Positions 1 through 64,000 of a stretch of DNA of 64,000 nucleotides are shown here, piece by piece (position 1 is the stretch's first letter; every line of letters begins with the position of its first letter). A program made the translations under genes and the position numbers. Source of the stretch: an uncultured Bacteroidales bacterium. GTDB lineage: Bacteria > Bacteroidota > Bacteroidia > Bacteroidales > Paludibacteraceae. The notes under the pieces are model-generated. The model saw nothing but the letters and a program-made list of their open reading frames with translations, searched no databases and was not told the DNA's origin. The stretch is taken from positions 1 to 64,000 of the forward strand of contig CAMJDT010000005.1 in the NCBI GenBank assembly GCA_946404495.1, read 5' to 3'.

Positions 1-35
1 TAAAATTATGCTCAATACATAAAGCAAATTAAGCT

Positions 36-1241
36 ATGAAAAATCTGATTGACAAGCATGTGCGTTACTACAAACAAACGCCGATGACGATCATTCGTCA
101 ATGTGGAACGGAGATTAACTGGGATGTGCCTCTGTTGGCGATACGCGGCCCCAAGGGCGTCGGTAAAAGTACGATTATGCGCCAGTATATCCGGCAGCAC
201 TACTCTGTGTCGGACAGGTCGGTGCTTTATTGCTCGTGTGATGGTGCGTATTTTGCGTCGCACACCTTGCTGGATTTGGCGGATCAGTTCTACAAGAACG
301 GCGGTAAACATTTGTTCTTGGACGAGATTCACAAATATCCCAATTGGAGCCGTGAGATCAAAGAGATGGCCGACTTGTATTCGGACATGCGAATCGTCAT
401 TAGCGGTAGTTCGTTGTTAAGCATGCAGCAAGGAGATGCTGATCTGAGCAGAAGGTGTATTAATCATGATATTCATGGGCTTAGTTTCAGGGAGTTCTTG
501 CGTTTTTATAAAAACATAGACCTGCCCAGATATACATTGGAGCAGATTCTTGAGAACCCCTGGCTATTAGCCGAAGAGGTGAATAATCAATGTCGGCCGC
601 TCCAGTATTTCTCGGAGTACTTACGGTATGGCTATTATCCGTATTTCCTGCAATTGAAAAACATCGTGGATTATTACTCGGCAATCGAGAATACAGTTAG
701 TTATATCATTGACGATGAACTGCCGCGTATCTGTAAAGTTGCAGTCGAAAACACACGGAAAATCAAGGCACTGGTGAATATATTAGCTAACTCGGTGCCG
801 TACGATATCGATATCAAACGTCTGTCCGTACAAAGCGGATTGCAACGTGCAACCATCTTGGAGTACCTCACTTATCTGGACAAAGCTAAGATTCTTCGGC
901 TTATCTATTCCGATTATGCGAACGCCAAGAAAATGCAGAAACCGGATAAGGTGCTCATGGATAACAGTAACATGTTGTATGCCTTAGCCGCGCAAGAACC
1001 CAATATCGGAACTGTTCGCGAGTGTTTTGCTGCCAATCAATTGGCTTTCGCTCATTTGGTAGAGTACGGCAAGAATCACGGTGACTTTAAGATTGACGGC
1101 AAGTACACTTTTGAGGTGGGTGGTGTATACAAAGACTATGAACAAATCGCAGACCTGCCCGATTCATACATCCTGGCTGACGATATGGAATTCCCTTATG
1201 GTCACAAACTTCCGTTGTGGATTATCGGCTTCTTGTATTGA
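36..1241 (+). CDS. AAA_14/DUF4143-type ATP-binding protein
   Basis: The 401-residue protein has a Walker A motif (GPKGVGKST, about residues 34-42), a Walker B-like FLDEIHKYPNW (about 94-104) and a sensor-like VISGSSLL. This is the layout of the AAA_14 ATPases usually joined to a C-terminal DUF4143 domain. Its C-terminal part has a winged-helix-like middle and an FKIDGKYTFEV stretch that resembles the PD-(D/E)XK-like fold of the family. Such proteins are common in accessory regions of Bacteroidota; their cellular role is unknown. The ATG at 36 is used because it gives the full family N-terminus. The gene is single and followed by a hairpin terminator. Family assignment is from motifs; no function is claimed. 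Confidence 0.85.
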   Translation: MKNLIDKHVRYYKQTPMTIIRQCGTEINWDVPLLAIRGPKGVGKSTIMRQYIRQHYSVSDRSVLYCSCDGAYFASHTLLDLADQFYKNGGKHLFLDEIHKYPNWSREIKEMADLYSDMRIVISGSSLLSMQQGDADLSRRCINHDIHGLSFREFLRFYKNIDLPRYTLEQILENPWLLAEEVNNQCRPLQYFSEYLRYGYYPYFLQLKNIVDYYSAIENTVSYIIDDELPRICKVAVENTRKIKALVNILANSVPYDIDIKRLSVQSGLQRATILEYLTYLDKAKILRLIYSDYANAKKMQKPDKVLMDNSNMLYALAAQEPNIGTVRECFAANQLAFAHLVEYGKNHGDFKIDGKYTFEVGGVYKDYEQIADLPDSYILADDMEFPYGHKLPLWIIGFLY

Positions 1242-1301
1242 CGATGGAGTATGCACCATAAGAACACGGGAATACCGGCATGCCTACAAGGGATAGAATA
1301 T

Positions 1302-1336
1302 GCGCCGCTGAGATTCGTCTCAGGGGCGCTTTCATT
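1302..1336 (+). terminator. Hairpin with UUCG tetraloop downstream of the ATPase gene
   Basis: The arms GCGCCGCTGAGA and TCTCAGGGGCGC pair over 12 positions with one G-G mismatch and enclose the loop TTCG. A short pyrimidine-rich tail (TTTCATT) follows. The stable UUCG loop and the position 60 bp after the stop fit a terminator for the ATPase gene. The U-tract is weak. Confidence 0.6.
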
Positions 1337-1429
1337 ATGTGGGGCGGTGGGAACGGGCGGAACTGTATCTCGCAAGAGACGACACGTGGTAAATAAAAAA
1401 ATCCTAAAATATTTGCAAATAAGGACGAA

Positions 1430-1855
1430 CTACGTCACCTCGCCACCCTCGGCATCACTTCCATCACCTGATGTCTGCTCTTGCTTCAGGACGGCTTTGA
1501 CATAGCCCTGAAACTGCTTGTAGTGATTCGGCTCCGATAACTGGGCTTTCCATCGGTGATAGAGCTCCATGTAGCGAGGATGATTCTTGTCGCGAAGAAT
1601 CGGCATAGCGTCTTGACATGCTTTTTGCCAATCGCCATGATTCCGTTTCTCGTTCTCCGATAGCGGATGTTCCTTCAGATCACGCTTGCGCAGAACATAC
1701 ATCTCCTTCGGACCCAAATCAACCACTTCTCCGGTCAACGGATCCTTAATCTTCTTGCGACGAGTGATCGACAGTTCATTTACTCCCGGATTTTTCCGTT
1801 TACTTATTGCACCGGTTATTTCCTCCAAACCGGTTCTTTCTTTAAAATGTGCCAT
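1430..1855 (-). CDS. Conserved hypothetical protein of accessory regions
   Basis: The product has 141 residues if translation starts at the ATG at 1855 (MAHFKERTG). The longer ORF in the track runs into the upstream inverted repeat and encodes only KVQ/LHF repeats there, so the internal start is preferred. The protein is soluble, very basic and charged (a TRRKKIKDPLTGEV segment and many K/R/E), with no signal peptide or membrane segment, and ends in an acidic tail. I do not recognise a named domain. It lies in the same orientation as the DUF3987 remnant upstream, which suggests both belong to one old mobile or plasmid-like module. Confidence 0.6.
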   Translation of the reverse strand: MAHFKERTGLEEITGAISKRKNPGVNELSITRRKKIKDPLTGEVVDLGPKEMYVLRKRDLKEHPLSENEKRNHGDWQKACQDAMPILRDKNHPRYMELYHRWKAQLSEPNHYKQFQGYVKAVLKQEQTSGDGSDAEGGEVT

Positions 1856-1880
1856 AATTATTTGTATTAAAATTTTGCAT

Positions 1881-1950
1881 TGCACTTTTTGCACTTTTTG
1901 CACTTTCTGCATTTTTAGGGCTTCAAAGTGCAAAAAGTGCAAAAAGTGCA
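1881..1950. repeat. Perfect 26-bp inverted repeat built from 9-bp iterons
   Basis: Positions 1881-1906 and 1925-1950 are exact reverse complements separated by an 18-nt loop. Each arm holds three tandem copies of the 9-mer GCACTTTTT. It sits immediately upstream of the start of the 1430-1855 gene. It could be an operator, a replication-type iteron cluster or a strong hairpin in the leader. Confidence 0.85.
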
Positions 1951-2049
1951 AAGCGATTTTTTATAGTTTTTAGTCATTTAAACCTCACAAAGGTTATAGA
2001 TTCTTTATACATTCTTTAACCATTCATTAATGATTCCCGATAGTGTTAC

Positions 2050-2559
2050 CTATGCAACAGCATACTGTTTCCTATATATTCCATGCTTGATCTTGATGAC
2101 GATGCCGTGTTCCTGCCATTCATCATTCCATCGAAAAGCGGTTCTTTCCTTCAATCCCTGTGCCTTCGCTTCATCCAATAGCATCTTACTCTCAAACTCT
2201 TCAGGCAGCAGACTCAGCAGTATCTGTTTCTGATCCAGCGGCTTCACCTTAGGTTGCTCTACCTTCACCGTCCCTTTCACCAACTGATATGCCTGCGCCA
2301 TATGCAATATGAGCTTATTCCCCACCATCTCTGCCGTCTGATAGTCCTCATCCGAGCATGAGAGAGCTTCGTTCGTTTTGCCGAATAATATTCGGCTTTT
2401 TTCTTCCATTTCAGGCGAATGGCATTCGCCGCTCGTCATCCTCAGCGCCGTGAGAATCATCGCGATCCTTTCAATATGCACCGCCATCCTTAGTACTACG
2501 GAGTGGAAGTCTCCCTCTTTATATAGCCGGAATATGCGAGCTGTGATAGGTATTAGCGG
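2050..2559 (-). pseudogene. 3' remnant of a DUF3987 (primase/helicase-like) gene
   Basis: The ORF track gives 145 residues from an ATG at 2487, but the same frame stays open upstream to 2559 and still reads like the family (FRLYKEGDFHSVVLRMAVHI...AMILTALR). The rest matches the C-terminal end of DUF3987 proteins: the helical MILTALR segment, then a winged-helix-like domain ending in KHGIYRKQYAVA. Intact members are several hundred residues longer and carry the P-loop domain, so this is a 5'-truncated remnant. The break near 2560 is followed within 40 bp by a heptamer array. It may still be expressed as a small DNA-binding fragment, but no promoter is visible. Confidence 0.7.
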
Positions 2560-2596
2560 TCATTGGCTGCCAGTGGCCGGCATTGGCTGAAATAGT

Positions 2597-2625
2597 CCAA
2601 CGACCAACGACTAACGACCAACGAC
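2597..2625. repeat. Heptamer array A, (CCAACGA)x4
   Basis: Four tandem units CCAACGA, CCAACGA, CTAACGA, CCAACGA lie just beyond the truncation point of the DUF3987 remnant and upstream of the ffh promoter. The same heptamer forms array M inside aroE, 50 kb away. Confidence 0.9.
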
Positions 2626-2664
2626 CGAAAAATCGCAGGTTTTTGCATAAAATCTGCGATTTTT

Positions 2665-2696
2665 CTTGCATATATCAAAAAAAAGTCGTACCTTTG
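2665..2696 (+). promoter_or_regulatory. Promoter of ffh
   Basis: CTTG at the -33 position, a 20-nt spacer and TACCTTTG at -7. The spacer begins CATATATCAAAAAAAAG, the extended box shared by several promoters of this window. Transcription would start near 2703 and give a leader of about 145 nt before ffh. Confidence 0.8.
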
Positions 2697-2763
2697 CAGG
2701 CTCATTGCGTGCTGCGCGTATGTGGGCAGGTATGTAGGCGGGTGCGCACAAGCGTATATATAA

Positions 2764-2811
2764 GCGTAAATGCAGGCGTACACACGAGCGTAAATGCAGG
2801 CGTACGCACGA
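2764..2811 (+). repeat. 24-bp tandem repeat in the ffh leader
   Basis: Two consecutive 24-bp units beginning GCGTAAATGCAGGCGTAC differ at one position. Degenerate related sequence (GCGTAT..., GGCGGGTGCGCAC) precedes them back to about 2710. The repeat lies in the transcribed leader between the promoter and the ffh start. No known riboswitch fold is recognised. Confidence 0.75.
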
Positions 2812-2848
2812 GTATTTTTGGATACGAAAATTAGATAAAGAAAGATAT

Positions 2849-4147
2849 ATGTTTGATAATTTATCGGAAAGATTAGAGCGGAGTTTTAAGATCCTGAAGG
2901 GTGAGGGCCGCATCACCGAGATTAACGTAGCCGAAACGGTGAAGGATATCCGTAAGGCATTGTTGGAAGCCGATGTCAACTACAAGACGGCGAAGCAGTT
3001 TACCGACCGCGTGAAGGAGAAAGCGCTGGGTCAGAACGTGATAACGAGTCTGCGTCCGGGTCAGCTGATGGTCAAGATCACGCACGATGAGTTGGCCGAT
3101 CTGATGGGCGGCGACACGGTAGAAATGAACCTGAAAGGCAGTCCGGCAATCATACTGATGGCAGGTCTGCAGGGTTCGGGTAAGACGACCCACGCGGCGA
3201 AACTGGCGCAGTACTTGCAGACCAAGAAGGGCAAGAAAGTGATGCTGGCCGCCTGCGACGTATACCGTCCCGCAGCCATCGAGCAGTTGCGCGTATTGGG
3301 CGAACAGGTGGGTGCCAAAGTATACACGGAGGAGACGGAGAGTAACCCTGTGGAGAAAGCCAAGAAGGCGGTAAAGGAAGCGCGTACGTACGGCTACGAC
3401 GTGCTGATCGTGGATACCGCCGGTCGTCTGGCCATTGACGAAGCGATGATGCAGGAGATCGCGGCCATCAAGGCGGCGATTGAGCCGAGCGAGACGCTGT
3501 TCGTAGTAGATGCCATGACCGGTCAGGATGCCGTCAATACGGCCAAGGAGTTCAACGACCGTCTCGACTTCGACGGTGTGATCCTGACCAAGTTGGACGG
3601 TGACGCCCGCGGCGGTGCTGCGCTGAGTATCAGGAGCGTCGTGGAGAAGCCGATCAAGTTCATCGGTACGGGTGAGAAGATGGACGCCCTGGATGTGTTC
3701 CACCCCAGCCGTATGGCCGACCGAATATTAGGAATGGGAGACGTAGTCAGCCTCGTAGAGCGTGCGCAAGAGCAGTACGACGAAGAGGAAGCGCGCCGTA
3801 TCTCGAAGAAGATCGCCAAGAACCAGTTTGACTTCAACGACTTCCTCGCGCAGCTGAAGCAGGTCAAGAAGATGGGTTCGATGAAGGACCTGATCGGCAT
3901 GATCCCGGGTGCAGACAAGGCGCTGAAGGGCGTGGAGATCAACGACGATGCGTTCAAACCCGTGGAGGCTATCATCGGCTCGATGACGCCGTACGAGCGG
4001 ACGCACCCCGAGTGCCTGAACGGTAGCCGCAAGAACCGTATCGCCAAGGGATCGGGTACGACGATCGTGGAGGTGAACCGATTCCTCAAGCAGTTCGAGC
4101 AGATGAGTAAGATGATGCGTAAGATCCAACAAATAAAGCGTCGTTAA
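2849..4147 (+). CDS. ffh: Signal recognition particle protein Ffh
   Basis: A 432-residue SRP54 GTPase, normal length for the family. It has an N-terminal four-helix domain (to about residue 90), the G domain with GLQGSGKTT at about 106-114, the DVYRPAA and DTAGR motifs and TKLDGDARGGAA, then the methionine-rich M domain that binds SRP RNA and signal sequences (MGSMKDLIGMIPG ... MSKMMRKIQQ). It directs nascent membrane and secretory proteins to FtsY and SecYEG. It has its own promoter with a long repeat-rich leader, and its stop codon overlaps the next start (TAATG), so the two genes are likely translated together. Confidence 0.97.
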   Translation: MFDNLSERLERSFKILKGEGRITEINVAETVKDIRKALLEADVNYKTAKQFTDRVKEKALGQNVITSLRPGQLMVKITHDELADLMGGDTVEMNLKGSPAIILMAGLQGSGKTTHAAKLAQYLQTKKGKKVMLAACDVYRPAAIEQLRVLGEQVGAKVYTEETESNPVEKAKKAVKEARTYGYDVLIVDTAGRLAIDEAMMQEIAAIKAAIEPSETLFVVDAMTGQDAVNTAKEFNDRLDFDGVILTKLDGDARGGAALSIRSVVEKPIKFIGTGEKMDALDVFHPSRMADRILGMGDVVSLVERAQEQYDEEEARRISKKIAKNQFDFNDFLAQLKQVKKMGSMKDLIGMIPGADKALKGVEINDDAFKPVEAIIGSMTPYERTHPECLNGSRKNRIAKGSGTTIVEVNRFLKQFEQMSKMMRKIQQIKRR

Positions 4148-4794
4148 TGCGGTTTAAGAAGCGATATGTGATAGTGCCGCTGGTGGTGGCAGGCATCGTC
4201 GGACTGGCATCCATGGTCGGCGGTTTTGTCCATGAGCAAGTGGAGGAAGCCGAGGAAATAGCGGAGTTGGAGGAATTAGCCCGCGATGAGATGGTGCCCT
4301 ACGAACGGCTGTTTCGCGAGTTGGCTCCCTCGCTCGGTTGGGAGTGGGAGACGCTGGCGGCAGTAGCCTGGGAGGAGAGCCATTTCCGACACGATGCACG
4401 CTCAAGTATGGGTGCCAAAGGCATAATGCAGCTGATGGATCATACGGCACAGCGCTTCGGACTGAACGACTCGACGGTGTGGATTGCCGAGGAAAATATC
4501 CGCGCGGGAGTACGCTATATCCAGTTCCTGCAGGATAGTTGGGCGTTCATATCCAATAAGGATGAACAGACCAAGTTTGTATTGGCTTCGTACAACGCAG
4601 GCCCGGGAGGGGTGTTTGCCGCCAGAAGAGTGGTGCGCGACTCCGGAGGCAACTCGTATGTGTGGAGCGAAGTAGAACCCTATGTGGAGCCGGCGAGCGT
4701 GTGTCAATATGTGCACAAGGTGCTCAGGACGGCTCGTAAGTATAAGGATGAGAGTATTAGACGGGAAAGCGACAGCAGCCGCGATCAGGAGTGA
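4147..4794 (+). CDS. Lytic transglycosylase (SLT domain), membrane-anchored
   Basis: A 215-residue protein with one N-terminal membrane segment (VIVPLVVAGIVGLASMV, about 8-24), then an SLT lysozyme-like domain: the catalytic Glu in WEESHF (E77), the GAKGIMQLM motif and the YNAGPG motif. It would cleave peptidoglycan glycan strands with formation of 1,6-anhydro ends on the outer face of the inner membrane. It resembles the catalytic domain of MltF but lacks the N-terminal substrate-binding domain of MltF. The start overlaps the ffh stop by one base, and the 3' end overlaps folD by 47 bp. Confidence 0.9.
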   Translation: MRFKKRYVIVPLVVAGIVGLASMVGGFVHEQVEEAEEIAELEELARDEMVPYERLFRELAPSLGWEWETLAAVAWEESHFRHDARSSMGAKGIMQLMDHTAQRFGLNDSTVWIAEENIRAGVRYIQFLQDSWAFISNKDEQTKFVLASYNAGPGGVFAARRVVRDSGGNSYVWSEVEPYVEPASVCQYVHKVLRTARKYKDESIRRESDSSRDQE

Positions 4795-5626
4795 GTTGCG
4801 CGCACAGTGCGAAGCGATGCAGGCACGCGGAGAGCGGGTGCCGAAGATGGCGGTGGTGTTGGTAGGCGACGACGAAGCGAGCGCCCTCTACGTACAGCAT
4901 AAGCTGGACGCCTGCCTAAGCGTCGGTATCGAGGCGGAGTGTATCCACCTCTCGGGCGAGACCTCCGAGTCGGCGCTGATCGATATCGTGGAGCGCCTGA
5001 ATGCGGATACGAGCATCGACGGCTACCTGGTACAACTGCCGCTGCCGAAGCATATATCGGAGGGTCGCGTGCTGGAGAGGATCAGTTGGCGGAAAGATGT
5101 GGACGGCCTGACGGCGGAGAATATCGGCCGAAGTGTATTGGGCAAGACCGCTATCGAGAGCGCGACACCGCGCGGCATACGCGAACTGATGGCCCGCTAC
5201 GGTATCACGACCGAAGGCAAACATATCGTCGTGGTAGAACGCGATACGGAGGACGGCGAGGCGAGTCTATTGCTGCCCAACGTAGTGGATAAACCGCTGG
5301 CGAGCCTGATGCTGCTGAACTCGCTGGAGAGGAATGCTACGGTCAGCCTCTGTCACGCCGGCAGTCCGAACCTCAAGGAGATGTGCCGAACGGCCGATAT
5401 ACTCATCGTCGCAGCCAGCCGCCCGGGACTGATCAAGGGCGACATGGTAAAAGAGGGCGCCGTCATCATCGATGTAGGCATGACGCGCATCAACGGACAG
5501 ATGCACGGCGACGTGGATAGAGAGAGCGTAGCGGAAAAATGCGGCTATCTCTCGCCCGTACCGGGTGGAGTAGGGCCGATGACGGTGGCAGCGCTGCTGA
5601 TGAACATCGTCGAAGCGACAAAATAA
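4748..5626 (+). CDS. folD: Methylenetetrahydrofolate dehydrogenase/cyclohydrolase FolD
   Basis: The track ORF begins at 4682, but FolD homology starts at the ATG at 4748 (MRVLDGK), which has AAGG just upstream; this gives 292 residues, the family norm. The enzyme interconverts 5,10-methylene-, methenyl- and 10-formyl-THF. Catalytic motifs are intact: Y48 and K52 in YVQHK, Q96 in VQLPLP, and KDVDG near 116-120. The NADP loop is odd. Where the family has a G-R-S-x-x-V-G-x-P motif, this protein reads VVVERDTEDGEASLL then NVVDKPLASL (about 161-187): GRS has become ERD and about ten residues are added. Cofactor use may differ. The stop codon lies in heptamer array B. Confidence 0.92.
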   Translation: MRVLDGKATAAAIRSELRAQCEAMQARGERVPKMAVVLVGDDEASALYVQHKLDACLSVGIEAECIHLSGETSESALIDIVERLNADTSIDGYLVQLPLPKHISEGRVLERISWRKDVDGLTAENIGRSVLGKTAIESATPRGIRELMARYGITTEGKHIVVVERDTEDGEASLLLPNVVDKPLASLMLLNSLERNATVSLCHAGSPNLKEMCRTADILIVAASRPGLIKGDMVKEGAVIIDVGMTRINGQMHGDVDRESVAEKCGYLSPVPGGVGPMTVAALLMNIVEATK

Positions 5627-5658
5627 TTGATAATTGATAATTGATAATTGATATTTGA
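5624..5658. repeat. Heptamer array B, (TAATTGA)x5
   Basis: Four perfect TAATTGA units and a fifth TATTTGA. The first unit provides the folD stop codon (TAA), and the array fills the gap to the next gene, whose ATG follows three bases later. Confidence 0.95.
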
Positions 5659-5661
5659 TAT

Positions 5662-6315
5662 ATGAAAACAATGGTATTGATTCTGCTGAGTTCGGTGTGG
5701 AGTTCGTATTCGAACAAGACCTTCCACACGCTCAGTGAATGTGAGTTTAATGTGCCGGAAGAAAGGGTGATGGAGGTAGTGGATAAGTTCGTGTATGAGT
5801 TTCAGGCCGATGTGCAGGAACTCTTCACCTGGGCCTATATCGGCACGGGCAACGAGGGCAACTCGGAGCGCGATGCCCTAGCTATCAACTACAAGGAGAG
5901 TCACTACGACCCCGTGACCCGCGAGTCGTACAATATCCTGGACGTGATCGTCAACGGCAAGCCGATGTTTAAGGACCGACGAATAGGCGGTCACTACAAC
6001 GACACCGTCATCAACGGAACCTACCACTCGCGCCTGGATATCGACTACTCGGGCTCGATGCTGGATAAGGCCAACGCGCAGTTCCATATCACGCCGCTGG
6101 ACAGCGCCCGCGTACGCGTGCAACTGGAGATCAATATGCGATTCGGGTGGTTCTTCAATATATTTGTCACCAACCGCGTCTGGACCAACAATGTAGAATG
6201 GCGCGTAGGCGTCGTGCTGGATAATATCAAGGAGTACGCCGAGACGGGAACGGTGACGAAGAAGAACCAGTCGCAAGCCATTAAGAAAGTGAGGAGCAAG
6301 AGAAAGCTTGAATAA
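5662..6315 (+). CDS. Conserved exported protein of unknown function
   Basis: 217 residues. The N-terminus (MKTMVLILLSSVWSS) is a short hydrophobic stretch that could be a signal peptide. The rest looks like a soluble mixed alpha/beta domain with aromatic-rich strands (NMRFGWFFNIFVTNRVW) and a basic C-terminal tail (KKVRSKRKLE). I recognise no family. It lies between arrays B and C in the folD-M16 run and is probably cotranscribed with both. The ATG at 5662 follows directly on array B, so the native ribosome-binding region, if any, has been replaced by repeat sequence. Confidence 0.65.
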   Translation: MKTMVLILLSSVWSSYSNKTFHTLSECEFNVPEERVMEVVDKFVYEFQADVQELFTWAYIGTGNEGNSERDALAINYKESHYDPVTRESYNILDVIVNGKPMFKDRRIGGHYNDTVINGTYHSRLDIDYSGSMLDKANAQFHITPLDSARVRVQLEINMRFGWFFNIFVTNRVWTNNVEWRVGVVLDNIKEYAETGTVTKKNQSQAIKKVRSKRKLE

Positions 6316-6361
6316 ATTGATAATTGATAATTGATAATTGATATTGACAATTGATAATTGA
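6314..6361. repeat. Heptamer array C, (TAATTGA)n
   Basis: Seven units of the TAATTGA family with one 6-bp unit, filling the gap between the exported protein and the M16 peptidase gene. It is the same motif as array B, so one motif brackets the intervening gene on both sides. Confidence 0.93.
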
Positions 6362-6365
6362 TATT

Positions 6366-9266
6366 ATGAAGAAGCAATTCGTATTGCTACTGGCGGCGAT
6401 GATGGCCGTGGTAGCGCAGGGAATTAACTACCAGAGTGTAAAGGGTGATCCGACGGAGACGAGGATCTATACCCTGGACAACGGTCTGACCGTCTATCTG
6501 TCGCGCAACGACGTGAAACCGGAGATTCAGACCTACATAGCCGTACGTGCCGGCGGACAGAACGACCCCTTGGAGTCGACCGGTCTGGCACACTATCAGG
6601 AGCATATCATGTTCAAGGGTACCACCCACTACGGCACCACGGACTATGAGAAGGAGAAAGAGTTCCTGGATCAGATAGACGAGCTCTACGAGCAGTACGG
6701 CAAGACCACTGACCCCGCCGAGCGCAAGGCCATCTACAAGATGATCGACAGCGTATCGTATCTGAGTTCGCAGGTCGCTATCGCCAATGAGTTTGACAAA
6801 CTGATGCAGCTCATCGGTGCTACCGGCGTGAATGCCTACACCTCCACGGATCGCACCTGCTACCACGAGGTGATCCCTGCCGGAGAGTTGGAGCGCTGGG
6901 CGATGATCGAGAGCGACCGGTTCCAGAACCTCGTCGTACGCGGCTTCCACACCGAGCTGGAGACCGTATATGAGGAGTTCAATATGTACTCCACGATGGA
7001 TCAGGATAAGGTGCTGATGGCTATCAACCAGGCTCTCTATCCCGATATACCGTATCGTCAACACGATGTCATCGGTACGCAAGAGCACCTGAAGAATCCC
7101 AGCCTGAAGAATATCAAACGTTTCTACCAAGAGTACTACCGTCCCAACAATGTGGCTATCATCCTCGCGGGCGACTTTGAGTACGACCACGCAATGGAGA
7201 TCATTCAGCGCTACTTCGGCGACTGGAAACCTAACAAGGATATCAAGCCCTTTGAGGCTCCCGACCATAAGCCGCTCAAGGCCCACAAGGACACGATCGT
7301 GTACGGCAACGAGGCACCCGAAGTATGGCTGACTTGGACGATGCCCAATGTGAAGAGCGAGGATATACCGGCGCTGAGAATGATGGACGCCGTATTGAGC
7401 AACGGTAAGTGCGGTCTCATTGATGTGGATATCACCCAGAAACAGCGTCTCTTGGGTTCGTTTGCCGCGCTGGACGAGGGCAATGACTTCTCGGAGTTCT
7501 ATATGGTAGGTCAGGCTAAGACCAAACAGAAGAAGGAAGAGGTGAAGCAGATTCTGCTGGACGAGATCGAGAAACTCAAACGCGGTGAGTTTGACGAGGA
7601 GCTGCTGAAAGCCATCGTCAACAACAAACGCCGCTACGAGATGTCGAGCCTGGATAACAACAGCAGCCGCGTCTATACCTGCCTCAGCAGCTTCATCTAC
7701 GGTATCCCCTACGAGCAGGTGCTCTTTAGTACCGACCTTCTGGAGAAAGTGACCAAAGATGATGTGGTAAAGATGGCCAATAAGTACTTCGGCGACAACT
7801 ACGTGTGCGTCTATAAGGAGCAAGGCGAAGGCGCGCTGCCTCCCGCGATCGAGAAACCGACCATCACGCCGATCGAGATGAATCGGGATAAGACCTCGGA
7901 CTTTGTGCAGAAACTGAGCGAGATGCACGCCGAGCCGATCGAGCCGCGATTCCTGGATATGGAGAACGATGTGCTGGTCAAGGAGATGGAAGGCGGACAG
8001 GAGTTTGTGTATAAGATGAACACCCAGAACCGTTTGTTTGAGTTGACCTTCACCTTCGACAAGGGTTCGGCACAGATGCCCGAACTCGGACTGCTCTCCG
8101 ACTATATCGACTATCTCGGAACGGGCAACATGACGGCCGATGAGCGTCAGCGTCAGCTCTATATGCTGGCCTCGGAGATGTGGGTGTCGGTAGGCGAGAA
8201 CGAGACGACCGTAGGTATATACGGTCTGGAGGAGAATATGCAGCCTTCGCTGGAACTGCTGGAAGACTGGCTCCTGACCTCCACAGCCGATGAGAACGCC
8301 TTCCGCGAGGTGGTCAACGACCGCATCAAAGCGCATAACGACCTCAAGAGCGACCAGCGCTCCTGCTTCTCGGCGCTGATGCAGAGCGGTATGTACGGTC
8401 TGGATGCCCGCAAGCAACAGATCCTGACGCCCAAACAGATGAAGAAACTGTCGGGTCAGCAATTGCTCGCTACCTTCCGCGCACAACTGCCCGGTATCAA
8501 GCACGTGATCTATTACGGTGCCACCGCCGGCGACAAGGCGATGGATATGATCGTCAAGGACAGCCGTCTGCTGCAACTCGCCAACCGCGACCAGATGACC
8601 GAACCCAAACATATTCTGCCCCTTGAGATCAAGCAATCCGACGTGTGGGTAGCTCCCTATAAGGCCAATAACATCTACCTGGTGACCTATGCAAACTGGG
8701 GCGAAGTGTACACGCCGAAAGATGAAGCCGTCATCCGCCTGTTCAACGAATACTTCGACGGTTCGATGGGCGGCATCGTATTCCAGGAGATGCGCGAGAG
8801 CCGCGCGCTGTGCTATGCCTCGGGCGCGAACTTCTGCACGCCCGACTATCAGAACGAACAGAACTACTTCTACACCTTCATCCTCTCGCAGAACGATAAG
8901 CTGCAGGAGTGCGTAGAGACCTTCCGTCAGATCTGCAACGATATGCCTAAGTCGGAAGCCGCCTTTGAGCAGGCTAAGACCTCGCTACTGAAGAAAATGG
9001 AGAAGAAACGCTACGTGGGCTACGGTGCCATCAGCGCCTACCTCTACTTCCGCGACCTGGGCTGGGACCACGACTGGAACGAGGATGTCTATAAGGCCGT
9101 TCAGGAGATGACGCTGGAGGATGTGCTCAACTTTCAACGCGAGCGTATCGCTAACCGTACCTACCGCTACATGGTATTAGGCGACCCCAAGAAGATCGAC
9201 ATGAACTACCTGAAGACCAAAGGTCAGTTGAAGCAACTGAAGATTAACGATATATTTGTCTATTAA
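6366..9266 (+). CDS. M16 (insulinase/pitrilysin) family zinc metallopeptidase, exported
   Basis: 966 residues from the ATG at 6366, chosen because a clean signal peptide (MKKQFVLLLAAMMAVVAQG) starts there; the track ORF adds five residues encoded by array C. The inverted zinc motif HxxEH is present as HYQEH (H76, E79, H80), with the downstream Glu in ELETVYEEF. The protein has the two-lobed layout of M16 enzymes, the C-terminal half (about 540-966) being the non-catalytic lobe. It would degrade peptides in the periplasm. The stop overlaps the prfA start (TAATG), implying translational coupling. Confidence 0.93.
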   Translation: MKKQFVLLLAAMMAVVAQGINYQSVKGDPTETRIYTLDNGLTVYLSRNDVKPEIQTYIAVRAGGQNDPLESTGLAHYQEHIMFKGTTHYGTTDYEKEKEFLDQIDELYEQYGKTTDPAERKAIYKMIDSVSYLSSQVAIANEFDKLMQLIGATGVNAYTSTDRTCYHEVIPAGELERWAMIESDRFQNLVVRGFHTELETVYEEFNMYSTMDQDKVLMAINQALYPDIPYRQHDVIGTQEHLKNPSLKNIKRFYQEYYRPNNVAIILAGDFEYDHAMEIIQRYFGDWKPNKDIKPFEAPDHKPLKAHKDTIVYGNEAPEVWLTWTMPNVKSEDIPALRMMDAVLSNGKCGLIDVDITQKQRLLGSFAALDEGNDFSEFYMVGQAKTKQKKEEVKQILLDEIEKLKRGEFDEELLKAIVNNKRRYEMSSLDNNSSRVYTCLSSFIYGIPYEQVLFSTDLLEKVTKDDVVKMANKYFGDNYVCVYKEQGEGALPPAIEKPTITPIEMNRDKTSDFVQKLSEMHAEPIEPRFLDMENDVLVKEMEGGQEFVYKMNTQNRLFELTFTFDKGSAQMPELGLLSDYIDYLGTGNMTADERQRQLYMLASEMWVSVGENETTVGIYGLEENMQPSLELLEDWLLTSTADENAFREVVNDRIKAHNDLKSDQRSCFSALMQSGMYGLDARKQQILTPKQMKKLSGQQLLATFRAQLPGIKHVIYYGATAGDKAMDMIVKDSRLLQLANRDQMTEPKHILPLEIKQSDVWVAPYKANNIYLVTYANWGEVYTPKDEAVIRLFNEYFDGSMGGIVFQEMRESRALCYASGANFCTPDYQNEQNYFYTFILSQNDKLQECVETFRQICNDMPKSEAAFEQAKTSLLKKMEKKRYVGYGAISAYLYFRDLGWDHDWNEDVYKAVQEMTLEDVLNFQRERIANRTYRYMVLGDPKKIDMNYLKTKGQLKQLKINDIFVY

Positions 9267-10366
9267 TGGATATACTGGAACGCATAGACGGTCTGGAGGC
9301 TAAGTTTCATGAGGTGAGTCTCCTACTAACCGACCCCGCCGTAATTGCCGATCAGGCTCGCTATGTGCGACTGAACCGCGAGTACCACGACCTGGAACGC
9401 GTGTTGGAAGCAGCAGGTCGCTATCGCAAGGCTGTGCATGCCTTGGAGGACGCGCGGCAGGTGTTCTTCAACGAGACGGATGCCGAACTGAAGGAGATGG
9501 CGCGTGCGGAGATCGATGAGCTGGAACCCCAACTGCCCAAACTGGAGGAAGAGGTCAAACTCATGCTCCTGCCGCAAGATCCCGAGGACGGTAAGAACGT
9601 CGTTATGGAGATTCGCGGCGGAACGGGCGGCGACGAGGCAGCATTGTTTGCCGGCGATCTCTTCCGCATGTACACCAAGTACTTCGAGCTCAAGGGTTTC
9701 AAGTACTCGGTGTCCTCCTTCTCGGAAGGTGCCGTGGGCGGCTATAAGGAGATCATCTTCAATGTAACCGGCCAGAACGTATACGGCACGCTCAAGTATG
9801 AGAGCGGAGTGCACCGCGTGCAGCGCGTACCCGTGACGGAGACGCAAGGCCGCGTGCATACCTCGGCGGCCACGGTAGCCGTACTGCCCGAAGCCGATGA
9901 GTTTGAGGTGCATATCAACGAGGGCGAGATCCGCTGGGACTACTTCCGCAGCGGAGGTGCCGGCGGACAGAACGTCAATAAGGTGGAGTCGGGTGTCAGG
10001 CTGCGCTATAACTGGAAGAACCCCAATACCGGCGAGGTACAGGAGATACTGATCGAGTGCACCGAGACGCGCGACCAACCTAAAAATAAGGAACGCGCGC
10101 TCGCGCGCCTGCGCACGCAGATATATGATAAGGAGCATCAGAAATATATCGATGACATAGCCGCCCGCCGTAAGACGATGGTCTCGACCGGCGACCGTTC
10201 GGCGAAGATACGTACCTACAACTATCCGCAGGGACGCATCACCGATCACCGTATCGGCTATACCATCTATAACCTCGCGGCGTTCATGGACGGCGATATC
10301 CAAGGCGTCATCGATGCCCTGACCGTTGCCGAGAACGCAGAGCGACTGAAAGAGAGTGAACTCTAA
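9266..10366 (+). CDS. prfA: Peptide chain release factor 1
   Basis: 366 residues, normal for RF1. The GGQ motif that triggers peptidyl-tRNA hydrolysis is at 233-235 (SGGAGGQNVNK). The stop-codon-reading PxT tripeptide is present as PVT in QRVPVTETQGR, which marks it as RF1 (UAA/UAG) and not RF2 (SPF). The protein terminates translation in the cytosol. It overlaps the preceding M16 gene by one base and is followed after 20 bp by rsmE. That gap contains an 8-bp, not 7-bp, direct repeat (AATGATGT twice). Confidence 0.96.
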   Translation: MDILERIDGLEAKFHEVSLLLTDPAVIADQARYVRLNREYHDLERVLEAAGRYRKAVHALEDARQVFFNETDAELKEMARAEIDELEPQLPKLEEEVKLMLLPQDPEDGKNVVMEIRGGTGGDEAALFAGDLFRMYTKYFELKGFKYSVSSFSEGAVGGYKEIIFNVTGQNVYGTLKYESGVHRVQRVPVTETQGRVHTSAATVAVLPEADEFEVHINEGEIRWDYFRSGGAGGQNVNKVESGVRLRYNWKNPNTGEVQEILIECTETRDQPKNKERALARLRTQIYDKEHQKYIDDIAARRKTMVSTGDRSAKIRTYNYPQGRITDHRIGYTIYNLAAFMDGDIQGVIDALTVAENAERLKESEL

Positions 10367-10386
10367 GGGAATGATGTAATGATGTA

Positions 10387-11100
10387 ATGTATTTGTTCTA
10401 TTGTCCGAATATTGAGACGTGTCAGGTGCTGTCCGAGGAGGAGAGCGGTCACGCCGTGCGGGTGCTGCGCTACGGGGTAGGGGACGAGATCCTCATCACC
10501 GACGGCCGCGGTACGACCTACAAGGCGGTCATCACGGCTGCGCATCCCAAGAAATGCGAATATCGTATCCTCTCGTCCGAACGCCAGCAGCGCGGACACG
10601 ACTTCTATCTGCATATTGCGATCGCACCGACCAAGAACATCGAGCGACTGGAATGGATGATCGAGAAATGCACCGAGATTGGTGTGGACGAGATCACTCC
10701 CTTGCTCTGCCGTTTCTCCGAACGCAAGCAACTGCGTACTGATCGACTGGAGAAGATCATCCTCTCCGCCGCCAAGCAGAGCCTGACGCCCTATCTGCCT
10801 ACGTTGAACGAGCTGACTGCGTACGATACCTTTGTCCGCGAGCATCGTCCCGACCCGAACTCGCAGTGCTTCATCGCACATTGCTACGAGAGTGAGAAAC
10901 GACTGTTACGCAACGAGATCGTCTTGGGTAAGAATATCACCGTACTGATAGGTCCGGAGGGCGATTTCTCCGAAAAGGAAGTGCAGGACGCACTCGCGGC
11001 GGGCTACCTGCCGGTGTCGCTGGGCAATTCGCGGCTCAGAACCGAGACGGCAGGCGTAGTAGCGTGTCACACGGCAATCCTATTGAACGAAAAAGAATAG
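10387..11100 (+). CDS. rsmE: 16S rRNA m3U1498 methyltransferase RsmE
   Basis: 237 residues with the SPOUT-fold knot of the RsmE family: LIGPEGDFSEKE, then VSLGNSRLRTETAG, which together form the SAM-binding trefoil knot. A PUA-like N-terminal domain precedes it. It methylates N3 of U1498 in helix 44 of 16S rRNA. It sits directly between prfA and a PAP2 phosphatase gene with no gap on the 3' side (stop at 11100, next ATG at 11101), so all are probably one transcript. Confidence 0.94.
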   Translation: MYLFYCPNIETCQVLSEEESGHAVRVLRYGVGDEILITDGRGTTYKAVITAAHPKKCEYRILSSERQQRGHDFYLHIAIAPTKNIERLEWMIEKCTEIGVDEITPLLCRFSERKQLRTDRLEKIILSAAKQSLTPYLPTLNELTAYDTFVREHRPDPNSQCFIAHCYESEKRLLRNEIVLGKNITVLIGPEGDFSEKEVQDALAAGYLPVSLGNSRLRTETAGVVACHTAILLNEKE

Positions 11101-11745
11101 ATGAACTCTCTCATAGAGATAGACCAAGCCTGGCTGCTGTGGATCAATGCGCAGCATAGCTCGTGGGCAGATGTACTGATGTGGTATATCAGTTCGCGTT
11201 GGCTGTGGATTCCGCTCTATGTAGGAATAGCCGCCCTCATCTGGTGGCGCTTCGGCTGGCGGCGTGCCCTGTGGATCATAGCAATCATGGGCTGCGCCGT
11301 AGGTCTGGCCGATTGGCTGACAACGCTGATGAAGCACACCATTTGCCGTCCGCGTCCGACCCATGAACCGGCACTGGAGGGAATGATTCATATCGTCAAC
11401 GGCTACACGGGAGGACAGTACGGTTTTCCCTCGTCGCATGCCTCCAACACCTGTGTGGTAGCGCTGCTCTTCTCGCTGATATGGACGCGCCCTGAGCCGG
11501 TAGCGGCACGAAAAATCAGCCGCGCCTCGTGGGCGTGGCTGCTATGGATCTGGGTAGCGCTGAACTGCTACTCGCGCATGTATCTCGGGGTGCATTATCC
11601 TGGGGATATAGCGGTGGGCCTCATTGTGGGGGCGGCGGTGGCGGCAGGAGCATACGCGTTGTATCGGGTAAGTCCTCCGGCACGCTTAAGCGGTTCATCG
11701 GCGGCTGCGGCATGCGCGGATGCGCCGCAGAACGGTGGTTCATAA
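11101..11745 (+). CDS. PAP2-family membrane phosphatase (undecaprenyl-diphosphatase-like)
   Basis: 214 residues with the three PAP2 phosphatase motifs in order: KHTICRPRP, PSSHAS and SRMYLGVHYPGD. Four to five hydrophobic segments place it in the inner membrane, acting on lipid pyrophosphates such as undecaprenyl diphosphate. The last 40 or so codons overlap the oppositely directed gene at 11621-12043 by 125 bp. The final residues (SPPARLSGSSAAAACADA...) look like antisense read-through of the proline-rich end of that gene and not a conserved domain. Confidence 0.88.
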   Translation: MNSLIEIDQAWLLWINAQHSSWADVLMWYISSRWLWIPLYVGIAALIWWRFGWRRALWIIAIMGCAVGLADWLTTLMKHTICRPRPTHEPALEGMIHIVNGYTGGQYGFPSSHASNTCVVALLFSLIWTRPEPVAARKISRASWAWLLWIWVALNCYSRMYLGVHYPGDIAVGLIVGAAVAAGAYALYRVSPPARLSGSSAAAACADAPQNGGS

Positions 11746-12043
11746 ACCGGTCGAACTGCTCGGGACTCAGTATCTGCTTCAGCTCCTCGGTAGCCTGCTG
11801 CATGTACTGCAAGTTCTCCGCTCGCGTAAGGCCCTTATGACGCAGCACGGCATACTTGAGGTGCAAGCGATAGAGGGTGTCGCGCGTCAGGGTATCGGTG
11901 ATATCCAACTCACGCGTCAGACGTTCGGTCTGCTTGAGCGCTTCCTCTTCCGCCGTACGCGGAGGCAGCTTCTCTTCCGGAGGTTCCTGCGCAAAGGCCG
12001 TCGAGGCTAACAGGAATAGAATGATGAGGATACTGTTTCTCAT
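11621..12043 (-). CDS. Small exported protein, Spy/CpxP-like
   Basis: 140 residues with a signal peptide (MRNSILIILFLLASTAFA) and a mature part of two helices rich in Leu, Glu, Gln and Arg that ends in a Pro-rich tail. The helix TEELKQILSPEQFDRFM resembles the LTPEQ-type helices of periplasmic Spy/CpxP-like proteins of Bacteroidota. Such proteins often buffer envelope stress, but the role here is inferred only from that resemblance. The tail is encoded opposite the last membrane segment of the PAP2 gene. Confidence 0.65.
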   Translation of the reverse strand: MRNSILIILFLLASTAFAQEPPEEKLPPRTAEEEALKQTERLTRELDITDTLTRDTLYRLHLKYAVLRHKGLTRAENLQYMQQATEELKQILSPEQFDRFMNHRSAAHPRMPQPPMNRLSVPEDLPDTTRMLLPPPPPPQ

Positions 12044-12090
12044 TTGTAAACAAGGTTAAAACCGCAATACTAACAACAAAAACCGTGCCA

Positions 12091-13308
12091 ATGAAGGCCG
12101 AAACATTCATAGCAAGACGCCTCTATTACGGCAATACGTCGTCGCACGCCAAACCGGCGGTGCGTGTCGCATTGATAGGTATGATCATCGGAGTGATGGT
12201 GATGATGATAACGGTATCCGTCGTAGTAGGCTTCAAGCGAACGATCGTGAGCAAGGTCACGGGTTTCGGCGCGCATATTCAGGTGGTCAGTTTCCGCTCC
12301 AACAATACCTACGAATACGAACCTATCTCTGTCTCGGATACGCTCGTTGAGCAATTGAGGACGATTCCGCACGTAAGCGAGGTCAATGTGTTTGCCACCA
12401 AACCCGGTATCGTCAAGACGGACAGTGCTTTTCAAGGCGTCGTGTTTAAGGGTACGGATTACTGGCGTTGGTTTGAGGACAACCTCGTGCGCGGCACGTT
12501 GCCGGAAGGGGAGCGGGAGGTGATGATCAGTCAGCGGCTCGGACGGCTGATGAAGCTGGATGTGGATAGCTCTATGCTCTGCTATTTCGTCGGCGACGAG
12601 GTGCGCGTGCGTAAGTTCCGTATATCTGGAATCTATGAGACCGGCCTCGGCGAGTTTGACGAACGCTTTGTACTGGGTGCGGTGTCGGTAGTAAGACGCC
12701 TCAACGACTGGGACGACGACGAGGTGTCGGGCATCGAGATACTCATCGACGATATGCGCCATTTAGAGGAGACCCGCGATGCCGTCTATTTCGCTACCGC
12801 CAACCGCTTTGACGAAGACGACCCGCAGCCGCTCTATACGCGCGATCTGGTGGATCTGAACTATCAGATATTCTCCTGGCTCGACCTCTTGGATATGAAC
12901 GTGTGGGTGATCCTGATCTTGATGCTCTCGGTCAGCGGATTCAATATCGTATCGGGTCTCATCATTATGATGCTGGATAATATCCGCCTGATCGGTCTGC
13001 TGAAATCGCTGGGTGCGGACAACCGTTTCATCCGGCGTATCTTCATCACCGACGCCTGTATGCTGGTGCTGAAAGGTATGCTTTGGGGCAATGTGATAGC
13101 GCTTATTCTTTGCGCCGTGCAATACTTCACTCACGTGCTGCCGCTGGATGCCGCTACCTACTATGTGTCCTCTGTGCCCGTTGCCTTCCCCTGGCTCGGA
13201 TTCGTGGCACTCAATGCCGGCATACTACTCGTCAGCTTCCTCGTGCTGCTCGCTCCCTCCGCGATCGTTACCCGTATATCCCCCGCCCAAGTAATGCGTT
13301 TTGAATAA
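12091..13308 (+). CDS. FtsX/LolC-LolE type ABC transporter permease
   Basis: 405 residues from the ATG at 12091 (the track ORF starts two codons earlier at a GTG). One N-terminal membrane segment (ALIGMIIGVMVMMITVSVVVG) is followed by a large periplasmic MacB-type domain and three C-terminal membrane segments (about 265-400). This is the LolC/LolE arrangement used to release lipoproteins from the inner membrane. No ATPase gene (LolD) is adjacent, so the assignment to lipoprotein release is by family. The start lies 47 bp from the divergent Spy-like gene. Confidence 0.87.
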   Translation: MKAETFIARRLYYGNTSSHAKPAVRVALIGMIIGVMVMMITVSVVVGFKRTIVSKVTGFGAHIQVVSFRSNNTYEYEPISVSDTLVEQLRTIPHVSEVNVFATKPGIVKTDSAFQGVVFKGTDYWRWFEDNLVRGTLPEGEREVMISQRLGRLMKLDVDSSMLCYFVGDEVRVRKFRISGIYETGLGEFDERFVLGAVSVVRRLNDWDDDEVSGIEILIDDMRHLEETRDAVYFATANRFDEDDPQPLYTRDLVDLNYQIFSWLDLLDMNVWVILILMLSVSGFNIVSGLIIMMLDNIRLIGLLKSLGADNRFIRRIFITDACMLVLKGMLWGNVIALILCAVQYFTHVLPLDAATYYVSSVPVAFPWLGFVALNAGILLVSFLVLLAPSAIVTRISPAQVMRFE

Positions 13309-13313
13309 TGAAC

Positions 13314-13334
13314 TAATTTTTAATTTTTAATTTT
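13314..13334. repeat. Heptamer array D, (TAATTTT)x3
   Basis: Three perfect TAATTTT units between the permease stop and the GSCFA start. The last two bases of the array are the first two bases of the TTG start codon at 13333. Confidence 0.9.
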
Positions 13335-14127
13335 GAACTTCTTCACCCCTATATCGATTCCCCGTTCCGAGTGGACAATTACGTATGACGATAAGTTGCT
13401 GCTGCTCGGTTCGTGTTTTGCGAATAACATAGCTCGCAAACTCAGGGAGTACTTTTTCCGCGTGACGGTCAATCCGACGGGTACGCTCTATAACCCCGTT
13501 TCGATTGCGCGGCATATCGATTTGATCGCCGAGCACGATGTGGCGATTATTACCTTTGGCACCGCTTGGGTGTATGTGGATAAGGCTACGGGCGAGGTAG
13601 TGGACAACTGTCAGAAGCGTCCGGCAAGCGATTTTATTCGCCGTCGAATGAGCGTAGATGAGATCGTAGAGTTGTGGCAAAGTGTCGTTGAAAAGCATGC
13701 GAATAAACGATTTGTGTTTACGGTATCTCCTATTCGTCATCTAAAAGACGGTCTGCACGAGAATCAACTATCGAAGGCAACCCTGCTGCTCGCCATTGAA
13801 AAACTGAACAATATCAACTGTCAATTGTCAACTATCAATTACTTCCCGTCCTACGAAATCCTGATGGATGAGCTGCGTGACTACCGCTTCTATGCCTCGG
13901 ATATGATGCATCCCTCCGAGACCGCAATCGACTATATTTGGGAGCGGTTTGAGAAGACCTATTTATATAAGGATGAGAACCGCGAGACAATGCGCGTCTT
14001 GCATCAGTTGTATCTCGACCGCAACCACCGGCCGCTCTATCCCGATAGCGACGACTATCGCCGCTTTCAGGCCGCGACCGAAGCCCGTGCGGATGAGCTG
14101 AGAAAACGTTATCCCTGGATAGAATAA
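13333..14127 (+). CDS. GSCFA domain-containing protein
   Basis: 264 residues with the name-giving motif LLGSCFANNI near the N-terminus; the family resembles SGNH/GDSL hydrolases and is frequent in Bacteroidota, with unknown substrate. Homology begins at the residue encoded by TTG at 13333, and no upstream in-frame ATG exists, so a TTG start is inferred. An internal segment (NNINCQLSTINYF, about 157-170) is encoded by heptamer array E and is likely an insertion. Catalytic Ser would be in the GSCFA motif. Confidence 0.85.
   Translation: MNFFTPISIPRSEWTITYDDKLLLLGSCFANNIARKLREYFFRVTVNPTGTLYNPVSIARHIDLIAEHDVAIITFGTAWVYVDKATGEVVDNCQKRPASDFIRRRMSVDEIVELWQSVVEKHANKRFVFTVSPIRHLKDGLHENQLSKATLLLAIEKLNNINCQLSTINYFPSYEILMDELRDYRFYASDMMHPSETAIDYIWERFEKTYLYKDENRETMRVLHQLYLDRNHRPLYPDSDDYRRFQAATEARADELRKRYPWIE
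13813..13840. repeat. Heptamer array E inside the GSCFA gene
   Basis: Four units ATCAACT, GTCAATT, GTCAACT, ATCAATT read through in frame without a stop. The same family occurs as intergenic arrays F, H, K and R. Confidence 0.92.
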
Positions 14128-14129
14128 AT

Positions 14130-14184
14130 ATCAATTATCAAATAATCGTTCCGAAAGGATAAGAATTGTCAATTATCAATTGTT
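14130..14184. repeat. Heptamer array F (split), ATCAATT family
   Basis: Two units at 14130-14143 and two at 14168-14181, separated by 24 bp. The second block runs into GTTGTGA, which contains the GTG start codon of the next gene at 14185. Confidence 0.85.
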
Positions 14185-14862
14185 GTGACCGTACTCTACG
14201 AAGACAATCATATCATAGCCGTCAACAAGACCTGTAACGAGATCGTGCAGGGCGATAAGACGGGTGACACGCCGCTGAGCGAGACCGTCAAGGCCTATAT
14301 CAAGGACAAATACCATAAGCCCGGTGAGGTTTTCTTGGGCGTGACGCATCGTCTGGACCGTCCTACGAGCGGGGTAGTGCTCTTTGCCCGTACCTCGAAG
14401 GCGCTGACGCGGCTGAACGATATGTTCCGCTCGCACGATCAGATACGCAAAACCTATTGGGCCATCGTGCAGGGCGTACCCAAAGCCGCAGAAGCCAGAC
14501 TGGAGAACTACCTCGTAAGAAACGAGAAACTCAATAAATCCTTTATCACGCGTGCCGATACCAAGGATGCCAAACTTGCGGTACTGAGTTACCGCACGCT
14601 GGCGGTAGGGGAGCGCTACTCGCTACTGGAGATCGACCTCGAGACCGGACGGCATCATCAGATCCGCTGCCAACTCGCTGCTATCGGTTGCCCGATTAAG
14701 GGCGACCTCAAGTACGGAGCGCACCGTTCGAATCCGGACGGAGGCATCTCGCTCCACGCCCGCAGTATCCGATTCATTCATCCCGTATCCAAACAGGAGA
14801 TCACCATCGAAGCTCCCGTGCCCGACGATCCCCTATGGCATACCCTAACCACTAACCTATAA
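14185..14862 (+). CDS. RluA-family 23S rRNA pseudouridine synthase
   Basis: 225 residues with the catalytic signature HRLDRPTSGVVLFARTSKA (catalytic Asp in RLD) and the ETGRHHQIRCQLA motif. It isomerises uridine to pseudouridine in structured RNA, most likely 23S rRNA. There is no S4 domain, as in short RluA/TruC-like members, so the precise target is open. Homology starts exactly at the GTG at 14185, which abuts array F. The stop codon TAA at 14860-14862 lies in array G. Confidence 0.9.
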   Translation: MTVLYEDNHIIAVNKTCNEIVQGDKTGDTPLSETVKAYIKDKYHKPGEVFLGVTHRLDRPTSGVVLFARTSKALTRLNDMFRSHDQIRKTYWAIVQGVPKAAEARLENYLVRNEKLNKSFITRADTKDAKLAVLSYRTLAVGERYSLLEIDLETGRHHQIRCQLAAIGCPIKGDLKYGAHRSNPDGGISLHARSIRFIHPVSKQEITIEAPVPDDPLWHTLTTNL

Positions 14863-14887
14863 CCTATAACCAATAACCTATAACCTT
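14846..14887. repeat. Heptamer array G, (TAACCTA)x6
   Basis: Six tandem units TAACC(TA/AC/AA/TT) with exact 7-bp phasing. The array encodes the last two codons and the stop of the pseudouridine synthase gene and continues into the intergenic space before the acyl-CoA ligase promoter. Confidence 0.95.
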
Positions 14888-14954
14888 TATCCGTTCACCG
14901 TTATATTCCGAATTTGAAAGAGTGTTGTCCAAATCTCAAATAATGAATGATTTA

Positions 14955-14986
14955 TTTGTGTATTTGACAAAAAATCGCTATCTTTG
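14955..14986 (+). promoter_or_regulatory. Promoter of the first acyl-CoA ligase
   Basis: TTTG (14955-14958), a 20-nt spacer and TATCTTTG (14979-14986). Transcription would begin near 14993, which rules out the TTG start of the track ORF at 14984 and supports the ATG at 15014. Confidence 0.82.
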
Positions 14987-15013
14987 CAGCCGCTTTTGAT
15001 GATAATAAGGAAT

Positions 15014-16669
15014 ATGAATACGCCAAATAGACATCTCTTTTCATTTTTGAATGAGACAATTCCCGCAAATTGGGAGCGTCCCGCCTTTACCGACTACGGA
15101 CGTCCGACGGCTTATACATACGCACAAGCATCGGAAACGATGGCTCGATTGAGCCTGTTATATACTCAGTATGATATCCAACGTGGCGACCGTATAGCGC
15201 TGTACGGACCCAACTCGTCCAACTGGGCGGTAGCGTTCTTCTCGATACTGGCGCACGGAGCGGTGGTAGTAAGTATCCTGCCGGATTTCACGCCCGAGGA
15301 TGCGGCTAAGTTGGTTAACCACAGCGAAACGAAACTGCTATTGGCTTCGTCGGCGCTGATTGCCAAGATGGATCGCGAGTCGATGCCGGATCTGAAGGCC
15401 GTGGTTTCGCTCAATGACTTCAGCGAACTGCCCGAATTGGAGCAAGCGTTGACCCCCGCGGATATACACTATCGAGACGATAACTTCGACGAGCTCGCGC
15501 TCATCAACTATACCTCCGGCACGACCAGCAGCCCCAAGGGCGTGATGCTGACCTACCGCTCGCTATCGACCAATCTCACCTTCATCACCGAACATTTCTA
15601 TACTACACCTGATATGAAGTATGTGTCAATCCTTCCGTTGGCGCATATGTTTGGTATGTCGTTTGAGTTGATCTATCACTTCGCGGCGGGTGTACCTCTG
15701 TACTTCTTGACCAAACTGGCCGCACCGATCGTGCTGCAGGCCTATCAGGAGTGCAAACCGTATCTGGTATTCTCCGTTCCGATGGTATTGGAGAAGATTT
15801 ATCAGAAGAAACTCAGAGACATCGTGACGAAGCCTTTGTTCCGCTTCTGCTGGAATATCCCGGGAATAGGAATGCTGATTCGCCGACGTATCGGCAAGGA
15901 GTTGCGCGCTGCCTTTGGCGGTAATATCCAGAAGGTGATCATCGGCGGTGCTGCATTGAACGAGGAGGTGGAGCGTTGCCTGATGGATGTGGGTTTCCCG
16001 CTCATCGTAGGCTACGGCCTGACGGAGTGCGGACCGCTGATCGGCTACAGCGACTGGAAGGAGTTCAAGCCCCGCAGTTGCGGTAAGGTAGTAGATAGGA
16101 TGGAACTCAGAATCGACTCCTCGGATCCCACAACGATTGCGGGTGAGGTGCAGGTACGCGGCGAGGCCGTCATGACCGGCTATTATCGCAACGAGGAAGC
16201 TACGGCTGCCACCTTCACCAAGGACGGTTGGCTGCGTACGGGCGACTTAGGTGTCGTGGATAAAGAAGGAAATATCTTCCTCCGCGGTCGCTGCAAGACG
16301 ATGTTGCTGTCCTCTAGCGGACAGAATATCTACCCCGAGGAGATCGAGTCACTACTGAATATGCAGCCCGGTATTGCCGAGTCGCTCATCGTTCAGCGTG
16401 ATAACAAACTGGTGGCACTCATCTATCCCGACCAGGAAGCGGAGAAGAAGGAGCGTGCACGCAATCGTCATCGTAAGGGTGCGCATACGCGTACGAAGGA
16501 ACAGGTGGCGGAGGCCGTAACGAAGGATATAATGACAGCCATAGAACACGCCGTCAAGCATGTAAACGAACATCTGCCGCAGTATAGCCAGATCTTGTCG
16601 TACGAACTGAGGACTGAAGAGTTTAAGAAGACCCCGAAACGGTCTATCAAGCGTTTCTTGTATTCCTAA
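15014..16669 (+). CDS. Long-chain acyl-CoA synthetase (AMP-binding)
   Basis: 551 residues from the ATG at 15014, preceded by AATAAGGA. Adenylate-forming enzyme signatures are present: the P-loop-like YTSGTTSSPKGVML, the YGLTECGP motif, the GWLRTGDLG motif and a C-terminal lid ending KKTPKRSIKRFLY. It would activate fatty acids to acyl-AMP and then acyl-CoA. A paralogue of the same architecture lies at 30900-32594. The 3' end overlaps the convergent AraC gene by 23 bp. Confidence 0.92.
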   Translation: MNTPNRHLFSFLNETIPANWERPAFTDYGRPTAYTYAQASETMARLSLLYTQYDIQRGDRIALYGPNSSNWAVAFFSILAHGAVVVSILPDFTPEDAAKLVNHSETKLLLASSALIAKMDRESMPDLKAVVSLNDFSELPELEQALTPADIHYRDDNFDELALINYTSGTTSSPKGVMLTYRSLSTNLTFITEHFYTTPDMKYVSILPLAHMFGMSFELIYHFAAGVPLYFLTKLAAPIVLQAYQECKPYLVFSVPMVLEKIYQKKLRDIVTKPLFRFCWNIPGIGMLIRRRIGKELRAAFGGNIQKVIIGGAALNEEVERCLMDVGFPLIVGYGLTECGPLIGYSDWKEFKPRSCGKVVDRMELRIDSSDPTTIAGEVQVRGEAVMTGYYRNEEATAATFTKDGWLRTGDLGVVDKEGNIFLRGRCKTMLLSSSGQNIYPEEIESLLNMQPGIAESLIVQRDNKLVALIYPDQEAEKKERARNRHRKGAHTRTKEQVAEAVTKDIMTAIEHAVKHVNEHLPQYSQILSYELRTEEFKKTPKRSIKRFLYS

Positions 16670-17543
16670 ATTCCGTAGGCGAGACGCCGACGGCTTTCTT
16701 GAAGAACTTGCAGAAACTGCTTTCGCTGCCGAAGTTGAGCGCGAAGGCGGTTTCTTTTATGGAGGCCTCGGGACTGCTGAGCCGCTGTTTGGCCTCCTTG
16801 AGAATCATCTGACTGATGATCTGTTGGGGCGAGTCACCCGTGGTCTCGGTGCAGATATGATGCAGGTAGGCGGGAGTGATATGCATCTGCTCGGCGTACC
16901 AACCTACGCGGCGTTCGACCAATCCGTAGGTGTAGAGCAACTCATAGAATCGGAGGTACAGCTCTTTGGTTCGCTCTCCGCTGGTGCGTTCGCTGTTGGT
17001 CATCTGCCTCTCGTCGTTATCTTTGTCCACATCGATCCAACTCATGAACTCCAGCACGATCGCTTGACCTTGTAGAAAAGCGATACGGCGCCGCATCCGT
17101 TCAACCTTTGATGTCTTAGTCTCGACAATATTATCCGCATAGAAATGGATGAGCCCCTCGTAGGCACTGATGAGGCGTACCTGTCGGCGTGTGAGATGCA
17201 GGATAGGGTGGACCAGCACGTAGCGCAACTTGCGCATCCAGTTCGGCTCCTCCTTCATGCAGGCGTAGAGGATATCATCCAGCGACTTGGCTTTCAGCGC
17301 ATAGATGGTACAGCGGAAATCCTCCGACTCAACCCGTTCATTGGGCACCTGGTCGGCCGCCGACATCAGCAAGTCGAACTTACCGATATGCTTCTTCTCA
17401 CCGCGATAGATCATCTCCATATGTCCGCTCTGACAGAGTAGCATATACGCGCTATCAGGGTGCTCCTGCCGGTGTTCCAGCAGAGCCTCCACGCTACTGA
17501 GCGTCACAATATCCCTGAATGTCCATCGCTTGGTAACGATCAT
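16647..17543 (-). CDS. AraC-family transcriptional regulator
   Basis: 298 residues. The C-terminal 90 or so residues form the AraC double helix-turn-helix (MHITPAYLHHICTETTGDSP and IKETAFALNFGSESSFCKFFKKAVGVSPTEFR, here quoted in parts). The N-terminal half resembles the cupin-like sensor domain of Bacteroidota AraC proteins and carries no periplasmic segment. The linker DERQMTNSERTSGERTKE is low-complexity. The target is unknown; the adjacent convergent ligase gene or the downstream yigZ gene are the nearest candidates. Confidence 0.9.
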   Translation of the reverse strand: MIVTKRWTFRDIVTLSSVEALLEHRQEHPDSAYMLLCQSGHMEMIYRGEKKHIGKFDLLMSAADQVPNERVESEDFRCTIYALKAKSLDDILYACMKEEPNWMRKLRYVLVHPILHLTRRQVRLISAYEGLIHFYADNIVETKTSKVERMRRRIAFLQGQAIVLEFMSWIDVDKDNDERQMTNSERTSGERTKELYLRFYELLYTYGLVERRVGWYAEQMHITPAYLHHICTETTGDSPQQIISQMILKEAKQRLSSPEASIKETAFALNFGSESSFCKFFKKAVGVSPTEFRNTRNA

Positions 17544-17551
17544 TGGTGAAT

Positions 17552-17586
17552 ATCAATTATCAATTGTCAACTGTCAATTATCAACT
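17552..17586. repeat. Heptamer array H, ATCAATT/GTCAACT x5
   Basis: Five perfectly phased units between the AraC start and the yigZ 3' end. The yigZ stop codon (TGA on the minus strand, 17581-17583) lies in the last unit. Confidence 0.95.
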
Positions 17587-17958
17587 GTTCTCGAGTGCTG
17601 CTTTTGCGGCTTCGCGGTAGGCCACCATCAAGCCGCCTGTTCCCAGCAGCGTTCCGCCGAAGTAACGCACCACAACGACCAGCACCTTATCCAGATTCCG
17701 TGCATCGATGCTGCGCAGTATTGGCAGACCCGCCGTGCCGTGCGGTTCGCCGTCGTCCTTGGTGCGCCAGAGATCTTCGCCTAAGCGATAGGCGTAGCAT
17801 ACATGTCGCGCGTCGTGGTATTTCTTCTTGTACCACGCGATACGCGCCTTGGCGGCATCCTCGTCGGCGATAGGCTCTGCAAAAGCGAGAAACTTACTCC
17901 CGCGATCCTTGTAGATCCCTTTGCCGGAACCCGTGTATATTTGTCGTTCGTTGGCCAT
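17581..17958 (-). CDS. yigZ: YigZ/IMPACT family protein, N-terminal domain only
   Basis: 125 residues with the conserved IMPACT-domain sequences SKFLAFA, DARHVCYAYR, DDGEPHGTAGLPIL and VVRYFGGTLLGTGGL. The family is linked to translational control in eukaryotes; the bacterial function is not settled. E. coli YigZ is about 200 residues with a second, ferredoxin-like C-terminal domain. Here the protein stops right after the first domain, and the stop codon is supplied by array H, so the second domain may have been lost there. The gene begins about 50 bp from the tRNA-Lys gene on the same strand. Confidence 0.85.
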   Translation of the reverse strand: MANERQIYTGSGKGIYKDRGSKFLAFAEPIADEDAAKARIAWYKKKYHDARHVCYAYRLGEDLWRTKDDGEPHGTAGLPILRSIDARNLDKVLVVVVRYFGGTLLGTGGLMVAYREAAKAALENS

Positions 17959-18009
17959 CGTTATACTAAAAAACAGAAGCGAGTGAATCTCACCCGCTTC
18001 CTCTTTTGG

Positions 18010-18082
<73 letters not shown>

Positions 18083-18126
18083 CTGCTTTTTAGGTGCCAA
18101 AAGGCATTTTTTCTCAAAAGCGGGTG

Positions 18127-18158
18127 CAAAAGTACTGCTTTTTTTTGATATATGCAAA
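18127..18158 (-). promoter_or_regulatory. Promoter of tRNA-Lys
   Basis: On the minus strand TTTG, a 20-nt spacer and TACTTTTG. The spacer begins CATATATCAAAAAAAAG, nearly identical to the ffh promoter. It is divergent from the CHAT-gene promoter only 26 bp away. Confidence 0.8.
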
Positions 18159-18183
18159 TTTTTTGACAAAAAAAGTATTTTTT

Positions 18184-18215
18184 TTTGCATATTTGCAATA
18201 TTTGTTGTAAATTTG
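18184..18215 (+). promoter_or_regulatory. Promoter of the TPR-CHAT gene
   Basis: TTTG at 18184-18187, a 20-nt spacer and TAAATTTG at 18208-18215. It carries the palindrome-like TTGCATATTTGCAA at the -33 side. Confidence 0.78.
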
Positions 18216-18247
18216 CACCGAATTTTGGCCCTGAAAGGAGAAAAACT

Positions 18248-20530
18248 ATGCAGAAACGCCTATTTTTAGCATCCGTCCTATTGTGCTGCGCGATGATGTG
18301 CGCGAGTCTGAAATCGAAGGCTGCTCCGACGATGGATCCCACTCGAGCGGATTCGCTCATCGAACTCGGTATCCGTGATACGCAGTTCGGTCGTTTTCAG
18401 GAAGGTGAACAGCACCTCTCGGAGGCACTCCGTATCCGTCGCAAACTGCTCGGACGTCTGGATCCCGATTGTGCTGTGGTGTTGCAGTACATGGCAGACC
18501 TTTATCTATCCGTAGGCGACTACGCACGCGCGGAGCAATATGCCAATGATGCACTCAATATCCAAAAGGAGGTATCCGGCGAGCATAGCCGCGAATATGC
18601 CGCTGCGCTCACGACCGTAGGCCGACTCTGCATCCGTCAGCAGAAACTCAAGCGGGCCGAGATGCTGCTCAAGCGGGCGCAAGAAATCTATCAGTTGGAT
18701 CTCCCCTCCGAAGATGCAGCCGGCTATGCAGATACGCAACTCGAGTTGGCCGATGTGTATCTGAGTTTGAATAAGTCGATGCAGGCCTACGATGAGATAT
18801 TGGAGGCACAACGGGCTGCGCAGAGCGCGTATGGCGACCGTCATCCCCTCTTCGCAGCCGTTTTGGCCAAACGAGCAGAGACCGCTTTCAAGGGTCAGGG
18901 CGACGGCGGAACGGCGATGGAATATTGCCGGCAGGCCTTGGATATATGGCGCGCGAGCGTAGGCGAACACTATCTGCCGTATATTAGAACCGTAGCACTG
19001 ATGGGACAGATATCGGCCTCTACGGGCGATATAGCAACGGCCAAAACAGAGTTCCTCCAATCTATGAAACTCTGCCGCGAACTCTATGCTTCCTCGCTCG
19101 ATTATATGTCCGAATATCAGCGTGAGGCCTTCTGGCTGTCGATGTCGGATCTGGTGGAACGCCTGTTTACCGGTTTCGGTACCTCCTATATAGAGAACGA
19201 TCCGACGTTGGCAGGGTTGCTCTACGACAACGAACTCTTCCGCAAGGGGCTGCTCCTGCAGTCGACGAAGGAGGTGCGCAACGCGATTCTGACTTGCGGC
19301 GACGAAACCCTCATCGCCCGTTGGCGGGAGTTAGGCGAGCTGAAGAGTCAGCTGGCCTACGAGCGGACGCATGCATCAGATAAGTCGTTCCGCCAGCGTC
19401 AAATGCAGGATCGTATCAATCAGCTCGAGAGCCAATTCACTTCCTCTGCAGCTGCCTATCGCAAGGCGAAGGCGGTACAACAGACGACCTGGCGCGATAT
19501 AAGCAGTGTGTTGCAGGAAAGGCATATTGCCATCGAGTTCTTTACCACAGACAATGCCGAGGGGCGTATGTACTATGCCTTGCTTCTGCGCGCTCGTGCC
19601 GAACGGCCGATGCTCGTACCGCTCTTCACGGAAAAAGAACTGGAAGCTCTATTATTAGGCGCTAACGGTCGGCCTTTGCCGCCTACTATGCTATACGATG
19701 CGAATTATCAGGGAAAGGCGCTCGCCAAACTCATCTATAAGCCCCTCTTCCCGTACTTGAAACCGGGTGTGACGGTGTCTTTTGCTCCGGCGGGCTACCT
19801 CCATCAATTGGCGCTGGAGTATCTGCCATATGATGAGAGCAGAACCGTAGGCGAGGTCTATGACCTCAGACGTGTGTCTTCTACGCGAATTATTAAGAGT
19901 AATCCAATAGCTGCGCAGCCGACCGGTGCGGCTATCTTCGGCGGTATTGACTATACACCTGCGGAGAATATACCGGCCTTGCCGGCTTCGCTGACGGAGG
20001 CAGAGGCTATTCATAAACTGCTCACGCAGGCCGGCTGCAGGGCAGAGATCTATACCGCCCGCAATGCCACCAAAGATGCACTCAAGGCGCTGTCGGGACA
20101 AAACACTTCACTCGTGCATATTGCAACGCACGGCTACTACCTGCCTAACGACAAACATGCCTACACCCTGCAGAAGGGCGGACTCTATATGACAGCCGGC
20201 GAAAGGATGACCGCTTGGGATATCGCCCTTATGGATATGAGCCGTACCGAACTGGTAGCCCTGTCGGCCTGCAAGACCGGTCTCGGACTCATTTCCGGGG
20301 AAGGGGTCTTTGGCCTTCAGCGCGGATTCAAACTGGCCGGAGCACGTTCGCTCATTATGTCACTATGGAAGGTGGATGATGGCGCTACACGGCTATTGAT
20401 GACCACGTTCTATACCAAATGGCTCATCGAAAAGAGGGACAGACATACTGCTTTCAAAGAAGCGGTGCGCGCAGTCCGGGATACTTACGAAGCACCCGAG
20501 TATTGGGCCGCATTTATCATGCTGGATTGA
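18248..20530 (+). CDS. Exported TPR-CHAT domain protein (caspase-like)
   Basis: 760 residues from the ATG at 18248, which has GAAAGGAG upstream and lies just after the promoter. A signal peptide (MQKRLFLASVLLCCAMMCAS) is followed by tetratricopeptide repeats (about 35-290), a helical linker and a C-terminal CHAT domain (about 480-760). The caspase-type dyad is visible: His in HIATHGYY (H628) and Cys in LSACKTGLG (C675). CHAT domains are cysteine peptidases of clan CD. The signal peptide puts this one outside the cytosol, unlike CHAT effectors of known defence systems. The gene is alone, with its own promoter and terminator. Confidence 0.9.
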   Translation: MQKRLFLASVLLCCAMMCASLKSKAAPTMDPTRADSLIELGIRDTQFGRFQEGEQHLSEALRIRRKLLGRLDPDCAVVLQYMADLYLSVGDYARAEQYANDALNIQKEVSGEHSREYAAALTTVGRLCIRQQKLKRAEMLLKRAQEIYQLDLPSEDAAGYADTQLELADVYLSLNKSMQAYDEILEAQRAAQSAYGDRHPLFAAVLAKRAETAFKGQGDGGTAMEYCRQALDIWRASVGEHYLPYIRTVALMGQISASTGDIATAKTEFLQSMKLCRELYASSLDYMSEYQREAFWLSMSDLVERLFTGFGTSYIENDPTLAGLLYDNELFRKGLLLQSTKEVRNAILTCGDETLIARWRELGELKSQLAYERTHASDKSFRQRQMQDRINQLESQFTSSAAAYRKAKAVQQTTWRDISSVLQERHIAIEFFTTDNAEGRMYYALLLRARAERPMLVPLFTEKELEALLLGANGRPLPPTMLYDANYQGKALAKLIYKPLFPYLKPGVTVSFAPAGYLHQLALEYLPYDESRTVGEVYDLRRVSSTRIIKSNPIAAQPTGAAIFGGIDYTPAENIPALPASLTEAEAIHKLLTQAGCRAEIYTARNATKDALKALSGQNTSLVHIATHGYYLPNDKHAYTLQKGGLYMTAGERMTAWDIALMDMSRTELVALSACKTGLGLISGEGVFGLQRGFKLAGARSLIMSLWKVDDGATRLLMTTFYTKWLIEKRDRHTAFKEAVRAVRDTYEAPEYWAAFIMLD

Positions 20531-20540
20531 GGGTTTCGAA

Positions 20541-20576
20541 AAAAAATTGCACGTCCGGGTGCAATTTTTTGTTTTT
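20541..20576 (+). terminator. Rho-independent terminator after the TPR-CHAT gene
   Basis: Perfect 12-bp stem AAAAAATTGCAC/GTGCAATTTTTT around the loop GTCCGG, followed by GTTTTTT. It begins 11 bp after the stop codon. Confidence 0.88.
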
Positions 20577-20578
20577 TA

Positions 20579-20610
20579 TTTGCGTATGTCAAAAATTTTT
20601 TGTAACTTTG
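20579..20610 (+). promoter_or_regulatory. Promoter of the ior operon
   Basis: TTTG, a 20-nt spacer beginning CGTATGTCAAAAA, and TAACTTTG at 20603-20610. The -33 element starts directly after the terminator of the preceding gene. Confidence 0.8.
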
Positions 20611-20676
20611 CCCCCGAAATCGGAAAAAGCCGATAATTATATGTTGTAAAACATTTTAACCGTAAAAAATACTAAC

Positions 20677-22284
20677 ATGAAACACTTACTTCTTGGAGAC
20701 GAGGCTATCGCTCAAGGTGCTATCGATGCAGGTCTGAGCGGCGTATATGCGTACCCCGGCACTCCTTCTACGGAAATCACCGAGTACATTCAAATGCGTG
20801 AAGCGAAGCGTCCGGAAGGTCAGGCTCCGATCTTCTGCAAATGGGCAGCCAATGAGAAGACTGCCATGGAGGCTGCACTCGGTATGTCTTACATGGGAAA
20901 ACGTGCGCTCGTGTGCATGAAACACGTGGGCATGAACGTTTGTATGGATGCCTTTATGGCAGGCAGTATCACCGGCGCGAACGGCGGTTTGGTGGTCGTA
21001 GCAGCTGACGATCCCTCGATGCACTCGTCGCAGAACGAGCAGGACAGCCGCTTCTATGCCAAGTTTGCCATGATTCCGTGCTTTGAGCCCTCTAATCAAC
21101 AGGAGGCTTATGACATGGTTCAGGAGGCATTTGAGCTGTCGGAGAAGATTCATTATCCGATTCTGCTGCGTGTGACGACCCGTATGGCCCACAGCCGCGC
21201 TGTGGTAGAGACGCGCGAGAATACGCCTAAGCAGAATACGATGAAGATGCCTGACAATGTGAAGCACTTCATCCTGCTGCCCGCTTTCGCCAAAGGTAAT
21301 TATGCCGAGTTGGTAGCTGCGCAAGATTCGTTCGTCACACTCAGCAACGAGAGCAGCCACAACTGCTACGTCAAGGGCTCTAATCCCAAGAAAGCGATCA
21401 TCGCTACGGGTATTGCCTATAACTATCTGATGGAGAACTATCGTCCCGAAATGGGTTATTCGATCCTGAAGGTCAGCCAGTATCCGCTGCCCGTAGCCCT
21501 CATCGACCAAATGGTGAAGGACGGCACGGAGGAAGTTATGGTGATCGAAGAAGGTCAGCCCGTGGTGGAGGAACTCATCCGCGGATTGGTACCCTCTACG
21601 GTAAAGGTGATCGGTCGTCTCACGGGTGCGCTGCCGAGAATGGGAGAACTCAGTCCTGACTGCGTACGTGCCGCCCTCGGTCTGGAGGCGCTGCCTACGC
21701 GCGAAGCAGATACACTCGTCGTTAACCGTCCGCCCGCGCTTTGCCAAGGTTGCGGTCACCGCGATATGTATTCCGCCCTCAATGAGGTGCTCAAGGAGTA
21801 CAAGAATCCCCGCGTATTCGGCGATATCGGTTGCTATACCCTCGGTGCTCTGCCTCCCTATCAGGCATTGCACGCTACCCTCGAAATGGGAGCATCGGTT
21901 ACGATGGCCAAAGGTGCTGCCGATGCCGGCCAGCATCCCTCTATCGGCGTTATCGGTGACTCGACCTTTACGCATAGCGGTATGACCGGTCTGCTGGACT
22001 GCGTGAATAGCAAGAGCAATGTCGTTATCATCATCTCCGATAACCTCACCACCGGTATGACGGGTGGTCAGGACTCTGCCGGTACAGGTCGCCTGGAGGC
22101 TATCTGCACGGGTCTGGGCGTAGAACCGGAACACCTACGCGTCGTTGTGCCTCTGCCTAAGAATATGGAGGAGATCAAGCAAGTACTGCGCGAGGAGATT
22201 GACTACAACGGCACTTCCGTTGTGATTGCTCGCCGTGAGTGCATCCAGACGCTCAAACGTCACCTCAAAGCCGCAAAGAAATAA
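20677..22284 (+). CDS. iorA: Indolepyruvate:ferredoxin oxidoreductase, alpha subunit
   Basis: 535 residues. The N-terminal part is the pyrimidine-binding domain (AYPGTPSTEI), and the C-terminal part binds TPP (GDIGCYTLG and IGDSTFTHSGMTGL). With IorB it oxidatively decarboxylates aryl-pyruvates to aryl-acetyl-CoA with reduction of ferredoxin. Many IorA proteins are 600 or more residues long and end in a 2x[4Fe-4S] ferredoxin domain. This one ends right after ARRECIQTLKRH with no Cys cluster, so electrons must pass by another route or a separate ferredoxin. It leads an operon of four genes. Confidence 0.93.
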   Translation: MKHLLLGDEAIAQGAIDAGLSGVYAYPGTPSTEITEYIQMREAKRPEGQAPIFCKWAANEKTAMEAALGMSYMGKRALVCMKHVGMNVCMDAFMAGSITGANGGLVVVAADDPSMHSSQNEQDSRFYAKFAMIPCFEPSNQQEAYDMVQEAFELSEKIHYPILLRVTTRMAHSRAVVETRENTPKQNTMKMPDNVKHFILLPAFAKGNYAELVAAQDSFVTLSNESSHNCYVKGSNPKKAIIATGIAYNYLMENYRPEMGYSILKVSQYPLPVALIDQMVKDGTEEVMVIEEGQPVVEELIRGLVPSTVKVIGRLTGALPRMGELSPDCVRAALGLEALPTREADTLVVNRPPALCQGCGHRDMYSALNEVLKEYKNPRVFGDIGCYTLGALPPYQALHATLEMGASVTMAKGAADAGQHPSIGVIGDSTFTHSGMTGLLDCVNSKSNVVIIISDNLTTGMTGGQDSAGTGRLEAICTGLGVEPEHLRVVVPLPKNMEEIKQVLREEIDYNGTSVVIARRECIQTLKRHLKAAKK

Positions 22285-22331
22285 TGGCGAATGGCGAAAG
22301 GTTAATGGCTAATGTTTAATTGTTAATCGAA
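22283..22331. repeat. Heptamer array I, AATGGCG family x7
   Basis: Seven phased units from AATGGCG through AAAGGTT and AATGTTT to AATCGAA fill the iorA-iorB gap, beginning in the iorA stop codon. The AATGGCGAA motif recurs inside nrdJ (array Q). Confidence 0.9.
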
Positions 22332-22337
22332 AAGAAT

Positions 22338-22919
22338 ATGAAAAAAGATATAATTCTGGCCGGTGTAGGTGGCCAAGGTATTCTCTCCATCGCAACCGTA
22401 GTGGGCGAAGCCGCTCTGACTGAGGGACTCTATTTGAAACAGGCCGAGGTGCACGGAATTTCACAACGTGGCGGTGACGTGCAGTCGAATCTGCGTATCA
22501 GCAGCGAGCCTATTTGTTCTGACCTGATTCCCAAGGGTGGGGCAGACCTTATCATCTCGCTCGAACCGATGGAGGCTCTCCGCTATGTGTCGTACCTCAA
22601 ACCCGACGGATGGATCGTTACCTCCAATGCTCCCTTCGTTAATATCCCCAACTATCCCGATATGGAGGAGCTGAACAAGCATCTGGCAGCCGTTAAGAAC
22701 CACGTGGCACTCGATGTGGAGACGCTGGCTAAGGAAGCCGGAGCTCCCTCGCAGGCAGCAAACATGGTATTGCTCGGAGCTGCTATTCCGATGTTGGGTA
22801 TCGACCACGATAAGATGATTGCCGGTGTGCGCCGCGTCTTTGCACGTAAGGGCGAAGCCATCGTCGAAAGCAACGTAGCCGCTGTTGAAGCCGGCTATAA
22901 GAACGGAATCAAATTATAA
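22338..22919 (+). CDS. iorB: Indolepyruvate:ferredoxin oxidoreductase, beta subunit
   Basis: 193 residues from the ATG at 22338; the earlier TTG in the track lies in array I. It carries the gamma-type domain of 2-oxoacid:ferredoxin oxidoreductases (AGVGGQGILSIATVVGEAA and GISQRGGDVQSNLRIS). It is the partner of IorA. The next start codon follows 4 bp after its stop. Confidence 0.93.
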   Translation: MKKDIILAGVGGQGILSIATVVGEAALTEGLYLKQAEVHGISQRGGDVQSNLRISSEPICSDLIPKGGADLIISLEPMEALRYVSYLKPDGWIVTSNAPFVNIPNYPDMEELNKHLAAVKNHVALDVETLAKEAGAPSQAANMVLLGAAIPMLGIDHDKMIAGVRRVFARKGEAIVESNVAAVEAGYKNGIKL

Positions 22920-22923
22920 GACC

Positions 22924-24261
22924 ATGAACAAAATACCACTGGATAAACAACTTGTGGACCAGACCTGTGTGAACTTCGGTCTGAGAAACGCACACGAATT
23001 GGGCGCAGCTACGATACGTCAGTTGGTGGGTGTTGTCAAGGATATCGAGAAGGCTACAGGTATCGAGTTTGTCCACATGGAATTGGGCGAACCCGGTCTG
23101 CCGGCCGAGCAAATCGGTATCGAAGCCGAACACAAAGCACTCTTGGCCGGCAAAGGATCCAAATATCCCATTATCACGGGTATACCCGAGGTGAAGCATT
23201 GGGGACATGAGTTCATCAAGGCCTTTATTAACCTCGATATCCCTGAGGAGTGCATCGTGCCCTCCGTAGGCGGTATGCAGGCGGCCTTTGCGCTGAATAC
23301 CACGATGAGCCAGGTATCCAAACAGAAGGACACCGTCCTGTTTGTGGATCCCTGCTTCCCTGTGCAGAAACAGCAGTGTAAGGTCATCGGTGTGCGCGTG
23401 GATGCCTTCGACGTGGCGGATTTCCGCGGCGACAAGCTGGAGGCCGAACTGGAGCGTCACTTCAAGACCGGACGTATTGCTGCGATGCTCTTCTCCAACC
23501 CCAATAACCCGAGTTGGATGTGCCTCACGGAGCAGGAACTGGAGACTATCGGTCGCTTGGCTACGAAATATGATGTCATTGTCATCGAAGACCTGGCGTA
23601 CCTCAATATGGACTTCCGCGAGAAACGCGGCGTACCGTATCAGCCGCCTTATCAGCCGACCGTAGGACGCTATACCAAGAACTGCGTGCATGTCATCTCG
23701 TGCTCGAAGATGTTCTCATATGCCGGTCAGCGTGGTGCCATCATCGCCGTTGAACCCGAGTTGGCCGAGAAATGCTATCCGCTGCTCGGCGAACGCTACG
23801 GCAACGACGGACAGTTCATGCGCAACTTCATCTACATGATTCTCTACTCGCTGTCGTCGGGCGTGACGCACTCCGTACAGTTTGGCATGGCAGCGATGTT
23901 CGAGGCGGCATGCAAGGGTCAACTGCGTTTTGTGGAGAACACGCGCGAGTACGCGCGCCGCGCGCAAAAGATTAAGGAGATCATGCTCCGCAACGGTTTC
24001 CGCGTAGTCTATGACAAGGATGCCGACGGACGTCCCGTAGGTGACGGCTTCTTCTTTACCTTTGGTTATAAGAACTGGACGGGAGAGAGACTGCTCAATA
24101 AACTCATCTATTACGGTATCTCCGCCATCTCGCTCTCATCGACCGGAGCAATGCGTGAAGGACTGCGTGGCTGCTCCAGCGCTATTCGTGACGATCAGTA
24201 CGAAGCCCTCGAACAAAGACTGAGACAATTCAATGAGGATTACAAAAACGTAGAAGAATAA
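22924..24261 (+). CDS. PLP-dependent class I/II aminotransferase
   Basis: 445 residues from the ATG at 22924. Fold-type I features are present: FSNPNNPSWMC, the VIEDLAYLNMDF loop with its Asp and Tyr, and the Schiff-base Lys in SCSKMFSYAGQRGA. Its position between iorB and a CoA transferase suggests it makes the aryl-pyruvate substrate of Ior from an aromatic amino acid. The exact substrate cannot be read from sequence. Confidence 0.9.
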   Translation: MNKIPLDKQLVDQTCVNFGLRNAHELGAATIRQLVGVVKDIEKATGIEFVHMELGEPGLPAEQIGIEAEHKALLAGKGSKYPIITGIPEVKHWGHEFIKAFINLDIPEECIVPSVGGMQAAFALNTTMSQVSKQKDTVLFVDPCFPVQKQQCKVIGVRVDAFDVADFRGDKLEAELERHFKTGRIAAMLFSNPNNPSWMCLTEQELETIGRLATKYDVIVIEDLAYLNMDFREKRGVPYQPPYQPTVGRYTKNCVHVISCSKMFSYAGQRGAIIAVEPELAEKCYPLLGERYGNDGQFMRNFIYMILYSLSSGVTHSVQFGMAAMFEAACKGQLRFVENTREYARRAQKIKEIMLRNGFRVVYDKDADGRPVGDGFFFTFGYKNWTGERLLNKLIYYGISAISLSSTGAMREGLRGCSSAIRDDQYEALEQRLRQFNEDYKNVEE

Positions 24262-24263
24262 GT

Positions 24264-25565
24264 ATGGCTCAATATAATTATGTAACGCCTGCGGAGGCGG
24301 TCAAACTGGTCAAGAGCGGTGATACCATTGTGGTGCAAGGCTCCACCTCTATTCCGACCGTACTGCTCAAGGCTCTGACTGCACGGGCTCCCGAGCTTAG
24401 AGACGTCAAACTCATAAGCGGTTTTGGCGTAGATCCCGAAGATGCACCATACGCCAAGAAGGAACTCATCGACTCCTTCCGTGCGCTATCCATCTTTGTG
24501 CCGAACAATCTCCGCAATGCGATGCGAGAGGGTGTAGCAGACACGATTCCCTGCTTCCTGGGCGAGGTTCCGAGTCTGTTCCGCAGCGGACTGATTCCTG
24601 TAGATGTCACCTTCCTCAATGTATCCGAACCGGATGAGGACGGCTACTGTTCCTACGGCGTGTCGGCCGATATTGCTTTCTCCGGCGCAGAGTGCTCCAA
24701 GACGATCATCGCGCAGGTCAATAAATACATGCCTCGCACTTTTGGTGATCCGGTCATTCATGTGTCAAAGATCTCTGCTATGTGCCGCGGCGACGTGCCT
24801 CTGGTAGAAGTGCCTACGCCCGTGCCTTCGCCTATTGAGACCAAGATAGGTAACTATATCGCTAACGAGATACCCGACGGCGCAACGATTCAAATCGGCG
24901 TAGGTGGTATTCCCAATGCCGTCATCAACGCACTGAGCGGACACCAACACCTCGGCTTGCATACAGAGGCCATCACCGACGGCGTGCTGCCTCTGATAGA
25001 GAAGGGTATTATCGATAACTCGCTCAAGAAGATATTGCCCGGCAAGTCGGTAGGTAGCCTGATTCTGGGCTCGCGCAACCTGTACGACTACGTGGACGGC
25101 AATCGCGACTTTGTCATCCGTGACGTGGCGTGGACCAACGATCCGCAGATTATTCGCCAGAACCCGAAGGCTATGTCCATCAACTCGGCTATCGAGGTGG
25201 ACCTTACCGGCCAAATCTGCGCCGACTCTATCGGCGAGACCGTCATCTCGGGCGTAGGCGGACAGCACGACTTCTTCTACGGTTCAGCTCTCTCCGAGGG
25301 CGGTAAGTGCTTCCTCGCACTCACCTCTATGACCAACAAAGGCAAGTCCAAGATCGTACCGCGCCTCGCACCCGGTGCAGGCGTTGTCACGACCCGCTTC
25401 CAGGCACAGTATATCGTTACTGAGCACGGTATCGCGTTCTTGCGTAATTTGCCGCTTGCAGACCGCGCGAAGGCACTCATCAAGATTGCTGACCCGTCTG
25501 TTCGCGAAGAATTGGAGCGCGCAGCCGTTGAGCGTTTCGGCCTCGGATTCCTTCGTTTAAAATAA
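24264..25565 (+). CDS. Acetyl-CoA hydrolase/CoA-transferase family protein
   Basis: 433 residues of the acetyl-CoA hydrolase/transferase family (4-hydroxybutyrate CoA-transferase type). The glycine-rich GVGGIPNAV and the likely active-site Glu in LHTEAITDGV are visible, as is the C-terminal GVGGQHDFFYGS. It begins 3 bp after the aminotransferase stop. In this operon it would move CoA from an aryl-acetyl-CoA made by IorAB to acetate or another acid, conserving the thioester energy. The actual CoA acceptor is inferred. Confidence 0.9.
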   Translation: MAQYNYVTPAEAVKLVKSGDTIVVQGSTSIPTVLLKALTARAPELRDVKLISGFGVDPEDAPYAKKELIDSFRALSIFVPNNLRNAMREGVADTIPCFLGEVPSLFRSGLIPVDVTFLNVSEPDEDGYCSYGVSADIAFSGAECSKTIIAQVNKYMPRTFGDPVIHVSKISAMCRGDVPLVEVPTPVPSPIETKIGNYIANEIPDGATIQIGVGGIPNAVINALSGHQHLGLHTEAITDGVLPLIEKGIIDNSLKKILPGKSVGSLILGSRNLYDYVDGNRDFVIRDVAWTNDPQIIRQNPKAMSINSAIEVDLTGQICADSIGETVISGVGGQHDFFYGSALSEGGKCFLALTSMTNKGKSKIVPRLAPGAGVVTTRFQAQYIVTEHGIAFLRNLPLADRAKALIKIADPSVREELERAAVERFGLGFLRLK

Positions 25566-25580
25566 TAAATCAATAGCATA

Positions 25581-26750
25581 ATGGAACTTAACGAACTAAA
25601 ACAAGCCTTCCAGAAGGCTTACGACAAGGAAGCTACACACGCTTTCTTCTCGCCCGGTCGCGTCAACCTGATCGGCGAACATACAGACTACAACGGTGGT
25701 CACGTCTTCCCCTGCGCGCTGAGTTTCGGCACATGGCTGCTGGCTGCGCCGAATGATGCCGAAGTGATTCGTTTTCGCTCGCTCAATATACCCGATGTGG
25801 TAACGGTGGAGTTTGACTGCCTCACAACCCCTCTGCCTGACAAGTCGTGGGTGAACTATCCTTTGGGATGCTTGGCGCAGTTCGTGAAGAAAGGCGTGGA
25901 GGTAAAACAAGGCTACGACTTGCTCTTCTACGGTAACGTACCTCCCGGAGCCGGACTGAGTTCGTCAGCTGCCCTTGAGGTGGTGACGGCTTATGCCTTC
26001 AATGTGCTGCTCGGTACCGGATATGATCGTACGCAACTGGCGCTCATCGGTCAGGCTTCCGAACATGAGTTCGCCGGTGTTAACTGCGGTATCATGGATC
26101 AGTTCGCTTCGGCGCAAGGCAAGAAAGATCATGCTATCGACCTCGATTGCGCTACCTTGCAGTTTGAGCTCGTGCCCGTCAAACTCGACGGTGTGAAGGT
26201 TGTTATCTCCAATACGCACTCTCCGCATCATCTCGACTCGGGTGCCTATAACGACCGCGTGCGCCAATGCGGCGAAGCATTGCGTGAGATACGCGAACTG
26301 CTGCACAAACCCGAACTCAAGGACCTGGCTTCCCTCACCGCTGAGGAGTTCCACTCTATAGAGGATCAGATGACCGACCCCGTAGCCCGCAAGCGTGCGC
26401 GCCACGTCGTAGGCGAGGTGCGTCGCACGCAGGACGCTATCGCCGCCTTGAAGAAGGGCGATATCCTAACAATGGGTAAACTGATGAATCAGAGCCATGT
26501 CTCGCTCCGCGATGACTATGAGGTGACCGGCCCCGAACTCGATGCATTGGCTGAAGCAGCTTGGCAGGTAGAGGGCGTCATCGGTAGTCGTATGACCGGA
26601 GGCGGATTTGGCGGATGTACCGTATCGCTTGTCAAGGAAGAGGCGATTCCTACCTTTATCGAAGAGGTAGGTAAGGCTTATACCTCCAAGACCGGACTGA
26701 AGGCTGATTTCTATATCGCTGAGATATCCGATGGAGCCAGACAGTTATAA
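25581..26750 (+). CDS. galK: Galactokinase
   Basis: 389 residues, typical. All GHMP/galactokinase signatures are present: FSPGRVNLIGEHTDYNGG, GNVPPGAGLSSSAAL and MTGGGFGGCTVSL. It phosphorylates alpha-D-galactose to galactose-1-phosphate in the Leloir pathway. No galT, galE or transporter is next to it; it follows the CoA transferase gene after 15 bp and may be cotranscribed with the ior genes. Its 3' end overlaps the small Cys-rich gene by 20 bp. Confidence 0.96.
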   Translation: MELNELKQAFQKAYDKEATHAFFSPGRVNLIGEHTDYNGGHVFPCALSFGTWLLAAPNDAEVIRFRSLNIPDVVTVEFDCLTTPLPDKSWVNYPLGCLAQFVKKGVEVKQGYDLLFYGNVPPGAGLSSSAALEVVTAYAFNVLLGTGYDRTQLALIGQASEHEFAGVNCGIMDQFASAQGKKDHAIDLDCATLQFELVPVKLDGVKVVISNTHSPHHLDSGAYNDRVRQCGEALREIRELLHKPELKDLASLTAEEFHSIEDQMTDPVARKRARHVVGEVRRTQDAIAALKKGDILTMGKLMNQSHVSLRDDYEVTGPELDALAEAAWQVEGVIGSRMTGGGFGGCTVSLVKEEAIPTFIEEVGKAYTSKTGLKADFYIAEISDGARQL

Positions 26751-26946
26751 AAGCTGTCCCCGTTGCGGGGCAGGATTCCTGTGCCAACACGACACCCCCG
26801 CCATTTGTCAATGTGCGGGGGTGTCGCTCTCTTCCTCGGCGCGGGCTTGGTTGCGTGCAACCTATCCGGGACAATGTCTCTGCCGTCGTTGCCTCGAGGA
26901 AATCAGTATTACATATACGGATTCTGCTGCTTCTCTTGTCCGATAG
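26731..26946 (+). CDS. Small cysteine-rich CWC-like protein
   Basis: 71 residues with a cysteine pattern close to the Cys_rich_CWC family: CPRCGAGFLC near the start, a CQC in place of the usual CWC, and CLCRRCLEEI. Members are short, probably zinc-binding proteins of unknown role. It overlaps galK by 20 bp and the convergent MBL gene by 38 bp. A perfect 11-bp inverted repeat (26791-26801/26815-26825) lies inside it. The Cys spacing makes a shadow ORF unlikely. Confidence 0.65.
   Translation: MEPDSYKSCPRCGAGFLCQHDTPAICQCAGVSLSSSARAWLRATYPGQCLCRRCLEEISITYTDSAASLVR
26791..26825. repeat. Perfect 11-bp inverted repeat inside the CWC-like gene
   Basis: GACACCCCCGC and GCGGGGGTGTC flank a 13-nt loop. 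There is no T-tract after it. It could act as a bidirectional attenuator between galK and the convergent gene. Confidence 0.7.
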
Positions 26947-27475
26947 TGGTAGGATAGCCGTGCCCGGCATAGACTACAGTCGTGTCGGGCAATTGTTTCA
27001 GTATATTGAGCGATTTCATCAATTCCTTCATATCCCCTCCCGGCAGGTCGGTGCGTCCGACGCTGCCCTCAAAGAGTGTGTCGCCGGTGAATAGAATATA
27101 ATCGTCCTCAAAGTAATAGCAGACCGAGTCTTCTTTATGACCGGGTGTTATTAAGATGCGGAATCGCAGCCCTGCTATCTCTTGCATGGCATCGATATCA
27201 TCCGGCATCGCGAACTTAAGGCCGATGATTGGTACGTCAGGCCAACGTTTCAAAAGGCAATCCAGACCGCAGACATGGTCTGGATGTTTGTGCGTAATGA
27301 GAATTGCCGCAGGCACCAAACTATGTTCGTCCAGGTACTTCATCACCCGCATCTCTTCCTTCTCACCGAACATACCGGGGTCGATGATGATGCACTCCTT
27401 ACTATCATCTGCTACTGCATGTAGCACGTACGTACATTCTCTATACGGGTTGCAGTAAAAGGTTTTTATCTCCAT
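26909..27475 (-). CDS. MBL-fold hydrolase (glyoxalase II-like)
   Basis: 188 residues with the metallo-beta-lactamase motifs: THKHPDHVCGLD (metal His/Asp), TPGHKEDS, FTGDTLF and YAGHGYPTTIG. The size and motif order match the hydroxyacylglutathione-hydrolase-like branch, but the C-terminal substrate domain of true glyoxalase II is absent. The substrate is unknown. It lies downstream of the gcvT/SNF block and is likely read from the same strand unit. Confidence 0.88.
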   Translation of the reverse strand: MEIKTFYCNPYRECTYVLHAVADDSKECIIIDPGMFGEKEEMRVMKYLDEHSLVPAAILITHKHPDHVCGLDCLLKRWPDVPIIGLKFAMPDDIDAMQEIAGLRFRILITPGHKEDSVCYYFEDDYILFTGDTLFEGSVGRTDLPGGDMKELMKSLNILKQLPDTTVVYAGHGYPTTIGQEKQQNPYM

Positions 27476-27487
27476 ATCAACTATCCA

Positions 27488-27786
27488 TTAAAACAAGCCT
27501 AATCCGTGCAGGAAAATCACAAATATTGCTGCAGGAACGATGGTACGAATCGCGATGAGCCAAATGCGGAACAGGCATTACCTCCGCCTCGTCTACCGAT
27601 GATAAACTCACTCATCATCACCGGTACTCCGATAGCAACGATACAGATAATATAGACCAATAAAAAAGCACCACCGCCGTTTTCGCCCGTCAGGTAAGGG
27701 AAACGCCACACGTTTCCCTTACCGACGACACTACCGGCAGTAGCCATTACTACGCCTAATTTACCGGCAAACTGATGCTTCTCCAT
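27488..27786 (-). pseudogene. Sodium:neurotransmitter symporter (SNF) with large internal deletion
   Basis: The N-terminal 75 or so residues are a clear SNF transporter start (GKGNVWRFPYLTGENGGGAF, then a membrane helix and SEFIIGRRG). The track ORF then continues in the wrong frame and stops (89 aa). In the frame shifted by two bases the same DNA reads IWLIAIRTIVPAAIFVIFLHG and then LGLF-stop, which looks like the last membrane helix of an SNF protein. Thus about 350 internal residues are missing, with a frameshift at the junction near 27570. The gene cannot make a working transporter. Confidence 0.82.
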
Positions 27787-27800
27787 AGGAGTACAGGTGT

Positions 27801-28880
27801 TTACTTAACCACAGTAGCGGGGCAGAGCTTTTCGCGGATCTTGATGTAGATAACCGTGTCGGGCTCTTTGTAAGCTATCTTCACGTATCCCATGCCTATG
27901 CCCTGTTTCGTATTGGGCAACATGATACCGGATGTTACGTTACCGATTACTTCGCCCTCGGCGTTGCATATCTCGTATCCATTACGCGGAATAGCGCGCT
28001 CCTGCATGATGAAGTGCACGAGTTTGCGGGTCAGACCCTGCTCTTTCTGCTTCAGAAGGAACTCCTTATCGATGAAGTCTTTGGCGTTGAGCTTGGTGAT
28101 CCAACCCAATCCTGCTTCCAGCGGCGACGTGGTATCGTCGATGTCGTGACCGTAGAGGCAGAACCATTTCTCGAGACGTAGACTGTCGCGGGCACCCAAT
28201 CCGATAGGAGCCAGGTCGAAATCTTTACCTACTTCGAACAGTGCATCCCAGATCTGCTTGCCGTACTCCTTCGGGAAATACAACTCAAATCCGCCTGCTC
28301 CCGTGTAACCCGTGTTACTCAAAATGACACCCGGTACACCTGCGAAACTCCACTCACGGAAGCTATAGTACGGGATCGCGCTCAGTTCGGCATCCGTCAA
28401 CTTCTGCAGCATCTCCGTTGCCTTCGGACCTTGTACGGCGAGTTGACCGTATTTGTCGCTGGCATTCTCGAGCGATACGTTGAAGCGCGCGTCGTTGTGT
28501 TGGTTGACCCAAGCCCAGTCTTTGTCGATATTGCCGGCATTAACTACGAGCAGGTACTTGGTGGTGGAATACATATATAGAATAAGGTCATCCACAATAC
28601 CGCCTTTTCCGTTCGGGAAGCAGGTGTATTGCGCCTTGCCGGCTTCCAGTTTCGATACGTCATTAGAGGTGATGTACTGCAGGAAATCCAAGGCTTTTTC
28701 GCCTTTTACCCAAAACTCACCCATATGACTAACGTCAAACACACCTACGCCTTCGCGTACGATCATGTGCTCACGATTGATGCCTGTCGGATACTGAATA
28801 GGCATGTTAAAACCAGCAAAATCTGCCATCTTAGCGCCCAACGCAATGTGGGTTGCTGTAAACGGTGTTTCTTTCAACAT
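27801..28880 (-). CDS. gcvT: Glycine cleavage system T protein (aminomethyltransferase)
   Basis: 359 residues, normal length. GcvT motifs are present: [13 protein letters not shown], the catalytic-Asp-bearing [18 protein letters not shown] segment (quoted in part), and the C-terminal barrel with [11 protein letters not shown]. It transfers the aminomethyl carbon from GcvH to THF, giving 5,10-methylene-THF, the substrate of FolD. gcvP and gcvH are not in the window. Confidence 0.95.
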
Positions 28881-28919
28881 AGTATTTTGATTTTATAAAA
28901 AATTATTTATCTGTTTTGT

Positions 28920-30149
28920 TTACTTCGCCATCTCTGCGATTTGAATTACCACTTCCATTGCTTTCTCCATACTTGGGATCGGCAGGTACTCAAATCGGCT
29001 GTGGAAATTCATGCCGCCGGTGAAGATATTGGGGCAGGGTAGGTTCATGAAACTGAGCCGTGCGCCGTCCGTGCCGCCGCGAATAGGTTGCACCTTAGGC
29101 GTAACGCCTACCGCCTTCATCGCCTCTTTCGCCAAGTCAATCACCTGCTCGTGGTCGCGCATGATTTCCAGCATGTTGTAGTACTGATCCTTGATCTCGG
29201 CTTCTACCGTTCCTTCGCCATATTCGCGGTTGAGGATAGCCACCATCTCTTCGATGCAGGCCTTACGTGCCTCAAAGTGCTCGCGATCGTGGTCACGGAT
29301 GATATAATTGAGTACTGTCTCCTCTACCGATCCTTGCATGCCGATCAGGTGGAAGAATCCCTCGTATGCCTGCGTATGAGCGGGCGTTTCGTCGGGCGGA
29401 AGCAGGTACATGAAGCGGTTGGCAATCAGCTGCGAATTCTTCATCTTCTTATACCCGTAACCTGGATGTACGTTCACACCGTGGAAGGTGATTTTCGCCT
29501 TTGCGGCGTTGAAGTTTTCGTATTCTAACTCTCCGATTGCACCGCCGTCTATGGTATAAGCAAAGTCAGCACCGAATTTCGCTACATCAAAATGGTCGGG
29601 GCCTTCTCCTATTTCTTCGTCTGGCGTGAAGCCGACGCGTATCTTACCGTGCTTGATTTCGGGGTGCTGAATCAGGTATTCCATTGCACTCACAATAGCT
29701 GCAACTCCGGCTTTATCGTCCGCGCCCAACAGCGTCGTTCCGTCCGTCACGATGATATCTTGCCCCTGATAGTCCAATATCTCGGGATACGCTTTGGCCT
29801 CCAATACGATGTTTTCAGCCTCATTTAGGACGATGTCTTTGCCGTCAAATGCGCGCACGATCCTTGCTTTTACATGCTCGCCCGATGCATCCGGTGCGGT
29901 ATCCATATGTGCGATAAAACCGATAGTCGGTATCCGCTTATCGTTACTTGGCAACGTTGCCATTACATATCCGTTCTCATCCAAACTGACATCTTCCAAG
30001 CCGAGATGCATGAGTTCATCTCTCAGATAGCGTGCTAAATCCAACTGACGTTCCGTACTCGGGGTTCTACCCGTCGTATCATCCGAGGTCGTCCAGATGC
30101 TGACGTACTTCAGAAATCGTTCCACGAGCTTACTATTCTCCTCTTTCAT
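28920..30149 (-). CDS. pepT: Peptidase T (tripeptide aminopeptidase)
   Basis: 409 residues of the M20B family. The metal-binding motifs are visible: [38 protein letters not shown] and the YTIDGG strand. It removes N-terminal residues from tripeptides in the cytosol, suiting a peptide-fermenting lifestyle. A promoter precedes it at 30185-30216. Confidence 0.95.
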
Positions 30150-30184
30150 GGTTTTCTATGTTTGGCGTTTATTGTTTCAGCGCA

Positions 30185-30216
30185 CAAAGGTACAATTTTT
30201 TTTTGGATAATCCAAA
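30185..30216 (-). promoter_or_regulatory. Promoter of pepT
   Basis: Minus-strand TTTG, a 20-nt spacer and TACCTTTG (30185-30192), about 35 bp before the pepT ATG. It lacks the extended CATATNTC box found at other promoters. The rest of the 294-bp intergenic region 30150-30443 is AT-rich and shows no further gene. Confidence 0.82.
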
Positions 30217-30392
30217 TTATTCTTGGAAATAATCATTTTTTGCCATGCAAAATGACTACTTTTTTTCTTAAACGCTTGTGAAATCGTATTTTTTGCGGTA
30301 AAAACTAATGTTTTAGTGTCATGAATGCATTTTATCATAGGGTAGAGGCAAAATGAGATTTTTATGAATTTGAGTAAAAAAATGCTTTTTTA

Positions 30393-30424
30393 TTTGCATA
30401 TGTCAAAAAAAAGCTGTACCTTTG
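30393..30424 (+). promoter_or_regulatory. Promoter of the 30.4-kb operon
   Basis: TTTG, a 20-nt spacer starting CATATGTCAAAAAAAAG, and TACCTTTG at 30417-30424; the ATG of the first gene follows 20 bp later. Confidence 0.85.
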
Positions 30425-30443
30425 CACGCTAATTTGAAAAATT

Positions 30444-30869
30444 ATGACAACACGAGGAAAAGTTTTTACCTGGCTGACAGTTATTGTACTGCTTGTATTG
30501 GCCGGATATGTGTACGTAAAGTTCTGCTATGTATATAGCGAAGGTATTAACGAGGGAGACATCAATTACTTCCAGAAAGAGGGTTTTATCTTCAAGACCT
30601 ACGAGGGAAAGATGATCCAAACCGGATACAACAGCAAGAGTGCGCAGAACACGATTCAATCTAATGAGTTCCACTTTTCGGTAGCTGACGAGCGGGTGGC
30701 TCAATCGCTAATCGAGGCTCCCAGTCGTCAGGTTAAATTGCATTGGAAGCGCTACCTCGGTACGCTGCCCTGGAGAGGCAACAGCCAATTCGTGGTAGAC
30801 AGTGTCATCGTATCTAGGAACACTCCTGTAGAGGGTGATCCGTTCCCGGATGTTCCTTCTATGAATTAG
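30444..30869 (+). CDS. Small membrane-anchored conserved hypothetical protein
   Basis: 141 residues with one N-terminal membrane helix (VFTWLTVIVLLVLAGYVYV, about 7-25) and a soluble remainder containing YSEGINEGDINYFQKEG and an LHWKRYLGTLPWRG motif. I believe it belongs to a family widespread in Bacteroidales whose function is unknown. It is the first gene after a strong promoter and lies 30 bp before the second acyl-CoA ligase. Confidence 0.75.
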   Translation: MTTRGKVFTWLTVIVLLVLAGYVYVKFCYVYSEGINEGDINYFQKEGFIFKTYEGKMIQTGYNSKSAQNTIQSNEFHFSVADERVAQSLIEAPSRQVKLHWKRYLGTLPWRGNSQFVVDSVIVSRNTPVEGDPFPDVPSMN

Positions 30870-30899
30870 GATAACTAAAATTTGATTTCAATAATAAGA

Positions 30900-32594
30900 A
30901 TGTTAAGCGAAGAAAAAAATAATCTTGTTAAGATGTACGAGAACTCGTTCCGCCAGAACTGGGAATTGCCGGCACTGACGGATTGGGGAACCACAAATAC
31001 GCTGAGTTACGGTGAGTTGGCTACTCAGATTGCGCGCTTACATGTGCTATTCGAACGCGTAGGCCTGCAAAAAGATGATAAGGTGAGCTTGATGGGTAAG
31101 AATACCTGCAATTGGTGTTCCGTCTATCTGGCTACCGTTACATACGGAGCAATCATCGTACCTATCCTGCAGGATTTTAAGCCGGATGATGCAGTACATA
31201 TTATTAACCACTCGGAGTCGAAGTTACTATTCATCCATGACTCTATTTGGGACGGATTGGAGTTGGAGCAGATTCCTCAGATCGTAGGCGTGTGGTCGCT
31301 GACGAACTATAAGACCTTAGCCGGTCGTATAGATAACGAACTGCTCTCGTGGGAGCAAGCCGGCGAGACACTCAAGGCCCGTTATCCGAAAGGCTATAAC
31401 CGTGACGATGTCCGCTACGATGAGCGTGACAACTCGTGCGTAGCGAGCATTAACTATACGAGCGGTACGACGGGATTCTCGAAGGGTGTAGTGACTCCTG
31501 CTAATGCATTAGCCGGTAATATCCGTTTTGCTATCGATGCGAAACTCTTCTATCGCGAGTGTCGTCAGGTGGCATTCCTGCCTTTGGCGCACTCGTATGG
31601 ATGCGCGATTGATTTCCTGACCACTTTGGTAGCCGGCGGACATATCTATTTGATAGGTCGCACGCCCGCTCCCAAGATCCTATTGAAGGCTTTCCAGGAG
31701 GTTAAACCGACTACGATTCTCTCTGTACCTTTGGTGCTGGAGAAGATCTATCGCAAGCAAATCGTGCCGCAGATAAGTAAGCCACCCGTGAGTTGGGTAC
31801 TCAAGGTGCCGTACTTGGACGAGATTGTACTAAATAAGATTCGTCAGTCGCTTGTAGATGCTTTAGGCGGTGAGTTTAGCATGATGATTATTGGTGGCGC
31901 ACCGCTCAATAGTGAGGTGGAAGCTTTTCTGCATAAGATTAAGTTCCCCCTGGCCGTAGGCTACGGTATGACAGAGTGTGCTCCGCTTATCTCCTTCACG
32001 CCCTGCTTTGGCGATAAGTATGGCACCAACGGATGCAGTTACCGTCCGTACTCCTGCGGTCAGCCGATGAAAGGACAGATGGAAGCTAAGATCGACAATC
32101 CTAATGCTGAGGGAATAGGCGAGATACTTGTGCGCGGTGAGCATACAATGTACGGCTATTATAAGAACGAGGAAGCTACACGTCAAGCCTTCACCGAAGA
32201 CGGATGGCTGCGTACGGGTGATCTCGGTATTATTGATGAGGACGGATATATCTTCATTAAAGGACGTAACAAAACAATGCTCTTAGGCGCCAACGGACAG
32301 AATATCTATCCTGAGGAGATTGAGTCGAAACTCAATAATATGCCCTATGTAATGGAGAGTCTTGTTATTCAGGAGGGAGATTCGCTTGTAGCACTGGTCT
32401 ATCCCGACTTGGAGAATATAGATTCCAGTCATCTGACGCCCGACCAAGTTGAGGCCTTTATGGAGGAGAATCGTAAGAACCTGAACCGTCAGATTGCTTC
32501 TTATGAGCAGATATCCAAGATTCGGCTCTATCCTCATGAGTTTGAGAAAACTCCTAAGAAGAGTATCAAACGTTTCTTGTATACACATAGTTAA
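30900..32594 (+). CDS. Long-chain acyl-CoA synthetase (AMP-binding), second paralogue
   Basis: 564 residues if started at the ATG at 30900 (AATAAGA upstream); the track ORF uses a TTG six codons earlier. Motifs are YTSGTTGFSKGVV, YGMTECAPL, GWLRTGDLG and the same RFLYTHS-type lid end as the ligase at 15014. The N-terminal halves also align (INHSESKLL in both). It would make acyl-CoA from fatty acids. It is followed 9 bp later by coaX, whose pathway supplies CoA. Confidence 0.92.
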   Translation: MLSEEKNNLVKMYENSFRQNWELPALTDWGTTNTLSYGELATQIARLHVLFERVGLQKDDKVSLMGKNTCNWCSVYLATVTYGAIIVPILQDFKPDDAVHIINHSESKLLFIHDSIWDGLELEQIPQIVGVWSLTNYKTLAGRIDNELLSWEQAGETLKARYPKGYNRDDVRYDERDNSCVASINYTSGTTGFSKGVVTPANALAGNIRFAIDAKLFYRECRQVAFLPLAHSYGCAIDFLTTLVAGGHIYLIGRTPAPKILLKAFQEVKPTTILSVPLVLEKIYRKQIVPQISKPPVSWVLKVPYLDEIVLNKIRQSLVDALGGEFSMMIIGGAPLNSEVEAFLHKIKFPLAVGYGMTECAPLISFTPCFGDKYGTNGCSYRPYSCGQPMKGQMEAKIDNPNAEGIGEILVRGEHTMYGYYKNEEATRQAFTEDGWLRTGDLGIIDEDGYIFIKGRNKTMLLGANGQNIYPEEIESKLNNMPYVMESLVIQEGDSLVALVYPDLENIDSSHLTPDQVEAFMEENRKNLNRQIASYEQISKIRLYPHEFEKTPKKSIKRFLYTHS

Positions 32595-32603
32595 ATTGTC
32601 CGA

Positions 32604-33338
32604 ATGAATATCTGTATTGACCAAGGAAACTCACGCACGAAGGTGGCGCTATTCAATGCTGAGGGCAAGGTGGTAAAGAACTTTGTATATAAGTCTTTTA
32701 CCTCGTCTGACGTAGAGCGCCTCTTCAAACTCTATCCGATTACTGACAGTATTATCTCGTCGGTAGTCAATTTGGAGTCAAGTGTGGTCAATACACTCAA
32801 TCGTCTCTCACAACGCTTTGTGCTCTTCGACCACGAGACACCCGTGCCAATCATCAATGACTACGACTCGCCTGCCACGCTTGGCCATGATCGTCTGGCG
32901 GCTGCCGTAGGTGCCAATTACTTGTTGCCGAACGAAAATCTGCTGATCATTGATGCAGGCTCGGCCATTACCTATGATTTCCTCACAGAGGACGGACACT
33001 ACGTAGGCGGTAACATTGCTCCGGGTATCAAGATGCGTTTTACATCGCTGCGTCAGATGACCAAGAAACTGCCGCAAGTGGAGGCTGAGGAGAACGAACT
33101 GATACCTCTTTTTGGTAAAAATACGCGAGATGCTATTGCAGCCGGAGTGATTCGTGGCATAGTTTTTGAAGTAAAAGGATATATGCGTACAGTCGGCGAA
33201 CAAGTGGAACGCTTTCAGACCGTAATAACCGGCGGTAACGCACCTTATATAATAAATAATGTACAAACACCGTTGCGGCACGAACGTCAATTGGTATTGA
33301 TCGGACTGAACCGCATATTGGAATACAACAAGAAATGA
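32604..33338 (+). CDS. coaX: Type III pantothenate kinase
   Basis: 244 residues of the ASKHA superfamily. It starts with MNICIDQGNSRTKVALF (phosphate-1 motif), and has GHDRLAAAVGANYL and DAGSAITYDFL, the marks of CoaX. It phosphorylates pantothenate in the first step of CoA synthesis, does not use the feedback control of type I, and needs a monovalent cation. It overlaps the following OMP gene by 4 bp. Confidence 0.94.
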   Translation: MNICIDQGNSRTKVALFNAEGKVVKNFVYKSFTSSDVERLFKLYPITDSIISSVVNLESSVVNTLNRLSQRFVLFDHETPVPIINDYDSPATLGHDRLAAAVGANYLLPNENLLIIDAGSAITYDFLTEDGHYVGGNIAPGIKMRFTSLRQMTKKLPQVEAEENELIPLFGKNTRDAIAAGVIRGIVFEVKGYMRTVGEQVERFQTVITGGNAPYIINNVQTPLRHERQLVLIGLNRILEYNKK

Positions 33339-34558
33339 CGCTGCAAAAGATAAGATATGTGTTGATAGGCCTCCTTCTGATAGGTGGAGTAGGGCAAAGC
33401 GTGGCGCAGAATGCGACCTCGTCTCCCTCCTCTCGATTTGGATTAGGTGAACTCAACGACAATATCCCCGGTACGTTCCGCGCTATGGGAGGGGTGAGCA
33501 CGGGTATGCGTTCGCGCGTAGCCATCAACCCCTCGCAGCCCGCTTCGTATACAGGCTGTGACACATTGGCCTTTATGATGGATGTAGCCGGTAGCGTGAT
33601 GTGGACCAATTACGGTGATGCGAACGGCAAGAAGAACAAGGCGAACGGTAACTTTGAGTACCTGATGCTGCGTTTCCCGATTTATAGGCGTTATATATCC
33701 TTCTCCGCCGGCGTGATGCCGTACTCAAGTATGGGATATGATTTCGTCTTGACGGGTGCTGTAAGCGGCTACGATTATTCTGTCACGTACTATGGCGAGG
33801 GTAATATCGCGCAAGCCTACGGGGGATTGAGTTTTAATCTCTTTGACTGGGTAGCCCTTGGCGGTAACTTCTATTATATGTTCGGTTCGCTGGAGAATAT
33901 CACGGGACTCACCTTCTCTGACGGTTCTCTTTCATCCACTGTAATGTATCGTTCGATGAGTATATCCTCTTGGCGCGGACGTTATGGCATACAGGCCTTT
34001 CATACTTTCGCCAAGAAACACGACATCGTCCTCGGTGCTATCTTCGAGTCTAAGTTGCCGTTGCGTGGCGAGTACATACAATACGAATTCAATACCTTGG
34101 ACTCCGTCTTGGTTACCAGCGAAGGCTTCGACCTGCCGATGATGTGGGGGGTAGGAGCCAGTTATACGTACGATAACCGTCTCGTTGTAGCATTCGACTA
34201 TACGCAGACCAATTGGGGGGAGGCTCGCTATTTCGGTCAGACAGGTGAGTTGCGCAATAGAGGCAAATATGCCCTCGGTGTTGAATACCGCCATAACCCG
34301 TACGGTCGTAACTATGCAGAACGTGTTCGTTGGCGCGTCGGAGCCTCGCTGCAGGATCCTTATACACCTGCTACATCTGGCAAGGACTTCACCGTTTCGA
34401 TGGGATTTGGTTTCCCGCTCCGCACCTCGGCTACGCTGTTTAACGCTACGGTCGAATATACTCGGCGAACGAGTATGGCAACAGTGCAGGAGAACGTACT
34501 GAAACTGACGCTCAATGCGGCCATCAACGAGACATGGTTTATGAAACGAAAACTTTAA
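33335..34558 (+). CDS. Predicted outer-membrane beta-barrel protein
   Basis: 407 residues with a signal peptide (LIGLLLIGGVGQSVAQ). The mature protein is made of alternating aromatic-rich strands (YISFSAGVMPYSSMGYDF, VALGGNFYYMFGSL) and ends in a strand WFMKRKL, as expected for a beta-barrel. Its position directly after coaX and before a TPR protein and lptC is, to my knowledge, a recurring Bacteroidales arrangement. The substrate is unknown. Confidence 0.75.
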   Translation: MTLQKIRYVLIGLLLIGGVGQSVAQNATSSPSSRFGLGELNDNIPGTFRAMGGVSTGMRSRVAINPSQPASYTGCDTLAFMMDVAGSVMWTNYGDANGKKNKANGNFEYLMLRFPIYRRYISFSAGVMPYSSMGYDFVLTGAVSGYDYSVTYYGEGNIAQAYGGLSFNLFDWVALGGNFYYMFGSLENITGLTFSDGSLSSTVMYRSMSISSWRGRYGIQAFHTFAKKHDIVLGAIFESKLPLRGEYIQYEFNTLDSVLVTSEGFDLPMMWGVGASYTYDNRLVVAFDYTQTNWGEARYFGQTGELRNRGKYALGVEYRHNPYGRNYAERVRWRVGASLQDPYTPATSGKDFTVSMGFGFPLRTSATLFNATVEYTRRTSMATVQENVLKLTLNAAINETWFMKRKL

Positions 34559-34597
34559 TATATAATATAATAAGGAATAATTAAAACTCTTACAGAT

Positions 34598-36040
34598 ATG
34601 AATACCAAAACGATTGCTATTGCTGTATTGGCGCTGGCTGTTCCGTTTGCCGCGCTCACAGCTAAACCCAAAGATCCGAAGAAAGGGGTTGAAACCAACG
34701 AGGTATCGGCTCAGACCGCACCCGCAGTTTCCGAACCTGAAGAAGAGGCTCCTACCGTAACGGAGGAGTGCGTAGTCAATATGTCGCTCTTTAACGAAAG
34801 CTGCAAGAACAAAATGTTTGCCGAAGCTTACGAACCCTGGTGGAGTGTCTATACCACGTGTCCGAACGCCAACAAGGTCATCTATACGCAAGGCGCTAAG
34901 ATTGTAGATTGGATGTATTCCAACGCCAAGGACGAAGCAGAAAAGGAACGCCTTAGAAACCTCATCATGGAGATGCATGACAAGCGTATCAAATATTTCG
35001 GCGACGATCCGCGTTACCCGCGTGCTTATGTGCTCGGCTTGAAGGGATTGGACTATTGCCAATACTTCGAGAACGACACTCTCAAGTTGCCGGCTTACGC
35101 TTGGCTCAAGGAGTCGATTGAGAAAATCGGTCCCCAATCGCAGATCAACGTACTCGTTAAGTTCTTTGAGGTATCGCACGGTCTGTACCGCTCTGATCCC
35201 GACAAATACGGAGAACAGTATTTGGCAGACTACGCTATAGTGTCCGGCTACCTACAGAAGATATCCGAGGATCCAAAGCATAAGAATGCTTCGGCTGCTG
35301 CGCAACGTAAGGAGTATGTGGAGAACCTCTTCGCTGTATCCGGAGCTGCCAGCTGCGATAAGTTGGATGAACTGTTCGGCCCCTTCGTGGATGAACACGA
35401 GGAGATCATCGATGATCTGATGCGCGTGATTCGTCTCTATCGTCGTGTGGGATGCACAGAGTCAGACGTCTATTTCGAGGCTTCGTCTGATGCCCACAAA
35501 CTGCAACCCACCGAGGAGTCTGCTGCCGGCTGCGCATTTATGTGCCTCAAGAAAGAGGAGTGGGAGAATGCCATCGAGTATTATAAGGAGGCTATCACCC
35601 TCTGCGAAGACCCCGACGATGAAGACATTGCTGATTACTACTATCGCATTGGTATCATCTATTATGACAAGTTGCACCGCTATATGGATGCCCGTACGTA
35701 TGCTAATCGTAGTCTGGACCAGAAAGCCGGACAGGGCCGTTGCTACACGCTTATCGGACTCTGCTATGCTGCCTCCAAGCCCTATTCGGAAGCCGACTAC
35801 GGAGCTGCTAAGGCTGCAATCCTGAATAAGACCGTCTTCTGGGTAGCTGTGGATAAGTTCATCAAGGCGAAGACCATCGATCCCTCTTGCGCAGACGAAG
35901 CTAACAAACTCATCGCGTCCTACTCTAAGTACTTCCCCACCAAGGAAGAGATGTTTGACCTTCCTAATGAGTTCGGTTCGGGTACCTTTACTATAGGCGG
36001 CTGGATCAATGAGAGCACCACTTGTCGTCCTGCTAAGTAG
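34598..36040 (+). CDS. Exported TPR-like protein
   Basis: 480 residues with a signal peptide (TIAIAVLALAVPFAALTA) and an acidic, Pro/Glu-rich linker. Helical repeats of TPR type follow (WENAIEYYKEAITLC, ADYYYRIGIIYYDKLHRYMDA). It is likely a periplasmic scaffold of the envelope-assembly block with the OMP before it and LptC after it. Its 3' end overlaps lptC by 32 bp. Confidence 0.8.
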   Translation: MNTKTIAIAVLALAVPFAALTAKPKDPKKGVETNEVSAQTAPAVSEPEEEAPTVTEECVVNMSLFNESCKNKMFAEAYEPWWSVYTTCPNANKVIYTQGAKIVDWMYSNAKDEAEKERLRNLIMEMHDKRIKYFGDDPRYPRAYVLGLKGLDYCQYFENDTLKLPAYAWLKESIEKIGPQSQINVLVKFFEVSHGLYRSDPDKYGEQYLADYAIVSGYLQKISEDPKHKNASAAAQRKEYVENLFAVSGAASCDKLDELFGPFVDEHEEIIDDLMRVIRLYRRVGCTESDVYFEASSDAHKLQPTEESAAGCAFMCLKKEEWENAIEYYKEAITLCEDPDDEDIADYYYRIGIIYYDKLHRYMDARTYANRSLDQKAGQGRCYTLIGLCYAASKPYSEADYGAAKAAILNKTVFWVAVDKFIKAKTIDPSCADEANKLIASYSKYFPTKEEMFDLPNEFGSGTFTIGGWINESTTCRPAK

Positions 36041-36566
36041 TATAATCCTGCTTGCATCGTGCAGCAAGGATGTGAGATTGAGTGCCGGCGCGGTAGAAGA
36101 CCGTGCCGGCACCCCTGTACTCGATACACGTGATGTCACGACACTCATATCTGACTCTGGTGTCATCCGTTATCGCATCCAGACCGCTGTCTGGCAAATC
36201 TACGATAAGGCGGAACCCGCATACTGGGAGTTCCCTGTCGGTATCTTCCTCGAGCGATTCAACGAAGACCTATCTGTGGATGCCTCGCTGCATGCAGACT
36301 ATGCCATCTATAACCAACCTGATCAACTATGGCGCTTGGACGGTAACGTGCACGCGCTCAACCTCGAGGGAGAGGAGTTCGTGACCGAACAACTCTATTG
36401 GGATCAACGCGCTGAGCAGATCTATACCGATTCGCTCATTACCGTTACCAAGACCTCCTCCGTCATCGTAGGTGTAGGATTCGTCTCTGACCAATCGATG
36501 TCCAAATATACGATTCTGCATCCTACCGGATATTTTCCGATTGATGATGAAGAAGACCGTGAATAA
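36009..36566 (+). CDS. lptC: LPS export protein LptC
   Basis: 185 residues starting with a lipoprotein signal (LLSSIILLASC). The rest has the strand-rich LptC/OstA-like pattern: ISDSGVIRYRIQTAVWQIYD, then LHADYAIYNQPDQLWRLDGNV and EQLYWDQRAEQIYTD, typical of Bacteroidota LptC. It bridges LptBFG and LptA in lipopolysaccharide transport. The lipobox Cys implies membrane attachment by acylation instead of the transmembrane helix of E. coli LptC. Confidence 0.85.
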   Translation: MRAPLVVLLSSIILLASCSKDVRLSAGAVEDRAGTPVLDTRDVTTLISDSGVIRYRIQTAVWQIYDKAEPAYWEFPVGIFLERFNEDLSVDASLHADYAIYNQPDQLWRLDGNVHALNLEGEEFVTEQLYWDQRAEQIYTDSLITVTKTSSVIVGVGFVSDQSMSKYTILHPTGYFPIDDEEDRE

Positions 36567-36585
36567 TTGATAAATCAAGAAGAAT

Positions 36586-37326
36586 ATGCTTTTACAGAAT
36601 AAAACCGCCCTCATTACCGGCGCTGCCCGTGGCATTGGCAAGCAGATCGCGCTCTGCTTTGCTAAGGAGGGTTGTAACATCGCTTTTACCGACCTGGTCA
36701 TAGACGATGTAGCCCGTGCTACGGAGACCGAACTCACAGCACTCGGCATCATCTGCCGTGCCTATGCCTCCGATGCCTCCGACTACGATGCTGCACACGC
36801 TGTGGTAAAGCAAGTTCAGGCCGACTTTGGTCGTATCGATATATTGGTCAACAATGCTGGTATCACCCGCGATTCTCTTCTGCTCCGCATGACCGAACAA
36901 CAATGGGATGCCGTTCTTACGGTCAACCTTAAGTCGGCCTTCAATTTCATTCACTCCGTGGCTCCTATTATGCTGCGCCAACGTGCCGGCTCTATCATCT
37001 CGATGTCATCCGTGGTAGGCCTCAACGGTAATGCCGGTCAGGCTAACTATGCGGCATCCAAGGCCGGTATCATCGCGCTGACCAAATCTACAGCTAAGGA
37101 ACTTGGATCCCGAGGCGTACGCGCGAATGCGATTGCGCCTGGCTATATCCTTACCGACATGACAGCTGCGCTACCCGAAGCCGTACGTGAGGAGTTCGTT
37201 AAGATGATTCCCCTGCACCGAGGCGGTACGCCTCAAGAGGTGGCTAACGTTGCCCTTTTCCTCGCCTCAGACCTCTCGTCTTACGTCTCCGGCGAAGTGA
37301 TTCAGGTTAACGGCGCGATGGCCTAA
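36586..37326 (+). CDS. fabG: 3-oxoacyl-ACP reductase FabG
   Basis: 246 residues of the short-chain dehydrogenase family. NADP motif TGAARGIG near the N-terminus, NNAGITRDSLLLRM, catalytic Ser in SMSSVVG and YxxxK in YAASKAG are all present, and the sequence ends GEVIQVNGAMA as FabG does. It reduces 3-oxoacyl-ACP in fatty acid elongation. It ends the 30.4-37.3 kb run and is followed by a terminator. Confidence 0.93.
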   Translation: MLLQNKTALITGAARGIGKQIALCFAKEGCNIAFTDLVIDDVARATETELTALGIICRAYASDASDYDAAHAVVKQVQADFGRIDILVNNAGITRDSLLLRMTEQQWDAVLTVNLKSAFNFIHSVAPIMLRQRAGSIISMSSVVGLNGNAGQANYAASKAGIIALTKSTAKELGSRGVRANAIAPGYILTDMTAALPEAVREEFVKMIPLHRGGTPQEVANVALFLASDLSSYVSGEVIQVNGAMA

Positions 37327-37350
37327 TCATTGCATGGAATAAATTATAAA

Positions 37351-37384
37351 AAAATACCCGGCGTATTACAACGTCGGGTATTTT
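37351..37384. terminator. Bidirectional terminator between fabG and the 37.4-kb gene
   Basis: AAAATACCCGGCG pairs with CGTCGGGTATTTT (one G-T wobble), with A/T tracts on both sides, between two convergent genes. Confidence 0.85.
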
Positions 37385-37416
37385 AATTTTATAACAAAAT
37401 TTAAGACAAATATTAT

Positions 37417-37782
37417 TTAACGCTTCACAGCGATTCTTCTCTTTATCGCGATTCCTCCTGCCATCATCAGCGCAAAGAGGAAAAGAATAGTCGGTTCGCC
37501 GATGGGGAATTCGTCTGATTTGCCAGTTTCAGCACCTGTATCAAATCCTCGATTCGGCCCGTTTGGATTGATGTCAATCACCTCATCGTATGTAGTCGAT
37601 GCGATACTCGGTACGGCAGTAGCCCCGATAGGCGACAGATTTCCGGATCCATCTTGCGTCTGGAAGCCCTCAATGTAAGTCTGATCGTACTGCGTACCTT
37701 TGTGGTGCGTACCATATGTCTGAGCAGCCGCCGAAATAGCGACTAATACCATAAAATATGTCAAAAAAACGATTCTTTTCAT
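37417..37782 (-). CDS. Small exported protein with C-terminal membrane/basic tail
   Basis: 121 residues from the ATG at 37782; the longer track ORF crosses the promoter and is not used. A signal peptide (RIVFLTYFMVLVAISAAAQ) is followed by a short Gly/Thr/Asn-rich region, then PIGEP, a hydrophobic helix (TILFLFALMMAGGIA) and a basic end (KRRIAVKR). This motif-helix-basic order looks like a C-terminal sorting signal of the exosortase/sortase type. I recognise no domain in the mature part. Confidence 0.7.
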   Translation of the reverse strand: MKRIVFLTYFMVLVAISAAAQTYGTHHKGTQYDQTYIEGFQTQDGSGNLSPIGATAVPSIASTTYDEVIDINPNGPNRGFDTGAETGKSDEFPIGEPTILFLFALMMAGGIAIKRRIAVKR

Positions 37783-37803
37783 CAATTCAACCAAAATTCG
37801 TTG

Positions 37804-37835
37804 CAAAGGTAGCCTTTTTTTTTGATATATACAAA
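37804..37835 (-). promoter_or_regulatory. Promoter of the small exported protein
   Basis: Minus-strand TTTG, a 20-nt spacer beginning TATATATCAAAAAAAAA, and TACCTTTG. It is divergent from the amylase promoter 27 bp away. Confidence 0.8.
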
Positions 37836-37861
37836 TATTTTTGCAAAAAAATGAGAAAAAA

Positions 37862-37893
37862 GTTGCATATATGCAATATTTTTTGTAATTTTG
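37862..37893 (+). promoter_or_regulatory. Promoter of the amylase operon
   Basis: GTTG at -33, a 20-nt spacer and TAATTTTG. The -33 region forms TTGCATATATGCAA, a perfect palindrome. Confidence 0.72.
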
Positions 37894-37934
37894 CGCTCGA
37901 AAAGAGAAAAAATGACTCAAAAACAAAGATACGT

Positions 37935-39773
37935 ATGAAAAAAACAGTTCTTTTTGTCCTGCTATTCGCTACCTCGCTGGCGGCTGCAGCAATCAATGTG
38001 AAACGTGTGGAACCTCTCTCTTGGTGGACGGGAATGAAGATGCCCCTTACCCTGATGGTTTATGGTGAAGATTTGGCTGACGCGCAAGTCTCTATCGAAC
38101 TCATCGATGGCAAGAAATTGATTGCCGACCAGAAGGGTCTGCTCTACAACGGTCAGCATAATGCCGAGAGCCGGAACTACCTCTTCATCGACCTCGATGT
38201 GCGCAAGGAGGGTACGTATAAAATCACGATGAAGAAAGGAAAAAAGACCACTTCGTTCAACTATGTCATCTCCGCTCGTCGCGATACGAAGGGTAGGGAG
38301 TCGTTCTCGTCGAAGGACGTAGTCTATCTCATCACGCCCGACCGCTTCCGTGACGGTGATCCTGCTAACAACAGTGCGCCGGATATGCTTGAAGTGACCG
38401 ATAAAAACAATATCCACGGTCGTCAGGGAGGTGATATACAAGGTATCATTGACGAGCTCGACCATATCGTGGAGACCGGCGCTACCGCCATCTGGCCTAC
38501 GCCGCTTACCGTTGATAACGATCGCACTTTCTCGTACCACGGATATGCCTGCTCCGATTACTATCATATTGACCCCCGCTTTGGTACGAACGAGCTGTAT
38601 TGCCAACTCGTGGAGCAAGCACACAAGAAGGGTATCAAAATGATTTGGGACGTAGTGACGAATCACAGCGGAACGACGCATTGGTGGTGGAAAGATCTGC
38701 CGTATAAGGATTGGGTGCATCAGTTCAATGAATATACCGGTACCAACAATGCCTTCACGACCTGGTACGATCCCAACGCTTCACAGTATGACTGCCACGT
38801 CAACGCGGAAGGGTGGTTTGATCATCATATGGCCGATATGAACCTCGATAATCCCGATCTGCTGCATTATTTCCAGCAGTGGGCTATCTGGTGGATTGAG
38901 TATGCCAATCTGGACGGCTTGCGTGTAGATACGTATCCGTATAATGAAAAGGAGCCGATGTCGCAGTGGTGTGCAGCCGTGCGTAGAGAGTATCCTTGGA
39001 TCAATATCGTAGGCGAGTGCTGGACACGTCCCGCCAGCGCCGTAGCATATTGGCAGGCTGATGCCAAGAACTTTGACGGCTTCAATTCCAATCTGCCTAC
39101 CGTGATGGACTTCCCTGTAGAGGAGGCTATCCGTCAGGCACTCGAGAACGACGGACAAGGTTGGGGTAATGGTATGACACGCGTTTACGACGCCCTTGCT
39201 ATGGACGGACTCTATGCCAATACCAATAATCTGCTCGTCTTTGTTGGCAATCACGACATGGATCGCTTTGCCGATGTAGTCAAGGACAACGACTTGCGTC
39301 GTGTGCTCATTGGGCATGTGCTGATGGCTACGCTTCGTGGTATCCCGCAACTCTATGCGGGCGACGAGTATGGCCAGCGTAGCAAGGATATCACGACCGG
39401 TCACTCCGGCCTGCGTCAACCTCTGCCTTCTAAGGGCGAACTAAGTGATTCGCAACTCAAACTCTATGAGCAGATATCGCATCTGTTGAATTGGCGCAAG
39501 GGCGAACCCGCTATTTGGAACGGCCGTACGATGCATTTCATGAGTCGTGACAACACCTACGCCTATTTCCGTTATCTCGACAACGAGGCTGTATTCGTTT
39601 ATATCAACGCTTCTGACGAGACGCGTCTGATTCCCGTGGAGCACTACGCTGAGATTTTGCCCAAATACAATCGGGTAGGCTACGAGGTGCTGACCAACCG
39701 CGAGATCGATTTCGGTAAGAAAGAGTTAGCAGTTGAGCCGCTGAGCGTGATAGTCGTTAAGTTGAAGAAATGA
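37935..39773 (+). CDS. GH13 alpha-amylase family enzyme (neopullulanase/cyclomaltodextrinase-like), exported
   Basis: 612 residues from the ATG at 37935; the track ORF start at 37758 precedes the promoter. A signal peptide (VLFVLLFATSLAAAA) is followed by an N-terminal Ig-like domain (about 20-110) as in cyclomaltodextrinases. The GH13 barrel follows with DVVTNH (D239), the nucleophile in GLRVDTYPY (D332), the acid/base in VGECW (E361) and FVGNHDM (D441). It would hydrolyse alpha-1,4 glucans or maltodextrins in the periplasm. The glucokinase gene downstream would phosphorylate the glucose released. Confidence 0.92.
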   Translation: MKKTVLFVLLFATSLAAAAINVKRVEPLSWWTGMKMPLTLMVYGEDLADAQVSIELIDGKKLIADQKGLLYNGQHNAESRNYLFIDLDVRKEGTYKITMKKGKKTTSFNYVISARRDTKGRESFSSKDVVYLITPDRFRDGDPANNSAPDMLEVTDKNNIHGRQGGDIQGIIDELDHIVETGATAIWPTPLTVDNDRTFSYHGYACSDYYHIDPRFGTNELYCQLVEQAHKKGIKMIWDVVTNHSGTTHWWWKDLPYKDWVHQFNEYTGTNNAFTTWYDPNASQYDCHVNAEGWFDHHMADMNLDNPDLLHYFQQWAIWWIEYANLDGLRVDTYPYNEKEPMSQWCAAVRREYPWINIVGECWTRPASAVAYWQADAKNFDGFNSNLPTVMDFPVEEAIRQALENDGQGWGNGMTRVYDALAMDGLYANTNNLLVFVGNHDMDRFADVVKDNDLRRVLIGHVLMATLRGIPQLYAGDEYGQRSKDITTGHSGLRQPLPSKGELSDSQLKLYEQISHLLNWRKGEPAIWNGRTMHFMSRDNTYAYFRYLDNEAVFVYINASDETRLIPVEHYAEILPKYNRVGYEVLTNREIDFGKKELAVEPLSVIVVKLKK

Positions 39774-41812
39774 TGAAGCGCACTCTCGTACTGATATTGC
39801 TTGCTTTGCCGTTCGGGTTACACGCGGACTTATTGAGTGACCTGCTTAAGGGCGAATACAATGCTGAGACTCTTGCGGCTGATAAGCAGGACTCCATCCT
39901 TGCTACGATGGTAAAGTCGCCCGAAGAACCCTGCCGCTATCGCTTGGAGTATGAGAACAAGGTTGGATTGTTCCGTCACTCCTTCGTAGCAGATTGGTAT
40001 CTGGTGGATAACGAGAAAGGTACGCGTACCCACCTTAGCGACGGCCCCGTTCGCGACGCGGTTCTCTCGCCTAACGGAAAGTACGTGGCATACGCCAAGG
40101 CGAATAACCTCTATGTCTATAAGACCGACTTCAATACGGAGATAGCGGTTACTGCAGACGAGAACCCTGAGATCATCAACGGTACCGCCGATTGGCTTTA
40201 CGAGGAGGAGTTTGCCATCACCTGTCTCTTTGCTTTCTCGCCTGATAGCAAGCTGCTGGCCTTTGTTAAACTCGATGAGACCGAAGTACCCTCGTTCTGC
40301 TGGCAGGATTACTTCAATACGAACGAGCAACCGTTGCGTTATCCCGAGCTCGACTGCTTGCGTTATCCCAAAGCCGGCGATCCGAATGCTCAGGCATCCG
40401 TGTGCGTGTATGATATTTTATATAAAGGTGTCAAGACGATGCAGACGGGCGAACTGGAGGACGGATACCTGCCGCGTATCTTCTGGCAAGGTGAGAATCT
40501 CATTATCGAGAAGATGAACCGCGACCAGAATCGCTTGGAACTTCTATCCGGCAATCCCAAGACTACTATCTGCCGTCCGCTCTATCGCGAGCAGAGTGAC
40601 AAGTACTATGTGGATTACAGCTTCGTGGATCAATGGTTGTGGCTCGCTGACGGACGCTTTATCGTAATGAGCGAAAAGAGCGGTTGGGCAGCAGCCTATC
40701 TCTATAGCGCAGACGGAACGGAGCTGAAGCAACTGACGCCCGACGGCATAGACCTGACTGCCCTCTACGGCATAGATGAGAAAGCCGGCAAACTATACTA
40801 TCAGGCTGCCGTTACTCCGATGGAGCGGCAGGCTTTCGTGGTCGATATCAAGAAAGGTGCCATCACGCGTCTGACTGTAGAGGCCGGTACACACGACCTG
40901 CGTTTCTCGTCCGATATGAAATACTATATCGACTGCTATCAAAGTGTAACGACTCCTAATCGCTATACCCTCTATCGTGCGGACGGCAAACTCGTACGCG
41001 AACTGCTCAACAACGATGCCTTGCAGCAACGTTGGGAGGCCCTTGCGCTGCCTAAGACCGAGTTTACCCGTATTCCAACCGAACGCGGCGATACGCTCAA
41101 TGCGTATACCATCATGCCTACCGATATGCAGGAGGGTAAGCAGTATCCCGTTATCCTGATTCAATATAGCGGTCCCGGCAGTCAGCGTGTGCTCAACCGT
41201 TGGCGCAAGCGTTGGGGAACCTATCTCGCTACGCAAGGCTATATCGTCGTAGATGCCGATGGCCGTGGCACAGCATGTCGCGGACGTCAATGGTGTAACG
41301 AGACCTATATGAACTTAGGTCAGAAAGAGGCGGAAGATCAGATCAGCGTAGCGCGCTATATCGGTCGCATGCCTTATGCTGACTCTACACGCATCGCAAT
41401 GATAGGGTGGAGCTACGGAGGTTTCCAGACGATACGGACGATGTCGGAATATAATAGCCCGATTCGCTGTGGTATCGCAATTGCACCCGTCATCGACTGG
41501 CGACTCTACGATAGCGCTTACACAGAACGCTATATGCGTCGTCCGCAGGTGAATGATTGGGGCTACGATCATGCCGACCTTACGTTGCGTGCTCGTGACC
41601 TGAATGGCAAACTGCTCATCGTGCACGGATTGGCTGACGATAATGTGCATGCGCAGAATACCTTGCTCTATATTGATGCCTTGGTGCAGGCCGGTAAGCA
41701 GTTTGAGATGCAACTCTATCCCGACGACAATCATTTCCTGCGTCGTCGCGCGAACTACGAGCATTTGCACAGACGACTGATGCTGTTCCTGAACGAAAAT
41801 CTGGCACATTAA
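39770..41812 (+). CDS. Dipeptidyl-peptidase IV-like S9 serine peptidase
   Basis: 680 residues with a signal peptide (TLVLILLALPFGLHA). An N-terminal beta-propeller (about 30-430) is followed by an alpha/beta hydrolase domain. The catalytic triad is Ser in GWSYGGF (S548), Asp in GLADDN (D623/624) and His in DDNHFL (H655). The paired Glu motif WLYEEEFAI, used by DPP IV to bind the N-terminus, is present. It removes dipeptides from peptides. The start overlaps the amylase stop by 4 bp. Confidence 0.92.
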   Translation: MMKRTLVLILLALPFGLHADLLSDLLKGEYNAETLAADKQDSILATMVKSPEEPCRYRLEYENKVGLFRHSFVADWYLVDNEKGTRTHLSDGPVRDAVLSPNGKYVAYAKANNLYVYKTDFNTEIAVTADENPEIINGTADWLYEEEFAITCLFAFSPDSKLLAFVKLDETEVPSFCWQDYFNTNEQPLRYPELDCLRYPKAGDPNAQASVCVYDILYKGVKTMQTGELEDGYLPRIFWQGENLIIEKMNRDQNRLELLSGNPKTTICRPLYREQSDKYYVDYSFVDQWLWLADGRFIVMSEKSGWAAAYLYSADGTELKQLTPDGIDLTALYGIDEKAGKLYYQAAVTPMERQAFVVDIKKGAITRLTVEAGTHDLRFSSDMKYYIDCYQSVTTPNRYTLYRADGKLVRELLNNDALQQRWEALALPKTEFTRIPTERGDTLNAYTIMPTDMQEGKQYPVILIQYSGPGSQRVLNRWRKRWGTYLATQGYIVVDADGRGTACRGRQWCNETYMNLGQKEAEDQISVARYIGRMPYADSTRIAMIGWSYGGFQTIRTMSEYNSPIRCGIAIAPVIDWRLYDSAYTERYMRRPQVNDWGYDHADLTLRARDLNGKLLIVHGLADDNVHAQNTLLYIDALVQAGKQFEMQLYPDDNHFLRRRANYEHLHRRLMLFLNENLAH

Positions 41813-41848
41813 TATTGTATAATAAATTAACCAATAAATATTTGTATT

Positions 41849-42805
41849 ATGGAAAAACCGTATGTTTTAGGTCTTGATATGGGCGGAACAAATTCCGTAT
41901 TGGGTATCGTAGATGCTCGCGGTCAGGTGATTTCCCGTATCTCTATTAAAACACAGCAGTACAAGGACATCAACGTCTATGTTGACACCTTGTACGAAGA
42001 AGCAACTAAGATTGTGGATCCTATCGGCGGATTCGAGATGATTCGCGGTATTGGTGCGGGCGCTCCTAACGCCAATTACTACACCGGTAACATTGAGCAG
42101 GCTCCTAATCTGCCGTGGAAGGGCATCGTTCCTTTTGCAGAGTTGCTCTCCAAGCGTTTTGGTATGCCGGCGCATATCACCAACGACGCCAACGCAGCCG
42201 CAATGGGTGAGATGATCTACGGTGCTGCTCGTGGCATGAAGGACTTCATCATGATCACCTTAGGTACCGGTGTAGGTGGCGGTGTTGTAGTGGACGGTAA
42301 GGTGCTCTACGGTCATGACGGTTTTGCCGGTGAGTTGGGTCACGTGACGGTGGATTACTCCGAGAACGCCCGCATGTGCGGTTGCGGTCATAAGGGCCAC
42401 CTGGAGGCATATGCTTCTGCTACAGGTGTGGCACGTACGGCTAAGGAGATCGTGACCACTACGAAGAAGAAAACCCTGCTTCGTGACCTCGATCCCGACC
42501 AGATTACTTCAAAGGATGTGTTTGATGCAGCAGAGAAAGGCGATGTCGTAGCCAAGGAGATCTTCGACTACACCGGTATGATGCTGGGTCGCGCTTTTGC
42601 CGACTTCATCCATTTCTCCGCTCCCGAGGCCATCATCCTCTTTGGCGGTCTGACCAAAGCCGGTAAGTATATCCTCGATCCGGTCGTAAAGGCGATGAAT
42701 GACAATGTCATGACCATCTGGAAGGATAAGGTCAAAGTGATGTTCTCCGATCTAAAAGAGGCTGACGCCGCCGTCCTTGGCGCATCGGCATTAGCTTGGG
42801 AGTAA
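41849..42805 (+). CDS. ROK-family glucokinase
   Basis: 318 residues. The ATP motif LGLDMGGTNSVLGIVD, the glucose-binding site around TNDANAAAMGE, and the ROK zinc/consensus motif CGCGHKGHLEAYAS are present. It would phosphorylate glucose, consistent with its position after the amylase gene. Its stop overlaps the next start (TAATG). Confidence 0.92.
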   Translation: MEKPYVLGLDMGGTNSVLGIVDARGQVISRISIKTQQYKDINVYVDTLYEEATKIVDPIGGFEMIRGIGAGAPNANYYTGNIEQAPNLPWKGIVPFAELLSKRFGMPAHITNDANAAAMGEMIYGAARGMKDFIMITLGTGVGGGVVVDGKVLYGHDGFAGELGHVTVDYSENARMCGCGHKGHLEAYASATGVARTAKEIVTTTKKKTLLRDLDPDQITSKDVFDAAEKGDVVAKEIFDYTGMMLGRAFADFIHFSAPEAIILFGGLTKAGKYILDPVVKAMNDNVMTIWKDKVKVMFSDLKEADAAVLGASALAWE

Positions 42806-43485
42806 TGTTTCTGAGTCGATTGTTATATCAATTCCCTACGTTTCTGCAACGCCTCTATCGGGGCGTTGTGTGGCGTGGGGATACCTCTCATAAGTGCGTA
42901 TATCTGACCTTTGATGACGGCCCTAAGCCCGAAGTGACGGAGCCGCTGCTGGATATCCTTGACCGCTACGGAGTGAAGGCTACCTTCTTTTGGGTAGGGG
43001 AGAACGTATGGCGTTATCCGGATATGGCGCGCGAGGTCGTTCGCCGAGGGCACACAGTCGGCAATCATACCTTCAATCATCTGCCCGGTATGAAGAACCG
43101 CCGTATGCTTTACTGCGATAATGTCTTCCTCGCAGAAGATATGATGCAGCATACATTAGGTCCCGATTGGCAGTCTCACCACCTCTTCCGTCCGCCATAC
43201 GGACGTATGCGTCAGCGTCAAAAACGCATCCTTCGAAAGCATTTTACCATCGTGCTTTGGGACTTCATTACGCACGACTATAATCCTAATTATAACAGCG
43301 AACGTATATTGAGCCTAACCAAGAAGTTTGTTCGCAATGGTTCGGTCATTGTTTTCCATGATAGCCTCAAAGCCAAGAATCAGATGCTCTCGGCCGTTCC
43401 CTTGGTAATAGAATACCTACAGAAAGAGGGCTACGAATTCCGTACTGTGGATACGATCATGCCTCGCGTTGACGCGTCCAACTGA
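42805..43485 (+). CDS. NodB-type polysaccharide deacetylase
   Basis: 226 residues from the ATG at 42805. The NodB motifs are TFDDGPKPE (metal Asp), GNHTFNHL (metal His pair) and FRPPYGRM, with VIFHDS near the C-terminus. There is no clear signal peptide beyond a short hydrophobic N-terminus. Substrate, for example peptidoglycan or another N-acetylated glycan, is not determined. The 3' end overlaps the convergent pnuC gene by 29 bp. Confidence 0.9.
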   Translation: MFLSRLLYQFPTFLQRLYRGVVWRGDTSHKCVYLTFDDGPKPEVTEPLLDILDRYGVKATFFWVGENVWRYPDMAREVVRRGHTVGNHTFNHLPGMKNRRMLYCDNVFLAEDMMQHTLGPDWQSHHLFRPPYGRMRQRQKRILRKHFTIVLWDFITHDYNPNYNSERILSLTKKFVRNGSVIVFHDSLKAKNQMLSAVPLVIEYLQKEGYEFRTVDTIMPRVDASN

Positions 43486-44110
43486 TCCACCCGTACACGC
43501 AATTGATACACCAGAAGATGTATTGCATCAGCATACATCCGTTACCTGCTTGTGCCCACAATACGACATAGACGATATCGATAAGGAACCACAATATCCA
43601 TTGCTCGCTGTAGGCCATAACGAGCAGAACTTGCGCCGCAATAGCCGGAACGGTGGTGAAGGCATCTAGGTAGGGCTGCGGGTCGTCGGTGTAAGTGTCG
43701 AGAATATATCCGGTCGCGAGAGATACCAGGGCGATACCACCTATCAGCAGCATCCACACGCTGCGTTTCAGATGTCGTGTCTCTACGGCCTCCTTCATGC
43801 CTGCACCACGCTTGCGCCATAGGTAGATACCGTATATCTGACTGAGGAAATAGAAGGCGTTGATGCCGATATTGCCGTATAGGTGATTCAGGTAGCAGAT
43901 ATAGGTGTACGTAATGATCTGCGCAAAGCCGAAGAGGAACGTAAAGATATTGCCTACGGAGCAGAGAATGACTGAACAAATACCAAGCATGCCGCTCACG
44001 AGCGACAGAGGGGTGTCAGGCATCCATAGGTAAGCAACCACTTGCACCGTCAGTCCGGTCACGAGAAAGACGGTGGCAAAAATCCTATTTGCGTTTTTCG
44101 TCAGAGGCAT
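43457..44110 (-). CDS. pnuC: PnuC-type nicotinamide riboside/vitamin transporter
   Basis: 217 residues from the ATG at 44110 (MPLTKNAN); an earlier ATG at 44125 is possible. Seven hydrophobic segments and the PnuC motif WILWFLIDIVYVVLW are visible. Family members import nicotinamide riboside or thiamine by facilitated diffusion coupled to phosphorylation inside the cell; the vitamin cannot be told here. The gene begins inside the 3' end of the Ig-like lipoprotein gene, and is last in the long minus-strand run. Confidence 0.85.
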   Translation of the reverse strand: MPLTKNANRIFATVFLVTGLTVQVVAYLWMPDTPLSLVSGMLGICSVILCSVGNIFTFLFGFAQIITYTYICYLNHLYGNIGINAFYFLSQIYGIYLWRKRGAGMKEAVETRHLKRSVWMLLIGGIALVSLATGYILDTYTDDPQPYLDAFTTVPAIAAQVLLVMAYSEQWILWFLIDIVYVVLWAQAGNGCMLMQYIFWCINCVYGWISWTRQREA

Positions 44111-45956
44111 CTTTGCGAATGGCATCCGGTTTCTGGTCCAGTAACGGGATATTCTTCCAGTCAAATATCTCCTCAAAGTCCCAATTAGCCTTGAGCGTCA
44201 GTTTGCGTTGGAAATAGAAGACTTGCTCCGGCTGGCGTCGCGTCATATAATCACCCGTAGTCCATTTGCCGTTGCCGTCCTCATCGATAAAGAGTCTCAG
44301 GTAGTAAGTCTTAGGTGCCAGATACGTGAAGACGGTACCGTCTCTGCGGGCGCGAAGCGAACGAATCGGTTTGTCGTGTTCGTCGAGCAGTTGGATGACG
44401 GCGCGTTCGTCCCAATCCGCCAGTTGCACCTTGAGCGTAGCATATTCGTTTATATTCTTCACTTTCACCTGAAACGCTTTCTTTTCGTTCATCTTACCGT
44501 ATACATCTTCTATCGCGGCGGTGTCGGCTGATAGTTTGTATTCTGCGCCGGGCTCGAGGTGGAAGAGTACGCGCAGTCTCGTGTGCGCCGAATCCGCCAT
44601 CGTGAGGGTGAATGGAACGTCGTTCCACAATGTATCATGCTTCATCTGCAGGTGGATGCTATCCTTCTCGTAGCGAGCAATAGGTTGGGGCGAGATGATC
44701 AGGAGTGTGTCGTAGACCTCAAATCCCGACTTACCGTTACTCGATAGCTGCAGCGGCGTGCGGGCTTCCTTCTTCTGCTGATTGGCGCGCGCTTTGTCCG
44801 ACATACGCGGAGCGCGATAGATGACCTGAACTGTGTCTGTCTGCGGTTGCAACTCGTAGAGGGAGTCTGTTTTGCTGTACTGCATCTCAAATCGGATCGT
44901 ATCCATCCTGAGGGCGGCGGAATCGATGAGCCAATAGACGAGTGTGTCGTTGGTCTTATTGGCTTGCAGGAGAGTGTACTTGGTGAAGTCCACCCAGTTG
45001 GTGTCCGTAGCGAGGCTGTCGCTCTCCAATCGGAGCGCGCGCAAGGTTGGAAGTGTATCTTGTGGCGCCGAGAAATAGAGTGTGAAATAGTGCGCCTTGT
45101 CGCGTACTGCTCGTTGGAAATAGAGGCTCTTTTTGTCCTCATAGAAGAAACGCAGCAGAATATTCGACGGTTCGTAGTAGTAATATTCCACCGTAGTTAT
45201 GCTATCGGGAATAAGCGTGCTGTCGGCCGATAGGGTATCCTTCAGGTAGATAGTGTCATATACGGTCTCTATATGAATATAAGGTGTGATGAGACTGTCC
45301 AGTAGGGCGATACCTTCCCCCGGTTGGTAACAATAATCGCGGCTCACATCGTTCAGTCCGAACAGGCGATACGTGCCCGGCGGGATGTTCTTTATCGAGA
45401 ACTCGCCTTCTTTGTTGGTCTTACCGATCCGGTCGAAGGGCAGTCGTTCAAAGGCGGTGTCGTTGAGATTGCTGTGATAGCCTACTATGACGCCCGATAT
45501 CGGATTCAGGTTCTCTGCATTAATCATCATCCCGTATATCTCGAGCGAGTCAATGTGATTGCCGGTCGAGAAGGAGTAATGATAGTCGTTCAGAGGATTG
45601 CGTTCGTTGTTATCGCGCAAGGCTTCGCCAAAGTCGATGGTATAGGTTGTGCTATCCTTGAGGGGTTCCTTGAACTCGATGCGCACTTTCTTGCCCACGG
45701 CTTTGATCTCCGGAGGATACTGTTGAGGAGGCGATACCAGCACGTTTTTGCTGACGTCGTCGAGTACGATATACTCATCGAACTGAATCTCAATTCGTTT
45801 GGCATCAAAACCGAGCGTACCGTTCTCGGGAGTCTCTTTCATGACGCGTGGAGGCGTCTCATCTTTCGGACCGCCTTGCGGACCCAAACCCCTGTTCGCG
45901 CAGGCATTCATCAATGCCAGCACAACGGCAATATATATGTACCTTTCACTTTTCAC
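44085..45956 (-). CDS. Lipoprotein with SbsA Ig-like (Big_5) domain
   Basis: 623 residues. The lipobox (VVLALMNAC) follows a short N-terminus, so the mature protein is a lipoprotein. The first domain (TPPRVMKETPENGTLGFDAK ... STTYTIDFGEALRDNNERNP, quoted in parts) is the Big_5 Ig-like fold common in Bacteroidota. A later carboxypeptidase-regulatory-like strand pair is present (GEFSIKNIPPGTYRLF). The start is GTG at 45956, in array J, and overlaps the stop of the preceding S41 gene as GTGA. Confidence 0.8.
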   Translation of the reverse strand: MKSERYIYIAVVLALMNACANRGLGPQGGPKDETPPRVMKETPENGTLGFDAKRIEIQFDEYIVLDDVSKNVLVSPPQQYPPEIKAVGKKVRIEFKEPLKDSTTYTIDFGEALRDNNERNPLNDYHYSFSTGNHIDSLEIYGMMINAENLNPISGVIVGYHSNLNDTAFERLPFDRIGKTNKEGEFSIKNIPPGTYRLFGLNDVSRDYCYQPGEGIALLDSLITPYIHIETVYDTIYLKDTLSADSTLIPDSITTVEYYYYEPSNILLRFFYEDKKSLYFQRAVRDKAHYFTLYFSAPQDTLPTLRALRLESDSLATDTNWVDFTKYTLLQANKTNDTLVYWLIDSAALRMDTIRFEMQYSKTDSLYELQPQTDTVQVIYRAPRMSDKARANQQKKEARTPLQLSSNGKSGFEVYDTLLIISPQPIARYEKDSIHLQMKHDTLWNDVPFTLTMADSAHTRLRVLFHLEPGAEYKLSADTAAIEDVYGKMNEKKAFQVKVKNINEYATLKVQLADWDERAVIQLLDEHDKPIRSLRARRDGTVFTYLAPKTYYLRLFIDEDGNGKWTTGDYMTRRQPEQVFYFQRKLTLKANWDFEEIFDWKNIPLLDQKPDAIRKDASDEKRK

Positions 45957-45971
45957 TTTTCACTTTTCAAT
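45944..45971. repeat. Heptamer array J, (TTTCACT)x4
   Basis: Read on the minus strand the units are ATTGAAA, AGTGAAA, AGTGAAA, AGTGAAA. The array encodes the last residues (LKSEK) and stop of the S41 gene and the GTG start and first codons of the lipoprotein gene. Confidence 0.95.
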
Positions 45972-47521
45972 TCTTCTTTGGCTTTCTTGAGCGTCTTATC
46001 ATAGCGCAGAATAAAGGCTACGCGGCCTCGTTGGTAGTAGTAGCGCTCGATAATTTCCTCGCTGAGCAGTTGTTTTACTTCGTCTTTGCGACGCATAATG
46101 ACCTCGCGGTAGTCGGGCGTGAGACGTACCTTGAGTGCCTTCAGTTCGCTCACCAGCACGGTATCGATATCTTCGTGCGAAGCGATATCGAGTACTTCGT
46201 CGATATATTTACCCGTCTCGGTTTCGTAGGTATAGTTTTTCTCGCCGAGGAAGCGGATAAAGTCCTCCAGTTCCTCGTCACTCAATTCAAAGGTCTCGGG
46301 GCTTGCGATCGTCGGATGTGTAGCGTGGTAGCGGGTAGCGTAGTCGAAGAAGAGTTGCTTCCTGTAGAGCGAATAGGTGATATCCACCTTGCTCGAGTCG
46401 GTCATCACGATGTCGGGCAGGATTCCTCCGGCCGTATCTTTCTTGAGTTCATTCCCTTTCTGCCGCTCGCTGTAGTCGATTGCTTGTATGCATCGTCCGG
46501 AAGGCAGGTAATAGTGTGCGGTAGTGACCTTGAGGTGTCCGTCGTAGGCTACGGGACGAATACTCTGCACCAATCCTTTGCCGAAGGTTCGCGTACCGAT
46601 GAGCTTGGCGCGCTTTAGGTCTTGCAGGCTACCGCTCACGATCTCCGAGGCGGATGCGGTCTGGTCATCTACGAGCAGCACCAGCGGCATACTGCGGTAG
46701 AGCGGGGTAGCGGATGTCGTATAGACGCGATTGGATTGCGGTATCTTACCTTTGGTGCTGACCACGTCCGTACCTTTGTCCACAAAGTATCCTACGATAC
46801 GTATCGCCTCATCGATGATGCCGCCACCGTTGCCACGCAGGTCGATCACAAGTTTCTCAATGCCCTGATTCTTCACCATATCTTCTACGGCCAGCAGGAA
46901 ATCTTGCGACGATGATGAGGTGAACTCCGAGAAGAGGATATATCCGATCTTATTATCTAATGCTGTGTAGTAAGTCACGGCGGGCATATGAATCTCGCTA
47001 CGGAGGAACCGACGCACGATGACGCTGTCCACGCCTTCGCGGCGCAGTTTGATGCAGACCTCTGTACCGGGTTTGCCACGCAGTTGGTCGCTCACTTCTT
47101 TGGTATTCTTCTTGAAGCAATCCATCCCGTCCACTTCGAGGAGCGTATCGCCGGCCTGAATATCGTTCATAGCCGCGGGCATACCTTCGTACGGCTCGCT
47201 GATGACTACTACCGAGTCGCGTTGCATGATGATAGCACCTATGCCGCCGTACTTACCTGTGGTCATCATCTTGAGGCTCTCGTCCTCTTCCTTGGGGATA
47301 TAGACAGTATAAGGATCTATTTTATAGAGCATCTGATTGATAGCCGTCTTGGTCAGCAGGTTATAATCCAAGGTGTCGGTATAGTTCATATCCAGCTGAC
47401 GCATCACGTCGGTATAGATGCCGACACACTTATGGATATCTGCCGTTTCGGGTTCGTCGGCGCGTACGTACAAACTTAGGCTCACAAGGAGCGCGAGTGA
47501 GAGTATTCTGATCTGTTTCAT
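45953..47521 (-). CDS. S41 C-terminal processing peptidase (CtpA-like)
   Basis: 522 residues with a signal peptide (ILSLALLVSLSLYVRA), a PDZ domain (GGIGAIIMQRDSVVVISEP ... AGDTLLEVDG, in parts) and the S41 core. The nucleophile Ser lies in DDQTASASEIVSG and the general-base Lys in GTRTFGKGLVQ. It would trim proteins at their C-termini in the periplasm. The last codons and stop are encoded by array J. Confidence 0.93.
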   Translation of the reverse strand: MKQIRILSLALLVSLSLYVRADEPETADIHKCVGIYTDVMRQLDMNYTDTLDYNLLTKTAINQMLYKIDPYTVYIPKEEDESLKMMTTGKYGGIGAIIMQRDSVVVISEPYEGMPAAMNDIQAGDTLLEVDGMDCFKKNTKEVSDQLRGKPGTEVCIKLRREGVDSVIVRRFLRSEIHMPAVTYYTALDNKIGYILFSEFTSSSSQDFLLAVEDMVKNQGIEKLVIDLRGNGGGIIDEAIRIVGYFVDKGTDVVSTKGKIPQSNRVYTTSATPLYRSMPLVLLVDDQTASASEIVSGSLQDLKRAKLIGTRTFGKGLVQSIRPVAYDGHLKVTTAHYYLPSGRCIQAIDYSERQKGNELKKDTAGGILPDIVMTDSSKVDITYSLYRKQLFFDYATRYHATHPTIASPETFELSDEELEDFIRFLGEKNYTYETETGKYIDEVLDIASHEDIDTVLVSELKALKVRLTPDYREVIMRRKDEVKQLLSEEIIERYYYQRGRVAFILRYDKTLKKAKEELKSEK

Positions 47522-47967
47522 ATTTGTGATTGGGGTAGGTAGGGGGTTATATCTTTGTGGTAACTGTAGAGGTCGCGCACGAGTGTCGAACTGACGTGTG
47601 CGTACTCCGGACGGGTGTAGAGCAGTATCGTCTCTACGTCGCCCAACTGCTTATTGGCCTCGGCCATATTACGTTCGTATTCGAAGTCTGCCACGCAGCG
47701 AATGCCTCGCAGGATGAATTGCGCATCGTGTTCGCGAGCGAAATCCACCGTCAGACTATCGTATACCTCCACCTCTACGCGAGGGTTATCGCGGAAGACA
47801 CGATGAATGGCATCCAGCCGTTGCTGCAGGGGGAAGCACTCCTTCTTCTCGCTATTGCGACCGATACCAATCACAATCTTATCGAAGAGATCGAGTCCGC
47901 GGATGACGATGTCGTAGTGTCCTATCGTAAAGGGGTCAAACGACCCGGGAAAAATAGCAGTTCTCAT
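47518..47967 (-). CDS. coaD: Phosphopantetheine adenylyltransferase
   Basis: 149 residues, close to the usual 160. Nucleotidyltransferase motif GSFDPFTIGHYD (TxGH) and the C-terminal YAHVSSTLVRDL (SSTxxR) are present. It makes dephospho-CoA from phosphopantetheine. Start and stop overlap the neighbours by 4 bp each, showing tight coupling. With coaX it gives two CoA-synthesis genes in the window. Confidence 0.95.
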   Translation of the reverse strand: MRTAIFPGSFDPFTIGHYDIVIRGLDLFDKIVIGIGRNSEKKECFPLQQRLDAIHRVFRDNPRVEVEVYDSLTVDFAREHDAQFILRGIRCVADFEYERNMAEANKQLGDVETILLYTRPEYAHVSSTLVRDLYSYHKDITPYLPQSQI

Positions 47968-48962
47968 TGTAGTGCAGCTTGTTTGTTGATAACGGGATTA
48001 TTGTACATCTCATGAAGTTTGTCCATGAGGAAGGCTTCATCCTTGTTGGGGATATCGATAAGCGCAAGACGACTCTTCAAGTAGGCCTCAAACTCGGGCG
48101 AGGTACGGTCGTAGTCCTCGTAGTTAGCATGAATCTGATGGTCTATCTGCCGGCAGATGGCATCGATCTGCTGATTGCGGTTCATCGTGCGCAGCTCCTC
48201 TTCGTTGGCATCGATCCAACCATTGATAGAAGGCGTGAAGTGATAGACCACGCGACCTTTCTGCCCCTTGATACCGGTAGCCATCGATAGGATATCGTCC
48301 TGCTTCGTCTTCTTCCACGTTGCATCATCCCGCTTGAGTTGCATCTCCTGTGCCTTGAGGTAGTCGCAGGGATCGTACTCGTAGTTGATGCTGACGGGAC
48401 AGATATTGAGTTCGCGTACCTTCTGCAGTAGGTCTTTCGATTCGCCGGACATCGTGAGCATCTTGATGACCGAGGGCTGCGTGCGGTCGTTGCCGTCTTT
48501 GGCGCGACCTTCCCGTTGCGCCAGCCATACGGAGCGACCGTGCTCAATCTGCTCGCGGATATATTCCGAGAGTAGTTGTGAGTTAGCCATCTGTTCGTGC
48601 AGTCCCTTGCTGTCGCGAATGACGACGAAACAACGCATCAGCCTAACCACCGGTTCGATCCACCATTTGCCGAACAAATTATTTCCGATGCCCATAAATG
48701 GCCGAATATTCTTCTCCTGACGCAGCATGACGCTCATATAGGCCGCGTCCAGCACGATGTCACGATGGTTGGTCAGAAACAGATGCCCGGGATGCTTCGG
48801 AAAGGGCCAAAAGCGTTGACGAACGTGCTCTGCCCCCTTGACACGGACCGACGAAGTGGTACGGTGCATATTGAGGTAGATGCCCGGAAAGACGATAGGC
48901 CAGTCGATTAATTGCAGCAGCCAGCCGCAACGATAGGCACGTATTTTGCTGAATTTATCCAT
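47964..48962 (-). CDS. PlsC-like acyltransferase
   Basis: 332 residues from the ATG at 48962 (MDKFSK). The acyltransferase signature is NHRDIVLDAA, where the Asp next to the His gives an HRD instead of the canonical HX4D, and the phosphate-binding EGR is in QREGRAKDG. It likely acylates a glycerophosphate-type lipid on the inner membrane. A few hydrophobic stretches at the N-terminus allow membrane attachment. It overlaps recN by 8 bp. Confidence 0.8.
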   Translation of the reverse strand: MDKFSKIRAYRCGWLLQLIDWPIVFPGIYLNMHRTTSSVRVKGAEHVRQRFWPFPKHPGHLFLTNHRDIVLDAAYMSVMLRQEKNIRPFMGIGNNLFGKWWIEPVVRLMRCFVVIRDSKGLHEQMANSQLLSEYIREQIEHGRSVWLAQREGRAKDGNDRTQPSVIKMLTMSGESKDLLQKVRELNICPVSINYEYDPCDYLKAQEMQLKRDDATWKKTKQDDILSMATGIKGQKGRVVYHFTPSINGWIDANEEELRTMNRNQQIDAICRQIDHQIHANYEDYDRTSPEFEAYLKSRLALIDIPNKDEAFLMDKLHEMYNNPVINKQAALQ

Positions 48963-50523
48963 TTTGTAATAGTTCTTTCGCATTATTGATGGCAGCCTCG
49001 GTAGGTGTATTACCGGATAGCAGGGTAGCTATCTCGTGGATACGTTCCTCGCTGTTGAGCACCCGGATGGAGGTCTCGGTACGGGTATCCGTATCGTTCT
49101 TATAGACCTTGATGTGTTGAGCGCCGAGGGCTGCTATCTGAGGCAGGTGGGTGATGGCGATGATCTGTTGCGTGCGTGCCATATCTTGCATAATGAGTCC
49201 CATCTGCGTAGCGATTTCGCCGCTGACGCCGGTGTCTATCTCATCGAAGATAAGGGTCTCCGTCGTGCCGCCCACGAGGGCTTTGATGCACAGCATCAGT
49301 CGGCTCATCTCGCCGCCGGAGGCTACTTCGCTTACGCGACGAAGCGACTGATTGAGGTTAGCGGCAAAGAGCAGTTGCACCTCATCCCGTCCGGTCTCGT
49401 TCCAGTCGAGTAGGGGACGTATCTCGAGGGCTACGTGTGCGTGCTTGACACCTAATTTACCCAAGTCGTTCGCCAGACGTTGGCACATCGGTCCGCCTAC
49501 TTTCTCACGGCTGTCGTGTAGCACTTTGGTACGTTCCTCCAGCGTGCTACGCTCCGCCGTCAGACGCTTCTCCAGCTCCGCGATATCGAGATCGTAGGAG
49601 TCGAGCCGTTGCGTCTGCTCGGCCAGTTCGTCGCGTTTTTGGATGAGTTCGTCTACCGTCTGACATCTGTGTTTCTGCATCAGCCGATTCAGTAGATCGA
49701 TTCGTTCCTCTACCTCCGCGAGCCGTGCGGGATTCATCTCGATGGTGTCGTATAGGTGGCGTGCATCGTGCAGGATATCCTTCAACTCTATCTCCACGCT
49801 GCGCAGTCGTTCCTCCAGTTCGCGATTCGCATCGCCTATACGACTATTGTGCAATCGGCTGATGGCACCGTTCTCGTCGTCGATATTGGCGATCGTTTCG
49901 CCTATACTGCTCTTCAGGCTCTCTGCATTCGAGAGACGGTAAGACTCTTCCTGCAGCTCGTCCCACTCGCCTTCGTGCAGATCCGCATCCTTGAGTTGCT
50001 GATACTGAAAGAGGATATAGTCGGCATCCTGCTTGGCTTTTTCGGCCTGCTGACGCAAGGTACTCAGTTCGGCCTCCGTAGCGCGATATGCCTCGTAGGC
50101 AGCCGTATAGGCTGTGCGCTCCGTTTCGTTTTGCGCTAAGGTATCGACGATATCGAGTTGGAACCGGTTGTCCGCCAATAGCAAGGTCTCATGCTGCGAA
50201 TGGATGTCGATGAGTCGTTTGGCAAGTACCTTGAGTTCGGCTTGCGTGGTGAGTTCATCGTTGACGAAGATACGGCTTCTGCCGTTGCGATTGAGTTCGC
50301 GACGAATCAAATAGTCGCCGAAGTCGGCCTCTATCACACATCTGTCCTCGCCCTCCGTAATGGTCTTGGTATCTACTCTTCCGCCGAGTAGCAATCCGAG
50401 TGCTCCTAATATGATGCTCTTACCGGCACCCGTCTCACCCGTCAGTACGGTCAGTCCCGACGCAAAGTCGATATCCAGATTGGATATCAAGGCGTAGTTC
50501 TGTATATGTAAATGCTGCAGCAT
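48955..50523 (-). CDS. recN: DNA repair protein RecN
   Basis: 522 residues from the ATG at 50523; the first codon of the track ORF (50526) is a TTG, so the next ATG is preferred. SMC-like ATPase: Walker A GETGAGKS near residue 30, a coiled-coil middle (about 150-370), signature VASGGEMSRLML and Walker B TLIFDEIDTGVSG. It holds broken DNA ends during recombinational repair. It is preceded by array K. Confidence 0.95.
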   Translation of the reverse strand: MLQHLHIQNYALISNLDIDFASGLTVLTGETGAGKSIILGALGLLLGGRVDTKTITEGEDRCVIEADFGDYLIRRELNRNGRSRIFVNDELTTQAELKVLAKRLIDIHSQHETLLLADNRFQLDIVDTLAQNETERTAYTAAYEAYRATEAELSTLRQQAEKAKQDADYILFQYQQLKDADLHEGEWDELQEESYRLSNAESLKSSIGETIANIDDENGAISRLHNSRIGDANRELEERLRSVEIELKDILHDARHLYDTIEMNPARLAEVEERIDLLNRLMQKHRCQTVDELIQKRDELAEQTQRLDSYDLDIAELEKRLTAERSTLEERTKVLHDSREKVGGPMCQRLANDLGKLGVKHAHVALEIRPLLDWNETGRDEVQLLFAANLNQSLRRVSEVASGGEMSRLMLCIKALVGGTTETLIFDEIDTGVSGEIATQMGLIMQDMARTQQIIAITHLPQIAALGAQHIKVYKNDTDTRTETSIRVLNSEERIHEIATLLSGNTPTEAAINNAKELLQNG

Positions 50524-50534
50524 CAAAAATAAAT

Positions 50535-50576
50535 ATCAATTATCAATTATCAATTATCAATTGTCAATTATCAACT
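50535..50576. repeat. Heptamer array K, ATCAATT family x6
   Basis: Six phased units between the DUF4835 gene and recN. The DUF4835 stop codon (TAG, 50575-50577) begins in the last unit, and the recN ATG lies 11 bp beyond the other end. Confidence 0.95.
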
Positions 50577-51486
50577 ATTTACCTCCTTTTATCTTCTCGT
50601 ACTGTGCCTGCCTAGTGGGGTCAACGGCATTCAGGGTCTCGTATACCAGGTCTTTCTCCGAGGACGTGCCTTGCGAGAAGATATTGATCAACTCATCCGA
50701 CTTGGCATCCAAGAACACATTCACCGCATAGGTCGCCGGCCGAGCCTTGTTCGTCTCGCGCAGGATCGTGATGCCCTCGGCAATACGAGCGCGACCGTTG
50801 GCTACGTTCTGCGACATCTCGTCCAGTCCGAGACGGTGGTACTCGTAGTAGTAGTTACGAAAGTCGCGGAAGGCCTCGTCCATCAGATTATTGATGAGTG
50901 CATAGCGATTGCGGTTGCTGTCGAACGCCTTCCATCCCTTCACCTCTGCGTCGTCTATCGAAGCCGACTGAGCTGTCGAGACGATACCCTCGCACTCCTG
51001 GAAATACGGCGTACCGCCCAGGCGGGAGTAGGAGTCCATGTCATAGCCGATCAGCAGATAGCAGTAGTAGGCCACCAGTTCGGCGATATTCGTTGTAAAC
51101 ACGCCGGGAGTGTACTCCAGACGGTCGAACTCCTGATAGAGGAAGTTAAACTGCGCATCGCGCATATTGACCATCGTGGAGTAGTACGCGGTATTATATA
51201 CCGGACGGCGGCTCTGGATCTGCATCTCGCAGTGGTAGACGTTGTTATCCACCGAGTTGACGATGATCATCATGCTGCAGTCGATACGTTCCTTCTCGGC
51301 AAAGGTGAGATTGGTCCAGCGGGTCGTGTTGATATACTCCTCCAGGGTCTGGCGAAGCGTCTCATATACCGACTTGTTCGAACCCTCTATCTTGTCCGAA
51401 TTGATGGTCACCTTACAGCGCAACTCCTGAGCGGAGACGAATAGCGCCGTGAGCAGCAATATACTAACGAAGCAGAGTCTTTTCAT
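50575..51486 (-). CDS. DUF4835 family exported protein
   Basis: 303 residues with a signal peptide (RLCFVSILLLTALFVSAQ). The body matches the DUF4835 family of Bacteroidota (LRCKVTINSDKIEG, VYETLRQTLEEYINTTRWT, AYYCYLLIGYDMDSYSRLGG in parts). Some annotations link this family to the type IX secretion system (PorD); I cannot confirm that here, and no other type IX gene is in the window. It overlaps the DUF4831 gene by 23 bp. Confidence 0.85.
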   Translation of the reverse strand: MKRLCFVSILLLTALFVSAQELRCKVTINSDKIEGSNKSVYETLRQTLEEYINTTRWTNLTFAEKERIDCSMMIIVNSVDNNVYHCEMQIQSRRPVYNTAYYSTMVNMRDAQFNFLYQEFDRLEYTPGVFTTNIAELVAYYCYLLIGYDMDSYSRLGGTPYFQECEGIVSTAQSASIDDAEVKGWKAFDSNRNRYALINNLMDEAFRDFRNYYYEYHRLGLDEMSQNVANGRARIAEGITILRETNKARPATYAVNVFLDAKSDELINIFSQGTSSEKDLVYETLNAVDPTRQAQYEKIKGGK

Positions 51487-52222
51487 ACAGCGTCTTGTGA
51501 TTGTAGATTATCCTATAGGTTCTCTTTTTCTCCACCTCGATATAGGTAGGCGGAGTCTTCTTCTTGGCATTCTCGTCGATGATCTGTTGGCGCTCTTTCT
51601 CCACCTTCAGTTCCACGCGGATCGGTTCGCCGCTGAGGTCGTCCTTATCCACGGGGCCGGCTATCTTCGAGAAACGGAGTGCCACGTTCTTTCCCTCCTG
51701 CAGGCTGTCGCACACGATATAGAGGCTGTGTTCGGTCACGGTCGTCGTGCCCACGAACAGAGCTGTCAGTTTCTCCTCTTCCTCGTTGAGGGTCGTGAGT
51801 ACCAACTGCATCGACATACCGTCTGCCGGCATATGATCCGTCTCGCCGGAGAGGGTGTTGACGCGTGCTTCGCGCAGACGGTATATCTGCTTGGCTACGC
51901 ATTCTGCCATCTTCATCGTGCTGCCGGCCAGGATAGCGTCCTCCGACAGCGGCGCTTGCCGTGCTACCGTCTTCTCTTGCTGACCCTCCACGGGTGCTAC
52001 GGGCTCCATCTCCGGTTTCTCGGCTACGATGCACACGTTCTCCAGTACATAAACCGTGCCATCCTCCGTGATGACCTGCCCGGCGTTGAGATAACGGTGG
52101 GCGTATTGATACAGCGGACCGCGTTCGGTCGTGATCTCCTTGTAATCAACCCTGAGACATACCTGTCCCTGCATCGTAAGGCTCATCATCGCGAGCAAGA
52201 TTCCAAAAAACAGTCTTTTCAT
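51464..52222 (-). CDS. DUF4831 family exported protein
   Basis: 252 residues with a signal peptide (LFFGILLAMMSLTMQG). The sequence (ATSED-type ILAGSTMKMAECVAKQIYRLREARVNTL, here quoted in parts, and GMSMQLVLTTLNEEEEKLTALF) matches DUF4831 proteins, which are frequent in Bacteroidales and of unknown function. It is translationally coupled to the DUF4835 gene and may work with it in the envelope. Confidence 0.8.
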   Translation of the reverse strand: MKRLFFGILLAMMSLTMQGQVCLRVDYKEITTERGPLYQYAHRYLNAGQVITEDGTVYVLENVCIVAEKPEMEPVAPVEGQQEKTVARQAPLSEDAILAGSTMKMAECVAKQIYRLREARVNTLSGETDHMPADGMSMQLVLTTLNEEEEKLTALFVGTTTVTEHSLYIVCDSLQEGKNVALRFSKIAGPVDKDDLSGEPIRVELKVEKERQQIIDENAKKKTPPTYIEVEKKRTYRIIYNHKTLYEKTLLR

Positions 52223-52239
52223 ATGATCAATAATGAAAT

Positions 52240-52281
52240 ATTCTTTAATCTTTATTCTTTAATCTTTATTCTTTATTCTTT
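52240..52281. repeat. Heptamer array L, ATTCTTT/AATCTTT x6
   Basis: Six phased units between the DUF4831 start and the aroE 3' end. It encodes the last aroE residues (NKE) and its TAA stop on the minus strand. Confidence 0.95.
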
Positions 52282-53004
52282 ATTCCAAATCTTCCACGCC
52301 TCATCTGCCTGAATGAGCAGCATCTCCATTCCGTTTTTAGTCCGTGCTCCCTTTTCGCGTCCGTTACGGAGGAAGAGCGTCTCCTCGGGATTATAGATGC
52401 AGTCGAATAGCAGATGCTCCGGCGTCAGTCCTTGATAGGGTATGTCGGGACACTCCTCCGTCTTCGGCCACATGCCTACCGGCGTACAGTTGACGATCAC
52501 TTGCCACCTCTGCATATCCTCCGCCTTCAAGTCGCTGTAAGTATAAACCTTCACGCTATCTACCAACGACCAACGACCAACGACCAACGACTTACGGCTG
52601 ACCACGTCGGTCGTCAGCCCCAACTGCTGCAAGGCGTACACGACAGCTTTGGCCGCTCCACCTGTTCCGAGCACGAGTGCGTGCGTGTCGCGCGCGTGCA
52701 AAAGAGGCTGTATAGAGCGGGTAAATCCGATCCAGTCGGTGTTGTATCCGCGCGTACCTTTCACCACGTTGACCGCTCCGATCTGTTTGGCTACGGGGTC
52801 GAGTGAACTCAGGTAGGGGAGGATAGCCTCCTTGTACGGTATCGTGACGGAATAGCCGTCGCGGTCCGTAGGCAAAGCCTCCAGGGACGCTATCTCCAGC
52901 GCCTCGTATACGGCATCTGCTCCCTCGCGCGCAATCTTATCCGTAAAGTACTGCGCCGAATAGGAGTGCCCCAAGTATTTCCCTATGAGTCCGTATCGCT
53001 TCAA
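52273..53004 (-). CDS. aroE: Shikimate dehydrogenase
   Basis: 243 residues. AroE motifs: LGHSYSAQYF at the N-terminus, catalytic K58 in SVTIPYKEA, D90 in YNTDWIGF, the NADP loop GTGGAAKAV and the C-terminal GMEMLLIQA. It reduces 3-dehydroshikimate to shikimate. The start is TTG at 53004, exactly where family homology begins, next to array N. A 12-residue segment (SLVVGRWSLVDS, about 139-150) directly after the cofactor-specificity strand VVSRK is encoded by array M and is probably an insertion. The stop is in array L. Confidence 0.93.
   Translation of the reverse strand: MKRYGLIGKYLGHSYSAQYFTDKIAREGADAVYEALEIASLEALPTDRDGYSVTIPYKEAILPYLSSLDPVAKQIGAVNVVKGTRGYNTDWIGFTRSIQPLLHARDTHALVLGTGGAAKAVVYALQQLGLTTDVVSRKSLVVGRWSLVDSVKVYTYSDLKAEDMQRWQVIVNCTPVGMWPKTEECPDIPYQGLTPEHLLFDCIYNPEETLFLRNGREKGARTKNGMEMLLIQADEAWKIWNKE
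52563..52590. repeat. Heptamer array M inside aroE, (CCAACGA)x4
   Basis: Four perfect CCAACGA units, read in aroE as TCGTTGG repeats without stops. Same motif as array A at 2597. Confidence 0.95.
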
Positions 53005-53005
53005 T

Positions 53006-53033
53006 ATTCTTTAATCTTTATTCTTTAATCTTT
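53006..53033. repeat. Heptamer array N, ATTCTTT/AATCTTT x4
   Basis: Four phased units separate tilS from aroE. On the minus strand it encodes the tilS C-terminus (KIKE) and stop and runs up to the aroE TTG start. Confidence 0.95.
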
Positions 53034-53758
53034 AAATATGCTTCTTGCATATGTTCCGCCAGCTGTGCAATGTGTTCTATCTCCGCCTTGCTGTAATGGC
53101 TCAATTCTTCGCGAATGGCATTTCGCTTATAGCGCGTATCGCTATTCGTGGAATCCTCCACCCAATTTATACCCCGTATATCCTTCAGATAGTGGCAGAT
53201 ATAATCATGCGTTGTACATAGCAGCGGCCGTATCACTCTGCAATCACCTTTCACCTTTAATTCCGTCACCGGCCACATCCCGCACATCCCTTTCAGTCCG
53301 CAACCGCGGCGCATATGCAGTAGGATGGTCTCCGCCTGGTCGTTCATGTGGTGGGCTACCGCTACGCTCTTGCATCCTCGTTCTTCCGCCAACTCGCTGA
53401 ACCACGCATAGCGCAACTCACGGGCGGCCATCTCGATGCTCTGCTTGGTCTTGCGCGCGTACGTAATGGTATCAAAGTCCCGCACATGCACCTCTATGCC
53501 TTTCTCCATCCATTTAGGACGGATCTTCAGCCGTTCGGCCAGTTCTACTGCTGTCTGTCTCACGAACTGCTCGTCCCGATCGCTCTCCTCGCCGCGCAGG
53601 TGGAAATTACAATGTGCCACCACGCACTCATAGCCGCTCCTGAGCAACACATCCAATAGTGCGATGCTGTCTGCACCTCCGCTTACGGCCGCCAGTACGC
53701 GCTCGCCTGCGCTCAGCATCTCGTGGTCACGGATATATTTTTGCACCCTGCGTAACAC
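53018..53758 (-). CDS. tilS: tRNA(Ile)-lysidine synthase, catalytic domain only
   Basis: 246 residues. The PP-loop is AVSGGADSIALLDVLL (S26-S31), followed by AHCNFHLRGEESDRDE and VAHHMNDQAETILLHM, the TilS signature; the enzyme makes lysidine at C34 of tRNA-Ile(CAU), an essential step. Family members in Bacteroidota usually exceed 400 residues with a substrate-binding C-terminal part. Here the protein ends after the N-terminal domain, and its last codons and stop come from array N. The start is GTG at 53758, next to array O. Confidence 0.88.
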   Translation of the reverse strand: MLRRVQKYIRDHEMLSAGERVLAAVSGGADSIALLDVLLRSGYECVVAHCNFHLRGEESDRDEQFVRQTAVELAERLKIRPKWMEKGIEVHVRDFDTITYARKTKQSIEMAARELRYAWFSELAEERGCKSVAVAHHMNDQAETILLHMRRGCGLKGMCGMWPVTELKVKGDCRVIRPLLCTTHDYICHYLKDIRGINWVEDSTNSDTRYKRNAIREELSHYSKAEIEHIAQLAEHMQEAYLKIKE

Positions 53759-53759
53759 C

Positions 53760-53787
53760 TTTCAACTTTCACCTTTCAATTTTCAAT
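53760..53787. repeat. Heptamer array O, TTTCAAC/TTTCACC x4
   Basis: Four phased units between the hemerythrin-LuxR gene and tilS. It encodes the end and stop of the upstream gene (EIEN) and runs into GGTGTTA, which holds the GTG start of tilS. Confidence 0.95.
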
Positions 53788-54585
53788 TTCCACAAGTCGA
53801 TTGACGATTGCATAAATGGTCAATCCCGCCGGCGAGTGGATATTCAGCTTCTGCATGATGTTCTTGCGATGCGAGATGACGGTATGCGTCGAGATGCAGA
53901 GTTTGTCGCCGATCTCTTTGTTGCTGAGCCCGTGGACCAACTCGATGAGCACCTCTTTCTCTCTTTCGCTCAGGTTCGTCTCGCCTTTCTCCGCACGCTC
54001 TTTCCGAAGCGCAGGCAGTAGGATATCGTCCTCGATGGAACAGTGTAGCGCCAACTCTTTCTCGATCTCAAATATATCCTGTAGCGCTGCATATAGCAGT
54101 CCGTTATGCCGCGGGGCGGGGTAGTATTTGATGATGAGGTTCTTGAGTTCGTTGAGTTTGGCAGCTATCTGTTCATCGTCGTGAGCGTGTTCCTGGAAAT
54201 CGCGCGCGTTCTCGTGCGCCACGTGCGTGCGCACTTCCTCTACATATTCGTCGTAGAAACGGATGATGAGTAGCGGAATCTGACTGCCTGTCTGCACGCT
54301 GCTGATGGCCTCGATGAGCTCCTGACGGATGCGGGGCAACTGGAAGTCGAGGAAGTAACGGTGAGCGTTTCTCAGGTACACCATCAGGCTCTCCACCTCG
54401 ATCCGGTCGCTGTTCGTATGATTGACCACAGCCAGAAACGTAGTGGTATGAATGCCGTTCTCGCGGCACACCTCATCGATCGTCTTGTCCTCCACACCTA
54501 ATGGCAGGCCAAACCGACTCACGATCTGCAGCGTCTCCTTCGACGACGCAATCAACTCACTTATTTTATCCTTCGCTGTATACAC
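53776..54585 (-). CDS. Hemerythrin-like domain fused to LuxR-type HTH regulator
   Basis: 269 residues. Residues 1-60 resemble the DUF542/ScdA N-terminal domain (a FGLPLGVEDKTIDEVC motif). About 65-200 form a helical HHE/hemerythrin-like region with His at 75, 121, 124, 133, 135 and 181 and acidic partners (HCSIEDD). About 206-265 is a LuxR/GerE helix-turn-helix (LSEREKEVLIELVHGLSNKE and ISTHTVISHRKNIMQKL). It would sense O2, NO or iron state by a di-iron site and regulate transcription. Start is GTG at 54585, at array P; the stop is in array O. Its place between nrdJ and tilS gives no clear target. Confidence 0.85.
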   Translation of the reverse strand: MYTAKDKISELIASSKETLQIVSRFGLPLGVEDKTIDEVCRENGIHTTTFLAVVNHTNSDRIEVESLMVYLRNAHRYFLDFQLPRIRQELIEAISSVQTGSQIPLLIIRFYDEYVEEVRTHVAHENARDFQEHAHDDEQIAAKLNELKNLIIKYYPAPRHNGLLYAALQDIFEIEKELALHCSIEDDILLPALRKERAEKGETNLSEREKEVLIELVHGLSNKEIGDKLCISTHTVISHRKNIMQKLNIHSPAGLTIYAIVNRLVEIEN

Positions 54586-54586
54586 C

Positions 54587-54621
54587 TTTCACTTTTCACC
54601 TTTCACTTTTCACCTTTCAAC
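54587..54621. repeat. Heptamer array P, TTTCACT/TTTCACC x5
   Basis: Five phased units fill the gap between nrdJ and the hemerythrin-LuxR gene. They contain the nrdJ stop (TGA, 54617-54619) and run up to the GTG start of the next gene. Confidence 0.95.
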
Positions 54622-57226
54622 TTCCGCACTTGCTATACCCGCACTCGCGGCAATGCATGCATCCCTCCTCAAATACGAGCGGCGAACCGCAGTTGGGGCA
54701 TACCTGTCCTTGCACCACGGTACCGTCTTGTATGTATTTCTTCAGGGCGCGTTCTACACCCACTTTCCAGCTATTGATACTCTCCGAATCCATCTGCAGG
54801 CCGCTGATCATCTTGATGACCTGGTCGATCGGCATACCGTAGCGCAGCACGCCGGAGATGAGTTTGGCGTAGTTCCAGAACTCCTTGTCGAACTTATAGC
54901 TCAGTCCCTCCATCGTGGTCTTGAAGCCGCGGGCGTTGACGAACTGGAAGTCGTAGCGCTTCGTGCCGTCCTCTTGTACCACGCGGATGATCTTACCCTT
55001 CGTAACGGACTTAGGCAGCAGCAGTCCCTCTTCGTCGTCGGCCAGACCCGTGAAGATCTCGTACGGCATACCGTCCTTCAGGCCGACAAAGGCGATCCAT
55101 TTGTCCTTGTTGTTCTGGAATCGAACGACATCGCACTCCAGCTCGGCCGGACGTATCCGCACTTTGTTATCGAAGCATACGCAGTTCGTTCCTTCGCCTT
55201 TCGCCTTTTCGCCATTCGCCTTTTCGCCATTATCGCCTTTCGTCTTCTTCTTCGAGATACCCTCTAATACATTACCCCGGCTGCCGTCGCGATAGACCGT
55301 GCAACCCTTGCAACCGCATCGCCAGGCTTCCTCATAGAGTTTGCCTACCAGCTCTTCGCTCACGTCGTTAGGCAGGTTGATGGTGACGGAGATGGAGTGG
55401 TCCACCCATTTCTGAATCGCACCTTGCATCCGCACCTTGGCCAGCCAATCTACGTCATTGGCCGTAGCGTGGTAGTAGGGCGACTCCTTGACGAGCGCCT
55501 CCACCTCTTCCGTCGTATAACGATGTGCGGGGTCGTAGGTATGTCCGTTGGCGTTCATCCAGGTGATGAAATTATGGTGGAACACGATGTATTCCTCAAA
55601 GCTGTCGCCTACGTCGTCTACGTAGTCCACATGCACGTTCTTATCGTTGGGGTTGACTTTCCTGCGACGACGATAGACGGGTTGGAACACGGGTTCGATA
55701 CCGCTCGTAGTCTGCGTCATGATGCTGGTCGTGCCCGTAGGAGCGATCGTCAGGCAGGCGATGTTGCGCCGGCCTACCTTCACCATCTCTTCGTACAATG
55801 CCGGATCGGCTTCTCTCAGCCGCTGTATATAGGGATTATTCTCCTCGCGTTTGGCGTCGTAGATCTTAAAGGCGCCGCGCTCTTTGGCCATCTCTACGCT
55901 GCTGCGATAGGCGGCCAGCGCGAGGGTCTTATGTACCTCCACGCTGAATCGTGTAGCCTCGTCCGTACCGTAGGTCAGACCCATTGCGGCCAGCATATCG
56001 CCTTCCGCCGTGGTGCCTACACCCGTACGACGACCCTGCGAGGTCTTCTTCATGATCTTCTCCCACAGCTCCCGTTCTACGCGTTTGATCACATCGTCCT
56101 CGGGGTCGTTGGCGATCTTGAGTAGGATCTTATCGATCTTCTCCATCTCCAGGTCGATGATATCGTCCATCATGCGTTGGGCGTAGCCCACGTGCTTGCG
56201 GAATAGCTCCCAGTCGAACTCGGCCTCCTTGGTGAAGGGGTTCTTGACGTAGGAATAGAGGTTGATAGCCAGCAGTCTGCAGCTGTCGTACGGACACAAG
56301 GGTATCTCGCCGCAGGGATTGGTGCTGACGGTACGGTAGCCGAGGTCGGCATAGCAATCCGGCACGCTCTCGCGGATGATCGTGTCCCAAAACAGCACAC
56401 CCGGTTCGGCACTCTTCCAGGCATTGTGGATGATCTTCTTCCACAGCGCCTTGGCGTCGATCTCTTTCTTATACAACGGATTATTGGAGAAGATAGGGTA
56501 CTCCTGTTGGTATCTGCCGTCGGCAAAGACGGCTTCCATAAAATCGTCGTGTATCTTGACGCTCACGTTAGCGCCCGTTACCTTGCCTTGCTCCATCTTG
56601 GCATCGATGAAGGCCTCGCTATCGGGGTGCTTGATGCTCACGGTCAACATCAGCGCGCCGCGTCTGCCGTCCTGTGCTACCTCGCGCGTCGAGTTGCTGT
56701 AGCGCTCCATGAAGGGCACAATACCCGTACTCGTCAGCGCCGAGTTCTTCACCGGACTGCCTTTCGGACGAAGATGACTGAGGTCGTGACCTACACCGCC
56801 GCGACGTTTCATCAGTTGCACCTGCTCCTCGTCCAATTGGATGATGCCACCGTAGGAGTCTGCCTCGCTGTCCTGACCGATTACAAAGCAGTTACTCAGG
56901 CTTGCTACCTGAAAGTCATTACCTATACCCGTCATCGGACTGCCTTGCGGCACGATGTAGCGGAAGTCCTTCATCAACTCATACAGCTCCTCCTCACTCA
57001 GCGGATGACTCTCGCCTTTCGTCCTCTTGCCATATTTGGCCTCTATGCGACCGATCTCACGAGCCATGCGGTGGTGCATATCGTCGGGCGTGAGCTCATA
57101 CAGGTGCCCGTAACTGTCTTTTAATGCGTACTTGGTGCTCCAAACGCGAGCGGCTAACTCGTCTCCCCGGAAGTACGCGACCGATGCCTCTTCGGCTTCT
57201 TTCTGTGTATATGTTGTATTTTCCAT
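54617..57226 (-). CDS. nrdJ: Coenzyme B12-dependent (class II) ribonucleotide reductase
   Basis: About 869 residues from the ATG at 57226 (MENTTYTQKEAEEAS), where family homology begins; the track uses an ATG 12 codons earlier. Features: NPCGEIPLCPYDSC with an active-site Cys, TIAPTGTTSIMT, and a C-terminal zinc ribbon (CPNCG ... CMHCRECG). The enzyme reduces ribonucleotides with adenosylcobalamin and needs no oxygen. A lysine/glycine-rich segment GDNGEKANGEKAKGEG is encoded by array Q. No cobalamin riboswitch fits in the leader of about 50 nt. Confidence 0.94.
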   Translation of the reverse strand: MENTTYTQKEAEEASVAYFRGDELAARVWSTKYALKDSYGHLYELTPDDMHHRMAREIGRIEAKYGKRTKGESHPLSEEELYELMKDFRYIVPQGSPMTGIGNDFQVASLSNCFVIGQDSEADSYGGIIQLDEEQVQLMKRRGGVGHDLSHLRPKGSPVKNSALTSTGIVPFMERYSNSTREVAQDGRRGALMLTVSIKHPDSEAFIDAKMEQGKVTGANVSVKIHDDFMEAVFADGRYQQEYPIFSNNPLYKKEIDAKALWKKIIHNAWKSAEPGVLFWDTIIRESVPDCYADLGYRTVSTNPCGEIPLCPYDSCRLLAINLYSYVKNPFTKEAEFDWELFRKHVGYAQRMMDDIIDLEMEKIDKILLKIANDPEDDVIKRVERELWEKIMKKTSQGRRTGVGTTAEGDMLAAMGLTYGTDEATRFSVEVHKTLALAAYRSSVEMAKERGAFKIYDAKREENNPYIQRLREADPALYEEMVKVGRRNIACLTIAPTGTTSIMTQTTSGIEPVFQPVYRRRRKVNPNDKNVHVDYVDDVGDSFEEYIVFHHNFITWMNANGHTYDPAHRYTTEEVEALVKESPYYHATANDVDWLAKVRMQGAIQKWVDHSISVTINLPNDVSEELVGKLYEEAWRCGCKGCTVYRDGSRGNVLEGISKKKTKGDNGEKANGEKAKGEGTNCVCFDNKVRIRPAELECDVVRFQNNKDKWIAFVGLKDGMPYEIFTGLADDEEGLLLPKSVTKGKIIRVVQEDGTKRYDFQFVNARGFKTTMEGLSYKFDKEFWNYAKLISGVLRYGMPIDQVIKMISGLQMDSESINSWKVGVERALKKYIQDGTVVQGQVCPNCGSPLVFEEGCMHCRECGYSKCGS
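55194..55240. repeat. Repeat array Q inside nrdJ (AATGGCG-related, 15-bp period)
   Basis: Two perfect copies of the 15-mer CGCCTTTTCGCCATT (55202-55231), flanked by partial units spaced 7-9 bp. On the coding strand it reads AATGGCGAAAAGGCG, related to array I. The 15-bp period keeps the frame and yields the repeat NGEKA. Confidence 0.85.
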
Positions 57227-57281
57227 ATCTATATTATAGGTGTTTTCCAATCCATCTTTCATTCAAGCACAAAATGCGCTG

Positions 57282-57313
57282 CAAAGGTACAACATTTTTT
57301 TCAAATATGCAAG
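57282..57313 (-). promoter_or_regulatory. Promoter of nrdJ and the minus-strand run
   Basis: Minus-strand CTTG, a 20-nt spacer starting CATATTTGAAAAAAA, and TACCTTTG (57282-57289). It is the only clear promoter seen for the run from nrdJ to pnuC. Confidence 0.78.
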
Positions 57314-57336
57314 CATTCTTCGAAAAAAAATTAAAT

Positions 57337-57364
57337 TTCAATTGTCAATTATCAATTATCAATT
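57337..57364. repeat. Heptamer array R, TCAATT family x4
   Basis: Units TTCAATT, GTCAATT, ATCAATT, ATCAATT lie in the divergent region where the -33 element of the promoter at 57373 would be expected. Confidence 0.92.
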
Positions 57365-57372
57365 ATTTTTCG

Positions 57373-57380
57373 TATCTTTG
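57373..57380 (+). promoter_or_regulatory. -7 element of the lipoprotein gene promoter
   Basis: TATCTTTG fits the -7 consensus. The expected -33 position (57349-57352) falls inside array R and reads TTAT, so this promoter lacks a normal -33 box. Confidence 0.6.
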
Positions 57381-57410
57381 CACGCAGAAACGCGAAAATG
57401 GTTTATGTCT

Positions 57411-57926
57411 ATGATGAAACGCTTATTCGTTATCCTCCTTGCGGCGACGTGCCTGGTTGCCTGCGGGAGTCAGAAACAGTTGACGGATACTCAGTATGCG
57501 CAGTCTGTGCAAAACGATCTGCCGTTCCGGGTGAGTGAATTCCGGCAAGTCAAGCCGGAGGTCTATGCTTTCCGATGCGATCGGTACGTAAGTCTTGCGC
57601 CTGACTACGAGGTAGATGATGAAGGGGCGCAGATGATTCACCGAACCACTTTCTCTTCGTCTTCCAATGCGCCGCAACCGCCGCAATATATCTGGCGCAA
57701 CATCGTGATCGACCGCAAGATGTGCCGCGTCCTGTGCATCGATCGTCTGCTAAAAGACGGCAAGACCTTCGGGTATGTCTATGTCTTGCAGGGCGAAACG
57801 AAAACGATCCCCAACGGCTACCATTGGGATGTGACCGACCCGCGCCATCTGCTGATGGTCGCCCCGATCCTCCAAGACCAATCCGCCCTCTCCCTCGAAT
57901 CCCTCAAAGCCTTACTCGGAAAATAA
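57411..57926 (+). CDS. Lipoprotein of unknown function
   Basis: 171 residues from the ATG at 57411 (an ATG at 57414 is equally possible); the track start at 57240 is upstream of the promoter. Lipoprotein signal (LFVILLAATCLVAC), then a small soluble domain with paired aromatic residues (FRCDRYVSLAPDYEV, YIWRNIVIDRKMCRVLC, GYHWDVTDPRHLLM). I recognise no family. It is a single gene with its own promoter and terminator. Confidence 0.75.
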   Translation: MMKRLFVILLAATCLVACGSQKQLTDTQYAQSVQNDLPFRVSEFRQVKPEVYAFRCDRYVSLAPDYEVDDEGAQMIHRTTFSSSSNAPQPPQYIWRNIVIDRKMCRVLCIDRLLKDGKTFGYVYVLQGETKTIPNGYHWDVTDPRHLLMVAPILQDQSALSLESLKALLGK

Positions 57927-57929
57927 CCT

Positions 57930-57960
57930 GGCACAATCGAAAGGTTGTGCCTTTCTTTTT
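57930..57960 (+). terminator. Terminator of the lipoprotein gene
   Basis: GGCACAA/TTGTGCC stem with an 8-nt loop followed by TTTCTTTTT, four bases after the stop codon. Confidence 0.85.
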
Positions 57961-58000
57961 GTTCAAATTAGCGTGTTTCGCCTGAAAATTTGAAAAAAGA

Positions 58001-58032
58001 TTTGCATATGTGAGAAAAATGTAGTACCTTTG
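58001..58032 (+). promoter_or_regulatory. Promoter of the restriction-modification operon
   Basis: TTTG, a 20-nt spacer starting CATATGTGAGAAAAATG, and TACCTTTG at 58025-58032; the ATG follows 35 bp later. Confidence 0.85.
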
Positions 58033-58067
58033 CAGCGCAGAAATCAGATAACATAAAACCATATACT

Positions 58068-61000
58068 ATGTTTTTTCAGAATAGCGTCATTAAGAAGTAC
58101 CTCGCGGCGGGCGATAAGGAGCAGGTGACAAAAGCGTGGGAAGTGTACCAGGCGTATTTTCTCAACAAGGAGATCCAAGACAATATCCGTTCGTCCAAAG
58201 AGGAGCAGTTCCAGGAAGGATTCCTACGCGAGCTGTTCGTCAAGGTATTCGGCTATACGCTTAACCCCTCGCCCAACTTCAACCTCATCACCGAGCAGAA
58301 GAACGAGACCGATGCCAAGAAAGCCGACGGCGCTATTCTGCGTAACGACAAAGTCATCGGCGTCATCGAGCTCAAGGACCACAAGACCACCGATCTCAGC
58401 CACGTAGAGCGGCAGGCCTTCGGCTACAAGAGCCAGCACAAGGATACGCGCTACGTGGTCATCTCCAACTTCGAGAAACTGCGATTCTATATAGACAACG
58501 CCGTCGAGCACATCGAGTGGAACCTGTTCACGCTCACGGAGGACGACTTCCGGCTGCTGTATTTCTGCCTCGCGTGGACGAACATAAGTGCCGACCTCCC
58601 GCTTCGCGCCAAGCAGGAGAGCGTCAGCAACGAGGACCAGATCACCCAGCAACTCTATCGCGACTACTCGGCCTTCAAGCGCGAGATATTTGCGGACATC
58701 CTCTCGCATAACACCTCCAATGATACCCCCAAAGAGCAGATTCTGCTCCTCTTCCGTAAGACCCAGAAACTGCTCGACCGGCTGCTGTTCATCTTCTTCG
58801 CCGAAGACTGCGGTCTGTTGCCGCCCAACTCGATGGTCGAGATCCTCAACCAGTGGGAGCAACTCAAGGAGATGGATGCTTATATCCCCCTCTACGACCG
58901 CATCAAGAAATACTTCGGCTATATGAACACCGGCCATCAGGGCAAACGCTACGAGATCTTCGCCTACAACGGAGGGCTGTTCAAACCCGATAGCGTGCTC
59001 GACAGCCTCACGATCAGCGACGATATCCTCGCCCGCTTTACGCGCCGCCTCGCCGACTACGACTATTCCACCGAGGTCGATGTCAATATCCTTGGACATA
59101 TCTTTGAGAACTCTCTTTCAGAGATAGAGGAAGTAACTGCACAAATCAACGCAGGTGAGGCTCCTACTGTCAGCAAACGCAAGCGGGATGGTGTCTTCTA
59201 TACCCCGCAGTATATCACCAAGTACATCGTCGAGAACACCGTCGGCAGGCTCTGCGCGGAGAAGAAAAGCGAGCTGGGGATCAATGAGGCGGAGTATTTT
59301 GCTGACAAAAACCGCCAGATGGCCACGAAGAAACGCCTCCTGGATCAGCTGACTACGTACCGCGAGTGGTTGCTCGGTATCACGATCTGTGATCCCGCCT
59401 GCGGAAGTGGTGCTTTCCTCAATGCCGCGCTGCAGTTCCTGATGGCGGAGCATAAACTCATTGATGAGATGGAAGCCAAGATCACCGGTTCGGCGATCGC
59501 TTTCCAAGCCGTGGAGAACTCGATTCTGGAGAACAACCTCTACGGCGTCGACATCAACGAAGAGAGCGTCGAGATCGCCCGTCTCGCCTTGTGGCTCCGT
59601 ACCGCCAAACCCCACCGCAAACTCAACTCCCTCAACAACAACATCAAGTGTGGCAACTCGCTGATCTCCGATCCCGCAATCGCCGGCGACAAGGCTTTCG
59701 ACTGGCAGAAAGAGTTCCCGCAAGTCTTCGAGAAGGGTGGTTTTGATATAGTAATCGGCAATCCGCCGTATGTGCAGCTGCAGTCAATGGGAGCGATGAG
59801 CGATGTCTATGCACGATGCGGCTATGAGGTATATAATAAGAGTGCCGACCTGTATTGCCTATTCACAGAGCGCGGATACAGCCTCCTGAAAGAGGGCGGC
59901 TATCAGTCCTTCATTATGCCGAATAAGTGGATGTTGGTTGCATATGGCAAAGAGCTCCGACGCTTTATGGCAAATACCAACCTGCAACAGATCGTTAATT
60001 TCGGCGATGTGCAGTTCTTCGAAGGAGCAGCTACGATCGTTTGTATATTTGTTACCAAGAAAGGTGGTACGCCTTGTGATGTAGAGGCGCTGTCGCTGAA
60101 TAATAAGACCTATAACGGTGACTTCATTAACGAAGTGAAAGCCGGTCTGGAATTATTCCCGCACGACGAGTTCGGTGAGGCGGAGTGGAGTATCCAACCT
60201 CGCGCGCATTTGAACATCCTCAAAAAAATGAAACAAGGCACGCCGCTAAAGGAATTGCCGGTAGAAATATATCGAGGCGCCTTGACAGGTTTTAACGATG
60301 CTTTCTATATTGATGAGGAGACACGCAAGCGTTTGATTAGCGAAGATCCGAAAAGTGCTGAACTTATAAAACCTTTCTTGCGAGGAAGAGATTTAAAAGC
60401 TTGGTATTCACGTAGTGAAGGGCAGTATATGATATGTACTTTCCCTGCTTTGTCTCTTGATATAGAGAATTATCCTGCTATTAAAAATCATCTTTTGTCA
60501 TTTGGCTATGAACGATTAGAGCAATCGGGCAAACCCGGATCTCGGAAAAAGACTGCAAATAAGTGGTTTGAAACGCAAGATACAATAGGCTATCATAACG
60601 AATTTTCGAAACCTAAGATAGTATATTGTGAAATAACTGCCTTCTTCCCATTTGTGTACGAAGAAGAGCCGATGATTTGCAATAATAAGGCGTTTATAAT
60701 GACCGCCAAAGATGAGTCGGTTAGTCTGAAATTCCTGACGGCTATATTTAATTCTAAGCTGTGTAAGTTGTGGATTTGGTATAATTGTCCGGAACTATTG
60801 GGCGGTACGCGCGAAATACGGAAGGTCTATTTTGAGAATTTCTGCATCCCTGCCTGCTCCAATCAGCAGCCGTTTATTGACCTTGCGGATCGCATGCTTA
60901 CTCTGAACCGAGATCTCCAGACCAAGCGTGCGCGGTTCTTGAAGCGGTTGCAGGATAATATACCGGAGGTGAAGGTGACGGGAGCGTTGGAGACCTTTGA

Positions 61001-61217
61001 TAGTCTGGATTTCGCGGGCTTCGTGGCGGAGCTGAAGAAGCAGAAGATAAAGCTGAGCCTCTCCCAACAAGACGAGTGGGACGAGTACTTCACGATCTAC
61101 AAAGATGCCCTCAACGACATCTCCGCCCAGATTGCCGAGACCGACCGCGACATCGATAGCCTCGTCTATGCCCTCTACGGCCTCACGGATGACGAGAGAA
61201 AGGTGATAGAAGGATGA
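58068..61217 (+). CDS. Type IIG restriction-modification enzyme (Eco57I-like methylase)
   Basis: 1049 residues carrying all R-M activities in one chain. An N-terminal PD-(D/E)XK nuclease is indicated by D87 and E101-x-K103 in VIGVIELKDHKT. A helical linker follows, then the N6-adenine methylase with motif I DPACGSGAFL (about 442) and motif IV NPPY (about 565). A C-terminal target-recognition region (about 730-1000) ends with helices that resemble TaqI-type specificity domains. It would cut and methylate a site set by that region. DNA for about 60240-60840 is visibly AT-richer than the flanks, as if the recognition domain had been exchanged. The stop overlaps the RAYT start as ATGA. Confidence 0.9.
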   Translation: MFFQNSVIKKYLAAGDKEQVTKAWEVYQAYFLNKEIQDNIRSSKEEQFQEGFLRELFVKVFGYTLNPSPNFNLITEQKNETDAKKADGAILRNDKVIGVIELKDHKTTDLSHVERQAFGYKSQHKDTRYVVISNFEKLRFYIDNAVEHIEWNLFTLTEDDFRLLYFCLAWTNISADLPLRAKQESVSNEDQITQQLYRDYSAFKREIFADILSHNTSNDTPKEQILLLFRKTQKLLDRLLFIFFAEDCGLLPPNSMVEILNQWEQLKEMDAYIPLYDRIKKYFGYMNTGHQGKRYEIFAYNGGLFKPDSVLDSLTISDDILARFTRRLADYDYSTEVDVNILGHIFENSLSEIEEVTAQINAGEAPTVSKRKRDGVFYTPQYITKYIVENTVGRLCAEKKSELGINEAEYFADKNRQMATKKRLLDQLTTYREWLLGITICDPACGSGAFLNAALQFLMAEHKLIDEMEAKITGSAIAFQAVENSILENNLYGVDINEESVEIARLALWLRTAKPHRKLNSLNNNIKCGNSLISDPAIAGDKAFDWQKEFPQVFEKGGFDIVIGNPPYVQLQSMGAMSDVYARCGYEVYNKSADLYCLFTERGYSLLKEGGYQSFIMPNKWMLVAYGKELRRFMANTNLQQIVNFGDVQFFEGAATIVCIFVTKKGGTPCDVEALSLNNKTYNGDFINEVKAGLELFPHDEFGEAEWSIQPRAHLNILKKMKQGTPLKELPVEIYRGALTGFNDAFYIDEETRKRLISEDPKSAELIKPFLRGRDLKAWYSRSEGQYMICTFPALSLDIENYPAIKNHLLSFGYERLEQSGKPGSRKKTANKWFETQDTIGYHNEFSKPKIVYCEITAFFPFVYEEEPMICNNKAFIMTAKDESVSLKFLTAIFNSKLCKLWIWYNCPELLGGTREIRKVYFENFCIPACSNQQPFIDLADRMLTLNRDLQTKRARFLKRLQDNIPEVKVTGALETFDSLDFAGFVAELKKQKIKLSLSQQDEWDEYFTIYKDALNDISAQIAETDRDIDSLVYALYGLTDDERKVIEG

Positions 61218-62170
61218 GCGAACTGGAATATACGGAGCACGGCTGGAGGATGACGACCGATAAGGAGCGGCATCATCGAAGTAATCGCTGGGACTATAAG
61301 GGAGAAGGCGTTTACCATCTGACGATGACGGTAGCGGAGCGTTTCCCGCTATTTGGAGAGTTGGTCGGCGATAGTCCTGACGAGGCGCGGATAGATCTAA
61401 ATCCATTTGGTAAACGCATCGAGCGTATGTTACGCGATCTGCCGTCGTTCTATGCTTCTAAGGATATCGATATAAAAGTGCTCGCAGTACAGGTGATGCC
61501 GGATCATATACATCTGGTAATACAGGTGTTGCGACCTATGAAGCGGTCGGTCGGTGAGATTGTTCGTAGCTTCAAAAGCGCCGCGACATCGCTCTATAAA
61601 CGGGAATATGATATCATAGCAGCTAATGGCGGCAATAATGCCGCCAAATGGAACGCCTCTGTAGAGCGAGAGAATCCTATCATAGCAGCTAATGGCGGCA
61701 ATAATGCCGCCAAATGGAACGCCTCCTCAGAGCGAGAGAATCCGCCGCAGGCGGTCGTTGCATTTGCTTGCATTTTTGCGAGCATTGGCTCACTGTGGCA
61801 ATCAATACCGGCCGGATATCATGATCGATTTTTATATGAGCGAGGCCAATTGCGACATATGATCGACTATGTCCACGACAACCCCCGTCGGCTGTGGCTC
61901 AAGCGCGCCAATCCCGACCTCTTCCGTATCAAGCAGGACAAACTCATCGCTAATACCCCCTGCCTCGTATTAGGCAATATCTTCCTCGCCGAAAATCCCC
62001 AGAAGGCGGTCTTGCAATGCTCGCGCCGCATGTCGCAGGCCGAGATAGATGCCCGTAAAGCCGACTGCCTTAGCGCTGCTGCCAACGGCACCGTCTTTGT
62101 CAGCGGCGCCATCTCGGAGGGCGAGAAGCAGATCTGCCGCGCATTGCGCGAGGGGGGGGGTATCAATTGA
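61214..62170 (+). CDS. RAYT-type (REP-associated) Y1 transposase, frameshifted
   Basis: 318 residues. The HUH motif is VMPDHIHLVIQV, and a candidate catalytic Tyr follows in SLYKREY; the C-terminal helix YVHDNPRRLW matches RAYT proteins. Between them lies a 44-residue tandem duplication (IIAANGGNNAAKWNAS... twice) whose DNA contains REP-like hairpins. The ORF ends early in a nine-G run (62152-62160) as REGGGIN-stop; the next frame carries the missing C-terminal domain (see 62167-62427). Start overlaps the R-M gene by 4 bp, so both are probably cotranslated. It may be domesticated or phase-variable. Confidence 0.82.
   Translation: MSELEYTEHGWRMTTDKERHHRSNRWDYKGEGVYHLTMTVAERFPLFGELVGDSPDEARIDLNPFGKRIERMLRDLPSFYASKDIDIKVLAVQVMPDHIHLVIQVLRPMKRSVGEIVRSFKSAATSLYKREYDIIAANGGNNAAKWNASVERENPIIAANGGNNAAKWNASSERENPPQAVVAFACIFASIGSLWQSIPAGYHDRFLYERGQLRHMIDYVHDNPRRLWLKRANPDLFRIKQDKLIANTPCLVLGNIFLAENPQKAVLQCSRRMSQAEIDARKADCLSAAANGTVFVSGAISEGEKQICRALREGGGIN
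61613..61754 (+). repeat. 66-bp tandem duplication with REP-like hairpins inside the RAYT gene
   Basis: Units 61613-61678 and 61679-61744 differ at about four positions. Each contains GGCGGCA-ATAA-TGCCGCC, a 7-bp stem with a 4-nt loop, and a third hairpin CCGCC-GCA-GGCGG follows at 61742-61754. Confidence 0.93.
62152..62160 (+). repeat. Homopolymer G9 at the RAYT frameshift
   Basis: Nine consecutive G. With seven (or ten) G the RAYT frame would continue into the 62167 ORF; with nine it stops at 62170. Confidence 0.9.
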
Positions 62171-62427
62171 TCATCCTCCTCACCGAGGGCTTCCCCGCTC
62201 CCGATAGTCCTCACTATAAGTATTACAAACCTACCGGCGCGTATTTCGAGGCTTGCGCGGCAGGCCGGTTGTTGCTCGTACAGCCGGATCCATCGGCGCT
62301 CGAGCGGGAGGATATCGTCGCGCGCGTCACTGCCAAAACGGGCAACATCCCCCACGACAGCCAACGCTACCGCTTCGTCGCCATGAACATCATCGCCGAA
62401 GACATCGCAGCCGCACACGGAAAATAA
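62167..62427 (+). pseudogene. C-terminal part of the RAYT-fused protein, out of frame
   Basis: The 86-residue ORF starts within what should be continuous sequence: joining REGG to YQLIILLTEGFPAPDS gives the expected continuation of the C-terminal domain that Bacteroidota fuse to RAYT. It carries GAYFEACAAGRLLLVQP and ends HGK. No independent ribosome-binding site or promoter is visible. It is translated in full only if the G-run has a different length, or through slippage. Confidence 0.75.
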
Positions 62428-62436
62428 TATTCCATT

Positions 62437-63237
62437 ATGGAAAACGAACCCAACAAACCCAGGAAAAAACGTCTTACGTTAAAAGATTGTCTCCAAGATT
62501 GGACGCATTGCCCTTTTTTTGATGGCGAAAAAGATATCTACGAATCACTTACGCCAGACGAGGTCGAAGAAATGCGAAAAAATTCATTCAGCTATTCGGT
62601 GTGTGATCGTATATACTCGGATATGTGTTATGACTACTTTATGTTTGATTATAATAACGATAAAATCCACCAATATATGGAGGAACATAAGTGGTCAGAG
62701 CATGATGTTCAGTTTGAGGGCTTAGTCAAAATGTTCAACGATGGATGGCTTAAGTCTCCCGCTTATGTTGATTGGAAGGAGGAAATGTATTTTGCGATCG
62801 AACCTCGTCTCATTGAGAATCTCTTAAGGTCGATAGACAATCCTTCAATGCGCGTACAAATCCTGCAATTTATTGTGGATAATGCAGAATACCTCCTCGA
62901 TGAATCGGATATAGACCAGTTGCCCTACTATGAATACCTATTGTCGGTTCATCGCATAGATGCGCAGATCTCTCTGCAGGATAAGGAATATGAAGAATTC
63001 CTAAAATATACCAAACCGCAAGCAGGAGATTATAATGCTATCCGAAAATATCTGGAAGCCAAACTCAAAACCGATCCTGCCTTCCAACATTACTATAAAG
63101 AACACCCTTTGAAGGATGTATGCGAAAAACTCAAGGCAGAATTGCATATAGATATCAATGATGATTCCCTTCGAAAGAACATTAATCGGCACCAAAATCG
63201 CCTAAATATGGCACAAAAGGACAAAAGGACAGAATAG
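62437..63237 (+). CDS. Hypothetical acidic protein in the R-M/RAYT cluster
   Basis: 266 residues, soluble, rich in Asp, Glu, Tyr and Lys, and predicted largely helical. Stretches such as WTHCPFFDGEKDIYESLTPD and MRVQILQFIVDNAEYLLDES suggest TPR- or HEAT-like helices. The C-terminus is basic (RLNMAQKDKRTE). The DNA is AT-richer than the R-M gene, a sign of separate origin. I recognise no family. It starts 10 bp after the RAYT C-terminal ORF in the same orientation. Confidence 0.65.
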   Translation: MENEPNKPRKKRLTLKDCLQDWTHCPFFDGEKDIYESLTPDEVEEMRKNSFSYSVCDRIYSDMCYDYFMFDYNNDKIHQYMEEHKWSEHDVQFEGLVKMFNDGWLKSPAYVDWKEEMYFAIEPRLIENLLRSIDNPSMRVQILQFIVDNAEYLLDESDIDQLPYYEYLLSVHRIDAQISLQDKEYEEFLKYTKPQAGDYNAIRKYLEAKLKTDPAFQHYYKEHPLKDVCEKLKAELHIDINDDSLRKNINRHQNRLNMAQKDKRTE

Positions 63238-63260
63238 GACATAATTTAGGGACTGATGTC

Positions 63261-63292
63261 CTTGGTCATGTTACAAAAAAGCAGTACCTTTG
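63261..63292 (+). promoter_or_regulatory. Promoter of the 63.4-kb gene
   Basis: CTTG, a 20-nt spacer and TACCTTTG at 63285-63292. The transcript would have a leader of about 110 nt (63300-63411) in which I see no known regulatory RNA. Confidence 0.75.
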
Positions 63293-63411
63293 CAGCGTCT
63301 TTCATTGGAGAGGCGCTGTTATTTATTGTTTAATCGCAAGGTTTTGCTTTGGCTTGGATCCATAAAAACGCGTTTTGCTGAAACAGAGCTGAGCATAAAA
63401 CTTGTGAAAAA

Positions 63412-63684
63412 ATGAAAACTTATTATGATGCCATTACGGCACAAATCAATGCAGGACTCTGGGAGGACTGCATGGCGATGTTTGATCGCGCTTGGACGTT
63501 AGATTTCTACTACCGTCTTTACAGCCTCGTGCTCCGTTACGAACCCTATCGCACCTACGGCTACCAAAAACGTATCGTTTACACCAAGGCTATCATCAGC
63601 CAAATGGGAGGTGCTTATCGGGAGATAGAGCCGCATACCGTGTCGATGGCCATCAAAAAAATGGAGGCACCCTGCGAGCTTTAA
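63412..63684 (+). CDS. Small hypothetical protein
   Basis: 90 residues, soluble, with many aromatic residues (FYYRLYSLVLRYEPYRTYGY). No signal peptide or membrane helix. I recognise no family. It has its own promoter and a long leader, and is followed by a second promoter of similar sequence for the next gene, which suggests two related expression units. Confidence 0.6.
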   Translation: MKTYYDAITAQINAGLWEDCMAMFDRAWTLDFYYRLYSLVLRYEPYRTYGYQKRIVYTKAIISQMGGAYREIEPHTVSMAIKKMEAPCEL

Positions 63685-63769
63685 AACCAGCCGCCAACGC
63701 GCGCACGTTAACATTTTCTACGACAAACATGGGGTCACTGACTGATCTCATGTTTTGTTTTAAAAGCCG

Positions 63770-63777
63770 TACCTTTG
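63770..63777 (+). promoter_or_regulatory. -7 element of the 63.8-kb gene
   Basis: TACCTTTG followed by CAGCGCCTTTC. The 45 bp around it resemble the promoter region at 63250-63305 (GACTGAT..., then TACCTTTGCAGCG and CTTTC in both). Confidence 0.65.
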
Positions 63778-63820
63778 CAGCGCCTTTCGGAGATAACATC
63801 CCTCCGAGTGGCGATGCATT

Positions 63821-64000
63821 ATGAACAAAGTTTTAGGTTTTAACGGAACGCAGCTACATCCCGTTTCCCGTGAACCGGATAACGGCTACCGGTTCTATGT
63901 CTCATGCGACGGAGAGATAGGTCTGCGCATCGCGCCTGATGGCGTTAAGACCTTGATAAAAGGCACTCCAACCACTAGCGCGAATAGCAAGGATCCATCC
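63821..64000 (+). CDS. Hypothetical protein, truncated by window end
   Basis: The frame from the ATG at 63821 stays open to the last base, so it is absent from the ORF track. It starts MNKVLGFNGTQLHPVSREPD and continues for 60 residues. The visible part is soluble with beta-strand character (GYRFYVSCDGEIGLRIAPDG). A promoter lies 44 bp upstream. Family and full length cannot be judged. Confidence 0.6.
   Translation, partial: MNKVLGFNGTQLHPVSREPDNGYRFYVSCDGEIGLRIAPDGVKTLIKGTPTTSANSKDPS

Follow-up and report, generated by a model that had tools for sequence, protein, structure and literature searches.

The closest described systems are the hemerythrin/CdhR loci of Bacteroidota, in which a gene for a hemerythrin-domain protein is followed by one for the LuxR-type regulator CdhR. 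Such pairs are found in Porphyromonas gingivalis (PG1236-37) and Bacteroides thetaiotaomicron (BT_0519-520) (PMC10434189, Fig. 3E). Iron depletion induces both of these split loci, 16-20-fold in B. thetaiotaomicron (PMC10434189). In Prevotella intermedia, the hemerythrin domain and CdhR are fused in one protein, PIN17_RS10465 (PMC10434189). CdhR reportedly activates the hmu heme-uptake genes, and cdhR and hmu are both down under microaerophilic conditions (PMC10101095). DNA-binding fusions go unmentioned in a review of hemerythrin sensors (PMC9388753), and no operator for the hemerythrin/CdhR system was found in the open-access literature searched. The fusion architecture is already known (PMC10434189); the candidate operator and the predicted Feo/porin-imelysin regulon described here are new. 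Iron sensing in Bacteroidales is poorly known.

Three further systems are related in part. The RIC proteins YtfE and ScdA (TIGR03652) have a four-helix hemerythrin-like fold, and the iron ligands of YtfE are H84, H129, E133, H160, H204, and E208 (PMC9268430). NarL, of the NarL/FixJ regulators, recognizes 7-2-7 sites, e.g., TACCCCTAAAGGGGTA, and activates from about -40 to -49; napF and yeaR are activated from near -43 (PMC4549865). The plant BTS/BTSL E3 ligases carry a hemerythrin-type di-iron domain that is proposed as an iron sensor for iron uptake (PMC12022348).

The window analyzed here is a stretch of 64,000 nucleotides from an uncultured Bacteroidales bacterium of the Paludibacteraceae (contig CAMJDT010000005.1). 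It encodes a hemerythrin-like domain fused to a LuxR-type regulator (Table 1) and, by the published locus description, matches the CdhR loci in joining these two parts, adjacent or fused. It differs from them in being Paludibacteraceae-like, in lacking a receiver domain, and in having a trimmed helix 2-helix 3 hairpin; a candidate operator and a Feo/porin-imelysin regulon are proposed for the window type. With RIC proteins, it shares the four-helix fold, the six ligand types, and an ScdA_N-like N-terminus, but the DFCCGG cysteine motif of that stretch is absent (LGVEDK/LGVGDK stands in its place), an HTH is added, and no repair role is indicated. Against TIGR03652, the window protein scores 23.4 bits, far from the curated cut-off of 204.7, and split and long-loop members score 46-52 bits. 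The GerE HTH and a 7-2-7 candidate operator near -43 are NarL/FixJ-like; unlike those regulators, the fusion has no phosphorylatable receiver, and the receiver of the split partners is degenerate. The output of plant BTS/BTSL is ubiquitin ligation, whereas that predicted for the window type is DNA binding. The fusion is probably a one-component iron-responsive activator of the Bacteroidota CdhR/hemerythrin type, switching on iron-uptake genes when iron is low.

Table 1. Features of the fusion gene and its neighbors, in window coordinates
Feature	Position	Strand	Basis
tilS-like gene, downstream of fusion gene	53018..53758	(-)	TIGR02432
CDS, hemerythrin-like domain + GerE/LuxR HTH fusion, 269 aa	53776..54585	(-)	start matches aligned start of relatives
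GerE/LuxR HTH, residues 204-259	53809..53976	(-)	Pfam GerE
Hemerythrin-like four-helix domain, residues 64-199	53989..54396	(-)	Pfam PF01814; AF2 pLDDT; PDB fold matches
E185 codon, predicted bridging ligand (YtfE E208)	54031..54033	(-)	107/107 gap-free rows
H181 codon, predicted ligand (YtfE H204)	54043..54045	(-)	107/107 gap-free rows
H133 codon, predicted helix-3 ligand (YtfE H160)	54187..54189	(-)	placed by conservation
Trimmed helix 2-helix 3 turn, residues 127-132	54190..54207	(-)	alignment; model DSSP loop 127-132
E125 codon, predicted bridging ligand (YtfE E133)	54211..54213	(-)	108/108
H121 codon, predicted ligand (YtfE H129)	54223..54225	(-)	108/108
H75 codon, predicted ligand (YtfE H84 counterpart)	54361..54363	(-)	His in 108/108
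ScdA_N-like N-terminal stretch, residues 1-57	54415..54585	(-)	profile alignment to ScdA; conservation
Spacer between fusion gene and nrdJ, 31 bp, in heptamer tandem-repeat tract	54586..54616	(-)	
nrdJ, AdoCbl-dependent class II RNR	54617..57262	(-)	TIGR02504, 5e-175

The reading frame proposed by the first-pass annotation is upheld by the ORF call, Pfam, and the relatives; it opens with a GTG codon at 54583-54585 and closes with a stop codon at 53776-53778. Pfam recognizes GerE with an E-value of 6.3e-19 (67.8 bits, cut-off 23.5) and Hemerythrin with one of 5e-7, above the curated cut-off. Each is the single match to its family in the genome (2.13 Mb, 87% complete). An artefact can be dismissed: full-length fusions recur across most of the genus's genomes, and 71 of the 108 loci examined have the fused form. 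Among named relatives, the closest belong to the Paludibacteraceae and to other uncultured Bacteroidales sampled from gut, rumen, and faeces; the nearest of these, from horse faeces, is 68% identical. The first-pass annotation had also assigned an ScdA_N domain. A profile of the relatives does align with the whole of Staphylococcus aureus ScdA, including its N-terminal domain (1.3e-12), and C40 is conserved in the stretch; the Pfam search of the fusion protein returned no ScdA_N match, and the cysteine motif is the part of the likeness that is missing.

The 108 loci form one homologous set, in which the other 37 are split, with the two genes adjacent and often overlapping. On a quick tree, the direction of the fused/split transition is not inferable; the label changes four times, three of the changes being forced by well-supported branches, and the transition therefore occurred repeatedly. 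Split regulators have a receiver-like N-terminus that falls below the Pfam Response_reg cut-off and, by our own reading of the motif, an NP-type motif at the expected position of the phosphoacceptor Asp. The fusions have no receiver domain. The metal domain occupies the receiver's former place, which argues for a sensory role.

The fold and metal site resemble those of RIC proteins. The AF2 model has a pLDDT of 90.8 at full length; the full-length Foldseek TM to YtfE is low owing to domain orientation, and the hemerythrin domain was for this reason modelled alone (residues 60-199, pLDDT 92.0). The eleven best PDB matches of the domain model are all YtfE/ScdA (probability 0.99-1.00, TM 0.61-0.72 by query length, E 0.07-0.3), an assignment that rests on ranking and probability, not on the E-value. 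YtfE/ScdA are thus the nearest solved structures, and the earlier proposal of a di-iron-type hemerythrin domain and a DNA-binding domain in one cytosolic protein is supported. The refuting condition set by the first-pass annotation, ligand residues that fail to cluster in a model, was addressed indirectly, through residue conservation, alignment to YtfE/ScdA, and the fold match. The relatives' profile matches YtfE at 8e-8, and the six YtfE/ScdA-type di-iron ligands are kept, invariant or equivalent, across the 108 fused and split relatives; H75 aligns with YtfE H84 at a register offset of one residue. Four of the ligands named in the first-pass annotation, H75, H121, H181, and E185, are invariant, as is E125, which its list lacked. 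The choice it left between H133 and H135 falls to H133, which is His in all short-loop members shown, H135 being A, R, D, or T in some. The inspected long-loop and split sequences likewise carry the helix-3 His, slightly displaced locally in a few of them (e.g., L063). H159 was rejected as the helix-3 ligand because it is not conserved.

The window protein belongs to a short-loop clade (31 rows, 98 SH-aLRT) in which the hairpin between helices 2 and 3 is about 22 residues shorter than in long-loop members by alignment. The trimming could weaken the metal site. E125 and H133 are separated by eight residues in this clade vs. 27 in YtfE, and the His lies three residues ahead of a conserved DD pair, four elsewhere. 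With so many residues gone beside two ligands and the His displaced, the site may have been destroyed or changed, leaving a structural dimerisation module or a one-metal binder. That outcome is doubtful: the six ligand-type residues are conserved in the short-loop clade while the adjacent H135 drifts, and the model is still a confident four-helix bundle.

A 16-bp inverted repeat, TMCCYAWWWWTRGGKA, with the NarL-type 7-2-7 layout is found upstream of the hemerythrin-like (Hr) genes. It is also found ahead of FeoAB, OprB-FeoAB, and porin-imelysin operons and TonB receptors. Upstream regions of Hr genes served to seed, by eye, a palindromic 16-bp PWM, which was then trained on the fused loci. It exceeds the 95th percentile of background in 28 of the 61 fused upstream regions, which are its training set, and in 6 of 37 held-out split regions, where 5% is expected. 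Above 15.5 bits, there are 31 matches in 913 kb vs. 1 in reversed sequence, most of them directly upstream of an Hr gene, FeoAB, a porin, or OprB-FeoAB. Exact consensus sites in 41 genomes number 28 vs. 10 in the reversed control (19 vs. 3 within the genus); of the 21 inspected, the majority precede a gene for FeoB, OprB, a porin, a TonB receptor, or the regulator. Within the window, PWM matches at 35197 and 42981 are weak, lie inside coding sequence, and were treated as chance.

The candidate operator has a fixed place in porin promoters. All porin homologues in 61 genomes were taken independently of the motif, and 30 were fetched; the PWM scores an operator in 24 of the 30 promoters; three of the porin promoters lie in intergenic regions that also belong to training loci. 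A TAnnTTTG -7 box starts exactly 23 bp past the operator in 22 of the 24 scoring promoters, and the operator abuts the -33 region. The same 23-bp spacing recurs at many FeoAB promoters in other, distant families; at the promoters of the Hr genes themselves, the spacing is variable. In Bacteroidetes promoters, transcription starts about 5-6 bp beyond the -7 box, and the operator centre would therefore lie near -43. This predicted position is that of a class II activator. An apparent group of long-loop genomes without an operator was an artefact of the strict consensus; the PWM scores 8 of 9 long-loop porin promoters.

The composite of operator, 23-bp spacing, and -7 box was found at 71 sites in 37 genomes of the genus vs. 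3 in the control. The genome of the window has two composite sites, one 81 bp ahead of a porin-imelysin-DHOR-CcsA operon (contig C32, operator at 7142-7157) and one just ahead of FeoB followed by a TonB receptor (contig C4, operator at 33549-33564). FeoAB lies within 6 kb of 13 of the named loci and the porin/imelysin/DHOR group within 6 kb of 16, whether the regulator is fused or split, and SufS and FecCD are also among the neighbors of hemerythrin loci. FeoB-like proteins of the genus have a shortened, divergent GTPase domain that FeoB_N matches partially or below cut-off, with Gate and FeoB_C intact, and the candidate operator lies upstream of their genes (e.g., L207:1118-2620). A porin-like outer-membrane family heads the imelysin-DHOR-CcsA operons (e.g., L138:5640-7061); it has no Pfam or NCBIfam match and is possibly a new iron-related porin. 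At L119/L186 and L185, the candidate operator with its 23-bp spacing precedes DUF1858-like (by eye) and ferredoxin-like genes, which suggests a regulon wider than uptake.

The presence of sites follows that of the regulator. The sequences are mostly MAGs. Leaving aside the remnant in G001, the regulator is present in full or in part in 34 genus genomes, each of which has at least one composite site; none was found in G005 and G017, which lack the regulator, or in G001. Fisher's test of regulator against site gives a p-value of 0.0045, or 0.0001 with G001 counted as lacking the regulator; Fisher and binomial values here are guides only, the relatives not being independent. G005, G017, and G001 also lack the porin operon, so the co-occurrence may partly reflect loss of the targets.

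The sites could instead be those of a different iron regulator, from the Fur family or of a kind not yet known, with the Hr-LuxR gene merely one of its targets. Fur-family proteins occur in 54 of 61 relatives, and the regulator gene itself often bears a site, as a target would. This reading is rather unlikely. The presence of Fur shows no link with composite sites (p = 0.36): the window's genome, G008, G010, and G021 have no Fur match yet have 2-3 sites, and G017, 98% complete, has Fur, no Hr-LuxR, and no composite site. Moreover, in its 7-2-7 layout and TACCC half-sites, the candidate operator resembles NarL/GerE sites. The fusion is the only GerE protein found in the window's genome, which would make it the obvious candidate to recognize a NarL-type site. 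No Fur, DtxR, or high-scoring FeoB was found in that genome at 87% completeness; its FeoB, with the shortened GTPase part, was missed by the FeoB_N cut-off. Replacement of Fur by the fusion is not claimed, the assembly being 87% complete and most relatives having Fur.

The hemerythrin domain could also sense O2, NO, or redox state, in which case the regulator would adjust iron uptake, and perhaps nrdJ as well, to oxidative or nitrosative conditions. Bacterial di-iron hemerythrin domains sense O2 and redox (PMC9388753), RIC proteins respond to nitrosative stress (PMC9268430), and the microaerophilic decrease of cdhR and hmu (PMC10101095) points the same way. The two kinds of sensing are compatible, both being shown by plant BTS hemerythrin domains (PMC12022348). 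As the main signal, O2 or NO is nevertheless unlikely, since the neighbors and predicted targets concern iron uptake, with little sign of O2 or NO detoxification, and the reported transcription follows iron depletion (PMC10434189). Iron status is the better-supported signal.

For an iron-responsive activator, the following mechanism can be proposed. The di-iron site of the hemerythrin-like domain would be labile and, at low cell iron, empty or altered, which would free the LuxR/NarL-type HTH. The freed HTH would dimerise on the 16-bp 7-2-7 repeat, and the bound dimer would recruit RNA polymerase, acting in the class II manner on iron-uptake operons, in the window's genome the porin-imelysin-DHOR-CcsA and FeoB-TonB receptor operons. 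Redox or NO effects on the di-iron site are possible. Across most of the order, a pair of neighboring genes would fill this role, one encoding a free-standing hemerythrin-like protein and the other a LuxR protein with a degenerate receiver; in the fusion, the receiver would have been dropped and the metal domain put in its place. Operator binding by the fusion, activation, and iron occupancy as the signal are what we infer from these patterns. The broader proposal is an evenly balanced one: a new class of iron-responsive transcription factors outside Fur/DtxR, in which a hemerythrin di-iron domain senses cell iron and, alone or with a dead-receiver partner, uses a class II operator at a fixed position to switch on Feo, porin-imelysin, and TonB uptake genes throughout Bacteroidota. 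If true, hemerythrin domains are iron sensors in bacteria, as in plants. The conserved operator, fixed promoter geometry, named regulon, and single-chain fusion make the question directly testable.

The gene upstream of the fusion was correctly described in the first-pass annotation as an oxygen-independent RNR and is NrdJ. The link to this RNR, from which the annotation drew a hint of redox-controlled regulation, is not supported. Neither an operator nor an obvious separate promoter lies in the 31-bp spacer upstream of the fusion gene, which is therefore probably co-transcribed with nrdJ. The short spacing and shared strand are what a regulator dedicated chiefly to this RNR might show. Such a role is very improbable: among the relatives' loci, nrdJ is adjacent in no case other than the window and L033, the relative nearest to it, and the region upstream of nrdJ has no operator, its best PWM score being -1.3. 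The arrangement looks like a local rearrangement rather than nrdJ regulation. The tilS-like gene is kept downstream of the fusion gene in several genus members.

Short tandem arrays are scattered through the window, at 1880-1952, 5623-5660, 6315-6379, 14846-14886, 17551-17588, 45944-45969, 50534-50578, 52239-52285, 53759-53790, 54583-54623, and 57334-57366. Their period is mostly 7 bp, the units differ (TATCAAT, TTTCACT, TAACCTA, TATTCTT), and they are largely intergenic; for the one unit tested, the arrays are far above shuffled expectation. A similar repeat, TTCGCCTT, lies within nrdJ at 55193-55246, where it encodes an extra lysine/glycine/glutamate-rich segment of the protein. Loops of the relatives' hemerythrin-LuxR proteins contain similar inserts of repeat-like sequence (e.g., L022). 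A 66-bp unit is present in two copies, 95% identical, at 61612-61743.
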